A DNA stretch of 64,000 bases from Lineolata rhizophorae (taxonomy: Eukaryota > Ascomycota > Dothideomycetes > Lineolatales > Lineolataceae), in the NCBI GenBank assembly GCA_010093515.1, contig MU001679.1, forward strand, positions 109,628-173,627, read 5' to 3'. The translations under genes were made by a program, and so were the position numbers. The stretch's first letter is position 1; every line of letters starts with the position of its first letter. The notes under the pieces were generated by a model that saw nothing but the letters and a program-made list of their open reading frames with translations, had not been told where the DNA came from and did not search any database. This document shows positions 1 through 64,000 of the stretch, piece after piece.

Positions 1-1
1 T

Positions 2-142
2 GTGGCGCCGCCGCCGGAGCCGGAGAAGGGCGCGGCGCTCGAGGGCCTGCCGGCGAGCGGCGGCGGCAGCCAGGGCGTCGGCAACACGGGCCAGGGCGGC
101 AACAAGGAGCCCATGGTGGATATTGTGACGGGGGAGAAGTAA
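2..142 (+). CDS. 3' end of an unrecognised gene (partial)
   Basis: Only the last 46 codons are inside the window, entering from the left edge and ending at TAA 140-142. The visible tail is Pro/Glu-rich and then Gly/Ser/Gln/Asn-rich (for example GGGSQGVGNTGQGG), ending in DIVTGEK. GC content and third-position bias match the coding genes further right. No domain can be seen in so short a tail and the family is unknown. The frame is chosen because it is the only one open to the edge with a biased composition. It could also be a terminal exon. Confidence 0.5.
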   Translation: MAPPPEPEKGAALEGLPASGGGSQGVGNTGQGGNKEPMVDIVTGEK

Positions 143-2427
143 GAGGGGCTGCATGGTCGGTGCATGGATGGATGGATGAAATGGGGGGTTAGGGTAGGGC
201 TAAGGGCTGGCGGGAGAGGATGAAATCGCTTGGGTGCATAGCCTGGGGTTTTGAGGCGCGCTGTAGCTGTGAAGAATGCATTGTAGTGGGGAAGAGGAAA
301 TCCTTTTTAGGGTAGCACCCGAAGAGCCTTTCTAGCAATGGTTCTATCTTAGAGAACCACGGGATACGGAGTATACCATGGAGAGAGGCATGGGGAAAAA
401 AGGAACGCTGACCCATTAGGCACAAATCTAGAGAGCAGTACTCCAACCCAGGCACCGAATACAAATTTCCTGATCAAAAGACATTCCTATTATGCTCCTT
501 TCCGAAGGTAATTATTCATTGTGCTTTCACTAACTATCCTTCGCTTAAGAAATTTGTCTGATCCCTGAATCCGACCCTTGAGACTTTCACATGTTCACTT
601 GCGCGCTATAAAAACTAGTCAAGGTGCTTGCATTGCACTTGTCCATGCTGTTTCAGGTATTAAAGGATACATTGTCCTTTAAGAGAAGAAAGGTGAGAGG
701 ACGAAATAGTGAAAATATTCCTTTTTTTTGAATTGGTAAGGTAATCTTTAGGGGTAAGAGTGCATCAAGTACAGGCATAAGGGGTTTCGTTCACATTAAG
801 TGAGTGAAAATGAACCTTTTCAACAAGATTGCTAAAGGGATTGAGGTCGTATCACTTCTTCCAGTTTAATCAATTGCTCTTATATCTTCCACAACGACTC
901 CATCGAGAAACAATTCAGGCAATTAAACAAACATCGATGGAACAGAATGACCTATTGCATGCCTCTAAGTGGGGCACAAAAGATTTGCGTTTGCTTTCGC
1001 TGCATGTTCCTGGCTCAAATAGTCCACTTTCGATAGTTTCTAACAGTCGACTCTATTTATTGATTTGCGCGTGAGTTTGGCTGTGGCATTGTCGAAGAGA
1101 TCATAGACATTCTTCAAAGTGAAGCGTAACTAGGCGGACGCATTTTGCATTTGCAACATCTCTAGTGGACCCACAAAACTCATCAACAAGGATGGGGTGA
1201 ATGGAGAAGCTGAAAAGTTGACCTTGTCCCACAACAATCCGCTTCACAGACACGCCGAAGAACGAGTCACTGACAAGACTTTGAAGAACATGTTTAGCGA
1301 TGTCTACGCAGGAAACCCTACCGAGGTGGCAAGTGATAAAGGAGCCGATGATGAGTTTGAGAAGCGCCAAAACGATGAGCTACAACAGAAGCCGCCCGCT
1401 TTTGAAAAGGCCTCAGACACAGAACATCCTCGTATGCCAGTAAGCCTCCCTAGCAGCTTCCTTAAGGAGAATGGGATTGTTGGAACAAGAAATAGATTTT
1501 CTCAAACAGCTAGTCAAAGTAAGCCTAAGACCCTCTGAAGCTGTCTCTAAAACACTTCTAATATGTTTTTCAGAAGACACTTCCGCCGGCGTTCCAGCTG
1601 CCAAACTTCGTAACGAAATGGACTTCGTGAGCTGCTTCTCGAAGGACCAGCAAGCTTAATACGCTCCCCTTGAGAACAAGGCCTCGCTACGCAATACTAG
1701 AGCTCTACCTCAGCAAATTCCTCGAACCAAGAAACGCTCCAGATCCCGGTCCTACCGCCGGCGCGCCCAGGTGGCGCTCCTTTACTGAATTCTAAACCAG
1801 ACTTACAGGCGAGCTCTTCGAAGAACAACAAAAGGGGTCGGAAATTGGTCGTGCCCATCATTCGTAAGTACCGCTATCCCGACCCAACGTCACGCTCATG
1901 CTCTTGTCAAGGGTTTTTATCTGCTTCTGAAAATTGTTGTTGGCAGCCCGCCTCGCATTCGAGCATGCAAGTGCCGACATCGTTTTGGCGGCTTGGGGTA
2001 TATGTCCAACAATAATGCACCCGTATATCAAATTTGTGTTGAGGAAAGAAGCTCAGACGTGTTCGGAGTGTGGAAATGTTCCCGTTTTCGTGCCCTTTCT
2101 TGGTTCCCAAACGGGTCCCACTTCGGCTATTTTGGGCGCCACTCCACACTGGTAGACGCAGCCCCATGCGTACTACTAGTCGCCTTCCTGCTTTGCACGG
2201 CTCGAACTTGTAACTTAGATCAAGAGGTCGGGAAACCGAGATTCAGCCGGAGCCTGATCCTCCCGGGAACGAGTGGCCAGGCCGGGTCAATGAGTCATCG
2301 AACTGCATTATCATTGGATGTACCCAACCCCTCGACGTTGATCTTTTACCATCCCTCAGCTCGTACCATTCCCCAGTTCATTTAACGTCCCCCTCCTGTG
2401 AAGGCACCAGTTCTCAAGCAATCGACC
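143..2427. other. Intergenic region with weak relic ORFs
   Basis: About 2.3 kb with no gene I can support. The clearest local signal is a possible intron at 1519-1572 (GTAAGC donor, TTTTTCAG acceptor). It would join a short coiled-coil-like exon beginning at 1471 (LLEQEIDFLKQLVK) to a brief Pro-rich exon. Upstream, 1197-1538 is open on the plus strand with polar, Glu/Lys-rich composition. I cannot assign a product. It may be a small unrecognised gene or decayed sequence. Confidence 0.3.
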
Positions 2428-4343
2428 ATGTCGGCCATCAGTTCGAATCCTCCAGCTGGAGCCATCACCCTCAACCGGTGCCGCGCCTGCTCGGGAGGAG
2501 ACGGCTTCCACTACTCCCACAACGGGTGGACGACCAAAGTTATCGCCTGAGTCCCTAAGACTCGCGACTACAAGGCAGTGTCGTACGTCTGGGGCGACAC
2601 GAAGCCACTGCCGCTCCACTGTCTGCGCTGCAGGAAAACCACGCAAATTCCCATGGAGAGCGAGGAGAAATTCCGCCGCATCATGACCCTCATCGACCGC
2701 CCCGGCCAAAGCCTGTGGCTCGATGCCCTGTCCATCGATCAAGCGGACCACGCTGACATCGCGGAACAGATGGCCGTTATAGACGGCATCTACAGCAACG
2801 CACGCTCCGTAGCCGTCCTCTTGGCGAAATCGGACGGAGACGCGTACAAGATGATAGAGGAGATGGCCGACATGGCTAGCTTGATCAACACTTACCAGAG
2901 AGCCTTCGTCAAGAATCATGAGGATGCAGAGACGGAGTGGCTCGAGCAGAGATGCAAGAGTTTCTTTGTTCTGGCCGACGAATTCGAGCGGAACATTCAT
3001 AAATGGATGTACTGGAAGCGAGCATGGACATTCCAGGGTTGGGCACTGGCTTACGAGCTTGGACTCACCTGGGAGGGATCAACCAACCTTGTCAACCTCG
3101 CGAATATCAAGGCGCCGATCCTGAAAGCGGCAACGACCATGGTCGTCTACAAGCTGCAATGCGGTTAGTATGCGCTAGTCGACACAGGTCTCTCCAGAGG
3201 AGGCGCGCCGACTGTGTACGCCAACATTCGTTGCCCGTTCCCGGACGAGCATGCATTCATCCCGCCAGACGCTGTGAATGAGACCGAGGCAAGGTTCGAA
3301 GCCTTCACACCCAGCATCAGCTTCCGAAATGCGCTGGGCCTGCGTCAAGCCGCCCGCGGGCACAACTTGCCTTGCTATGCGGCTTTCAATCTCGACGCCG
3401 CCTTGCCGACCTCGAAGGAACAAAGGTTCCTGGAGCGCTTCAGCGTGGCCATGCACACTCGCGGCGTGACCAAGCGCGAGGCAAGGTTCGAGGCTGATCT
3501 CGTGGCTAGCTGGGCGTCTATGTGCAACATTTCATACGACTATATGACAAGAACGACTCAATGCCTCTAGCTCTAAAGAAGGTGCTGAGTGCCATGCGGA
3601 AGGACCATGGGATGACGATATACAAGTTCCAGGTCAACATTCGGAGCAGCAGCAGAGAATTGGATTGACCTTTCCTAAATATGCCACCGCGCATCGACGG
3701 GGTGGCAGTGGCGGGTACATCCACGGCTTGCCTATTCTTACGGGACGCGCAGATACGGCGACCCACCTACGGATTGGACTCCCAACCCCTCGAGATAGTC
3801 TAGCTGAGGGGATCGGGTGTCAACCTCCGGAAAGTGCGATACACGTCCATCACGCAAGCGGCTAAGCTCTCAGATATCAAATTAGTTACTGAGGCTATCT
3901 CGTCTACCTCCGAAGGACTGATGAGTCCGTATATCGCCCTGGGAGGGAATCCACACCAGGACTTAGGAGAAGTCCTCTCTAACACACCTCCTGAAGCTGC
4001 ACACAAAATGTTGACCACAGCCGGCATCGTGGTCGAATCAAAGCTCGAAGACGGTCATGGTCAGTTCAAGACATGGGCCATTTGCCCTGCGCACACGGAC
4101 CTTGACAAATGCTTCGTCGCTCGAGAGGCTCTGAGTGGCACATTCGTCATAGCTGCTAGCGAGGAGGACAGCTATCGAGTCGTGGCATACCTGACGGTCA
4201 CGGATAATCGAAGTGCTAGCAGCCTGATCAAGATGGATGAGCAAGGGAAGATCGATATATTCTCACCCGGAATGCTGCAGCCGATTCCTGAAGGCGCCAC
4301 CTGCCAGGGCTACATCGAGGAAGAGACCGTCGTTGCCTTTTGA
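2428..4343 (+). pseudogene. HET-domain (heterokaryon incompatibility) pseudogene
   Basis: HET-domain proteins trigger vegetative incompatibility and cell death in filamentous ascomycetes. The family motifs are visible in order: SYVWGD near 2581, LWLDALSIDQAD near 2715, an IYSNARSVAVLL segment near 2790 and WKRAWTFQGWAL near 3015. After that comes the kind of long divergent C-terminal region the family usually has. The frame starting at ATG 2428 is interrupted by TGA at 2548-2550 and TAG at 3166-3168. Similarity then passes to another frame around 3541-3560, which itself contains TGA 3666-3668 and TAG 3801-3803 before running openly to TGA 4341-4343. Four premature stops plus a frame change make an intron-only explanation unlikely, so this looks like a dead allele. 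Which original bases were lost is not known. Confidence 0.8.
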
Positions 4344-6044
4344 TGTGGCATCGAATCGCCTCTTCGTGGGCTGCACAGGCGCGTATCGGGCTCCACTCAG
4401 CCCTCTGTGACTTGCCCGAAGCTCTGTGCCTGATGAGTTGACATGTCTTACTACTCCCTGGATATATTGATATGCGTACCTGCACCCGTGCTTGCAACAG
4501 CGTCCAGTAGTAAGGCCTCGGGCAGTTTTACACGAGAGTGGCGGGTCTGCGACTTGGATATTCCGCTGTTCATGCCGATGAATGTGCTGATATGGAGGAA
4601 TGAATTTATCTATCGGCGCTTAAGCTAGCTGACAGAGAGGCCTGTTGAGAGCTGCATAATCGTGGGTTTCGTCGCAAAGGTTGTCTTTGGTTTGACGCGA
4701 TGAAATCCACCAATTTTAGGCAGCAGTCCGGGGGGTTTCTAAGAATGATTGGTCGTTGGCCGCTGTCCTCGTTCATGCGCGCGTAGTTCGCACGACTCAC
4801 CCAACGAAATTGTGGAGTTGGCGCCTTGGACGTATTCACGAATGTCTGAGTTCGTAGGAGCCAGTCCGCCTTCTGCGGTATGGGACGTCGCCGATGCGGC
4901 TGAACTGCCGGAGAACGATTCCCCTAGTCTTCTACCTTGCCCTCTTTGCTCGCACGACATCCGCTTCAACCACAAGCATTTCGACACGCTAGTCTCGGCA
5001 GTGTGCAAGAACGGCGATCGCTTGCTAGTACAGTCGGCAGCCTGTCAAAGATTCATCTAGATTGGCGCAGGCTAGAGCAGGCCGATTCTGCGGAGGAAGG
5101 ACTAATCATCTTAGCTCCCACCCAGCAGCAAGTTAAGGCAATGGAGTTTATGGCCACCAATCTGTTAGGCAAATGCTACAGGGTGAGAACGATACAGCTC
5201 GTTTCCAGGACTGGGCCAACGATTTATGTTTGATAGCCACGCTATCCGTGCAGCTTGCGTTCCACCATGGTGCAGCAAGTTATCTACCAGGTCTATTTTG
5301 GCACCCACTCTCGGACGTTGTCAAGGTAGGGGTAAGAGCGACCCCAACCAATAGCCTTCCCGTGAAGCTGACCTAAAGATGCGCTTCTTCGCATTGCAAG
5401 TGTGATAGCCATAGTAGCGAACAGAAAATTCATAGTTTGATTGGAAATGCGTTAACAGAAACTCAGTGCTGAGCAGCGATGATTTCCCTGACTTTCTACG
5501 TACACTACTTTCGCCTGATACCACAGTAGATAAATCCCGCCCTTCTACCGCATCTATCTCACCTGTCGTGGATATCATGTATGGCAGCAGCAGCCATGTG
5601 ACGCTTAGGGCCAAATGATGCTGGCCCCGGTTCAGCGCGAAGCGTACATAGATCGCGGAGTGCAGGTCCACCTACACTCTGCAACCTCAACCTCGTATAC
5701 ACTCTGTTTTCCGTATACTCTGTGGAGCTCGATATCACCCATGCTGCAAACCGACCTGACGCGCCTAGCCTGCTGTTGTCTACCTGGTCTTCCTCAGTCG
5801 CGTGGCTGCTACATCGATGTGCCTGGCATCTGATGCCTGTGGTTCTAGTCCCCCTACTACTGGAATGGCCCGCTCCCGCCACCGCTTTGTTTAGTTTCCC
5901 TTCAACACCACTAGCCCGCCCCCGCGACTCCTTTGTTTAGTTTCCCTTCAATACCACTAGCCCGCCCCCCTCGCCGCTCTTCCTCTTCGTTCTACGCATC
6001 CGAGGCTTCTTTTCCGAGCGCCAGATTCTGCTACCAACATCACA
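4344..6044. other. Intergenic region, unassigned ORF pieces
   Basis: There is no supported gene. A plus-strand stretch at 4749-5060 contains CPLCSHDI followed by HKHFDTLV and could be a decayed protein fragment, and 4937-5233 is open in another frame. I do not recognise either. The 3' part (5860-6044) is the pyrimidine-rich promoter of the downstream phosphotransferase gene and carries a 39-bp direct repeat. Confidence 0.4.
5885..5969. repeat. Tandem direct repeat, 39-bp copies
   Basis: Two copies, 5885-5923 and 5931-5969, each begin CTTTGTTTAGTTTCCCTTCA and end with CTAGCCCGCCCCC. They are spaced 46 bp apart and differ by one base (AACACC versus AATACC). They lie 76-160 bp upstream of the start codon at 6045. 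They may be a promoter duplication with pyrimidine-rich core-promoter character. Confidence 0.85.
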
Positions 6045-7585
6045 ATGGCAAGACCAAGTGAAGATTGGTCAGGTTTTGCTGGCCTAAGCCCGGAGTCAGA
6101 CAAATATAAGCGAATCAAGCTAGTACTGTCTTCAGCAAACTTCAAGCATCTGAAAAAGTGCGCAATAGACTCACGGCGCAGACATCAAAGGAACCTACCT
6201 CCCGATATTGACTGTGGCATAAACGTAACCCAGTTTGCAACGGGTTTTCACAACCTAGTTCTTAAACTCACATTTTCTGACAACATCAATTGGATTGCTC
6301 GGATTCCGTGTCGCACTATCGATAACAATACCAAGACCTCGTTGCTGAGCGAGATAGCTACTATGAACATCGTCCGCCAACGTACAAGTATCCCTATACC
6401 TCGTATTTTCGAATTTGAGATATCTATAGACGGACCATTCGGATACCCGTATATTTTGATGGAGTACTTAGGTGGCCGTAAACTCGATAATGGGTTAGCG
6501 AGATCGATCCCTCGACAATATCATACCAAGGCAGCCAAACAGTTTGCGAATGTGTTCGCGGAACTCCAAAACCTGACCTTTAGCCGCATTGGACGACTTT
6601 GGTGTGGAGAGACCGTGGATCAGCCTGTCGAAATTATTCCTATGGAGTGGCATCATTCACCCGGCCCTTTGGAAACCTCGTTAGAGTATTTTTACAACGA
6701 ACGACAAGGGGAAAACCGAAAAATTGTCGCCTTGTACCCGAATAATGCAGACTGGCTTACGGCATGTTGGGTGCTGAAAACAGTTCTAGCCCACATCGTT
6801 ATTGAAGATAGAGTCAGAGGCCCGTTTCCACTGTGTCATCTTGACCTCCATTTTGGTAATCTTCTTTTCGATGACGAGTACAATCTGACCGGAGTCATTG
6901 ATTGGAGCAACGCACAGGCGGCCCCAATCGAACAGTTGTCTGTCTGTCCAGAACTGGTCATTTTCCCTGTGCTATCTGAGGAGCAGAATCGACCGATCGT
7001 GGAGTTCAAGAAGCTCGTTATACAGTTTGTAAAGGAAATGGAGAATAAGAAATCGAAAAAGGAAGAGAAGCGGAAAGGCAAGACGCCGCCCTTGGGTCAG
7101 CAGCAGGGGAACATGGAGCAGAGTCAGCATCTTACACCACTTTCCACCTACATGGCCTCTGAAAGCGCCGAACTCATGCATCGTCAGAGCATGGCTTCAC
7201 CAAAGGGAAGCCTTTGGGCCGCGAAGAGGGTTGCGAAGCTCATCTACGGGGAGCATATTACTTGGGAACAGCTTAGAAAGGTATATGGTTGCATGCCGCT
7301 TCTCTAGCGCGAGTGATACTCTCATACTCTTCGTAGCAAACTCTTATTTCACAATGTCCGCTCTCTACGATTGGTTGCTTGTCTGCTGTCGTTTCTGCCC
7401 ATGCCTCTAGGGAAGGACAGCCTTGGAAGCTAACAAGCTTGGCCGGCTTTCTTCTAAACTACTTGTCTCCTTTCTTTTCCGTCTTCGAGATAATACATGA
7501 CTTTTCTGAATACGAGATCAACATCGACGTTATCCATCAAGCGAATAGACTGCAATTGGTCGCTGAGACTATTCCTGAAAATTAG
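6045..7585 (+). CDS. APH-family phosphotransferase (kinase-like) protein
   Basis: This belongs to the aminoglycoside-phosphotransferase-like superfamily, which phosphorylates small molecules or proteins. Fungal members are mostly uncharacterised. Predicted exons are 6045-7280 and 7337-7585 (494 aa), with a 56-nt intron (GTATAT...CGTAG) in phase 0. The kinase core includes FATGFHNLVLKLTF as the glycine-loop region near residue 66, and IARIPC as the ATP-binding strand. The hinge segment is ILMEYLGGRKL. The catalytic loop is HLDLHFGN (D267, N272) and the metal-binding motif is VIDW (D286). A Lys/Glu-rich linker follows at about residues 326-346. Catalytic residues are all present, so it should be active. 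The substrate is unknown. It is flanked by decaying sequence, so it may be a recently expanded family member. Confidence 0.8.
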
Positions 7586-8201
7586 GCCCTGCAAATGAGA
7601 GTTGGTCTCATCCGATCCGGCGAATATCAAACATTAATAGGTGATTAGATCAGAAACACTCGATCTTCATATTGAGACTGGAAGTCTGCCGATGTTCATC
7701 AAACACGGCTACAACGCTCCGGTCCCTGGGATGGCCTGCTGCAACCTTCTCGATAGAATGGGCAGTGGCAGTAGCATAAATAACCTTTGATGTACTCTTG
7801 TTTTTTCTCACGCTAGACTCCAAGGCACCATTTACAGTGTTCGCAATATGATGAACGAGTGCATGATACGATAAGTTACAAATGCCCGCCTCTGCAGTTT
7901 CGCACTGGGGAAAGTTGAACAATGCTACACAGTATTCCAGAGATAGATCCGATATTGTACTGCTGAGAATGCTGCTGATACCAAGCACTCTGAATAAGAC
8001 CAGCCAAAAAAACTGCACGCATCGAAACAGTTATGCCATTGTTCTCTGTCCTCCCTTGTCCCTATCTCCATCAGTAGTTGCTTTGCCGAATGCAAGACTG
8101 TCGCCTCGAGTCATGCTTGCAATCTATTAAGTGATAGTCAGTTCCGTATATCGAATGGCAATTCATAAGGACTAGAGAGGCCGGAATAGGGAGCGAACTT
8201 A
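7586..8201. other. Intergenic; possible minus-strand exon
   Basis: The minus strand at 7650-8018 is open for about 120 codons and reads like coding sequence (SYHALVHHIANTVNGALESS, then a basic segment). It starts near a possible acceptor (TTATTCAG). It could be the second exon of the small Cys-containing ORF at 8202-8351, but no donor/acceptor pair I tried kept the frame. I do not recognise the sequence. Confidence 0.3.
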
Positions 8202-8351
8202 CTAGGAACAGTTAGTGATTCCATAGTACGGGCAGTTCGGATTGGTGCGCTCCAGATCATTTTTTGCCGTGCTACCGCATTCATTGCATTTGGGATATGT
8301 TGTTGGCATCGTGTGGTTGACAGTGCTGAAGGATTGCGAGGAAGCGGCCAT
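8202..8351 (-). CDS. Small Cys-containing hypothetical protein or first exon
   Basis: From ATG at 8349-8351 the ORF encodes 49 residues. It is Ser/Thr-rich at first and then has a compact segment, YPKCNECGSTAKNDLERTNP, followed by NCPYYGITNC. The C-x2-C plus C...C arrangement could bind zinc. The stop TAG overlaps a consensus donor (CTA/GTAAGT), so the sequence may be the first exon of a longer gene continuing leftward. I do not know a named family for it. The upstream continuation of the frame (to 8648) has no supporting features. Confidence 0.35.
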   Translation of the reverse strand: MAASSQSFSTVNHTMPTTYPKCNECGSTAKNDLERTNPNCPYYGITNCS

Positions 8352-9537
8352 TGTTGAATATGTTTGTGTCTGAGGGATGGTGTAAAAATGATAATGAAGT
8401 TGGATGCCGTGGAATGGATTTTGTGTCTCGATAAAAGAAGTATGGGCTTGCTTTACTGAGATTAAAGGGGACATATCTACCTCCTTATATACTGGAACGA
8501 AGCATACAGAAGCCAATAACTGCCTAAATAACCGATAAAGCATGTGTGTCTCATGGATGCAGGCTGTATCATCTTGTCTGATGTATCGGTGCTGGGTAGG
8601 GTATAGTCCTTGCGTGCCGAGATGACAAAGGAACCCCCGGTAAGCCACAACTGGTTCCCAACTTGCGCGACAGCTAATGTCCCGCTATCTTTGAAACCAC
8701 GCTCTCTCCATTGCTGAGATGCTCAGACATGCCCTTCTGGCCCCTATGGATTGTCTCGTTGTCCTGTTCACGACCTCGCACGTTCACAGCTTGCACACCT
8801 GCTACATTGCTAAAGCAGCATGGCTTGGGTCTTCATGCAAGGAACATACGCTTCGAGCTTCCGCGACCTTCATCTCACTCTTTTAAGTCTGACCCTGCGC
8901 CAATGTTAACGCAGGATTTCTGCGCTTCGAATCTCGTCTGCGTTTCACCACCGTAACTCCCTCCGCTGTCCACTCCGCTTATGCCTCGACCATATCCCCT
9001 CGGCTTACTACCCTCGCCAACCAAGACTGATGGTTGACAACTACTTCTATTATATTGTGGCTCTACCACTAGCACAGAGTTGGCGGCGGTGGGGCACAAC
9101 GATAGGCACGGCAACGGCAAGGACGTTCACGGCAAAGCGTGGCAAGGCACCATGAAGGGGAGCGCAGCGGCGGACACAAGCGGTGGACACAAGCGGTAGA
9201 CATGATGATGAGAACAAGTATCGCATGGCACTAGGGGCGCAGCAGAGGGTTATGATGTAAGCCTATATGGCACTATGCGGCGACGGTCACTCCGTCAAGC
9301 GCAGGCGATGACAAACAGTCTTCGCTCTAGATGGCCCGTATAGTTCTACATCCACGATGGAGGAGTATGGCACCGTTGTGCTCTTTGCAGATGATATGGG
9401 AATTGCGGCGCTCCTGCCATACCCCAAACAGCTTGTCCAGTCCAGTCTAGCTAACCAATGCGTTACCACGAAAGTGGACCTGATATGGAGATATTCTCAT
9501 GAAGATGCGTATATGTCTCCCTCTAGAAGGGCTGAAG
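8352..9537. other. Intergenic region
   Basis: No gene is supported. Around 9160-9200 there is a short local duplication of GGACACAAGCGGT. The plus strand 9357-9656 is open for 99 codons but has no recognisable features and overlaps the transposase relic on the other strand. Confidence 0.4.
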
Positions 9538-10060
9538 CTAAAACTCTTCGAGACTACGGAACCATTGTTGGCCCGATGCTGAATGATCTTCTGTTTTTGG
9601 AGAGTGTAGAGAAGAAGAAGAATTTGCCGTACACTGTTGTGCAATTTGCACTATAGGGGTGCGTCTAACATAGTTGTTGACCCAATTTTTGCCAACTGGC
9701 CGCTTATCCCGCAGTTGGCGCAGCATATTTGTAGTGTCTTCAGCCATCCATTTGCGAGGGGGAATATCCGCGGGTAGCTAGGTCCAATATCCACCCTGTT
9801 AATGTCTATTCTTCATCGTCGTCAAGGTTTCTGCTGTTTGCGACGGTTTGGGAGCGTGCAGGATGGCCATGATGGCGGCGCAGGACTGTGTTGTAGTTCA
9901 CATGATATATGCGCGCTGCTTCTCTGACACTTGCGACTTGATTATTTTGTAACGCGTGTATAGCACAGGGAATTCTGCCTTCTCGTGTAGAGTCCTGGAT
10001 CTTTGAAATTACGGGCATGGGTTGGTGTCTTGAAGGTAGAGACAGACGATCATAGTGCAC
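9538..10060 (-). mobile_element. Relic of a pogo/Fot1-type (CENP-B HTH) DNA transposon
   Basis: The minus strand carries the start of a pogo-family transposase. A psq-type helix-turn-helix segment is seen at 9806-10060 (AIHALQNNQVASVREAARIY, then NTVLRRHHGH and NSRNL). After a stop comes a CENP-B-type segment around 9750-9800 (LTGWILDLATRGYSPSQ), then in a shifted frame VGKNWVNNYVRRTP near 9690. These are in the family order. The ORF is broken by at least one stop and one frame change, and the catalytic DDE domain is not visible. I found no terminal inverted repeats, so the element ends are unknown. It is certainly non-autonomous. Confidence 0.75.
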
Positions 10061-10247
10061 GAGAGAATGAGGACCGGGTTGTTTCGCTAACGACTATATC
10101 CAACTATCAGTATATAGAAAGGAGTGATACTAGGCGCCCGGCCTAGTGTAGGCAGTGGGAGGCAGCGGGAGGCAGGAAGGCAACAATGCGCACGGACTTC
10201 CAAATTACGAGGAAGCTAACATCTTGAGATTTAAATACCACTGGTGG

Positions 10248-11321
10248 CTATCCATCGTCGTTTGTGGAAAGGTCCGAAATCTCGGACTCCTCGTCCGACA
10301 CTTGATCCTCGATAGCCTGGCCGTCGTCATCCCACTCCGCATCCTCACTTAATGTGACATTTCTGCCAGTCAAGACATCGAACGCCCGCATTTTAATACT
10401 CGGAAGCGCATGCGTCAATATCCTCACTATTTTTGGGGCCGCCATCTGTGCCACAAGAACTTGCGCCTGCTTCTCCATATCCGCTTTCAGTTGAAGGAAC
10501 CCCCCTTTGGAGGAATCGCAACATCTGGCGTGCGCCGCCGAGGTGGTTAGGGGTGATTCGTTGGATAGACTTAAGTTGATGAGCATCTCGTTCAAACGTA
10601 GATTGGTGCTATGTTGTCGGGGTTTTAGAACATCAGCACAAATACTGCGCATGCGCAGTCGCAAACGTCGTAGCGTAGTAAGAAGCGCGGCGATACTCGT
10701 GCAGACATGTAATCCTTCACCGTGCTCTTGGCTTTGATGCGGTATAAGTCGAGTACCGCATAGATCTAGCTCTAGACTAGTTAGGTTGCTGGCTGATAAG
10801 AAGGCGCGCATTGTGGATAGAAAAAGGTAGTCGCGGCGTTCTAGAAGACGAAGTAGCGGATGCAGTTCACTGGTGGCTTGGATGCGTAGGATGCGCAGTT
10901 TCCGTGATTGTTTGATGATGGTGGCGAGGTAGAGGAGATCGTTATTCAGCTCCGTTGTCCAGGCTGCGCGCACTGCGCGCCCATGAGCGCCATTCCAGGC
11001 TGACACATTTAGGACATTTACGGCCCGCGAATCGTGTTGAGACAGCGGAATAGAGTCCCAGTCTTCAAAGCCCTTCAAACCCAGGTCCAGGATTTTCACG
11101 CTGTCTTTGACTAGAGGTAGACTTGATTCCACATACGGAGAAGACAGCAAGCGTCGTAGTGTCTTCTGAGTAACGTAAAAATCCCGGAAGCACGCGGTAT
11201 GGGCAAATTTGCTCCACTGCTTACAAACTGTGAGGCGTGACAGATCCGAGCGGAAATAGGATGAGCCGACATAATTGAAAATTTGAATTAGGGTTTCGGG
11301 GGGAAGTTGGAGGAGTGACAT
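10248..11321 (-). CDS. F-box protein
   Basis: Single-exon gene of 357 aa. The N-terminus (residues 3-50) is a canonical F-box: LLQLPPETLIQIFNYVG, then LSRLTVCKQWSKFAH. F-box proteins link Skp1-cullin ubiquitin ligases to substrates. The rest contains leucine-patterned stretches (SLELDLCGT, LRRLRLRMRSI) compatible with degenerate leucine-rich repeats, and ends in an acidic tail (DDDGQAIEDQVSDEESEISD). The fungal family is large and fast-evolving, so the substrate cannot be inferred. No introns are needed. It sits between a transposon relic and a RIP-mutated repeat but is itself intact. Confidence 0.85.
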   Translation of the reverse strand: MSLLQLPPETLIQIFNYVGSSYFRSDLSRLTVCKQWSKFAHTACFRDFYVTQKTLRRLLSSPYVESSLPLVKDSVKILDLGLKGFEDWDSIPLSQHDSRAVNVLNVSAWNGAHGRAVRAAWTTELNNDLLYLATIIKQSRKLRILRIQATSELHPLLRLLERRDYLFLSTMRAFLSASNLTSLELDLCGTRLIPHQSQEHGEGLHVCTSIAALLTTLRRLRLRMRSICADVLKPRQHSTNLRLNEMLINLSLSNESPLTTSAAHARCCDSSKGGFLQLKADMEKQAQVLVAQMAAPKIVRILTHALPSIKMRAFDVLTGRNVTLSEDAEWDDDGQAIEDQVSDEESEISDLSTNDDG

Positions 11322-12006
11322 TGTGTGTTGTGCGAGCTAAGTAACGGAGACGGTGTCGGTGTACCTGAATCAAGAGGCATATATGTCTTACCGCGGCTCA
11401 AAAGAGATAGAAGAGTGGCTTTTATTTTCAAGTAGGAGAGCTGATTCAAGACCCGCTGTGTGTTAAGTGTGTGTGTGTCGGACGCCAGGCAGGCAACAAG
11501 TGTATTAGTAATCCAGCTGCTCTTCGTGAATCTGCGGGGTAGAGCACCCGCACATCAGACGCCAACAACACAATACAACACTGCTACTTATCATCAAAAT
11601 TCTTTGAACAGTCATCATTATAGCACATCCTGTGCGACAGGAATGATCCTGACTAGTCTTTGTCTCAGCGAGCTCAGACGGCTTGGCCCTTTGAACCCTG
11701 CCACCGTTCAAGGCTACGCCATGAACGGCCTAGCCCATTCACGGGAGTTTGCTCGGCGATCTCATCTAGCATGGAGAGACTGTGTTTCACATCATGCAAC
11801 GCGTCGCGATTGTCTACAAACCCTGCGACCGCTTTTTTTTTTTTTTTTTGGCCTCTCCTCGCAATTGATTAGCTTTTTGGAGCGTAAACCGCGAAAAAAT
11901 GACCCAGGGCGTCGCGTCGTCGCCATACGGTAGGCGCGGTCAAGGAGTGGGCGATCTGATAACCCATGTCAAATTACTTCGTAAGCCACGCCTGAGTCAT
12001 GTGGGG
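11322..12006. other. Intergenic region with poly-T tract
   Basis: This is the promoter side of the F-box gene. It contains a run of 18 T near 11832-11850 and several open stretches without recognisable composition. No gene is supported. Confidence 0.5.
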
Positions 12007-13246
12007 TCATACGACACTAGACCGGATCAGTGGCAGCTTTGGATCAGAAGTACGAATGCGGGTAGCGACCTTGCGTAAATCTTCACGCCCTACCCGGCAA
12101 AGGGCTGATAGTGACAACAGGGATGTTCGCGATTCGTCTCCCTCTTGATGGACTTTCCAACAGGTTGTCGCTCGACCGGCAACACAAGGCACGCGCTTCA
12201 TGACCTTATCGATGACGAGCCGCTCTATGCGGTTGTCCCGTTCGATCTCGATATACCGCTTGTCCCGAATCCAAGCTGCTCCTTATTCAGTCACAGCAAC
12301 CCGAGGACGGCGGACACGAACTGCAGACTATCTTCGTTGATATCGAATTGCATGGCACAATCCCCCTAAGCTGGTTAAATTCCCACAGCCGCATGCGCGA
12401 TCCACAGAGCGTAAAGCCAAGGACGAAACGGCGACTATCCTAGGCGGCAAGCACCTTCCTCGTATATCGTCCTAGGTCGAGCTATGCTTTGGAGACTATA
12501 TCGGCTAAAGGGTTGTTCTTGAGCTCTCCTAGCACGAGGATCTGCGACTAGCGGTACTTAGAGTCGACGCCTGCGCTCGGGTCATCTACGAAGCCGATAT
12601 CCAAATTGCGGTCGGCCGTAGAGCCTTGTATAAGCTGATAGGGCTGTGCTAGAGGCCGCCGTCGAGGCCTAGAGGCGGGCTAATACTCTTCTACGAAGTC
12701 CAAGAGCTGGTCGGTAAGCCGCGTAAACTAGCTCAAGACGCCGCGTTCCCTCGCTCCTTCGGGCTAGTCCTACCAGCCGCTCTCCTCCTAATATAGCGGA
12801 CTATCCCCTTCTTTGCACTTGTTGAATACGGCCCGCGCTGCTAGCTAGAGACCTACAACGCTTCCGAAGTAGGCCTCGAAGAAACTAGGAACTTCGACGT
12901 ATAGATGTCCTAATTCTTCCTTTAGCACGCCGTCTACGTATTTGCGGTGTTCGGTAGAGTTCGCGAAGCTGCCCGTATTATATAGCTATGGTGTTTATTG
13001 GATGAATAACGCGGGGTAGGGAGGGAGGGTCGATTTAGTAATAACGTCGTAGATAGCATCCCGGATGACTTTATCGGGCTTATCATTGAGGACTATATCG
13101 AGGAGAGGCCTAATCCGGTCGATGTCGAAGTCGTCGGAACTGACCGCTAAGTTAAGTCTCAAGAGGTCGTAGAAGAGAGTCTTGCTCCCATTCTTGGAAT
13201 AAAGAAATCGGGACGCAAGAAGGGTCTGTAGGGGGTAGACAAGCAA
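12007..13246 (-). pseudogene. RIP-degraded FunK1-type fungal protein kinase relic
   Basis: The minus strand reads as a fungal FunK1 (fungal-type protein kinase) protein in decayed form. Recognisable pieces in order are: SKNGSKTLFYDLLRL (near 13200), STEHRKYVDGVLKEELG (near 12945), STADRNLDIGFVDDP (near 12610), SQILVLGELKNNPL (near 12530), RRFVLGFTLCGSRMRLWEFN (near 12420). In another frame follow RYIEIERDN and VMKRVPCVAGRATTCWK (near 12190). At least nine in-frame TAG codons and one TAA fall where Trp or Gln would be expected, plus at least one frame change near 12370. TpA is abundant while CpA and TpG are scarce, the hallmark of RIP. The 5' limit may lie further right (to about 13500). FunK1 genes are often multicopy, which would explain RIP targeting. 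Confidence 0.8.
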
Positions 13247-14445
13247 CCAGGAGATGCTGGATTTCTTTGGACGCGTTAGAGGTGCGCGATAACCTGACTA
13301 GTCTGCATTGCCTTCAGGTCCTACCTGACCTAGCGCTTGCGAGAAGCTAGGAGTACCTACATCCTCGCATATCGAATTAAAAGAGTTGCGAACGCCGTCT
13401 AGTCCTCCGCCTATCGGCTTAGACTAGATTATCTGCGATCGTGACTACTGGCATGTTAGAAAACGCGCAGAAGCTGTCAACAAAGTTGTTCGGACAGCGT
13501 CGCGCACACAAATTGCCGTAGTTCACTTACTTAGAAGAGAGCATAAGAGATTTAGAAAGAAGTGCGATATAAGAAGGGACAGTTAGAGAAGAGGATAGAA
13601 GCGGCGAAGGCGCTATCCGCTAAGAACGGGGGGCTGATCCGGAAAAACATCGGCGTCCTTAGCCAGTCCGAGTATTTCGCCGAACACCAACAGTGTCACG
13701 GTCTACCTTCTGGCAGGCAGAGTAAATGGTGGAGATGCGAATCTCACTAGATGGTTGATTTCAGATCAGAGGCCGGTCGATGGGCGACAGGGGCCGGATT
13801 GAAGGGTCAATCACGATGCGCACGGTGGGCCGAATATGGTGAGTATGAATGAATTGTCTATCTAATGGTTGGATCGAAGTTGGATCCTATAAGAATCCAA
13901 CTTCGATCACGTGACACTCTCCAGTTAAGGGTGGCACCTCCCAATCGTGTCAAGGATCGCACTGAAGTGCGATACTGTGCCAGTCTTTTGGCCAAGTTAG
14001 CTAGTTGCAGGCTAGGGCGTGCTAGTTTTAACACTCGTCTAATAGGATTAAAAGATTATAAACCTTCTATAAGCCTATTAATACTATTTTAATATAGCTA
14101 TATTGGAGGGCGAAGGGCATTTGAATATGCGATCTCAGTTATAACGCATAACACTGGATCTAAAGACTTGAAATCATTTGAGTTCATACTATCCTAAAAT
14201 TCCTGTATGGTTGGTTCGTCCTCGACATTCTACGTCAGGATTGAGTAGCGAAGGAGAATAGGCCCTATGGGAACATCCCTATTCGGCAAACTATGGAGCT
14301 ACAGGATACAATAAGCGGACTTCACTTCACTTTTGGAGAGGTGAAAGGCATCAACATAGCAAACCGCTTCACTGCCGTACCTCCGTGCACCTTTGCTTAA
14401 GCCAATTAAAGCGTGATCCCTTTCATACACTGCAATTCCATTAAC
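13247..14445. other. AT-rich, RIP-like intergenic region
   Basis: The sequence between the FunK1 relic and the RING gene is TpA-rich (for example around 14035-14110) with no supported gene. It probably continues the mutated repeat at least to about 13500. It contains the 14-bp inverted repeat listed separately. Confidence 0.5.
13872..13908. repeat. Perfect 14-bp inverted repeat with 9-nt spacer
   Basis: Arms GATCGAAGTTGGAT (13872-13885) and ATCCAACTTCGATC (13895-13908) are perfect reverse complements around a 9-nt spacer. A CACGTGAC palindromic E-box-like motif follows directly at 13908-13915. It could be a hairpin, the edge of a small inverted-repeat element, or a binding site. No ORF crosses it meaningfully. 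Confidence 0.9.
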
Positions 14446-15532
14446 ATGTGTGATTCCTCGAATTCACCAGATAACACTTCAGCATCGCTAGTGTGGGCAG
14501 ATGATCTATTCTTTCTCTTCCCTCGCAGTATACAAAGTTTGCAAAATCCCAGCTCCACATTCCATCACACTGGCGGACACCATAGACCACTGCATATAGA
14601 AGAGAGTGTGGCATCAACAGACCAAAACAACCAAGATGGCTCCATTCCAGATGTGCCTGGGCATCCCAGAGACGGTGCTAGCTCAGACATCCCCGACCTC
14701 CTTCCTGCCCCCGACTCTGTTCGCCCGCGATATCTGTATGTACTTCCCCTTATAACAACGCCTGCTCTTCTTTAGATCCCAAGGACATGTGCTCTAACCA
14801 CGTAATGGTGCAGCCCCGGCAAGTAAGACCTGCGATAGTTGCACCGATCTTCTCGATGGCGACAATCCCCCCTTGTATCTGTACTGTGGGCATGGCTTCC
14901 ACAACACCTGCGCCGTCAAATTCCTCAACCCGCTTCGCAATGAGCAGCTGACGGCGACATGCCCGGCTTGCAAAGACGAGACGACGACGCTCTGGGAGTC
15001 AGTGCCGCTGTGGGCCTTGTTCGGCTCGGGCCGCGATACATGGCGCTTCAAACCGTACTTCGTTGGCATCGTCATCAAAAATTGCACCATCAACGACTTC
15101 AACTGGGCCGTCGACTTCAAGAAGATTCACTGCAAGGAGATGATCATTATGGTGGGGAAGACAAACATGGCCAAAGCTGTCAGTGCCGGTGATCCGCTCC
15201 ACGAATTCTATCCCAAGCAAATCCTTAAGTCGCCAGAGCCGGGATTTTGGGTCGTCAAGGGCATTTCATGTTTTTCGTATACTTGGGCGCGGCTCTTTTA
15301 CGATGATGCATCCTTGTGGTGGGCCGGAGGCAGTCTGGAGCCTGCAGTGCCGCGCTTGGTTTACCAGTTCATCGCGATGAAGGATCCCGACGAGCCTGAT
15401 TGGGATCCTGCGTGGGAAGATGAAGACGAAGACGAAGACGAAGATGAAGACGATGACGATGAAAGCGACGCCAAGGCGACTAATGCTGCTGCCTTCGAGC
15501 ATAATGGACGACTGAGCGTAACTTCCGGGTAG
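14446..15532 (+). CDS. RING-H2 finger protein with acidic tail
   Basis: Predicted exons 14446-14735 and 14824-15532 give 332 aa. RING-H2 proteins are usually E3 ubiquitin ligases. The finger reads C100-x2-C103-x14-C118-x-H120-x2-H123-x2-C126-x16-C143-x2-C146 (CDSCTDLL...YCGHGFHNTC...CPACK). The C-terminus has a long run of alternating Glu/Asp around residues 292-310. The start at 14446 (MCDSSNSPDN) is preferred, and an upstream in-frame ATG at 14413 also exists. The donor GTATGT pairs in phase only with an AAG acceptor at 14821-14823. The nearby CAG at 14811-14813 would shift the frame, so this junction is uncertain. The region between the RING and the tail is unrecognised. Confidence 0.7.
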
Positions 15533-15838
15533 AGGATACAATGAAAATCAGTTGGAATAGACTATCAAGCATAGGTTACTTCGGGATAGAGGCTGAATAG
15601 AAAACAGACTGGAATAGACTCCACGCTTTCGGGTATCACCATACACTTTTTCGAAATAGAAAGAATGCAACCTGTGAATGGTTTGTTCGAGAAATTATAG
15701 ATGCTTCTGTACTGCCCTAGGTGATTGATAGTACAACATTCAAACTTCGCGTTTTGGTTTCTGCATGGTTACTGGGTGTACGTCCCATTTAAGCTCGAGC
15801 CTTTGGTAACAGTTCTTCTCCTGATCGCAACTTGCCCC
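15533..15838. other. Short convergent intergenic region
   Basis: This 306-bp stretch between the stop of the RING gene and the stop of the cyclase gene is the shared 3' side of two convergent genes. Nothing else is seen. Confidence 0.6.
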
Positions 15839-17147
15839 TCAAAAGATGGCCAAAATATTTGGCGGACTCGCAACGCCTCCAGGGACCTACCAAAGAGTTC
15901 GTCAGTTGGCGATAAGCAACGCATAAACAACGCAAAAGGAGAAAGTATCCACCCACATTGCATGGCTCACTAACGACAAAGAAGGTCCACCTATTTATCT
16001 TCTTACATTCTGCCGCCAGCCCCTCCAAATCAAACATCTCCCCGATCGGACAACCCCAGCCTGACAACAACACCTCGTGCAATGACCACTCGCTCTGCTG
16101 AGACGGCCAGCACTCAAATGTCGGGTGATCGCCCGCCACCGCCGCAAAATGGTCCCAGATCCACTCCAGCATCTCGGGGCTCTGCTCCACGCCCGAGAAG
16201 TGCGGCGGAACCACCTCGGCCAGCACCTTCAGCTCGTCCTTCGGCTTCGTCTGATGCGCCTCCATATACCCACTGCGCAGAATCAGCACGTCTCCCCATC
16301 GCACCTGCGTACCTTGCCACTCCAAGCACTGCTTCAGCTCCTCTAGTTTAATTACGCCCGTTTCGAACGGGTCGTACGGCCGCACGGCCTGGCCTTGCGC
16401 GGCTAGCGCGGCGCGCCACCCGGCGAAGTCGACCAACACGCCGCGGCCCACGATGCCGCGCTCGGCCCAGGCGTGGATGCCATTGACGGTGCTGCTGGGG
16501 GAGGCGTGAATGTCGCCCATGGTGACGCCGTTGTAGAAGCGTTCGGCGTGCTGGTACGCGAAGTGGCGGAGGCCGTCCCCTGGATAGAATGGTGGTGAGT
16601 TCAGGGCTGGGAAAAAAAAAGCTTCGAAACTGAACTTTTGAACGAGATCAGGGACGTAAAAAAAAAAAAAAAAGAAAAAAGGTAAAGTAGAGATCCAAAG
16701 TGCTGGATATATGTAGGAAACGTACACTGGCTGCTGCTCTGCGTGTTGAAGGTCCAGACGTCATCGTTGACTACCCTTGGCGGCTTCGGATACACGTGTT
16801 TGTGGAAGGCTTGACGGCGGAAGAAGGGCATGTCAGCCTGGGCATCTAGGGGCCAGTTCATCGAGATTCTATCAATCGTCAATGAGCATCGGGCAAGTGA
16901 ACAGAGTCCATGGCTAAGAAGTTGAGTAACAGACCGCACGCCGGTTTTGATTTCCTTCGCCGCTTCTTTGACAATGTCATCAGTGAGGCGGTTTAGAGTG
17001 CCCAGCTGGTCATCCTTGCCATATCTAATCGATCCAATGTTACTTCCTGACTGAATGAAGGCTATAGATGACTTACAAGCCCCACGCGGAGAAGGGTGGG
17101 TCATCCTTCCCAAGGGGAAGCTCGGAGAAATTGGGCATCTTGTTCAT
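15839..17147 (-). CDS. Cyclase-family protein (PF04199-like)
   Basis: Five exons read from the minus strand: 17147-17077, 17024-16935, 16868-16726, 16579-15957 and 15886-15839. They give 324 aa with all phases consistent. The family includes metal-dependent kynurenine formamidase and polyketide cyclase-like hydrolases. Recognisable family motifs are WGLYGKDDQLGTLNRLT near residue 22, a RISMNWPLD segment, DDVWTFNTQSSSQWDGLRHF across the exon 3/4 junction, TVNGIHAWAERGIVGRGVL, and the C-terminal NVPGGVASPPNILAIF. The bacterial HxGTHxD metal motif is replaced by QWDGLRH, as I recall for the fungal subgroup, so activity cannot be assumed. It shares a 285-bp promoter with the divergent amidase gene. 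The last intron starts with GTGGGT and keeps the conserved C-terminus. Confidence 0.85.
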
Positions 17148-17432
17148 TATTCTTAACTGTTCCAAATAGCCACCCACTACAACAGCATTTCAACAAGAAT
17201 TGAGGGAAGAACAATATGAATTGAAACCTCATGACGAAAGTGGGGATAAGAGGGGCGCGCACTCCCAATCAGGAAAGGCCCTTGCTCTTGGCATCCTCGG
17301 CTCGGCTTTCCCTCCGGCTCTTGGTGTCTCGCGACTTCGATCCCGCAACCTGTGAAAAAGCTTCGACGGCTGGTTGCAAGCTCGCAACATATTATCGGGG
17401 ATCGACCAGCTGCGGTTGTGCAATGGGGATCC
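17148..17432. promoter_or_regulatory. Shared divergent promoter (cyclase / GatA-type amidase)
   Basis: These 285 bp separate two start codons pointing away from each other, so the region must hold both promoters. No specific binding site is recognised. Confidence 0.6.
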
Positions 17433-19135
17433 ATGTCTCTCCTGCGCCAGGCCGAGCGATGCGTGGCCAACCAGGTGGCCTGGAAGCACCTCAATGCCTT
17501 CATCAGCGTCGCGGCGGCCGACGACGTGCTGCGACAGGCGCGCGAGGCCGATGAGACGAGCAGCAGCGGCAGAGGAGGAGGTGAGTCCTACAATCCACCT
17601 CTAGGGACGGCCCAGTCTCTACTTCGTGTGAAAGATGACTGACGCGGCACAAATCTACCCTAGCGCCGTCCTCGTCGCCTCTCCACGGCCGCTTGATCGC
17701 CCTCAAGGACAACATCTGCACGACCGACCTTCCGACGACGTGCGGCTCCGCCATACTCGCACGCTACACCTCGCCCTTCGACGCGACCGTGACCACGCGC
17801 CTCCGTGCCGCGGGCGCCATCGTCGCCGGGAAGACAAATATGGACGAGTTCGGCATGGGCTCGCACTCGCGTTACTCCCACTTCGGGGGCGTTGCGCAGC
17901 CCGCCTCATCCCACTCGTCCGCCACCTCAACAACGGCCCCCGCCCACCAACTCCCTCCCAACCCGACCGACGCCGCGCTCCTCTCCGCCGGCGGCTCCTC
18001 CGGCGGTTCCGCCCTCGCTGTCTCCACGCTCCAAGCCCACGCAGCCCTCGGCACCGACACGGGCGGCTCCGTCCGCCTCCCCGCGTCCTACGTCGGCGTG
18101 CTCGGCTTCAAGCCGTCGTACGGCCGCGTCTCGCGCTGGGGCGTCGTCGCGTACGCCAACTCGCTCGACACGGTCGGCGTGCTGGCGCCGGGCGCGCGGG
18201 TGGCGCGCGACGTCTTCGCTGCGCTGGACGCGTGGGACCCACGGGACCCGACGAGCTTGTCGGCGCGGACGCGGGTGCGCCTTAGCGCCATGGACGCGAC
18301 GAGGGAACCCAGGGTGCGCCGGGGCCTGCGAATAGGCGTCCCGCGCGAGTACAACATCGCGGAACTGTCGCCCGCGGTGCGGCGCGCGTGGGCGCGCGCC
18401 CTGGAGCGCCTCAGCGCCGCCGGCCACGCCGTCCGGCCCGTCTCGCTGCCCACGACGCGCCTCGCGCTGTCGGCCTACTACGTGCTCGCGCCCGCCGAGG
18501 CGAGCTCCAACCTCGCCAAGTACGACGGTGTGCGCTACGGGAGCCGGGCGGCGGGGCCGGATAGCGGCTCCGTCGCCCGCACCGCTGGCGGCGAGAATGC
18601 TGACGCCGTCGGGGACGACGGGGACGGGGACATCCTCTTCGCCCGCACCCGCGCCGCCTTCTTCGGCCCCGAGGTCAAGCGCCGCCTCGTGCTCGGCGCC
18701 TACACGCTCAGCGCCTCCGCCATGGACAACTATTTCGTGCAGGCGCAGCGGGTGCGGCGCCTCGTCGCCGCCGACTTCGACGCCGTCTTCGCCGTCGCGA
18801 ACCCGCTCACCACCGCGGCTCGGCCGCCTGTACGAAGCGGAGGCGCGCCCGCGGCGGACGACGACGCCAAGGTCGACGTCTTGGTGTGCCCGACGGCGCC
18901 TACGCCGGCGCCGAGACTGGCGGACGTGGAAAGGCTGAGGCCTGTGGATGCGTACACGAATGATGTGTTTACGGTGCCGGCGAGCTTGGCGGGGCTGCCG
19001 GCTGCGAGCGTACCGGTGGAGGGGGAAGGGGAGGGAGAGGACAGCGAGGGTAAGATTGGGATGCAGGTCATTGGGCAGTTTGGGGACGACGGGTTGGTAT
19101 TGGACGTGGCGGAGGTGATGGAGGGGTTGAGGTAG
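17433..19135 (+). CDS. HER2: GatA-type amidase, glutamyl-tRNA(Gln) amidotransferase subunit A
   Basis: Exons 17433-17580 and 17664-19135 give 539 aa, with an 83-nt GTGAGT...CCTAG intron in phase 1. GatA supplies ammonia from glutamine for transamidation of Glu-tRNA(Gln), in mitochondria in fungi. The amidase-signature triad is visible: Lys64 in ALKDN, the Gly/Ser-rich SAGGSSGGS near residues 157-165, and the cis-Ser/Ser pair in [13 protein letters not shown] near 180. [12 protein letters not shown] just downstream of the first Lys is typical of GatA rather than other amidases. A Ser/Thr/Pro-rich insertion of about 22 residues sits between GGVAQP and the Gly-Ser loop. The short N-terminus has basic and hydrophobic residues but no clear presequence. 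The name HER2 follows the yeast mitochondrial GatA homologue. Confidence 0.85.
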
Positions 19136-19603
19136 GTGGGAGGTACGGTGGTGGAAAATCGGTGTGCTTGTTTTAATGGCGCCTTTTGAAGGGCATACGT
19201 ACTTGTATAGGGAAGAAAGTGATGGTCTCATACGCCGGGCTTGGGCTATGCACGCGCTCTGAGAGCTTTTTTTAGAAGTTGATATAGGTGGATATTTGTG
19301 TGTAAGATTATATCCGGGTAGACCGACTCCGAAGTCCGAACTTGTAATGTAACAGTAGTGCAGTAATAAGGGAACGTATGCATTCCCAACAATATCTATT
19401 TACGCCTACCAAAGACTACTTAAGAATGAACCAACCATATTCCTTACTCTTCCACTGCGTTCGCCCGTGAGACCCTATTATGGGGATCTCTAAGCACAGA
19501 CCGGGAACAGTATGCGGCGCTGGTGAGCGATTGATTGAAACCCACAACTCCCAAGGTAACATCCAGTTGCTCTCCAGGGAAGTCTTTGTCCAGCCAAAAA
19601 TGC
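19136..19603. other. Convergent intergenic region
   Basis: This is the 3' flank of the amidase and of the large minus-strand gene. AT-rich, with no further feature seen. Confidence 0.6.
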
Positions 19604-22600
19604 TCACGGCAACTGCCTCGGCTCCACCGGACTAGGCATGCGCCTCTCATAGCGACTCAGAATGTCACGCACACGAGGCCTAGTCTTGGTCTCGATTTCG
19701 AAGGTGCTCTCGCCGTTACTGCCCGCATCGGCACAATGCGCCAGGGGGGTCAGCTCTTCTAGAGAGAGCGGCACCGTCCCGTGGTGGAACTCGATGCCGG
19801 CCGGCCAGGGGGCCCCGCTTGACCTCGTGTGGGTCTCCCTGGGCAGATACTCACCTTCGCCCGACTGGACGCCAGGACATGTAAGTTCGTCGCTTAGTTC
19901 GACCGACCCTTTGCCTTCCACTTCGCTGTCTACTTCCGTGTCGGATCCCTCGTCCCCGGCCTGCTCCACTTCGGATTCTTCTTGTACCACAAGGTTTTTC
20001 GGCGCTTCGGACTCTTGCGCTTCAGAGTTTTCCGGCGTCTCAGGCTGCTCTTGTTCTTCAGGTGTTTGCTGGACATCGGACAGCGATATCCTCCCAAGAC
20101 TGTGGCACAGTGACCCATGGTCCCACAACACCTCAATCGCCTTCTTCTGCATCCACTGCCAATTCCACTGCCTCAACACCTTCATTACCCGATTGTGGTC
20201 TTCACTAGCGACCTCGAGCGGTTCCAACGCAGATATCAGCCTCCATTCCGCCGAGTACATCTCTATGCCCCTGCACATGTCCGGCTCGACTGGCATGCAC
20301 TCCGGCCGGTAGGCTTCGTACAGCGCGACCCACGCGTGGATCGCCCCCGGCGTGACGCACTTGCGATACTCAGAGGGGAAGTCCGCCGCGGCCTGATGAT
20401 GGGCCGGCCAAGGCGCAAACGAGACCAACAACTCCTTGAACGCCGCGATTATACGGTCCTCTTCGTCGCGCTCCTTACGCTGCTGCTCTTGCTGTTTCAC
20501 CGGGTCCGCATCGGTGCGCTCCTGGCGGGCTAGCTGCACGGCGTGGATGAACGCTATGACGTGTTGGACGGCGCGGGGGTAAGTGCACCGCGCGCATGGG
20601 CAATGAGAAGCATAGTTGTGCTCGCGGCTCTGGGCAGAGCTCCACGGTGTGGACAAGACCGGCTCAGGGCTCACTCCTTCATATGATGGAGCCATTTCCT
20701 TCTCGCAGAGGACGATGAACTCGCGGCGACGGCGTGCCATTCGTTCTTCCCAGGCGATGCTGTGCGGGTATGTATTTGTGATAGCGGCGGGTTCATTGCA
20801 GTTCGACCGGTCCTGCTGTGCGGTGGCCGCTGCCTCGAAGCGTTCCCGCTCGAACAGCAGGAGCCATTCCTCTATCGGGATGGTATAGCGGAATCGCAAA
20901 GGCCATTCCTCAATGGAGATGATATAGCCGAACAGCTCTTTGAGCGCCTTTAGGACGAAGTAGTCCCGCGCATCCACGTCCTCATCTACGTCTGGAGCAT
21001 TTCCCGTTCTCCGCGAGGAGTTGCTCTGGTGATTGTTGTTTGCCTTGTCACTCTGCGCCGGCGTGCTTGCGGTAACGTTATCCGATTCCTCTACGCACTC
21101 GGTCGACAGCTGCAGCGACGCACTCTCTTCTGCTTCTTTCAGCTTATACACCCACTTGGCCGGGTCTTCCGGGTTCAGCAAAATGAGCGGCCTGCCCTCT
21201 CCGTCGCGTTCGACAAGATTACACAAGTCCCTGTCCTGCAGCGCCTGGACACCAACTCCCCGGCGAGCTCCAAAACAGGGGAAGTACTCTTGCTTCTCCT
21301 AGGTCAAGAGGTGTTTCCATTTGCGATAGTTGTGTCGCCGCGAGAAGTCCGCTATATCTTCATGCTCCTTCAACAGAGCATTTTTGTACAGCACCCTGTA
21401 ATGCCATATGCGATGCCAAACGGACCCCAAGAAATCGCCCATGTGGTCCGGCCAACGTGCTGCCTCGTCTGCCCTAGCGCAGTAAGGCGTCAATACATCT
21501 TGTAAGTCATCCGCTTCCACGGATATTCCCCACGCATCCCTCAGCCTCACCAAGGCAAACCAGTCCCTTATAGCCTGCGGCTGTATTTGGCCCTGCAGGA
21601 TCAACTTCTCGGGCACCAGCTCCCACCACGGTTTGCCGGTGAAAGGACGTGGCTTGTCCAGCCTTGACGGCGCGTCCTCCCAATCATACTCGGCCGGATC
21701 CCGCCCCGGAATCTGTCGTGGTGACTTCCGACACTTCGCTGCGTGTTGGAGCAAGCTCCGAAAGGCCCGCGATCCCTCGGGGCCCAAGGCGATCTCTTCA
21801 AGCTTGAGCGCAGCTCGGCTGACGTCCTCACTGACAAACTTTGGGGCGTAGCAAGGCGTCGTGCTGGTTGGAGAGGGAGGGGTAGTGCTGGTGCCAGTCG
21901 GAATGCAGCACGGGAACAGACCAGCGGCTGAAGAGGATTCGGCTCTCTTCTGACACTCCTCGTCGTTTTTTTTATCCTGAGTCTCAGCCTCACGCCCTTG
22001 TTCCCACTCTTTCCTATTTCTATTTTTCTTTTCATATGTCCTCTCCGCCGCTAGTTGTAGTACGAACATTTTTTCCGCGGTGGTGATGCCTACATTCCAG
22101 AAGAACCCGTTCTGCCTCAGCGCACGCTCGACATCTGAATCCCACCAGATCTGGTCCCTGGCCCAGCGAACGATCGACACAACATCCGTCCGCTCGGGCC
22201 GTAGGTGGTTATTGAGTAGGTGGAGAAAGATCTCGCGTTCCGTACATGAGTCATTAGCCAGCTTGATTGTGCACATGCCGGGCAGGTAGAACACGATGCC
22301 CTTGTCAGAGGTCAACACCTCTACCGAGTATTTCGGGTCCGTCATAGTTGTGTGAGCAACAAATGTGTCTGACATCCCCACCTGTTTCTCTGAATTACCC
22401 AGTAGTATGAGTTGTTCCTCGCCTGACTGTGTGAAGTCTGCCTTCTTGTCCAAGATTACGGCCTGGTGACCACTCTGCGCGTAAGCTTTAGCACTAGCTG
22501 CCCAACGTGTCTGGTGGCTATCCTTGCCGAAAGGGTTATTGGAGGTATCGATGAAGTCGGAGTTGGCATTGGAACTGTTGGAACTTATAGCTTGTGAGTT

Positions 22601-25600
22601 GGAGTGGGTTGTGTAGGTATTAGTGTTGTCTTCAGTGTTGTCACTTGCGTTGTTAATGCCGAGGACGGGACTGTGATTACGAGAGATGAGTGGAGAGTTG
22701 GAACAAGATCCAGGAAACCCGGTTCCAGCGTCGTTCGGCTTGTCCACGACATTCGGGGTGTTCTGCTTTTCCTGCGCGATAAATGATGATTGTGGAAAAT
22801 CTTCGTCAAACCATGCTCGAACGCCGAACCTGGGCCTCGCGTCCTTCTTATCTCCTCCCACCCCCTCTTCGTTCCACAGTCTACTAGGAGCGTTCCATGG
22901 TCCACTCTCCCCACGCAGCGGTTCAACCACAACGGCCCTCGCCGACGTTTCGTGCGCAACAAACCCATCCGCGCGTGCACCCCAATTTCCGCCTCCATTT
23001 GCATTCTTATACCCATTTCCATTTAGGCTCCCATATCTTTTCATACCCCCATTTCCATTCTTACCCTCGTTTCCATTCATACGCGCATGTTCATTCATAC
23101 GCTCATTACCATTCTTGCCCCCATTGCCACTCCTCGCTCCCTCGCCACTACGGCCCCCCCGCCTAACCCTCGACACAGTTAGGGTCCACGGCGGCCGTCG
23201 CCCCTTCGACCGCTCGTCATCATCGTCGCCAAACTCGCTAGAACCGTTCCTGCCGTTTTCGCTATTCCTAGCGCGCGAAACGCCATCTACCGCTAGTCCG
23301 TGTGCGATCTCCCGACGCATGGCCTCAAAGTCGGAGCGCAGGTGAAGAGCCATAGTCGCTACATGCGGCAGCGGGACGCAGGTGAACAAGCGCGACCGGC
23401 CTGTCGAAGAGCCGTTCCGGGCTAGCTTGTTCGACCGGACCTTTTGAACCGCGGATGGAAGCGGTCCAGCGGGCCCGCCTTCGCTGACCCGGTCTCCGGC
23501 AAGCTCATCATGCTGCGACGGCGTTTGCGGGCCGGGGTTAGGTGGGCCTGGCTGGCTCGGGGGTTTGTTGGACGGCGTTGGCGGTGGAGGTGGAGGTGGC
23601 TCTTGCGGCGCGGGAGTGCCCCCTGTGGTTTGCATAGGAGGACGAGACAGAGGGGAAGGTGCATATGGAGGCGGAAGTCCTGAGCGAATCCGGGGACCTG
23701 AGGTCGCTGGAGGATCCGGAGGCGGCTGTGTCAATGATGGCGGCGTTGGCAACGAAGCTAGCGAAACCGGCTTTACCGGCTTCGACACCGGCCTCGACGG
23801 CGGAGCTGGTCTGGTTGTAGGCGATAGCGCGAACCCGTTAGGGACTTTGGGCGAAATGTGCGCTACCGGCTGCGCGACGCTGAGTCCGAAATCCGGCGGC
23901 ATGTAGTCCGGTGCAAATGGCACGAGTGCACCCTTGGTTCTGCCTGAAGCGGTGCTAGTTGGCCGCACTTCGTCGAAGATGTGGTCGAACCAATCGGTTG
24001 CGGCAGATGAGTCTGGGCTAGAAGAAGCGCTACTGGTACCGTTTATACAGACACTGTCGGCGGGTACGTCCGTGAAGCCGCCACTAGCAGGTAGTATGGG
24101 CGTAGAAACTGCTTTCGATAGCTCAACGCTGTCCTTCTTCATGTCGTTGCCGCCAGTCTCGGAGCTCATGTTGGACTGCGTTTCATTGCTGAATCTGCCC
24201 TTAGGAATATTAACAGCTACCTTTGGTGGCGGTGCGCTCTGAGATGGTAAATGGGGTCCCTGCGCAGATTGCGGCTCATCCTGGCTCACCGCCGCGCTGC
24301 TGAGGCTACTCGCTAGAGACTCCACCAAGGTCGTGTTTTCTAGACTCGACGATTGCCCCTTGAGTTGCTCGCTCAGTTTAGCCCGAGCCCGCTCCATTCG
24401 CGCCTCGTTTGGGCTCATCGATCGCTTCTTCAACTGCAAGTCTAGAAAAATTCGCGCCCGCTCCACGCGGGCCTCAGCGAGCTGTCGGGGGGCCAACAAT
24501 TGTCGCCGTGTGCAAGCCTTGGACAGCTCCTCGCGCCACGCATATAACGGACTGGCTCCGGTGTCGTCGTTCGTTGACGTTCCTCCGATTGCTCCCGCAG
24601 TGGCGATAGCGGTCGCTCCTGTTGATATTGCTCTCTCGCTTCCTGTTTCCTGCGTCGTTGCTCCGCCACGCCCCGTAGATCCCACAGATTTTGTCTCATC
24701 TCCTGTCTTGTCACCGCCACCATGTCCGGCATCGAGATCCCCACTTCCCTCTCCTCCTTCTCTGACCTTGGGATCCGCAGCCCTTGTGGCTTCAGATCCT
24801 GCTGCAGTCGAGGATGGGGCTGCGGCACAGGTCGGTGCTGGTGTAGCTCCGCGATCGTCGGAAGCCTGTCGTCTCCCCCGGTGCGTGGATGCATCTCGCG
24901 CACCATTCTCGGCGGTCCGCCCCGCCCCTGCATCGCCGCTCGTTGCGGCTGTTCCTGCGGGGGCGAAAGGGGCCACATCACCAGGTCTCCCTGGCCCTGC
25001 TGTGTTCCCGGCGACTTCGTCTCCGGGACCGGCGAGAAGGAAGTGGAAGAGGGAGCCCCGTACGTGCGGCCGCGGGATTCGGGATGTAACCGAGTGAAGT
25101 CGGCGGGAGAGGCTAGATCGGGTGGTCGAAGTGGTCTCTTCGGTGCGGAGTGGGCGCGTGGGCGCAGCGGCGGGTCCAGCGGGAGAACCGGCACCTCCTC
25201 CGGGGGAAGAAAGTGAGGTTGCGGCTTGGTCAGCTTGGAGGGCGACGGCGCGAGGTGTGCTTTGGCACGCGTGGATGGTTGCGGGGCGGAAGTCGGAGCT
25301 ACGGCGTGGGGGTTCGCTTGGTGACTGTGGTTGAGACCCGGTCGGGGGCGACTGATCGGCGGAATCGTCTTGGGGCTCGGACTGGAGAGGATTGTGCCTA
25401 GATGCTGCAGTTTAGCTTTGCTGGCCGATGTGGCGCGGTGAAGCACCGACAACGACTTGTCCTTCTCTCTGTGCGCGTCCTCGTCGATGTCCTGGTCCTC
25501 TGCCACAACGGCCGAGTGCAAGTTGGCGCCATCGCAGCTGTGGCCACGGCCGAGCTTGGTGCGGCGCAGGCTGCCTAGGCTGGTGCGCGCACGGCGGACG

Positions 25601-25800
25601 GTCTCCTTGAATTTGTTGGATCGGACGCGGGTAGGCGGGAGGTCGGAGTCGGAAGAACTGAACTCCATATACGATGGTTGGGAGGCGGGTGGGAGCTGGC
25701 CGACGCAGCCTCCACCGGAGCCCTGATGGTTAGACAAGGAGCCATGTTGTTGCTGCCGGTCGTCGTGAGACGGTGCCTGGCCCTGATGCACCTGGCCCAT
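19604..25800 (-). pseudogene. Very large low-complexity gene interrupted by a frameshift and a stop
   Basis: Read from ATG 25800 (MGQVHQGQAP), the minus strand is coding-like for about 400 codons in one frame. Near 24560-24600 similarity of composition passes to the -1 frame (SPLYAWREELSKACTRRQ), which stays open to TAG 21299-21301. After that stop the same frame runs open for more than 560 codons to 19604. The product would be about 2000 aa. It is mostly disordered, with Pro-rich stretches (EPPPPPPPTPSNKPPSQPGP), basic SR-like segments, and an Asn/Gly-rich repeat near 22985-23140. There are two more structured regions, a Trp-rich segment near 21480-21620 and a Glu-rich tail. I do not recognise the family. 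Either both lesions are real, or one is an assembly error or an undetected intron. Overlap of two same-strand genes is less likely. Confidence 0.5.
22985..23140 (-). repeat. Degenerate Asn/Gly-coding tandem repeat
   Basis: Inside the large gene, imperfect units of about 18 nt (plus-strand CCATTTCCATT or CATTCATACG-like) encode an Asn/Gly/Met-rich stretch such as NGNEGKNGNGGM. Units vary too much for a single consensus. Confidence 0.7.
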
Positions 25801-26708
25801 AGTTGTTGGTGGGATATAGAAGCAGGGAGAAGACTTGTAGGGGGGCCACAAGGCAGAGCAGCAAGTCCACCGGTTCGAAATTATGACAGCAAAAGGTATG
25901 CAAAAGCAACAGAGAAAAAAGGGAAAGGTATATTTGGGTGTGAATATACCAAACGTAGCAAAACAGCCTGGTAACGGATTTGCTACAGAACGAAGATGCG
26001 AGTCTAAACAGCAGCGCGGAGTGTGAGCTATGGTCTCTACAGAGGCCAATGGTAATTAAACAAGTCATGGTAGGCGCAGTTGTAGCAATCGCGCCTGCTG
26101 GCCTATAGTGAAGGTGCCACGGCGAAAAGTTTACATCACGATGGCGGTCGGCGGAGTGACTAGCGGACCGCCCTACGATACTGGAAGCGGCCTCTGGATC
26201 CATTGGAGTCTGCTGTCCCGGTAACATGGTGACAATTACGAATGGGTCGTGACTACGATGGGGCGAAGTGACGCGGCGCTGTGGACGGAGGACGGTAGCC
26301 ACGATAGAGTGAGTAGCAGGCAGGGCGCAGCGGGGCGAGGTGAGGAAGGGGACGCGTCGCGCTAGCGGCGCGCGGGCACGAGACCCGACGCGCTGGGGCG
26401 GGCCGAGTCTTGGCGCCGGGCTGGCGGGCCAATGGCTCCAGCGCCCGCCGCGACGAGGCCGCGCACCGAGCCAGGCCAAAGGGCAAACTTCCTCTCTTCC
26501 GCTCTCCGCCTCTGTTATCCTCCACCACGCGAACACTTCCTCCGCGCCATCCTCTCTGCTCTCTTCACCGTGGTCGCATAGCTTCAATTTACTCGCTCGT
26601 GTCCAGCGGCTTTGTATTTCGTTTGCTTCCCGCGTCGCCGTCGCATGGGCTGCCTGCCTGCATACAGATTAACGCACTAGTAGCTACCTTGCCTGTCTAC
26701 ACGCCGTC
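25801..26708. promoter_or_regulatory. Divergent intergenic region
   Basis: About 0.9 kb separates the start of the large minus-strand gene from the start of the Yra1-like gene. Both promoters should lie here. Open frames on both strands are GC-driven and carry no recognisable domain. Confidence 0.55.
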
Positions 26709-28340
26709 ATGGCGAACAAAAAGGATGCCGGCATGTCTTTCGACAGCTTCCTCAAAGCAGGTGGGCTACGCTTCCCCATCCCCCTCCCTTCTTGCGTCTC
26801 GCGCGCACTTGTGCTCTTCGCGCGCTATCTGCTTCTACAAACGAACCCTACCGTCGTGAACATCTCCTTTACTAATATGTCCACTGGGCACCCTTCGGTA
26901 CAGGTCGTCAACGCAAGAAGAACGAGGCTCTCGCTGAGGAGATATTCGGCAGGGGGGCGAACCGCCGTAGTAGCGCGCCGGGCGCTGGTCGGGCAATGGG
27001 CACGAATAAGCTCCTGGCCGCACACCATGCCGCTGTCGCGGGAGCCGGCGTTACCAAGGTAGGTTTGCGCGCGCCTCTTTGAGATTTGCGATCTTTAGTC
27101 CGAACAGGTGGTGGTTGGCACGGCACGCGTGGATGTCGAGGACGCCTCATTGCGACTTCTTGCCTGGCTGTTTCGCGCAACACCGCGCGATTGCGCGCGA
27201 GAAGCCTTCACACCTTCCCATCTTATCTCTAATCTTGTCCCCTACACCAACCAATTCGCCACTCCATCCACCTCTTGCGGTCGCAGTTCACCGTCTTTAC
27301 TCCCCTCCACCGTATCACAAGCTCACATCTCTCTTCGGATAGCGCCCCTCTTCCACCGGCCTACGCTCCTCGCTGAACGCTCCCGACCGTCCCCGCGCCC
27401 ACCAGCTCTCGCGCACGGCTTCCTCATCTCATCTCGACCGTGCGAACTCCTCACGCCTTTTCGCCTCACTGGCCAACCCCGCCATCAGCAATGTGCGCTC
27501 CGATCCCCCTTCCTCCGGTATCCCCACCGGTCCAGCCGGCGCCAATGGTCGTAGCGCTGGAGTCGCTAGCAAGCAGGAGGGAATAAATATCAAAGGCGCG
27601 GCAACGCCCGCGTCGCGCGGACCTGTGGTAGTGATTGCGAGCAATTTCGCCATGGGGACCACGGCGGCGGACATCGAGGCCGTCATGTTGCCCGTGGGCG
27701 GCGAGATGGAGAGTTGCCGGCTAGTCAGCAGTAGCCCGACAGTCATTGCAGAGATGGTATTCAAGGACAGAGAAGGCGCAGAGAATGTGGTTGGCATGTT
27801 CAATAATAAGATGGTAAGTTCGCGTCCAGCTACCCATCCCTTCTCATCCGATACGTTATTCCTTTTACCTCGGCGAAGCTGCGGGTAGTTACTAAAGGTG
27901 GTGTACAGGCCGACGGTCGCCTCCTCTACGTCTACATCAAAGACGCGCCCGCCCACCGCTTCAACAACCCGACCGCCTCATCGTCTTTCGGACAACCATC
28001 CAACACCCCTCCGCCATCCGCTCCCTCGCAGCCGCGTAACCATCGCAGCAACCCTCCAACAGGACCTCGCGCAGACCGCGACCGCGGAAACCAGTACCAC
28101 GACCGAGATGTGGCGGTGGAGGGCGAGGAGGCGATGATGGATGTAGAACAGAGCGGCGAGGCTTCGGCGAGGCGCGCCCCGGCCGAGTGGCAGGATGGAA
28201 GCTATGGCTTTAGGGAGAATGGGGGGTTCTCGGGGCGGAGGGGGGGAAGCGGAATGGGGAGGAGGGGCGGCGGGTGGGGTGGCGGGGCTCTTGTGAGTGA
28301 CGGGTTGGTTGGAGGCGGTAGGGGCAGAGGTTGGCGGTAG
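26709..28340 (+). CDS. Yra1/ALYREF-like RRM RNA-binding protein
   Basis: Four exons (26709-26760, 26904-27058, 27343-27813, 27909-28340) encode 369 aa with consistent phases. The layout is a short acidic/hydrophobic N-terminal motif (MSFDSFLKAG), a basic linker (GRQRKKNEALAEEIFGRG), one central RRM-like domain and an Arg/Gly-rich C-terminus ending RGRGWR. The RRM-like region runs from PVVVIASNFAMGTTAADIEAV through CRLVSSSPTVIAEMVF to the ADGRLLYVYIKDAP strand. This resembles fungal mRNA-export adaptors of the Yra1/ALYREF type, which bind mRNA and the helicase Sub2/UAP56 in the nucleus. The RNP motifs are degenerate, so another RRM subfamily is possible. Introns 1 and 2 (143 and 284 nt) are unusually long for this window. 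Confidence 0.7.
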
Positions 28341-29336
28341 GTGTGGTATGGTAACGAGGAGGCGGGAAAAGTAGGAAAGAGTCAGGTGTAAGTGATTAAA
28401 CGGTTTAGCTAACGAAGGTGAGATAGGTTCGATGGTGAGTACTGAAGTGGGTTTATTCGAGTAGCTTGGGAAATGACGCTAGTGTTGGGTTCGAAAAGCT
28501 GACCGAAAGATCAGACATGGTTATGGCTGCGCTGGTTGCTAAGCGGGTTCACTAGAGAAGTGGAATCGTTGCTGGAACTCGGGCATGTCATGCTGCGTGC
28601 TACCTCCCCCTTGCTTTGTGGTGGCCGGTTCTACTTCGGCTTTCTATTGTTAAGTACTTACCATCGACGCGCGAACGGCCGGCTTGTGAGGGCTTACTGC
28701 GGAACTAAAAAGCGATGGTTTCTTTTTTTTTTCAGAGGTGTAATTGTAGAGACATTGACTCAGTTTAGAAGAAAGAACATATTCTGATCACATTGCTTGA
28801 TACGTGTGTGAGTGAAGATAGGGATATTGTATATTGGAAGTACTCTTGATGGATACCCGCGCATGCTTTAAACGACTCCAGGATTCGCTGGAAACGATTG
28901 CATAGTTTGTTTGCGTACGGAAGTTCTTTCCTATCTTTCTAAGCGATCTCGGCAAATTGAAATCCTTTGGAATTTCTATGTCTTTCAAAACTGTGAGGCC
29001 AACAAGGTGCTGCCGTAAGGCTCGGCGCAATGCAAGCTTGTTACCTTTTCCAGAGGCACTAACGAGTCATGTGTTGCGGCGCAGAGCGCAAACCCCTGAT
29101 CCCTGTCGCTTGATCTATGCACGTGCGTTCGGGAGTGCTGCAGTGTGCTGCAGTTGCCCGTGCGTCGCTACCAGTTCACGATCGCACTTGAGCTCTTCCG
29201 CACACTGTCGCATTTTCCGACTCTCAGAGTACTAGTTTGAAATCTTCACTAATCCTCTACGCTCAACTTGTTTCTCTGTGCCACACAACCAGTTGAATCT
29301 TCTTTTTATCGAACGCGACGCAAGACAACGCGCATT
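28341..29336. other. Intergenic region between Yra1-like and Med27
   Basis: About 1 kb containing the Yra1-like 3' flank and the Med27 promoter. Nothing further is seen. Confidence 0.55.
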
Positions 29337-30560
29337 ATGGCCGACGCGCCAGAAGTCAAGCCCGAGCCGGGGGGCCAGCCCGATGGAGAAGTCACAGATG
29401 ACATCGAGACGCGCGAGCAGCAATGCATCGCCGACCTAGCGCACGTCGAGCAGCTCCAAGAACAAGTTGCGTCTGCCCGCTCTTTCCCTATCCTTCAGGA
29501 CCCCCGACTTTGCTTGCGACTACCTCTAGTACGATCGCCAAAACCCGCAGCAAGACTAACGCACGAGGCACGAGCGCAGATCAACACGCTTCGCCGCGTC
29601 CTTCCCAAAATCTGTCTCTCGCTCTCGCACCCGGGCCCCACGCCCGCCGCGACCTGGGCCGAATTCGAGCGCGGCACGCTGGCGGCGTCGCGAGCGCTGA
29701 ATCGCTTCCGGTCCGGCTCGGAGAGCGGGCAGACGAGGGAAGTGATCGCAAAAGCGCGCGAGAGCAGGAGGCGGGATCCGAGGCTGGGCAAGGCGAGTAA
29801 GGTGCGGAAGTTTGGGTGGGTGGAGATGGTGGGGGCAGAGAAGGAGGGGCAGAAGGCGAAGAGTCAGGATGGTGAGGCGGAGGGTGGAGAGGTGAGGAAC
29901 GGGGAAGTGGAGGAGAATGGGGTGGATGGTGTGGTGAGCGGGTGGGAGGACCATCCGAGTGCGCAGGAAGTGATTAGGGGCTATCGGAGCGCGTATCCAG
30001 AGGACTTTGTGGACTACAGGAGGGAAGAACAAGTTATCAAGGTGAGTTGAGCTTGATCAGGCTGGACCGGACGTGGAAGGTTGAGGATGTGGAATGGCTC
30101 ACGACACAAAACTATATCCAGATCTGCCTTGAGGCTATTCCCTCAACTCTCACTTTTGCTGTTACGAAGCGCGATAACGAGACCGGGAAGAGCAGCATCG
30201 AGGCCCAGTGTCTCGGCGGCCAGAAGTTTCATGCAGCCGTCACGCGCTGCCTCTGTTCGCGACAACGCAAGCACGATATGCGGTATCTCTTGGTACGTAT
30301 CAAGCACCCGTTCGCATATTCAAGCGCTTTTTCTCCCCAACAAGAATCTCTAACCAGCAAGCAAATAGGACATGATCGGTGCCTACCACAAGAGCGCCCA
30401 TAAGGGCAGCTACACATGCGACAAGTGCAACAAGCTCCTTGACCGCAACGGTCTCCCCGTCGCCGCCCAGCGGCCTAAACCAAGCCCTTCCGACCCTTCT
30501 AAAGACGCCTTTGAGGATGGCGTCCGCGTCTGGGAGCACTTCCACGAGGGTTGTCTCTGA
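29337..30560 (+). CDS. MED27: Mediator complex subunit 27
   Basis: Exons 29337-29465, 29580-30041, 30122-30292 and 30369-30560 give 317 aa. Med27 is part of the Mediator tail/upper module that connects activators to RNA polymerase II in the nucleus. Evidence: an N-terminal helical segment (ADLAHVEQLQEQ then INTLRRVLPKICLSLSHPGP), a conserved middle (DHPSAQEVIRGYRSAYPEDF), and a C-terminal zinc-like motif, TCDKCNKLLDRNGLP and then FHEGC. Introns 2 and 3 have good signals. Intron 1 (29466-29579, 114 nt) has a weak GTTGCG donor but a strong GACTAAC branch point and a CAG acceptor. It is a multiple of three and free of stops, so retention would only add 38 residues. Removing it joins the helix smoothly, so I prefer splicing. 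Confidence 0.8.
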
Positions 30561-30678
30561 ACCGCACTTCCTTCAATAACTATAAAAATCCTTGTTCTTC
30601 CTGCTTGTAGTGTTGACCATCGCATATCGCCACGCCAGAAAAACCCCCGATATACTCTATTCCATTCTCTCCGCCGCT
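30561..30678. other. Convergent gene tails
   Basis: Only about 118 bp separates the Med27 stop from the stop of the hypothetical minus-strand gene, so the 3' UTRs probably overlap. Confidence 0.6.
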
Positions 30679-31533
30679 TCACCATGGCGCCCGCCTTCTC
30701 CGTCCCTGTCCGTTCCTTCTCCTCTGCGCCTCTGCCCACCCAGGCAACTCCATAACCTCCCACCACTGGCCTCCGACCGTACGGTACGCCCTCGGCTGGG
30801 CAAAGATCCCGTTCGGCTCCGGCTGCCACCGCACGTCTCGCCAAGCGTTGCTGTCGAACGCCGGCTCTGTCGTGTACTTGCGCGTGCGGAAGTCGTAGCG
30901 TTCGGCGGAGTGGCGGTGCGCCCAGGGCATGGGCGGCCATTCTCCGTCCGAGAAGGCGTCTTCGTCGTCGTCCACGGCGGCCTCGTCGGTGGATAATCCC
31001 GAGTCGCTGTCGACCGCGGTGGTTAGGCGCGAGTGGGGCCGCGGCTGCGCGTGTGCGGCGGGCATCGGAGACGGCGCCGTGCCTGGGCCTGGAGTGGGCG
31101 CTGGAGTGGGCGGCGCCGGCGCGGGCCCGGCCACTCCGCCGGACATGAACGTGCCTGTCAACCCGCTGTCGTACCGCGTTGCGTGGTTGTGCCTTCGTCT
31201 TCGTTCGCTGCCTCCTCCGACCGGTGATTCCTGCCGCACTCCGCCAGCGCGTGAGCCCTGGCGTCCGAATACGCCCCGCCGGACCGGGACGTCTACCCAG
31301 CCGCTCCATTGCTCGCGCCGCGGCGCGTCGACGGCCGTGGCCGTCGGCGTGATGCTGACGTACATGTCGGGCCCGTGGTTGGTCAGGACGTCTTTGAGGC
31401 GGCCCCACGTCGATGTGTTGCGGCCGTCGCGCGGCCAGACGACGGCGTAGTGGGGTTGGATGGTGTGGTGGCGGCGGGGAGGGAGGCGGAGGGGGGGAGG
31501 GTCCCAAGGGGTAGGGACAGGGACGTATTGCAT
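30679..31533 (-). CDS. Hypothetical Pro/Arg-rich protein
   Basis: Single-exon ORF of 284 aa starting MQYVPVPTPWDPPP. The visible pattern is a short folded-looking N-terminal part (HYAVVWPRDGRNTSTWGRLK, then GPDMYVSITPTA), a disordered Pro/Ala-rich centre, an acidic patch (DEAAVDDDEDAFSDGEW), and a C-terminal Trp/Tyr/Arg-containing part (TVGGQWWEVMEL). The basic C-terminus (RRRNGQGRRRRAPW) might be nuclear. I do not recognise a domain. The long reverse-strand ORFs here are GC artefacts. The segmental composition and a clear ATG with a defined stop make me think it is real. Confidence 0.5.
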   Translation of the reverse strand: MQYVPVPTPWDPPPLRLPPRRHHTIQPHYAVVWPRDGRNTSTWGRLKDVLTNHGPDMYVSITPTATAVDAPRREQWSGWVDVPVRRGVFGRQGSRAGGVRQESPVGGGSERRRRHNHATRYDSGLTGTFMSGGVAGPAPAPPTPAPTPGPGTAPSPMPAAHAQPRPHSRLTTAVDSDSGLSTDEAAVDDDEDAFSDGEWPPMPWAHRHSAERYDFRTRKYTTEPAFDSNAWRDVRWQPEPNGIFAQPRAYRTVGGQWWEVMELPGWAEAQRRRNGQGRRRRAPW

Positions 31534-32889
31534 GACGGGTTGGGGTGTCGAGTTGAGGTTTTGAGATAAGAGGGGAATGTAATGTTGAGTTTACGCTGGA
31601 GAAGCGGGGGCGAAGCACTGGTGCCTGGTGGTAGCGAAGTAAGATTGGTCTGAAGGATACGTGTGGGATGTTAGGTGACCTTGGCGGAAGCTTTTGGGGT
31701 TGTCTTTTCTGCACGGAAGCAAATGCGAAGGCATGGCCTTCCCCTTTATAAGCCTAATTATCCAGCGAATTATTTGCCTGCGGTAACCTCTGCTTGTCTC
31801 ATCGAGCACGCATCGCGCAAGCATATTCTGCTCTACTTTGGGCTCTTGCTGCCTTTGTATGATGGGTGCGTTGGCAATTTGTCCTACGTTTGCTACCTAG
31901 TTACTTGCCAACCCACCCACTCAGTTGGTCTTCCAAGCGGCGGACTAAGTGCATGTGGCGATAAAGCTGCGTGATGAAGCAGGCCTGTTGAGACATTCGT
32001 CGTTAGAGACGGGAGCTAAACCTATCAAATACAATGGCGGTTGGGTGCGACGCGCAAACGCGATACCCGGTGCGACGGTAACAGTCGGTGCCTTGCAGAT
32101 GGATGCACAGGGCGGCTGAGTTTGTGTTGCGTGTTGCCCGGGAGTGCATAGGCGCAGTGTGGAGGTGCTAGGTGGAGTCTACGAGCAGTCTCAAGTGCTT
32201 TGCATACGCTCGAAAGCTTGTGTTTGGTAGCTTCGAATCAAGTTCCGGGAACAGCTGCGAGACAAAATGTTCTTGAAATTGAATATCGCGCTCAGTGCAA
32301 TACGCCTACGGAGGAGCAAAGTTGGTAAATTAGGTGGAGAGCAAAACGAAATTGAGGGTCACAAATCCCAAGGTGGAAATTCTATAAATATCAGTGTTTC
32401 ACACATTGTAGTGGAAGTCTGAATGAAAGTTTGATCACCGGTCAAGACACAATTGCCGTTTCGGGTAATTTCGAGCCTCATCACGTGGCTGCGGCTGGCG
32501 TAGCACTAATTGCTTGCCGGGGCCGGATTTAATCCGGCGCCCGAGCGAGCTCCCCGAGCCGCAGCTTTCGCGCGCCAAAAAAAACAGCAGGCGCGTCCCT
32601 GTCAATAATAGAACTTCGCACCTTCTTCCTTGAGGTGTGCCTTCTCACACTCCGGCCCCGGAAGAGAATAAGAGTTTCCCATCGCCAACCTCTGGGAAAC
32701 TCCTTCTTCTCCTCCTCCCTTCGTCCGATTTTTTTCCTTTTCCCCCTCTTTTCCATCCTCCAATTGCTCCCCGTGCGTAGGCGAGAGGACACTTGCTTCA
32801 CCACTACCATTGTCGCACCTCCTACACATTCTCTCGCATCCTCCGACGAACATTTGTTCCTTTAACCGCGCCTGTCCGTACCCTCGACG
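31534..32889. promoter_or_regulatory. Divergent intergenic region upstream of the nucleoporin gene
   Basis: About 1.35 kb between divergent starts. The part near 32640-32880 is pyrimidine-rich (TTCTCCTCCTCCCTT and similar) as in fungal promoters. No gene is supported. Confidence 0.55.
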
Positions 32890-35800
32890 ATGTCTTTTTT
32901 CCGCAACCTCGGCGGTGGTGGCGGTGCCTCGTCCTCCGGACAGACGCCCTCCCTTTTCGGCTCCGCTGGCGCTCAGCAGCAGAATCGTCCGACTTCATCT
33001 GCACCAAATCCCACTCCCAGCTTTTTCGGGAGTCTTGGAAGCGGCTCTTCTTCTGCAGCGACCAGCGCAGGTGGTGCTGCGACCAGCGGTGCAGGCACGT
33101 CACCTAGCCCATTTGGCGGCTTCGGCGCCCCGAAGCAAGGCTCTCTGTTCGGCGGCGGCGGCGGCGGCGCCGCTGCCGCCGCGGGCAACACTAGCACCGG
33201 AGGTGGCCTAAGCGGATTTGGCGCGCTAGGAGGCGGCCTTGGAGGCGGTTTCGGCAATACAGCTTCGAACGCGCCTGCGTCATCTGCGCAACCTGCTACC
33301 TCGACCGCGGCGACAACGTCGGCGCCCCCTTTGGGCGGCGGGTTTTTTGGCGGTGCTCAACCGGCCACGACCGGCACCGCGACGACATCGGCAGTGCCTG
33401 CGTTCGGCGGCGGTCTCTCCGGCGGCGCGCAGCCGCAACAGCAGCAGCCACAACAGCAGCCGCAACAGCAGCCGCAACAGCAGCAGCAGCCAGCGGCAAC
33501 GAGTGCTCCAGCGTCCGCTGGAAGCACGTTCGGCGCTGCGCCTACTAGTTCGGCCGCGGCATCGGGAGCAGAACGGCCCGCGCTGAGCCTGTTTGGAGGG
33601 GGAGGCGCGACCAGTGGAACTGCTGGGACGACTGGACAGCAGCAGCAGACCACCTCGCAGCCGACGTCCGGAGGTAGCGCGTTTGGCGCTCTTGGCGGCG
33701 CCGCTGCAGGCGGAACGACGAGTGCGGCTGGGGGCGGCATGTTCGGTGGTACGCAACAACAGCAGACGACCACGGCCGGTGGTGGTTTAGGCGGAAGCCC
33801 GTTTGGAAGCCTGGGTGGCGCGACATCTGGTGCGCAGCAACAGCAGCAGAAGCCTGCTAGCGGAAGTCAGTTTGGTAGTCTCGGAAGCGGCCTTGGGGGC
33901 GGCCTTGGAGGCGGCCTTGGAGGAGGCGGCCTTGGAGGCGGTCTTGGAGGCGGTCTTGGGGGTGGTCCTGGGGGCGGTCTTGGTGGCGGTCTTGGTGGCT
34001 TGGGAGGAACGTCGACTCAGGCGGGCCAGCAGCAATCTACCGCCGGTGGCAACATGTTTGGCAGCACCTTTGGGACAGGCGGGCTTGCTCAGCCAAATCA
34101 GCAGCAGCAGCAGCAGCAGCCGCAGAGCAATCAGAACAACTTGAATCAGTCACAGCAGGGCCAAGCGGCGTATTTTGATCACCTCCTGGAGCGCGGCAAG
34201 AAGAGGAATAACTTGGAGAACGGCGGCACGCAGTTCGGCGAACTGCCGGCGCTGCAGCTGGGCTTGGCTGACATTGCAAGGAAGGTGAGAAACTTGGGGA
34301 GTGGTGGGCCGAGTGCAGAGGAAGCGAAGAAAGGCAAGACGGAGGGGGATAGCAGGGCGTAAGTTTCTCACTTATGTCTACGTTTATGATTCAGTACGGC
34401 TTATGGTTCCTCTTTCTACAGCCACTATATTCTGGCCGGCTCGTCCCTGCGCGATTTTAACACGTTGGTCAATACTGTTGGGCCATCTGCGGCTGTCGAC
34501 ACCGATTTGGACGGCTTCGTCTCGAACCTGCACGCACAATCGACCCTTGATCTCATCTCCGAGTCACTCGAGCAGTCCAAACGCGACTTCGACACCTACC
34601 TTGAAGATAATGTCCAGATGGAGTGGGATACACAGCGCAAGCGCATCTACCAGCACTTTGGCCTTGTCCGGCCCGACGAGCCCGAACCTGACGACAACCA
34701 GCAGCAAGGCGCAGGACTCAATGGCAGCTTCGGCGCGAGCGCCTTCGGCCGCTCCTCGCGTCGTGGTCGTGGACCGACCGCTCCAACCATGTCTTTTGGC
34801 ACTTCCGGGATGACTAAGTCAGTAATCGGCTCGCCGGCCGTCCACGGCGCTTCTAAGACCTCTGGTTTCGCCGACATCGCCGAGAAAGTCTCGACTGCCA
34901 ACGTGCCGTCCCTACCGGAGGACCGCTTCCTACGCGACAAGGAAGAGAAGTTCGCGACCAAGGTGCGTGAGCTCAACCTGGCGCGTGTGCAACAGCAGCA
35001 GGGCTTCCCGTTACTGCACGGTTTCTCCGAGGTGGAGGCGCAGGCGGCGGCGGCTCAAGGAGCAGGAACAGCGGGGCTCAAGCTAGTCGATGCGTACAAT
35101 GCACTTGTGCACATTACAGGCGAGAAGGATGAAAGCGGCGTTGCAAATGCGATCAGGGAGAGGACGTACATGGAGCCGTACTTGGAAGAGAATCCGAACT
35201 CTCCGGTTGCAGTTGAGTTGAGAAAGAGGATTGTGAATGGGTCGAGGACGTTTCTGGAAGAGCAGTATGTCTACCTTTCTTTCCTTTCCCAACTACTTCG
35301 ATCAATACTGACTCATGTCTCTACGTCAGATTCTGGGGCAAAGTCTTGGATATTATCAAGAGGAACCCGCGCGAAGCCAGTGTTGGAGGTGTTCCAACGC
35401 CCGTCAATCAAGTGCGCGCCTATATTCGCGTCCTGCTAGCCCGACGCGAATTCAGCGCAGATCCTTCGCGGTTCCAGCAAATGGACGAGGACTACTGTTG
35501 GATCGTCATTTACTTCTTCCTCCGTTCTGGCAGAGCGGCCGAGGCGTACAAGTATGTGCAAGACAACGAGCGCTCTATGCGCAGCATCGATCGTGCCTTT
35601 GTCAGCTACCTCGGCGCGTACACGAGGAATGCTGAAGGCCGTCTCCCACCGGAGCTCCAAAATCGCATCAACACAGATTACATAGCCCGGTCTCGCGCTG
35701 CGGCTGCGACATCGTCAGGTGCCGGCTCCGCCGACGCGGCCGCCAACGCCATCGACCCGTACCGTCTGGCTTGTTACAAAATCATCGGCCGTTGCGACTT

Positions 35801-37271
35801 GCATAAGCGCAGCTTCGACGATATCAATCACGACGTTGAAGATTGGCTCTGGTTGCAATTCGCGCTAGCACGAGAGTCAAGCCGCGTCGAGGAAAGCGCA
35901 GGCGACACGTTCGGCCTGCAGGAGCTGCGCTCCAGCATCACTGAGATCGGCCAGCGCCACTTCCAGAACGCGACCGAGCCGGGCTCGTACACAGTCTTCT
36001 TCGTTATGCAGATCCTCGCGGGCATGTTCGAACAGGCAGTCGCCTACCTCTACCCGCACAACTACGTCTCAGCTGTGCACGTCTCTATTGGGCTCGCTTA
36101 CTACGGGCTTTTGCGAGTCTCATCAGGACTGCATCCCGCTGCGGCGGCCGAGACCGACTTGCTGAGCTATACGACGCGCGAGAAGCCGCAACTCAACTTT
36201 GGTCGTATGGTTGGCTACTACACACGCGATTTCCGCGGGGCCCACTCCGAGGCCGCCGTCGATTATCTTGCTCTCATTTGCCTCAATGGCGACCTGCCCG
36301 GTGCCGCAGGCCAGTCTCAGACGGCCTTATGTCACGAGGCGCTCCGCGAACTTGTGCTAGAGACTCGCGAGTTTGCTGGCTTGATCGGCGATATCCGCGC
36401 AGATGGCGCCCGACAGCGCGGTACCATCGAGCGCCGCCTGCCACTCATAAGGCTGCAGGATCCTAAGGAGTTCCTCAAGACGGTCACGGTTCAGGCGGCT
36501 AGCGTGGCCGACGACAACGGCCGCACCACAGACGCTGTCCTGCTGTTCCATCTCGCTGAGGACTACGACGCCGTCGTTGGCATCCTGAATCGCGCCCTCG
36601 CCGAAGCCATCGCTGTTGAGGTTGGGGCCGAACCAATCCGCCTCGAGCCGCTTCGCCCTCGCCGCGTCGACGCCGCAGAAGATGCTGCCGACGGGCAAGC
36701 GCAGGCGGGCGCACAGCAGCGCGGTCCGCCGACTAATCAAGACAAGGGCCTGCTGGCGACGCTGAGCCTGATGACCATTGAGGACCCCGAAGAACTGGCC
36801 AAGGCCATGATCAGCCTGTACAACGGGCACGCCATGTTCTACCGGCACGTGCGCTCGACAAACCGCGACACGTGCGCCATGCTGCTGCAGCTAGCCGAGG
36901 CGAAGAGGCGGGTCTCGCAGGGCCGCTGGGCTGACGCGCTGGACCTCATCCAGGGGATGAATCTACTCCCATTGGCCGCCAACGGTAACGTCGATGCGAT
37001 TCGCCATGCTGCGGCCACGTTTGGCCAGCTGCCAGCGCCGGTGGCGCGCAACGTGGGACACCTACTCATGTGGACGATCACGGCGTGCGGGCGCCAGAGA
37101 GAGCTCCTCAGGAGCAGCCAGTTTGAGGACGCGAATAGGAACGCGATTGCGCAGCAGCTGCTCCAGACGAGTATGGACCTCATGGTGTACGCGGGGCTGG
37201 TCAAATATAAGTTGCCCCCGCGGGTGTTTGAGGAGTTGGCGAGGGCGGGACAAGAGGCGGGCGCTTATTAG
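32890..37271 (+). CDS. NIC96: Nic96/Nup93 nucleoporin with long FG-rich N-terminus
   Basis: Exons 32890-34358, 34422-35264 and 35330-37271 give 1417 aa with consistent phases. Nic96 anchors the Nsp1-Nup49-Nup57 channel trimer in the inner ring of the nuclear pore. After an N-terminal region rich in FG and GLFG-like motifs (roughly residues 1-420, at least 15 FG), the family helix AYFDHLLERGKKRNN appears at about residue 427. The SSLRDFNTLV region follows, then FADIAEKVSTANVPSLPEDRF, and then a long helical solenoid (HFQNATEPGSYTVFFVMQIL, DDYDAVVGILNRAL-like segments, LVKYKLPPRVFEELARAGQE) to the C-terminus. Yeast Nic96 is 839 aa and the core here is of normal length. The excess comes from the Gly/Gln-rich N-terminus, which includes a 12-nt tandem repeat. 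It is a likely essential gene. Confidence 0.9.
33887..34006 (+). repeat. 12-nt tandem repeat coding GGLG units in the nucleoporin N-terminus
   Basis: About nine imperfect copies of a 12-nt unit (GGCGGCCTTGGA-like) encode a run of Gly-Gly-Leu-Gly repeats, flanked by poly-Gln stretches. Such a tract could vary in copy number between strains. Confidence 0.85.
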
Positions 37272-38154
37272 ACGGGTTGAGAGAGTTCTGAGTGAGAAGT
37301 GGTGCGCTGGGCATGTACAGGAGGGGAAGTTTTAATATGCGTGCGTGCGTTCCTTGGGAGGTGGTTTGTAGGATTCGTGTGGATGGATACCTGGTGGCTC
37401 TGAAATGAAGAGAGATTGGCTTGGCGAGTGTGTGAGTTTGATACTACGGTTGAGGTTTGCAACTTCAGTTCTAGTTCTGAAGGATACTTAATAATGATTG
37501 CATGGGCAGGGCAGCATGTGCCTCTGTAGGTAGACTTTAAGGCCATTATGAGTTTATTGTATTACTTGAAACGAAGAGCGCTGTGAGGTTAGAGCAGTAA
37601 CAGTGTAGTTTGTTTCGGGAGTGTACATTTGAATGTGGTCGGAAATCGCAATGGCGGTGGTAATGCTGCATGTAAATACTCCACATCAATGGTCTAGACC
37701 CGAGAGGTCTTTAAGCAGCAAACTTCGCCTTTCACTTTCTTGTTATCCTATACGCGTGATACATTTGTCTAGGAATACATGTTCATTTAATATACCAAAT
37801 ATCACCGAGTTCGCCAATAATTCTAATCCCTTGTAGCATTTGAATTGCTCCAAGTGTTCTTAGGTGCTTTAGCATACATCGATGAAGTGCTAGCTCTTTT
37901 ATAACGTGCTCTCTATAAAACAATATCTAGCCAGCTGATAGTTTCCATTGGCAACTCGTAAATAAATTTTTCGGAAGGGCTACATAGCAGTGATCAGACT
38001 ATCCATCAAATGATCATGCAACAAGCAAATAACTCCCCCAATGTTCCATTAGAAGTGCCGTTTGACTTCAGAGCCCTCAACTCCAACTCAAACCCATTCA
38101 TAAAAACAAACCTAATTCCTGAGTCCACAATTTCACCCCGCAATTTAGCGGCCC
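37272..38154. other. Convergent intergenic region
   Basis: The 3' flanks of the nucleoporin and fumarate reductase genes, AT-rich (for example 37860-37990). No feature seen. Confidence 0.6.
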
Positions 38155-39717
38155 CTATTCCTTCGTCTGCTCGGTAGCACCACCGCCAATGCTCGCCGCA
38201 ACTTCCTCGCCCGCAATCCTCCCGAAAACAACACACTCCAACAGACTCGACCCTCCCAATCGATTATCTCCGTGCACCCCGCCCGCCACCTCGCCCGCAG
38301 CCCACAAGCCCGGAATCGGCTTGCCTCCATCGTCCAAGACCCTCGCCCGCTCGTCGATAGCTACGCCGCCCATGGTGAAGTGCACCACAGGCGTGACGCG
38401 GCCGACATACACGACGGAGTCGGGTTGTACCGACTCGAGACGCCAGTGGCCGAAGGACTTCCTGCCGAACTTGTCCTCGGCCTTGCTGGCCGCGGCATCG
38501 GCGTAAGCCTGCAGCGCCTCCTGCGCTCCCTGGCCGAGCTCGCCCACGGTAGATTTGCGCATCAAGCCCTTGAAGATGTAGAAGTCGATGTGAGACTTGG
38601 CGGCCTCGTAGGCGCCCTCGTCTAGCACGATGCTGACATCCCACTGCTTGGTCGGAAGCTCATCCGGCACGCCAGCCACCGCCGTGATGGCGCCCGTGAT
38701 GTGCTCGCGCGTCTCCATCTCGTTGACGAAGCGCTCCAGCCCCGCCTGTCCGGGCCTCAGCAGCACGCCCCCCTCGCCGCGCAGCACCTCGGCCGCGAGG
38801 AACTTCAGCGGCGCGCCCGCCGCCGCCGCGTCCACGAAGCCGGTCGGATGCACCTGCACGCGGGCCATGTCGAGCGTGGCGGCGCCGGCGGCGGTCAGCA
38901 AGGGCGTGCTGCCCGGGTGCGGGTCGTTGGTCGAGGGGAAGCCGGAGAGGTCGGGCCGGTGGCGCGCGAGCAGGCCGTGGGCGTCGCCGGCGAAGCCGCC
39001 GGTCGCGAAGACGACGGGGCCGGCGACGGCGCGCGTCGTCTGCTCGGACGCGCCCGCGGACGCGCACGAGTACTCGACGCCCGCGGCGGGCCGGCCCGCG
39101 GGCGGCCGGAGCACCTTAGTCACGGTGCAGTTGGTCTCGAGCGCAAAGAGCGGGCTCGCGTTCAGCTGGCCGAGCAGAGCGGTCACGATGGCGGCGCCCG
39201 GCGGGAGCTTGCCCTGGCCGCGGTGCGTCCGCGCGCGGCTGTGGCCGCCCAGCTGCGCGACTTTGGTCAGGTCGACGCCCTTGCCGTCTACCAGCCACTC
39301 GACCGCCCCGGCGCTGCCGTCCGTCAGCGTCTTGACCAGCTTCTCCCTTCGGGCCGTGTCCTCCGCCCACGCGCCGCCCGCGGACCGCACCGTGTCGCTG
39401 TAGAACAGGGTGTCGGGCTCGGGGCCGGGCTGCCAGCGCGTCGGCGCGCCGTTGATGCCAGAAGAGGCTTTGATGCTGTTCCCGCCGGGCTTGGGGGCGC
39501 GCTCGAGGAGCCGCACGGGGATGGAGTGGGAGAGGAGGGTGGAGGCGGCGGAGAGGCCGGCGAGGCCGGAGCCGATCACTATGGCGGTTGGTTTGGAGGA
39601 CGAGGGCTTGGGGATGGAGCTGGTGGTGGCCATGATGCGCGAGAAAAGTATGGTGGCGGTGGGAATGATGATGGCTGCGACGATGAGGAGGCGCGAAAGC
39701 CGCGACATATCATGCAA
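38155..39717 (-). CDS. OSM1: Soluble fumarate reductase (FAD flavoprotein)
   Basis: Intronless gene of 520 aa. It reduces fumarate to succinate using flavin, helping re-oxidise FADH2/NADH under low oxygen. In yeast, Frd1 and Osm1 serve the cytosol and the mitochondria/ER. A hydrophobic N-terminal anchor ([20 protein letters not shown]) precedes the Rossmann FAD motif [13 protein letters not shown] near residue 46. Then come [13 protein letters not shown], the active-site region HPTGF, the [10 protein letters not shown] segment, HFTMGG (substrate His), and the C-terminal FAD cap motif [20 protein letters not shown]. All look intact. The N-terminal anchor suggests a membrane-linked or organellar form, but the sorting is uncertain. 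The reverse-strand ORF of 417 codons across it is a GC artefact. Confidence 0.9.
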
Positions 39718-40905
39718 TGGCCTGGAAGGGGGCGGAAGACTGGAGGTATTTCATCTTTTATGCGTGAAGATGGCTTGGATGGAGTCCAGACAGGTGGTGC
39801 GCAACATCAGGTGATGGTCACGCCGCGGATCACTCCCGTTAGATGCCGGCATTTGAAGCGCGGGGCCATGCAGCTCTTGGGCGGGGGGCGGGGAGAGGAA
39901 TTGCTCCATGCTACGAGGACAATTGACAGAGCAATTGGTCCGCAGATTCGATGAAGCCGACTCTTTTTGCGGATGCGGATTGGAGTTGAGGTCCAGTCAC
40001 GATAGAGCGCCAAGTAGACAACAACAGCAACTTTAGCCTGGCGTCAGGTCGCGAATACCTGCCCCGGCCAACCGCGCGCACTATCAACGTGCAGGAGAAA
40101 GCTCGGAGAGAGACCCCGCGAGGGAAACCGAGTCCCTCCGCGTGCATCGCTCGAGACAGCAATGAACCTCCGGCCGGACGCTCAGCGACGATGCCGCATC
40201 CGGCATCGACGCGCTGCGGCAAGCCTCAAGCATCATCAAGCATTGCCGTGCCCCGCCCAGGATAAGCTTGCCGGGCGCCACACCCACTCCCGATGTCAAC
40301 ATCGTTCTTTCCGACAAACCCACCTAACGAAGGGACCTCCCGGCCAGTGACGCTGTCCGAAATGTCTCACTTATCGGCGTATCAGCGACCCCTTGCTGAA
40401 ATTCCTCCTGCACAGACCTGCCTATTCGAGCGTGCGGGACGGAGGACCCTGGCCCGCCCAACCGCAAGGCGATCAACAGATCGTCGTCCCGATGACGGTG
40501 GTTGTTCCCGACCGGCCTTATTGCCGCGCTCGTCTCCCGCTCGCACGCGAGACCTGTGATCCCGGGCCTTTGTTTGAGTAGGATCAACAAGGGCGGCACT
40601 GCGTGGGCGCCAGCGACGTGGGACAACCTTATCAGCGAATGTTGGGACCGGCCGACGATGACCCCCGACGCGGGCAAGGATGGCTGCAAGGCCGACGTGC
40701 CTTGCGCGCACTTGTGCGCGAGAGAAAGGGCAAAAGTGGATGGGATGGGCGGGGCCACCGACGATATGCACTCGATCGTCAGGGTGCTCGTACGACGGGG
40801 CCCATATATTAGGGACAAGGCGTTACCTGAGGAAATGTAGAGGCGTTCCAGAGCTCTACTCCACTGTCACGTCTATTCAGCGGGATTGAAAGCGGCGTAG
40901 TCAGA
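39718..40905. promoter_or_regulatory. Divergent intergenic region (fumarate reductase / MFS permease)
   Basis: About 1.2 kb, GC-rich. No gene supported. Several open frames occur on both strands because of base composition. Confidence 0.55.
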
Positions 40906-43030
40906 ATGGCTGACACGAAGTCAATTGAAACGCCTTCCGACCGCCGTGACAGCGACAAGACGGCCTCGGAACGCGATGTCGAGAAAGAGCCCATCCCGGG
41001 CATCTCTGCGGATGCCATCCGTGCGGGAGAGGTCCAGCCGGAGAAAGTACTCAAGCACGCCGTTGACGCGGACGAGGCATTGAAAGCTTTCGCCCAGTAC
41101 GGTGGACAAGTGATCCATATCGACGAGGAGACGAATCGCCGGCTGCTGAGGACGATTGACTGGCATCTCATGCCCGTAGGTGGTCCCATTGAATGCGAGG
41201 CTTGAATCTGAATGCTGACATTAGTACACCTTGGTGCGAAGATTATGTGTGTTGTTTATGGTCTGAACTTCTTGGATAAGACAACTTTGAGCTATGCGTC
41301 TATCATGGGACTGAGGGAGGACCTGAATCTGTCTGGCCAGGATTATTCATGGCTAGGAAGGTAAGCAATAGTCTGAGGTCTCAATGCTTCTGCTCCTGTC
41401 CTGATTATGCTATGCTCTTCGTTTGCTTGCACTTCAATGTGGGCAAATTACTGTCCACCTCTGCTTTTTTCTTTCGTCTTATATTTTCATAACCGTTTCC
41501 TCCTTTTTTGAAATTCATGTGGCCTACCGAATGTCCGTCTCTTAATGTCGAATGCATCTATTTACCCATACGTATCATTACATTTCACTCTTGGAACTCT
41601 CTCTTACTATTCTATATGATTACAGCCTCTACACCAGCAATTACTAACTTTATAACAGTCTATTTTACTTTGGCTACCTAGCATGGGAATTCCCCACCAA
41701 TCGCCTTCTCCAGTACCTCCCTCTCGGGAAGTACTCTGCCTTCAACATCATCATGTGGGGCACCGTCCTCGCCTGTTTCGCAGCTGTAGAAAATTATGCT
41801 GGCGCTATTGCCATTCGTTTCTTCCTCGGCCTGTTCGAGGCCGCTGTCACTCCAGGTAACTACCCCCACCCTCGCCTATCTCAAGCAACAATGAAATATT
41901 AAGCTTCTTTCTAGGGTTTGCTCTCTTTACCTCGCAGTGGTATACCAAGAAAGAACAAGGAACTCGCACCGCCATCTGGTTCTCCTTCAACGGCTGGGCT
42001 CAAATCTTCGGTGGCCTAGTCGCGTACGGCATCGCCGTGGGCAGCGCCAAGCATGGGAGCGCCATTGCGCCCTGGAAGATTGTCTTCCTAGTAACAGGCC
42101 TTCTAACGGCCGCCATGGGCGTCATCTTCCTTTGGGCAGTACCTGACAACCAGATGAACTGTCGTTGGCTCAACAAGGAGGATCGGATCCTAGCAATTGA
42201 GAGAATCAGGATCAACCAACAGGGTGTCGGAAATAAACACTGGAAGTTCTATCAGGTCAAGGAGGCCCTAAAGGACCCGCTGACGTGGGCCTTTGTGTTT
42301 TATTCGCTCGTGGCCGATATCCCCAATGGTGGGTTTCTGCACTGAACTTTATTTGCACTCCATTCAGCCCTAGATTCTTCGTTCTGTACGACTGGCTAAT
42401 CTAATATTCTTTTCCGCAGGCGGCATCACGAACTTCTTCTCCCAGCTCATTGTCGGCTTCGGCTTCACGCCCGAGCAATCGCTCCTCTACGGCACCCCAG
42501 GCGGCGCCGTTGAAGTCATTTCCCTGCTCCTCTGCGGCTACCTAGGCGACCGCTTCGGCCACCGCCTACTAATTTCGACCAGCGGCCTCCTCACCGCGCT
42601 CCTAGGCATCATCCTCATCGTGGCCCTCCCCCTCGAAAACGATGGCGGCCGCCTCGCCGGCTTCTACCTCACCATGGCCGCCGCGACGCCCTTCGTCGCG
42701 CTGCTCAGCCTCATCAGCTCCAACGTCGCCGGCTACACCAAGAAGACGACCGTCGCGGCCATGTACCTGGTCGCGTACTGCGTCGGCAACATCATCGGGC
42801 CGCAGACGTTCCGCGCCGACGAGGCGCCGCGATACGTCTCGGGCGAGGTCACCATCATCGTCTGCTGGTCGCTGTGCGTGCTGGATATCGTCTTCATCTG
42901 GTGGTATTGCAGGCATATGAATAGGAAGAAGGAGGCCATTAGGAATGCGCCGGGCTACGTCAAGTTGGAGAACCAGGAGTGGTTGGATCTGACGGATCGG
43001 GAGAATCCGGAATTCGTGTACACATTGTAA
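40906..43030 (+). CDS. MFS transporter, allantoate permease (Dal5) type
   Basis: Exons 40906-41175, 41242-41360, 41659-41855, 41915-42328 and 42420-43030 give 536 aa. The N-terminus is polar (MADTKSIETPSDRRD). The first membrane segments begin after DWHLMP, with YGLNFLDKTTLSYASIMGL typical of the anion:cation symporter (Dal5) family. Then come the family motifs PTNRLLQYLPLGKYSAF, GLFEAAVTPGF and WYTKKEQGTRTAIWFSFNGW in the N-terminal half, and GYLGDRFGHR in the C-terminal half, for about 12 membrane spans. Such permeases import allantoate, ureidosuccinate, nicotinate-like or dipeptide-like anions. The substrate is not predictable. Acceptor 2 (GCGAAG) is non-YAG and is chosen because it alone keeps the conserved LMP-I-M frame. 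Confidence 0.85.
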
Positions 43031-43600
43031 GTGTGGTGGGTGGGATGCGCACGCAGGTATGAAGCTATGAGAACGAAGTGTCGGTTAATGTCTGTTTGGT
43101 TTGCTATTTGATTTAAAGAATGTTTTCTTGGGGTTTAGAATCTGAAGATACTCCAACTAGCGAAGAATGGTGATCAGAACTACGATAATTACAAGACAAT
43201 TTATGTCGCATATTTCGTTCGAGTTTTTCGTAAATTTTATGTGTCTTGGATATTATATAGCTCCATTTGACAGAAATTTCAAAGCGCACAAAGATGTATG
43301 GGGTATGACAGAGTTGCAATGCCCTTACTATCATAGTGTCAATATTAGCTGGATTACCTTTTCTAGCTCTGAAACTCCCAAAATTTTTAATGCATCAACT
43401 AAAGTTAAATAAAACCACTGCACTTATCGACGGTTTAATCGTTTCAAGGTCGCACATTCTAAAATAGTCTACGAGCTGTAATAAACGAACGTTCTACTAG
43501 TTGCCGTCTATCTCGTCTATCTATATAGAAATTGCTAGGCAAACTGTACCCATACACCAGAAGCAATGCCCTTATTCGACCGATCTCCACACCTACTGAT
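43031..43600. other. Convergent intergenic region
   Basis: An AT-rich stretch between the MFS permease and the armadillo gene. No feature seen. Confidence 0.6.
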
Positions 43601-46243
43601 TCACTCCTTGTTTTTGCTGGGAACTCTGTGCGACCCCTCCGCTTGTTCCGCCAATTCCAGAAGTCTCTTGTCCAATATGTCCTCATCCTTTCTTTCGGCT
43701 TCCGTGGTGCCGTCAAATCGAGCATTGATCAAGAGTCGCACTACAAATTCGACGTTGCTCTTGTTCATTTGGGCGCGCGAAGGGGCATGTTTGGGCCTCG
43801 AGGACGTCTTCGAGAGCGCACTTGGCGCCGGATCTGTTGCATTGTCAGATCGATTGGTCAAAAAATGGGGAATGTCGGTATCAGTGGTAGGAGTAGAAGC
43901 AGAGGATAAAGTGCACAAGAAGGGGTTGGAATCAGCATCGGTGGTGGCGTTGCTAGGGGTGTTGTAAGCTTTCTCACCACTCGGAATATTGCAGTGCTGA
44001 CCTTTATGTTTAACTTCATTCTCGTCCGTCACACCTTCAAAGGCTCGTTCAACATTTTCCAGTTCAACTTTGGAGGAGAAGGGCCCCGACTGACTGGCCG
44101 AAATCATGTCCTTGAGAACTTCGAAGATCTTTCCACTCTCCCGTGAGTTCTTGAGCGCATCCCTAACCGTTCTAGCACCTTTATCCACCCGAACTAGGTG
44201 GCCTAGTCCAACCAGCGCCTCCCAGCGTGCTAGATCGGACTCGTCTATTAACAACCGAAGAATGGCTTCGGGCACTCTATCCATCCGAACCAGGCGGTCG
44301 AGCACGGTGTCAACTGCCGAAGTAGCGAGCATCTTGCCTTTGCCTTTGCCTTGCCCGCCCCAATCCCGAGGCGGTTCAGAATGAGACTGAACGTCCCCAG
44401 GCGTAGCAGGAAGAGGGTTTGCAGTTTCTGCAGCTGTCTCCGCGTCTCTCGCGTTCGACAAAGTGCGAACAAGAGCAACGACGGCGCATGCAATCTCCGT
44501 AGAAACATGTTTTTCGAATGCTGGCCCGGAATTGAGGAAGCTTGAAAGGATAGTGAGAGGACTCGGCAATTTAGCGGAATCCTGGTTCTCCGTTGCGGAC
44601 ATAGGCGGAGTGAGGCGTTTGGAAGCACTTTGCGAGGCATCTGGCCCGACGACTGTTGAGGAAGCATCTTGCTCGGAACTTGCAATCATGGCCGGCGAAG
44701 ATAGCTCGCTAGAGTCCGGAAGTAGCCGCTGTCCTGTGACCACGTACGCTGCGGTGTCCCTCTGGCCCTGTACGAGTGCGCGAACCAATCCAGCAGCCTG
44801 CAGAACCAATCTAGGCTCCCCTGGATAAGCTTGCATTATTCGCAATGCGGCCTTTACCCCTGTTAGTCCGATGTGGGGCTTAGTCTGCGGCGGCTTTGCC
44901 AAATTCTTGAGAAACTGAGCAGCCGCGAATGTGGTCTCGAGACGCTCTTTCGACCCATCAGCCCTATGAAGTATCCTGAGGACTGCGATGTGACAGTCCG
45001 CTTTTAGGACCATGCGCCTGCACGTGCCGTCGTTGTTTGCAAGATTGCCAAGCATGATGCATGCGACTGTACGCTCGAGCTCGGATGAGCCATGGTGAAG
45101 CCAATGATTGAGTCGTATCACGGTTTCTGAGACCGCGCCATGGTTCGAGAATGATGGCTCGGAAGACAACTCCGCGAGTGCATACAGGAGTTCGCGCTGA
45201 ATACCGTCGAGTTGGGAGTGCATATCAGCAAGGTCCTCAGACAGGTCATCAGATGCCGTCGGGATCGTGCTACGTTGTTGCATCCAATTGGCCTTGATCT
45301 TTTCGCGCTGGCTCGCGATAGATTTAACGAGACCAAAGACCGATTTGTGATTAACCCAGTCGCCTGCGATCATAGAACGAAACGGGGCACTTTTTAGGTA
45401 CGTCAGGACGACCCAAACGAGATTTACATAGCATTCAAAGCTATCGATACGTTCGGCTGCCGATTCAATGTTCTGGACATGCTTCGCACCGGCGCGTAAC
45501 GTGTACTCGTCGGACATGTGCTCATTCATCCAGAACAAGAGGTCAACAACGTATTCGGTTTCGGGAGACTCCAAATCGACCCAGTTCTCGCAAAGGCTTT
45601 GTGCCAACTGAATGTCCAACCCTGAAGCAAGAGCGGCCTTCTGTGTGTCCGAATTCTCGTTGCAGATGTTGAAAAGTGCTTTGATGGCTGTCTCATAAAT
45701 ATCTTGCCTCGATACGCAAGCTGACAATTGTCTCATATACGCAATTGTGACTCTCCGGTTATCGTCTATATGGAAACCCGAGGATTAATACTCATTCCCT
45801 TTAAACGAGTTGTAAGTAGATACAGTAGAGGTGGACATACCATTATTTGCACAACAATTCCCGATGACGCGCAAAAACTGCTCATTTACATGTTGATGGC
45901 CGCTCTGCGGATTCAGTGCATTCAAGCACTCGTTCAGGATGCCACTATCCGCATAGGCTTCTTTCACCCTTTCTAAAAGGCATTAGGGCGCTTCTAAAAT
46001 GCTCCCGGAAATCGGCTTGAAAGGGGAGCACGTACCGATTTTACTGTGGTCAGCTAGTATCTGGAGAGCGACACAAGACGCAGGCGTATTCTCCAGGAGA
46101 CCAAGTCGAGTCAACCACGGCCAGAATTGAAATATTTGGCTCAGGTCTTCGTTTTTGAGGTAACGATCAAAAGCCACTAGGGACTGCTCCTGGCCATCGA
46201 TCTTCCAGAATTCCACCTGAAAGAAGCCAGCGGACCAGTCCAT
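43601..46243 (-). CDS. Armadillo-repeat, SmgGDS-like (Rap1 GTPase-GDP dissociation stimulator) protein
   Basis: Exons 46243-46036, 45972-45841 and 45765-43601 give 834 aa with consistent phases. SmgGDS proteins are armadillo-repeat chaperones and exchange factors for small GTPases. The N-terminal exons match the family: WPWLTRLGLLENTPASCVAL, VIGNCCANNDDNRRVTIAYM and YETAIKALFNICNENSDTQK. The armadillo repeats continue through HGSSELERTVACIMLGNLAN and EPRLVLQAAGLVRALVQGQR, with a disordered Ser/Glu insert around 500-580. The C-terminal third is low in conservation and lysine/acid-rich. ATG at 46241-46243 is preceded by a favourable context. The GTPase partner is unknown. The gene is divergent from DPM3 across about 0.9 kb. 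Confidence 0.75.
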
Positions 46244-47152
46244 GGTCTCGTACTTTGACGGCGACCCTAACTTAAAAAAATGAATGCGCGTGATCCTGAG
46301 TGTAGCCAGACGTATGTAATATAAGCAGGTGTCCCTAATCTAGAAAATTAAGGACTTGTCTTTTGAAAGGCTCATATGTCGTTGAATATGAAGAAGATTA
46401 TTGGTGGCACGATTCGAAAGGGAAAGATGTGGAAAGGATGTTTCACTCTCGTTAAGGACGACCAAGCTTCCAAAGGGATGCCACGGCCATGAAGTCCGTG
46501 GTAGGAACGCAGGGAGAGGGGAAATACTGATTTACCTGGTTGGAAGGCACAACATCCAGCCCAAAATCGACTAAGGGGAACAGCTGCCAGAGCGTCCGAC
46601 GCTAGGTTCCTACTCGGTATACAGGAATCCAGTTTCGGGACTCGGGATCTCTCGTGAACAAGCTGCAGGGCTTATCGATCTGGTCCCTGCGACCATAGCA
46701 GCCTCAGACGGTAAAGCGAAAATCCAGCACCGCCAGGCTGTCCAATAGGTCCTAGGCAAAGCCCTTTCCACGGAACATACTGTGGTCATTGACGCCTAAG
46801 GACGTTCTTAGGGTGTCGTTCAAGTACGGAGGGGTCGTTTCTTCTTCCGAAGCTCGGCTGCTTAGCCTTCTATAGCTCCTCAAGAGCCTCAAACGTAGAT
46901 CATAACTTTTTTTATTTACAAGCCATGCGATAAAGCCAGAGTAGAGTTCTAATGTGCAAGTTGTCATAGGGAGGATTATGGGGCTGTACTGTTGCTGAAA
47001 TCGAGGTGTTGCCCATCACGTGCACGAGAGCCACCCCGACAAGCGAGCTTGCGAGAACGTCGACTGCATTGCGCCACGTTCCCCGGGCCATCATTTATAA
47101 CTTCCATTCACTCCCTTGCCAAACGACGACGGTGTGCTCTTCCACCAGCAAG
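46244..47152. promoter_or_regulatory. Divergent intergenic region (SmgGDS-like / DPM3)
   Basis: About 0.9 kb with no supported gene. Both 5' regions lie here. Sequence around 46360-46760 is moderately complex, and nothing is recognised. Confidence 0.5.
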
Positions 47153-47654
47153 ATGACGCGTGCTCAGCAAACTATTTCCGTTGCTCTCCTCATCACCTCC
47201 GTACGCCCACCGAATCTAAATTGTTCGGCGTCCCTAAGCCAATGACAGACAGCTAACCTACTTCCCCCTAGATCTACCTCGCCTGCTTCCTCGGCCTCAT
47301 CCCCTTCTCCGCCAAGGTCCAGGATGAAATAATACCCGTCGTACGACCCTCTGCCGTGATTCCACACTCGCACAATCATCTCGCAGCCACTCCGCAAATT
47401 CGGTCAAACTCGGCTCGAGTTCCGATTCCCCAGCATATCCCCACATTTCTTGTCCCAGAAGAACAGGCTCTAACATACAATTATCTCATTAGCTTCCCCT
47501 CTGGGCTCTCGTCTCCTTCGGCGCCTACCTCCTCGCCCGCCTCGGCTGGGGCGTCCTGACCTTCAACGACACGCCCGATGCGCATAAAGAACTCATGGAG
47601 CAGATTGAGCAGGCCAAGACGGATCTGCGGGCAAAGGGCGTGACTGTGGATTAG
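47153..47654 (+). CDS. DPM3: Dolichol-phosphate mannosyltransferase subunit 3
   Basis: Three small exons (47153-47200, 47272-47340, 47493-47654) encode 92 aa. DPM3 is a small ER-membrane protein that anchors and stabilises the catalytic DPM1, so Dol-P-Man can be made for N-glycosylation, O-mannosylation and GPI anchors. The sequence starts MTRAQQTISVALLITS, with two hydrophobic membrane segments (IYLACFLGLIPFSAKV and ALVSFGAYLLARLGWGV). It then has the conserved cytosolic coiled tail DTPDAHKELMEQIEQAKTDL and ends KGVTVD. All intron phases are zero. The match to family length and the ends of the protein is very good. Confidence 0.9.
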
Positions 47655-48268
47655 ATGGCTTTGGCTATGGGCGTGTGGCGGAGGCGCCGTTGATGCATTC
47701 AGGGATTGGGCATATTGCCTGTAACGGGTGTGCTGTATGATAGCTTTGGCAATTGTGGCGTTGAATGGGAGAACAAAATGGGAAAGGTCAATACGCCTCA
47801 TGGTGTATAGATTTCGGGTTCATTTAGCTTTGGCACACCGAACAAAATATATCCTGTGTTCCTGGCACTTTTCCAAAACGATTGCCGCATCCGCTACTTC
47901 TAAGAAGTCCGCATCGTAATAATTCCGGTAGCTAGGTACGCCAAAACCATTTAGGGCTTTTAAATTGCACCTCGGCTAACCTGGATACCCGCATAAGTAT
48001 TTAGCTATCGAAAACCTAGGAATTAAGATGTCAGATGTTGTATGTTGGGCCCTACGTTACTAATTATGATGATACAGTAGTCAACACGAATGTCTGAAAT
48101 ACATGTGCCATGGCTTCATCGTACCAAAATACGCTCGGTGCTTTTCAGGGATGAACAAACTGGACCGTCACACATTAAATCATGTCAATTTCAGCCCGCT
48201 GCTCCATACGACTAAAGGCCACTCATCCACCTTAGCCTACCACCCGCCAAGCCGTAACTTTCGCCTTT
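47655..48268. other. Convergent intergenic region
   Basis: AT-rich 3' flanks of DPM3 and the TMEM16 gene. No feature seen. Confidence 0.6.
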
Positions 48269-50789
48269 TCACTGCTCTTTCTTCCCCTCCCCGGCCTCCG
48301 TGGACGCTCTCTCAATCAACCTCTTCCCCACCTCCGCACACTCCCTCCAGCCCTTCTGTCTCCCCCAAAATCTCTCTTCAAGACTCATCCCATGCTCACT
48401 CTGCCTCCTCGCCTCCTCCTCCAGGCTCTCCCGGCTGATCTTGACCCCATCCTCTCCCGTCGCTAACGCCACATTCTCCTCGCCGTACTGCTTCGGCGCG
48501 TGCTCCAGCGCCGCCAGGCTCTCCTCGAAGTACTTGCGTCGGACTAAGAATCGCTCGCGGCGCTCCTTCTGGCGGCCGGGCGAGTCGAGCTTGCCGATCG
48601 CGATGCGGACCGCCCAGCGGACGAGCAGGAAGGCATGCTCGGAGAGGAAGACGCAGAGCAGCAGCGCCCAGGCCTTGATGTCGGCCGGGGTGCCAACGTG
48701 GCCGACGCCGTCGTGCGAGAACATGTAGACCAGGGCCGAGGTGGTGATGGAGCCGAGCCAGGCGAGGAAAGAGAGCGAGTCGAGCCAGGGTCCGATGGTG
48801 TCGGCGCGCCAGGGCGTGGGCCGCTGCATCTCGACGCAAATCTTGATAGCGTCGGCCCGCAGCTCGACCCAGTCGTTGATGAGGAAGGAGACCCCTGTAA
48901 GGGGCCATACGACGGAGAACAGCGCGAGATAGCCGAACTGAAGGAATCGTTAGTATCTCCAATGCTACGGAGTCTAACGACAAAGGGCGTACCTGTAGCA
49001 CCATCTCTCGCAGATCCGTCGTCACGTCATACACATCCAACTCAGCTTCGTTCCGCACTCGGGCGAGAAAAGCTGCTTCCTCTGGCGGGTCGTTCGCCGC
49101 GACGTCGGCCGTGCCTCCTCCGTTCTTAGCGGCGCGGTCGCTTTGCATTTTCTTGAATTTCGCAAATCCCCTCCGCTTCAGATACGGCACAACCACTTCC
49201 ATACCCAGGTTCACTAGCTGCGCCGTCACAGTAAAATAAATGACTTGTTTACGCAGTCTGTCTGGGTTAATGGTAAACCCCTCCTCAGGAGCCTTGAGCT
49301 GCTGTTCGTTCTCGGCAAATGGCTTGACAGTGACGCTGAAGATGTCAAGATAGGGGATGATCCAGCTGCCAAACGGAACATAGACAAAAGCAGTTAGAAA
49401 GATGGCGAGGTAAGATGTAATAAAGTTGAGAACAAAAATCTTCTGCGTAAAAGCGGTCTCGTAGGAAGAGTCGGTTTCGTAGTTCTCGTAAGAATTGAGT
49501 TGAGAGGCAAAGTTTGTGAGGATGGCCGTGAGAATCGGAAGGCATGTAGTGAGAATCCCAGTTGGCAGGAATACCTACATAATGTCAGACAGAAGTCTCA
49601 TCGAGATTTTGGAGAAGACTTACCAGAACGAATTGGAGAGGGCCATTGTATATCTCTCGGATGAATATTTCAATTCCGAAGCAAGTAGCGATCAGAGTGC
49701 CCAACACAATCGTTGCAACCAGAGCAAATGGAATCTGAAGCAGTTGCCGCATAAGTCTCTTCTTGGCCGGGTAATACTTGACTGTCTCCCCGGTAACAGG
49801 GTCCGTGATCTCCTTCTCGTGTTGGAATCCTTTCCGTTTCGTCTCAATCGACGAAACCCCGCGAACACCCCAGCGCACCGCGAGATCATATTCCTGATGC
49901 TTCCAGTATTCCGTAAAGATGATACACCACAGGCTAATCACAATAGCGTAGACGGGCGAGAATTGGCCAAGTAATGTCCAAGCGGAAAAGCCGAAGACGG
50001 CTGGGAAGACAAGGAATGCGAAATATGACTGCGTGAACGCAAAGTAAAACCCAATCTGAATTGTCTGTCAGTAACGATACAAACCTAATTTCCACAATCA
50101 TTATACACCGCCTTACCTTTTCGCCAAGTCTGTCCCGAATAGCGTCTAGATCTTCCGCCTTTAGAAAGTACGCTGTGCTCCACTTCTTGATCCACTCCTT
50201 GTTGTACGCGTGGTCATGCAGTGCGAATATCGACTCCACATTTTTCCATTCCCCTTCTTTCGGTGTGATGCCAGCGCCTCCTTCTGTCGGGGAATTGGTA
50301 ATGAGCTGGTAGATAATTCGCAGGCGCTCAGCCTCGTTCAGCGGATCAGACTCGAGTGCCTCTTTGGTTTCTTTCTTCGGAGCTGCGGCTCTCACGCCGT
50401 GGATCCAGTCCTTGACTCTTTATTTGAACCAGTCAGGCAATCTGCTGCCATGGACGCAACTTGAAGATACCTGCAGACTGCCCACTCACCGCGATCGGAA
50501 AACCTCCCCGTACAGATGCTCTTGCGATGCGACCTTGACAAAGACGAGGAGCGACTGGCTCGCCCCATTGCGCACTTCAGTGTCCAACCCGACCGACTGC
50601 AATGCCTTTGTGAGCTTTTCGAACTGTGCAGTCGCTTCAGACCTGTCTGCAATGGCAGTTGTCAGCGTCTATCAATCGCTAGAGTTCAAACGAGGAAGCG
50701 GTAAACTTGCCAGCACTTGTAAACCGATAGCAGATCACGTAGTCGACGTCCATGTTAGTCTGCAGACCAGGGCTCTTCGGCGGAGCCAT
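48269..50789 (-). CDS. TMEM16/anoctamin family protein (lipid scramblase or channel)
   Basis: Six exons from the minus strand: 50789-50711, 50646-50490, 50417-50117, 50055-49624, 49574-48993 and 48937-48269. They give 739 aa, close to the length of fungal nhTMEM16/afTMEM16. The N-terminal fold starts MAPPKSPGLQTNMDVDYVIC. The family helices follow: FYFAFTQSYFAFLVFPAVFG, IISLWCIIFTEYWK-type segments and PVTGETVKYYP. Candidate calcium-site acids are conserved: D510 and E513 in DLREMVLQFG, E542 and D546 in WVELRADAIKI. Family members scramble phospholipids or conduct ions on calcium rise, at the plasma membrane or ER. Intron 1 is a predicted GC-AG intron (see findings). Acceptor 2 uses an AAG. 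The tail is rich in Glu/Arg. Function as scramblase is inferred, not shown. Confidence 0.85.
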
Positions 50790-51659
50790 GGCTGCGGTAG
50801 AGATGGTGGTATCTGGGGCGAAACACCGCCTGACAGGACTCAGGACTCCCACAAGAAGACGGCTACGCGAGAGTATAACCAAGCGAACAGGCCTGTGAAG
50901 AGGGAGGAGACAAGCAAACGACTACGTAGTATGTCGACGACGCCGTGATGGACGGTGGAACGCGTAGGCTTGGATCGGAGTGCGACAGGGATGCGGCCAA
51001 GGACGCCTTGGGCCCCACGTCATCGGGCAGGGATCAGCCGATCAGATCCCGGTGCAGATGATTGCACGGGCCATACTCACATGCAGTTCCAACAGCCAGT
51101 CGTCCAACGCAGCACCCCAGTCGAGACGTTAGGTGGTGGGGAAAGTCTGTACTGTAGAAAACCTAGGTTAGACAGGAGCTGAGCCACTAGGTACACACAA
51201 AAAGCTGGATCACGTGCCAGCTCGATCACGCGAACGAGCTAGGTCTGCATCGTGGCACATTCATAATCTATACCTGGAACACATTTTCGACTTATAGGTA
51301 ACGAATAAATACTTAGGTTCTTAAGCATTAGTCGCGCTCTATTAACGCCTGGCAATGGAGAATGAAATGGCGGAGCGGAAAAGCCGTAGATGCTTGGACT
51401 TCAACTTCGTGTTTAAGGCCCTACCCAACTATGGAGCTCTTCAGGTTTCGGTCGTTTGGCATTGCTTTACTGGCAGGCTTATACTTCATCGAGCCTCTTC
51501 AGCAGCTACAAGGCTATTAAGTCTTCTTCTTCTTCTTTTTTTTTTTTTTTTTTNNNNNNNNNNGGCCATTATGACTAGACAGTTCCAATATAACAGCTGG
51601 AATACGTTGACCTTGGAGTGGTTATTACATGACAGGCTCTATAGGCAAGGCTAGTGGTA
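50790..51659. other. Intergenic region with assembly gap
   Basis: This includes the TMEM16 promoter, a T-run ending at a 10-base gap, and the 3' side of the ankyrin gene. An open stretch at 51355-51654 crosses the gap and is not credible. Confidence 0.6.
51554..51563. other. 10-base assembly gap (N)
   Basis: Ten Ns follow a long T tract (at least 18 T, 51536-51553), so the true length is unknown. It may hide a longer low-complexity segment. Confidence 0.98.
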
Positions 51660-54289
51660 CTACACCATGTTGAAGTATATGCTGAGCTCGCGGAACACCA
51701 GACTTTGGAGCTCGCGGTGAGAAACACCAAGCGCATTTCCAGGCCGGTCCACAAACTTGCACGCGCAGTAGTAATCTGCCTTGATGTACCTGGAAGTAAA
51801 GCGTTTCTCCCAAGAGTACAGGTTGAAAAACTCTGGGATGTCAAGTCCCCGTTCAACAAGAACGGCGTACCACACATCTGCTAACATGCTGCCATACACT
51901 TTATCATCCACCCTACTATACGCGATGTCAGAAGGCGAGGCTCCGGCATCATTAATCGCGTGGGCATTAGCGCCATAGCCCAAGCAATCCAGCAAGTCTC
52001 TCTTAAGGTCAAAAGTCGTGTAATAATCAAAGCCTGACTTTGCCCGACGATGCGCCATGTCGAGCACAATGTGGAGGCACGTATTTCCATGTTTGTCTCG
52101 AGCGCTAAATCAGCGCCGAGCTTAAAAAGACCTTTTATAAATTGACGAGAACGTCCATGCCAATAGAAAGCCTGCAGAAGTAAGGTTTTGCCGTCGGCAT
52201 TCGTCTCCTCAGTGTCTATGAATTCTCTGCCGTACCGCATCAAAGCCTGAAAAGTCTAGTTACTCTTAAATGTTTTCAGTCGATCCTAGATATATGCTTA
52301 CCGTTCCATAATCTATTAAGTAAAGGCACATAGTATACCCAAACTTATCTGCAAGCATCGGATCCGCTCCAGCTTCGAGAAGGAGGCGCAATAATTCCTC
52401 GGTTCTACCAGTATACCAGTTGGAGAACTTTACATAAGAAAGTAGGGGAAGAGCAATTCCAAGCACGTCATTTTTTTCGACTGAATTGACATCTGCGCCA
52501 TGTTCAATGAGTAGGCTGATTAATTCGAGATGCCCATACTGCATTGCATGCTAATTTCAGTCACTAAAAATGCCTGCAAATGGTAACGATAGGGAAAGAC
52601 ATACCCCAAGCAAAGATCTATCTTCTTCGTCATAGTCCCGGAGGGACGCCTTGCCCTCTTGAACTAGGCAAAGCAGCCCGTGGATATCTCCTTTCTCCAC
52701 GAGTTTGAATATTGGCGAGTCATTCGGCACCCTCCGATAGCCAACTATGATCGGATTCAAAGTATGAAAGCCCCAGTTGTTCATCGTCTGGGTGAAGTAA
52801 GTTGTAATTTTGGAATTTGCCCCGGTTCCCGCGATGACGTGGACGCTCGCCGTCATCTCGACCAGTTCGTCATGTTCTGAAGTTTGGTCGTCATTCTCCG
52901 GCCGGATGCTCCGGGGCTTGTTTGCTACACGGTAGCGCTTTCGTGTCTTGAGGTCGACATTGACGCCGGCGATATTGAAACTCTGGTTGATTCGGCGATA
53001 GTAATGTTTTCCGACCGCACGGCTTTGTGGCAGAGTTTGAGGTGCTGCCGGCATATAATTAGTAATAACTCGAGATGAAGTTTCGCAAATACCTTAGGCT
53101 TACGTCTTTGGTTAATGGTGACCTTGTCAGAGGCATTTGCCAGGCGGCAGAGTTTTTTGAGGTCCACATTGAGGTGAGCATTCTCTGAATCATCAACAAG
53201 CTCCACTCGTTTTCTCTTTCGGTTCTGGAAACCACCTGGGTCATTTTGTTGATCGAGTTGCTTTGATGCTGCGTTTAAAAGCTGGTTTAAGTCACTGATG
53301 ATGTCTTCAGCATCGCTAGAAGAAGCGACTCGCTCTTTTGATTCGGCAAGCTTGGACAGATTTTTTATGGACTCGAGGAACTGGGTGTATTGTTCCTTCT
53401 CGGCTTCTTCCTCTTCGATATCCACTATCCGCCTGTCATCTTGAAGGGCCTCAGACTCGTAGGTACTCTGCTGAGATTGCTGCGCGTTTGATAGCTCGAC
53501 GACTTGATTCTGGAGAGTGGAAACCATCGCCATTATGGTCTGGAACTGTGCGGTCGAGACTCCAGGTAGGTCATCCATCTTCTTGTGCAATGAGTGAAGA
53601 GACGCGGCTGTTTCCGTTTGCGTAGTGCCCTCGGATATTTTTTCCAGACATCTCACTCTGTTGTCAATGCTCGTAAGAGATGGAGGATAGAGTGGTAGAC
53701 TGGTGGTGGCAGAGGCAGCAGCAGCTTGGCTATCACGAGCTAGACCCGTGAAACCAGTGCTGGTGAAGCCATTGGCTCGGACAGCTGATTGTACATCACT
53801 ACATATGATTGTCAAATGCCTAAACAACTAACAAGCGCAGATTGTTTAAATCGATTGGATCCAGTATTCGTACCTTGTGATAAAGCTGAAGCGCGCATGA
53901 AGGCATGAAACGTGCCATTGAATAGTTTGCCGCATGGACTCAAAGTCATCCTTCTGGAAGAATGTCCTGACTTGCTTCCACGTCCGCCTCATCCTACTGT
54001 CACTCGGCGTTTCCTGCAACTTCTCCAGTTTTGCGGCGATCTTTTCAACTTCGCTGTTGCAGTTTCCAAGCGCTTTAAGCAATTCGTCCATATCTTTCTT
54101 GTCAAGGCCAGTCTAAACAATTTCGGTACGCTGGAGCCGTTTGAGCAGATTGTCCAGCGTGTCGACGGCAGACACCAGCTGTCTAACTTCCTCAGGCCCA
54201 TCCTTGATCCCGGATACCACCCTGTAGATGGCCCCGGTCGACCTGAGCCCGACCGTGATGAATGCCAGAACGCTAGCACCGACTTCCAT
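51660..54289 (-). pseudogene. HeLo-like N-terminal plus ankyrin-repeat gene with premature stop and frameshift
   Basis: Predicted exons: 54289-53874, 53798-53104, 53044-52605, 52550-52302 and 52246-51660 (about 795 aa if intact). The N-terminus (MEVGASVLAFITVGLRSTG) looks like the fungal Helo_like/STAND N-terminal domain, here followed by a coiled-coil Gln/Glu-rich middle, a bipartite basic signal (NRKRKRVEL) and several ankyrin repeats (HLELISLLIEHGADVN, ARDKHGNTCLHIVL). Such proteins are NLR-like candidates for allorecognition or innate immunity. Two lesions are seen: an in-frame TAG at 54113-54115 in the N-terminal domain, and a 1-nt loss near 52105-52112 inside an ankyrin repeat (exon 5 is 587 nt, one short of the expected phase). 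Exon signals and phases are otherwise good. One lesion could be an assembly error, but two suggest inactivation. Confidence 0.75.
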
Positions 54290-55770
54290 CTTCGCTGATA
54301 AGCGCAAGATTAGCACTCAGCGACGGACTGGCGAGCCATGAACGAATGGCGCAACTGATGCCAAAGCATTAGCTGGTCGGAACAACAAAGAAGCCAGTTT
54401 AAAATGAGTAAGTGACGCGTCAAAACTGAGCGACACGGACAGTCGTGGAAAAAGTTGAGGAAGACGTAGAAGCAATGTCCTCGCAGGACTGGGAGAAAGT
54501 TTTTGTGCCGTCTCGCAAGGCTGAAGTGAGTCTAAGCTACGCCGCATCTCGAGTGCCTAGGCACGCTAACCCCAAGCGGTGCGGTGGCCCTGTAAGATTC
54601 CAGTGGAAATCTGGAATGGGTAGGCCAAGTCCATTGACATTGGAAGAATGGTGCTATCTGAGGCTGCATGAATACACTTGTAGAATCCCTGTTAGGGGTT
54701 GGCGAACTAGGCCCAAATAGGCCACCTAATATTCTGACAGGCCCATTGGGTGCCATCAGGCAGACACGGCTGAAATTGGGATGATTTCATTGGCTGAGGA
54801 TAAAGGACCATTTCGACACCGGTCAGAGTAAGTAAATCGAAATAGAAAGATAGAGCATTTTATGTGAAGTATGGAACGAGGCTTGGCCTACCACCCTCCT
54901 TCGCTATGGAGCGAAATGCCTCTTATGTACGTCCACGAATCCTGTCAGGAGAGAAAATTACCGGCGACAGTTCTTGTTCCTAAAACGATCCGTCAAAGCA
55001 GAGTGAAACGTTTTCGAAATCTCTCTAACCACCTTTTAGTGAGACTAACGTGCAGGGCTGATTTGTCGCCGTGTCCATTGCCAATTGGCTCAAGCACTGC
55101 CACGTTGGCGTCAACATGGAAAGTCCGGGATAAGCCTTGTGAGAGCCCTGCTGCGCTTTCTGTCGACTCATCCTCATCTCTAGTAGCGAATATTGTAGTG
55201 TAATCTTCAATGTCCAATGATTCTAACCATGCGTTTGGCTGGTAGAGGGCGGGATGCGGCTTCTTCATGGAACATTGTGCTCAATATTAGTCCAACAATA
55301 AGAAAACGGTCACAGGAACAGATTAGCCGCTTAAGTACTAATAACTAGAAAGTATGTGCATGATTAAATATCTATACTTCCATAGTACCATCATGTGCTT
55401 ATGCCTCTAATCATAACACTGCATATTGCACTTCCTATGGAGGCGACAAGATAGAAAAACAAGTAAAAGACACTAGCAGTAAGCTAGTTCTCGTCTTCCG
55501 CGTGTACGTCTCGCAGCTGTTAACCGTCGAAGTGCTAATAGTACACAGACATTGAAGCTTGGAGCAAAAACATCTGAAACGCGACCCGCTTTGTCCGCGT
55601 GAATGTGCCCTATCGTACCTACTCACTTGCCCAGGCAAACCTACGCTTTTGAAACAAACTCCAAGGACGCCAATCCAAACCCAAAGCGACTTCCAATAAA
55701 TGTACGATGAAAGAAATATGTCTATAAACGCACCATCGTACACGAATAGCAGCTCCATCCCCGTTCTATT
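54290..55770. other. Intergenic region
   Basis: No supported gene. The minus strand at 54993-55268 is open for 91 codons with peptide-like composition (HPALYQPNAWLESLDIEDYT) but no recognised family. The plus strand at 54445-54720 is similar. Confidence 0.4.
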
Positions 55771-56886
55771 CTACGACTTGCTAAGCGCCTTCTTCAGCTC
55801 CGTGCATGCTCTTGCGTAATGCTCCTGCACGCCCGGCGTCACCCTAAGCGGGTTCGGCGCTTTATCCCATGCGTGCGGGGCACCCGGCACCATAGTGTAC
55901 TCGACGTCTTTGCCAGCTTCGTTCCGAAGCCTGTCCCGGAACCTAATTCCTTCCGCGAGCAGCATATCCCACTCACAAGTGTAGAGGACGATCTTGTCCG
56001 GCAAGCCCGCGGCGAGCAGGTCGGCGGGGGCCACGCCAGGACTGAGAAGCGGATCACTCATGTCTAGGGTTGGCGGCTGTAGGTAGGATTCGTCGAAGAG
56101 ATCTGTGAAGACGGCGGGGAGCTGCTGGTCCACGCGAGGATTCGTCATGCGGCGCTGCTCGCGGGTCTGGGTATAGTCCGTACTCGGATACCAGCTCACA
56201 ACCGTCCTGATCTTCAGCTCGCGGCTGACCTTGACGCGCGGGCGCTCGTCGGGCGACGCCCCCTTGAGCAGCGTGCGGCGCGACGACTGGGCCGAAACGT
56301 TGCTGGTCTCGGAGAAGTCCTCGTCGTCGTCCTTGCCGTTAAGCTCTTCCATCGGCAGAAGCTCTTCCGCTAGCCGCAGCGGCACCGTGAAGCACATGCT
56401 AGCGCCCGACGAGAAGCCGCTCAGCGCGATGCGGTCCGGGTCGATGTTCAGCTCATGTGCATGCTGGGCGACGTATATCACGGCGTCGCAACCGTCTTCG
56501 ACGGCCGTCGGGAACGGGTTCTCGGGCGCGAGGCGGTAGTTGACATTGGCGACTACAGCGCCCACCTGCTCCACGACAGTGGCGCACCACCGCGCGTCGT
56601 CGGTGGCCTTGCCTAGCGTGAAGCCGCCGCCATGGAAGTTGACCACCACCGGATACGACCTACTGCGCAGCCGCGTCTGCGCCTCATAGTCCGACGGCAC
56701 GTAGAATTGTATCGTGAACTGGCCCTTGCGGGGCGAGATTGTGACGGGGACGGTCCGCGTGAAGGCTGGCGAGGGCGGCCGCGGCGGCGCCAGGCGGTGC
56801 AGGAACATTCCGATCTCCATCAGGAAACGCCAGACCTGGGCCTGGACGTGCAGGACCCAGCGGGGCCGCGGAGGGCGAGACGCCAT
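55771..56886 (-). CDS. Alpha/beta hydrolase, hormone-sensitive lipase (HSL) type
   Basis: Single-exon gene, 371 aa from ATG 56886 (MASRPPRPRWVLHVQ). HSL-type esterases hydrolyse short ester or lactone substrates. Family motifs are complete: HGGG oxyanion loop at residues 85-88, nucleophile G157-F-S159-S-G161, the acidic member in ETCEWD-type context (YTCEWDMLLAEG), and the His in GAPHAWDK. The frame stays open upstream to 57669 and includes a hydrophobic stretch (LALILYFISFFLTLFTGAPL) just before the chosen start, so a longer membrane-anchored product starting further upstream cannot be excluded. The upstream part is otherwise low-complexity and probably 5' UTR. The substrate is unknown. Confidence 0.75.
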   Translation of the reverse strand: MASRPPRPRWVLHVQAQVWRFLMEIGMFLHRLAPPRPPSPAFTRTVPVTISPRKGQFTIQFYVPSDYEAQTRLRSRSYPVVVNFHGGGFTLGKATDDARWCATVVEQVGAVVANVNYRLAPENPFPTAVEDGCDAVIYVAQHAHELNIDPDRIALSGFSSGASMCFTVPLRLAEELLPMEELNGKDDDEDFSETSNVSAQSSRRTLLKGASPDERPRVKVSRELKIRTVVSWYPSTDYTQTREQRRMTNPRVDQQLPAVFTDLFDESYLQPPTLDMSDPLLSPGVAPADLLAAGLPDKIVLYTCEWDMLLAEGIRFRDRLRNEAGKDVEYTMVPGAPHAWDKAPNPLRVTPGVQEHYARACTELKKALSKS

Positions 56887-59523
56887 GCTGGTAGCTCTGC
56901 GTAGGAGGAGCGGCGCGCCGGTGAAAAGGGTAAGGAAGAAGGAGATGAAGTAGAGGATTAGCGCTAGAGGACGAATGGTGGCGGCTCGGGCAAGGCGCCC
57001 GTGCTGGGGGGGGGCCGCTGGTGTCGTGTGGCGAGTGTCGTGTGCTGCGTGGCCAGCCGGCGGCCTCGAGGAACCGAAAGGGGAAGCCGACTTATATAAA
57101 GATAGCGGCGAATTCGGGGAGAAAATAACTGACGAGGCGGTTCTAGGTCGGCAATTGGAGTAGCGGCGTAGGGTACTGGAGAGTGGCGAGGTGGTGGTAG
57201 TGCAGGAAAGTGTGGGAGGAGAAAAGTCGGGGCTCGTGAGAAGCCCGTATGATGCTATGTCCGGCAGGGGCCGCGCGGTGATAGTCGAGGCCGGATACAT
57301 GACGTCGGCTTGGCGTCGGGGGGTCGTGCTATCGGGGCAGGCGCAACTGGCAGCCGGTCCACGCGTCAACCGCCGAGCGCCCGCTCGGCTCCCGCCCGGT
57401 GGCCACTCGGGCCGCGTCTCACCTGCAGGCCACGCCGGCCTCCTCGCCTGCTTGCTCGCTCGCTCGCTCGCTCGTGCACTGCGCCGCCCGCCGACGCGTC
57501 CGCGGCCGCAGCGAGAGACACGCGAGGGCGCCGGCTGAATTCTGGGCACAGCCGACGAGTCCGGGGAAGGGTCGGGGCGCGTGCTGAGGCGCGCTCCCGA
57601 GTGGAGCCTCTCCCGCACCCCCAGGGGCCAGCCTGCCGTGCGTGTAGGTAAGCTCGTCTCGCCGCTCACTCAGCCACCTTGCGGCCCGCGATTCGCCGAC
57701 ACTCGCCTCAGACGTTTGTTTGAAAAGTCCGCACTTTGTGTCAGGTTGCAACACTTTGCCTCAGGGCCCCGCCGCCTTCGTTCGATGGTGGCTGTTCCAC
57801 CTTCTCCGTCCTTACTAGTGTACGCCTCTTGGCGTACCAAGAACAGCGCCTACCGAATTTGTGGTCTGATACGGATAGATTTCAGCACTTGATATACGAT
57901 GTTTTCTGCCCGGTAGGTTCATTCGGCGCTATCTCACCACACACCTTTGCGCGCGCTTCGCACGCTATCCTCTCCGAAACGAAGCGGAGCGTCCTCTCCA
58001 CGGTTCTCCCACCTTAGCCTTGCCGCTTCCGTCGGCGGGAACGTCTCTCCACTGCGATGCCAGAACCCGCAATATCTACGACTATTCCATGCCCTGCCTT
58101 AATCCCGTTAGGCGGGGCAATGTAGTAGACCTACCAGGACACAGCCACAATCCGCGTACGGCAAGCACGTGGAAGGAAGCCTTGCAGCGGGTCAATGCAA
58201 TCCGGTACCACACCACAGCCCTCGAGCAGCTCATGCGGATTCCATATATCATTCCGGTTGCGAAATTGCCTCATCCGACAATCCGCGGTCCCGAAGAGCT
58301 TGCGCGTCAAAGAAGACGGGCACGAGGGAGTGCAGAGTTCTGTTCGACGACCAGTGGACAACACTCGCACACTCTTGCCCGGCTTAACAGACACGAAATC
58401 GACGCCGGCCCCGGACCGGTGACATGTACATCTGTAAGTCCGAGTCGATGAAATCGGTGATGCCGAGCATGCCGGATGGTTTGATCGTCCCGACGACTTC
58501 TTATTCTTCCTCCAGAAGCTGTCGTGGACCAAGCATGCCAAGATGGCCAAGGAAACAATAGAGTCGTTAGGAGCTCTATTAGTGAAGATGTGTCGTCAAA
58601 GGACACTGCTCTGGCTCCGGAAAGGTCAAGTGTATGAACTGGGGTTCAGCTAACCCCGCATCAATGCCCAGAGGGCCGAGCATCTAATCGACGCTAAGTG
58701 CGCAGAACTGTATTGTCCGCATCTCCACAGGAGTTGCATAATGGTCTGCGCCTTAACAAGCGAGTGTTCCGTTTTAGCTATGTTTGCGATCTTTAACTCC
58801 GAGCTACACCTTCAAAGGACGGATTTATCGGATTATCCCTCCTTTTCCGGGACGTCACGACTGCGCCGACAAGCTTGCGCGTCAATCTTAGAGTCTGGGG
58901 AAGTCCTATTGGATTGTCTGTCTACACGGCTTGCGCCCCAGAAACCTCCCCTTCCTGATTCATCATCTAGGTTTATAATTAAAAATAATATGCTTCTCGA
59001 TTCCTCACCGATGCCCCAGCAGAAGAGATCCAACCACCGACTGACTTATAGCAACCAGACCATGCTAACACCAAACTCCAGAAAGTAAGACCGAAAGGGC
59101 CGTCTAGGAAGCTCATGTCCTCGAGAAGCTCTGTTATACATTAACCTTGAGGTGATTCCGAACCCGCCAGGCAAGGCCTCTCTAATGATGCCGCCAAAAA
59201 AAAAAGCCGTCCGTCATGATGAATCGTACCAAACGTACTCCGAGTAAGGACCCAAGAAAGAGAAAGGTGAAAGACTAGCGGACCTAGGGCGCCGTAGAAA
59301 GGAATGCCGTGCCGGCGCGCCGGAACCGTTTGAGCCGGCCCTCAGCCGTCCCTTCCGAGCCCAGTACCATGGTAAGCGCCGGAGGCGCGGGATCTTATAT
59401 CAACGACGCCTCGATGCGGAAGAGAGCAAAGGAAAAAGAGAAGATACCGACAGCCACACCTCAGCCAGGCGATCCACAACAGCAACTACCAACCACCCGC
59501 TTGCCCGCGGCGTACTCGCCGCC
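56887..59523. other. Intergenic region with possible ORF fragments
   Basis: This 2.6 kb is mostly the hydrolase promoter side. A (GCTC)n repeat lies at 57454-57474. From 58441 to 58653 the plus strand has 70 codons of coding-like sequence (GWFDRPDDFLFFLQKLSWTK) beginning near a possible splice site (GTAAGTC at 58433), but I find no start and no family. It could be a decayed exon. Confidence 0.35.
57454..57474. repeat. Tetranucleotide (GCTC)n microsatellite
   Basis: Five consecutive CTCG/GCTC units in a GC-rich stretch. No associated gene. Confidence 0.8.
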
Positions 59524-60435
59524 TTACACAATCTCATACTCGTCCTCCACATCCGCCGGCAGCGCCCCTTCCTTCTTAGCCTTCTTCTCACGCGCTCGCG
59601 CCTTCCCCTTCGCCTTCGCCTTGGCCGACGTGGCCGTCACCTCGCCTTCCTTGTTCAGCACCTCGTACTCGTCGGCGACCAGCTTGTCCGTCGCCTTGTT
59701 CTCGAAGCGCTCGATGGCCTGGCTCAGCGCCGAGCTCAGCACCGTGCTGCCGTGCCCGGGCCCGCGCGGCGCGTCGAACGAGTACGTGATGTCGCACTCG
59801 GCGTCGCCGCTCCCGGTCGCGGCGGTCGCGGCGGTGGAGGCCGCGGCGGCGGCGGCGACCGCCGCCATGTCCTCGTCGTGCGTCGGCGGCGAGCCCGAGG
59901 CCACGGACGCGTCGCGCCCGCCCGGGCCGTCGGAGCCGTACGAGTCGTCGGTCTCGGCCGAGCTGAGGTCCGCGAGCGGGTCGTCGGTCATGGTTAGGAA
60001 GGGGAGCTGCTTGCGGGAGCGGCGCCAGGCTTCGTGGTCGCGGGCCTTCTGCCTGCGCTCGGCGGAGCGGTTCCTGTCGGTTAAGAATGGAGGCAGGAGG
60101 TTAGTCGGGCCGTGCTGGAGCGGTGGCGTGCTGCGCGAAGGCTCTCGGACACAGGGGCGGCGTGCTCTTGCATGCGGGGCCCATGGTTGTCGGGGGATAA
60201 TGTTGCTGTGATGCGCTGTGCTGTGCTGGTTTGGGGCTTGGCGAGGTGTGCAAGGTACTCACAGCTGTGCGAGCCCGTAGTTAGGCCGCGGGTGGCTGCC
60301 CGCGATGCCGAGATCAGGCACGGGAACAGTGCGGCAGGGTCCCCAGGTCTCGCCGCGGGCCCACTTGCTCTTGTGCTCGCGGTCGCGCATGTAGTCGACG
60401 GCGCCGGAGCGGAGGTCGTTGGTGTTGGAAGCCAT
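59524..60435 (-). CDS. Hypothetical protein, two exons
   Basis: Exons 60435-60263 and 60073-59524 give 240 aa. The N-terminal exon (MASNTNDLRSGAVDYMRDRE, then WARGETWGPCRTVPVPDLG and HPRPNYGLAQL) is globular-looking and moderately polar. The second exon starts NRSAERRQKARDHEAWRRSR and then becomes disordered with acidic and Ala/Gly-rich segments. The C-terminal end is Lys-rich (AKAKAKGKARAREKKAKKEG) and finishes DEYEIV. The intron has GTGAGT and ACAG and joins in phase. The family is unknown. A role in chromatin or RNA would be a guess from composition only. Confidence 0.6.
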
Positions 60436-62479
60436 TACGATTGTGGATGGAGTTGTATCGGTGTTTGAGCAGGGTGCCAGGCTGGGGTTGAAAGTTGTTG
60501 GGCAAGAGGAGCAAAGGTGAAAGACAGAAGTGGTGAGACTTTGTAGGTTGAAGTGAAGGTAAAGATAAAGGTAGGTTGCTTGGTTGATGCAGGGAGTAGA
60601 AAGAAAGAAGGCGGCTAGCTACGTAGGTGCAGCAATGACAACCTAGCTGCAGCTATCGGACCAGGAGTCAAGGTGGAGGAGTGTGAAAGCCGGCAAAGTT
60701 GGCAGCTGGAACGTGAATGACGGCGGGTCGCGATGTCAACAAATAAGTATGATGCACAGATGGAAGCTGCGAAAGTAACGAGCAGCAGAAAAGAAGCTGT
60801 GATGACTGGTCGGCTTATTGGGGAAAGCTTGGGGTTGAGTCACTTGTTGCTGCTGGCTCACAAAGCGGGAGATTAAAGAGGGGCAGTGCACCGCGGAGTC
60901 AGTGTGGTTCAGTCGGCGATTCGGGAGTGGCGCAAAGCGAGCAGCAGAAGTGATTCAGCGTGCGGGGGAGGCTTTGACCGGTCTCAATAGCGCGAGGCAA
61001 AAAAACACAAGAGCTTGTCAATGGATGCAGCAAGATTGCGTCTTCGGGGGGCAGCAGTAAACAACTGTCGACAAAGAGTGGGCGGCAGGGGAGCTTCTTT
61101 GTTGATAAAGTAAAGTGAGTGATGGGAGGGGGCGCGCTTCCGAGCAAGGTCGAAGGGAGCCACGCCTTTCCATCATCCGGCGAGCGGGACACGGACAAGG
61201 CGCCTAGATAACCGGGCGCGTCCGGCAAGGCGCGGGCGGCGAATCGTCAAGCCCACGGGACCTCTGCCATCATCATCCAACCGGGCCGCCAGCATGTGGT
61301 CGAATAAGCCCCTCGGACAAGGCCCTTACACTTACGAGGGCCATCGGACCGGACAGGAGGAGTGGTGACCTGGATTGGGGGGGTGGGGGGGTTGTGAAGG
61401 GTTGGCCCCATGATTACAAGCGGAGAGCCCAGCCAGGCCAGGCAGCCTGTGCCTGGCCAGGAACGGGGCCATGCTCTCGCGCCTCCTTGCCCTCCTCATG
61501 CTGACGACGTGGCTTGCGGACATTCCATTGGGAGCTCGGGCTGGCCGTGCTGCTTGCTGTAGCCTTCCACTGCTTCTCCGCATCCGGGAAGCTGCCCGGC
61601 GCTTCTCCCCTTGCGCGTGACGGGAAGGCCTCTCTGTTTGCCAACTTGCTTGCGACCTGTTCCGGCGAGCGGAAAGCCTTCCATGCTTCAGCCTCCAGCT
61701 TCAGCTCCCAGCGTTTTCCCTGCCGCCCCAAGTTTCTGCCGTGGTTTCCCGCCCCGCGGTCATGGCGCCGATCGCGATGAACCTCGTCTCGCATCAGCGA
61801 AAGCAAGCGTCATCGCGCTCGGCCTTGTTAGAACCGCACGTACATACACCGCGGCCAGAGAGCGGGGCCAGGGAATAATTCGCGCGTTCTGATACAACAC
61901 AGGAGCTGCAGCAGGGCCTAGTGGAGAAGGCCCGAAACAAAGGTCTCAATGACACCCTGCCAGCTAGCGATTAAAGCAAGAACAGCAGAAGGGCAGCGCG
62001 GGGCGCGAGAAAGGAACAGAAGCATGCCATGCCGCCACGTTCGCGCGTCATGAGTGGAGGATCTCAATCGAATTCCGACGAGCCACCTGTGACTTGGTGC
62101 ACGCCACCACATTCGCTAGGTTGAAGCTTGGCCGGGAACCCCGCCGCCGCCGCAACAGGCAGAGCAAGCAACACCTGCATAGCCGCCGCCCACCCGCCGC
62201 ATGCGCCCCCACCATCTGCCAGTCAAGCCAAGTCAAATCTTGTGGCTTGTCACGCTTCTGTCCGTCAGCTCCCCACCCTCATCCATCGCCCGGGTACCCA
62301 ACAAGTCCCGATGGCTTATCTGGCTGGGTACCTCGAAAGTACTGCTCACATGAGCCCATTATTATCTAGCTAATCTAGTGAATCTGCCCGCGCCTCGTAC
62401 AGCCATTATGTGTTGTATTCCGCGGATCCTCGGTCCAGCAGGCCGTTTTTAGAACGGATTCCTTATCGCTTATCGGCGT
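60436..62479. other. Intergenic region
   Basis: About 2 kb of GC-rich upstream and downstream sequence. Several short open frames (61332-62369) have no supporting motif and are judged non-coding. A G-rich run with GGGGGGTGGGGGGG lies near 61377-61391. Confidence 0.5.
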
Positions 62480-63568
62480 TCACCTGTTCGCGTCTTGATC
62501 GCCCCGATCACTGCTGTTGCTGCTGCTGCTATTGTTATCGTCGTCGCTCGCCGACGGTGCCTCAGCCGGAACCTCGCTGGGCAGTTCGTCTGGGAACCAG
62601 CCGTACTTCATCAGATCAAGGTAGAATTCGCCCATAGCGCCGCGCTCGATAGTGACACCTTCGCGCCGCAACGCTGCGGCCTGCCGGCTCGCGCCTCCGG
62701 GACCTCTATAAGATTAAATGCGCCAAGCAGGCAATGATCAGGCTCTGCGTTGAGTATGGCTGCAGCTCGTTTGGAGTCATAAGAGTGGGCAGGGATACGA
62801 GCGTGGTACATCAACGGTACCTGCCTATCTCCATCCAAATGCCCACCAGCCCAGGCAGCTACATAAGAGCATATGCCGGGCCGCATATAGACAGACGAGC
62901 ACTGCTCCTCTTCTTCCTCGTGATGAGAACGCGTTCTTCCACTTACCTCGGACTTATCCTGCCCTTCGCGTTCACCACGCGCTGCCACGGCACGTTGTCG
63001 TCGTGCCACACAGGTCCGTCGTCCGCTGCCGCCTGCGCCGCGGGCAAGTGTTTGAGCGCCACGCCGACCTGCCTGCGCCGTTGAGTTAGAATCCGAATGG
63101 ACCGCACCGCCCGCGCCCTCGCCGTCCCTCCTTCTGCGTGGAGCACCTTCTCCAGCGAAACGTAGAATGGGCCTGGACTATGCGGCGCGAGCACTAAACG
63201 ACGGGAGAGCGCCCAACCGCTTGCTCACCTAGGACACTCCGCTAGATACGCCCAGCCAAACAGCGCGTTAGCGGGTTTCTCCCATCCAATTCGTCTCGCG
63301 CACGTAGAGGAGGGGCGCAACTCGGGCCGTCAAAGCGGCCCAAGGCGCGCCAGGAAATCACGCTCCCCAAGCACGCAACCGCAGTCTGCCCAAAAACAGC
63401 GAGGCAAGGGATCGCATCCAAAGTGGGCATTTGGGGGGAATTGCACGTACGCCGACCGACTAGCTGCGCGATGTGCCCGTACGAGGTGACTCGTCCGCGC
63501 GGTATCTCCTGCACCGCCTGGTACACGGCCGCGAACCAGGCGGCTGCTTCCTCGGTTCGGGGTGCCAT
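62480..63568 (-). CDS. Alkyltransferase-like (ATL) DNA-repair protein
   Basis: Predicted exons from the minus strand: 63568-63451, 63241-63229, 63072-62947 and 62705-62480 (160 aa). ATL proteins bind O6-alkylguanine in DNA and hand the lesion to nucleotide-excision repair. The MGMT-type helix-turn-helix is visible: WFAAVYQAVQEIPRGRVTSY, GHIAQLVG. Tyr30 and Arg44 are the nucleotide-flipping residues (as Tyr25 and Arg39 in fission yeast Atl1). The Cys acceptor is replaced by Trp73 in VPWQRVVN, the ATL hallmark, so it cannot transfer alkyl groups itself. GEFYLDLMKYGWFPDE matches the fission-yeast C-terminus, extended by an acidic/Ser tail. The 13-nt second exon is required for the family sequence between VGR and RQVG. 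Confidence 0.85.
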
Positions 63569-64000
63569 GCTGCGGCTCGCGCGTGTGGCTGAGATGAGTG
63601 CGCCGCCGCTGAAGGGGTATAGGGGTATGACCGCGGCCGGTCTAGATGATTCTGGCTCGTGAGGATGGAGAGGTGTGTGGCCGAAGAGGTAGGTAGGTAG
63701 GTATATTCTTACTCCCATGCCGGCACGCTTCGGCCGAAGGGGGGGGTGTCCGCGGCTAATCTTCGGCGAATCGCCCGATTTTCGCGACCCGCGCTAACTA
63801 AAGCTTACTAATGTACATGGCCTCAGATTTGAGGCATTCCAATGTCGCATCTGACTCCCACTTGGGTTGGAATCTTGCTCTGAGCACCACCAGCATGGTC
63901 AACTCCTCCCTGACTACAGTCCTCGGCCCGCCCCATGGCGATGTGGTAGCGTTCTTGCCAACGGCCCGCTACCAGCTGGTCTAGCTTGTCTGTCCGAGAT
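63569..64000. other. Upstream region of the ATL gene
   Basis: The remaining 432 bp to the right edge holds the ATL promoter, with short CTACCTACCTA-type repeats near 63690-63710 (a GGTA/GTAG run). No gene is seen. Confidence 0.6.

Follow-up and report, generated by a model that had tools for sequence, protein, structure and literature searches.

A four-exon gene lies on the minus strand at the end of the window, the 64,000-nt stretch of Lineolata rhizophorae DNA that was analyzed. The assembly comprises 31 Mb in 48 contigs, and the organism is presumably a filamentous ascomycete, judged from its gene content. Modeled from homology and splice signals, the gene has exons of 118, 13, 126, and 226 nt and encodes an ATL protein of 160 aa. 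Exon 1 (63451..63568) carries residues 1–39 plus one base and is followed by intron 1 (63242..63450; 209 nt), which runs from GTACGT to TCTAG and in which a branch-point-like CTAAC begins 30 nt before the 3′ end. The 13-nt microexon, CGGAGTGTCCTAG (63229..63241), codes for P-E-C-P, its first base triplet being shared with exon 1, and for two bases of the Arg44 codon. Intron 2 (63073..63228; 156 nt; GTGAGC...GCGCAG) has its CTAAC beginning 17 nt before the 3′ end, and both introns flanking the microexon thus carry this site upstream of their acceptors. Exon 3 (62947..63072) contains the VPWQRV motif, in which Trp73 replaces the AGT cysteine. Intron 3 (62706..62946; 241 nt; GTAAGT...TTATAG) separates it from exon 4 (62480..62705), which includes the stop.

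The original prediction had placed a 13-nt microexon in an ATL gene, and its coordinates proved exact, as did the acceptor on the CTAG side and the GTGAGC donor. At 13 nt, with TAG before it and GTGAGC after it, this is a fungal microexon, taken as an internal exon no longer than about 30 nt and bounded at either end by spliceosomal sites. Exon 1 stops after the first base of a codon and exon 3 opens with the final base of one; in the splice-site model, the four joined exons give 160 codons with no interruption, in keeping with the claim that the microexon restores the frame at both junctions. Retention of intron 2 would bring a stop right after PECPR, and retention of intron 1 leaves the frame open up to the TAG within its own acceptor. 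The gene model, microexon included, is very probably correct as judged from homology and the splice signals.

An ATL protein and its Arg finger

The 160-aa protein scores 83.8 bits against PF01035 (cut-off 27), and an artificial protein without the four residues, which is the product of no splice choice here, scores 71.5 bits. It matches Atl1 of Schizosaccharomyces pombe (E 1.1e-20, query 11–125). In the alignment, Arg44 falls on Atl1 Arg39 and Tyr30 on Atl1 Tyr25, the finger and the Tyr that serve in base flipping, and Arg86 falls on the base-contacting Atl1 Arg69. The PWxRV motif holds Trp73 where an AGT has its active-site Cys, and by its sequence VPWQRV points to an ATL, not an alkyltransferase. 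The roles of these Atl1 residues and of human Arg128, as well as the meaning of the active-site motif in ATLs versus alkyltransferases, follow the account in PMC10779285. The PF01035 score, the Atl1 match, and VPWQRV agree with the earlier identification of the gene as an ATL. Its reading of the segment as P-E-C-P-R was also right, since the exon encodes P-E-C-P plus two bases of the Arg codon, and its proposal that this is the nucleotide-flipping Arg is upheld by the alignment to Atl1 Arg39. Also shared with Atl1 (PDB 3gva and others) are the Tyr, PWxRV, and the C-terminal region. Compared with Atl1, the Lineolata protein is longer by about 12 residues ahead of VPW, and its C-terminal tail is rich in Ser, Asp, and Asn.

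The Arg44 codon is split between the microexon and exon 3, and the Arg86 codon (AG|A) is split likewise by intron 3. Introns often sit at AG|G exon junctions. Because this preference is common and the Arg86 codon shows the same pattern, the split in Arg44 needs no special reason.

Nine residues separate YGxIA from the Arg finger both in Atl1 and in bacterial ATLs, and in the Lineolata ATL this spacing is restored by the 13-nt exon. The bacterial comparison covered 31 ATL rows: 30 loci among the best matches listed for 119 genomes, all from a single bacterial phylum and 86 of them with a match, and one further locus. All 31 rows have the nine-residue spacing (26 by six-frame pattern and phmmer, 5 by eye), and 28 have Arg at the finger position, the exceptions being L015, L020, and L028; among the five rows read by eye, the spacing holds in all and the Arg in two. 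PxxPRQVG, like PECPRQVG here, occurs in 9 of the 31 rows, and Pro stands in the first place in 19. Two bacterial relatives turned up in a scan of genome contigs, and a scan of viral contigs confirmed no ATL orthologue.

A search of the organism's own genome gave four places, and no paralogue with the same exon was seen among them. Two are the ATL gene's own exons. The match on contig C17 is below the cut-off and lies in a frame of 80 aa, which overlaps one of 920 aa. The fourth, above the cut-off, is a Cys-type AGT on contig C2, in which a single exon holds the whole finger segment. This alkyltransferase lies on the minus strand (L054, G000:C2:1523000-1524600), has VPCHR, and was modeled with two exons and 117 aa. 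By sequence, then, the genome carries both an AGT and an ATL.

The microexon measured against chance

Candidate exons were listed in the 378-nt gap between exons 1 and 3, starting 30 nt inside it, as stop-free, frame-restoring stretches of 1–60 nt between AG and GT. Ten were found, of which 63241-63229 alone combines a YAG with a GTRNG site; the other nine were set aside for lacking one or the other. Without the 13-nt exon, there is no in-frame join of exon 1 to exon 3, and no in-frame ATL was found. As a null model, 20,000 dinucleotide shuffles were made, and some frame-restoring YAG/GTRNG exon of up to 51 nt appeared in 41% of them. With filters chosen after the exon had been seen, although length and Arg are features of the family, an exon of exactly 13 nt appeared in 4.0% of shuffles, a 13-nt exon with Pro first and Arg last in 0.215%, and such an exon with CTRAY upstream of its acceptor in 0.015%.

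The introns of control genes in the same genome give a measure of the splice signals. CTRAY lies in the last 60 nt of eight of the nine control introns, starting 15–33 nt from the 3′ end, and is absent from calmodulin intron 2 alone. Seven of the nine are 50–124 nt long, which is shorter than the introns flanking the microexon (209 and 156 nt) and is a point against the model; the two longer ones, of 166 and 218 nt, are those flanking a 16-nt exon of calmodulin. Recursive splicing was also considered (CTAG|GTGAGC at the end of the exon) and is uninformative here, since exons usually end in AG at their donor.

Very short exons in fungal genes

One gene model each was made for calmodulin and beta-tubulin in this genome, and both contain tiny exons. 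The calmodulin model (contig C14) has 149 residues, one of which differs from the query sequence, and the 16-nt exon is internal. Its locus (L053, G000:C14:426800-428300) also has a coding first exon of 3 nt, the ATG only, and the 16-nt exon supplies a portion of the first Ca-binding loop. In the beta-tubulin model, two internal exons measure 24 and 26 nt, and the coding first exon measures 12 nt. Both genes are essential in fungi, and their tiny exons should for that reason normally be included. Tiny exons are thus normal in this genome and presumably constitutive. The calmodulin exon resembles the ATL microexon in being a multiple of three plus one, in its intron layout, and in coding for part of a functional loop; it differs in belonging to an unrelated gene and in beginning on a codon boundary.

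Examples are found in other fungi as well. The typical gene model of the histone variant H4E in ascomycetes has a 16-nt exon between phase-1 and phase-2 introns, as described in PMC10878826, where the Aspergillus nidulans gene structure is said to have been checked by RT-PCR at the level of gene structure. The H4E structure is called strikingly conserved in Pezizomycotina (PMC10878826); the ATL microexon is a prediction from one genome. In Phanerochaete chrysosporium, P450 genes have exons down to 6 bp, and PMC1184071 counts 41 genes in which an exon is no longer than 29 bp; the likeness is in the very short exons, and the difference is that these are P450 genes of a basidiomycete. The gene Xlr2 of Trichoderma virens has a switch-like, glucose-dependent 20-nt microexon in a DNA-binding domain, with RNA-seq evidence (PMC11121469). 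It too is a short exon in a filamentous fungus, but its glucose regulation was seen by RNA-seq, whereas the ATL exon is predicted from DNA. The same paper describes functional microexons in filamentous fungi as previously undescribed, so that proven regulation is rare; short exons in themselves are not. In the collection of papers searched, none dealt with microexons and alkyltransferases together. Among fungal genes, an exon of 13 nt is ordinary.

Default inclusion and the alternatives

In all likelihood, this is a fungal ATL gene with two introns 13 nt apart, whose very short exon is included by default. Splicing would proceed by intron definition, each flanking intron being recognized separately through the donor, branch point, and acceptor that it carries, and the size of the exon would then hardly matter. 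Under intron definition, efficiency is reported to depend on the length of the intron and not on that of the exon (PMC8624252). The microexon brings back the stretch that holds the base-flipping Arg, and the protein would, like Atl1, bind O6-alkylguanine, flip the base out, and pass the site to nucleotide excision repair. The most likely origin of the arrangement would be the gain of an intron at an AG|G site near one that was already there. That the locus is instead decaying or mispredicted and the 13-nt match due to chance has hardly any probability: the model is based on homology and 13 nt are too few to test for coding bias, but the four exons give one open frame, a fitting exon appears in so few of the shuffles (0.215% or fewer), and Tyr30, Arg44, Trp73, and Arg86 are all in place.

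One could also consider that inclusion is regulated, with conditional skipping leading to a frameshift, an early stop, perhaps mRNA decay, and a turning down of ATL repair. Such an off-switch, which would remove the Arg finger, shift the frame, end the protein early, and so tune alkylation tolerance, is quite improbable. Loss of the 13 nt does shift the frame, as had been foreseen, and gives a product of 72 aa; the stop begins at nt 217, ahead of the exon 3/4 junction at nt 244, and a regulated microexon has its precedent in the glucose-dependent Xlr2 exon (PMC11121469). However, the stop begins 27 nt before the last junction, which is close for junction-dependent decay. The rule for such decay, known from animals, is about 50 nt. 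Despite this short distance, the skipped form could enter mRNA decay, like the products of much mis-splicing. Skipping would also need an intron of 378 nt, the introns on either side each show consensus sites and CTAAC, and calmodulin of the same genome, the routine loss of which would be damaging, needs its 16-nt exon in a similar layout. The proposal that splicing could switch repair off is unsupported.

The exon matters chiefly as a trap for annotation. An automatic pipeline would probably overlook it and give a broken or wrongly spliced ATL; the concern is raised by Xlr2, whose 20-nt exon was missing in an earlier Trichoderma gene model, as reported in PMC11121469. Beyond that, it is a further example of a short exon in a fungal gene. 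Regulated skipping, if it occurred, would place a DNA-repair protein under a simple form of control by splicing.

Across the window, neither ARAGORN nor Rfam at its gathering scores gave a hit. GC content in 4-kb steps is 48–53% at 1-16000 and 40001-56000 versus 57–61% in the rest of the window. Ten of the 24 listed ORFs were scanned, and they include an APH-family phosphotransferase-like protein of 420 aa (6045-7307, plus strand; PF01636) in the low-GC part. Also on the plus strand, at 32890-37271, a Nic96/Nup93 domain is found at 35346-37268, and the Gly/Gln-rich ORF upstream of it (32890-34362) looks like part of the same gene.
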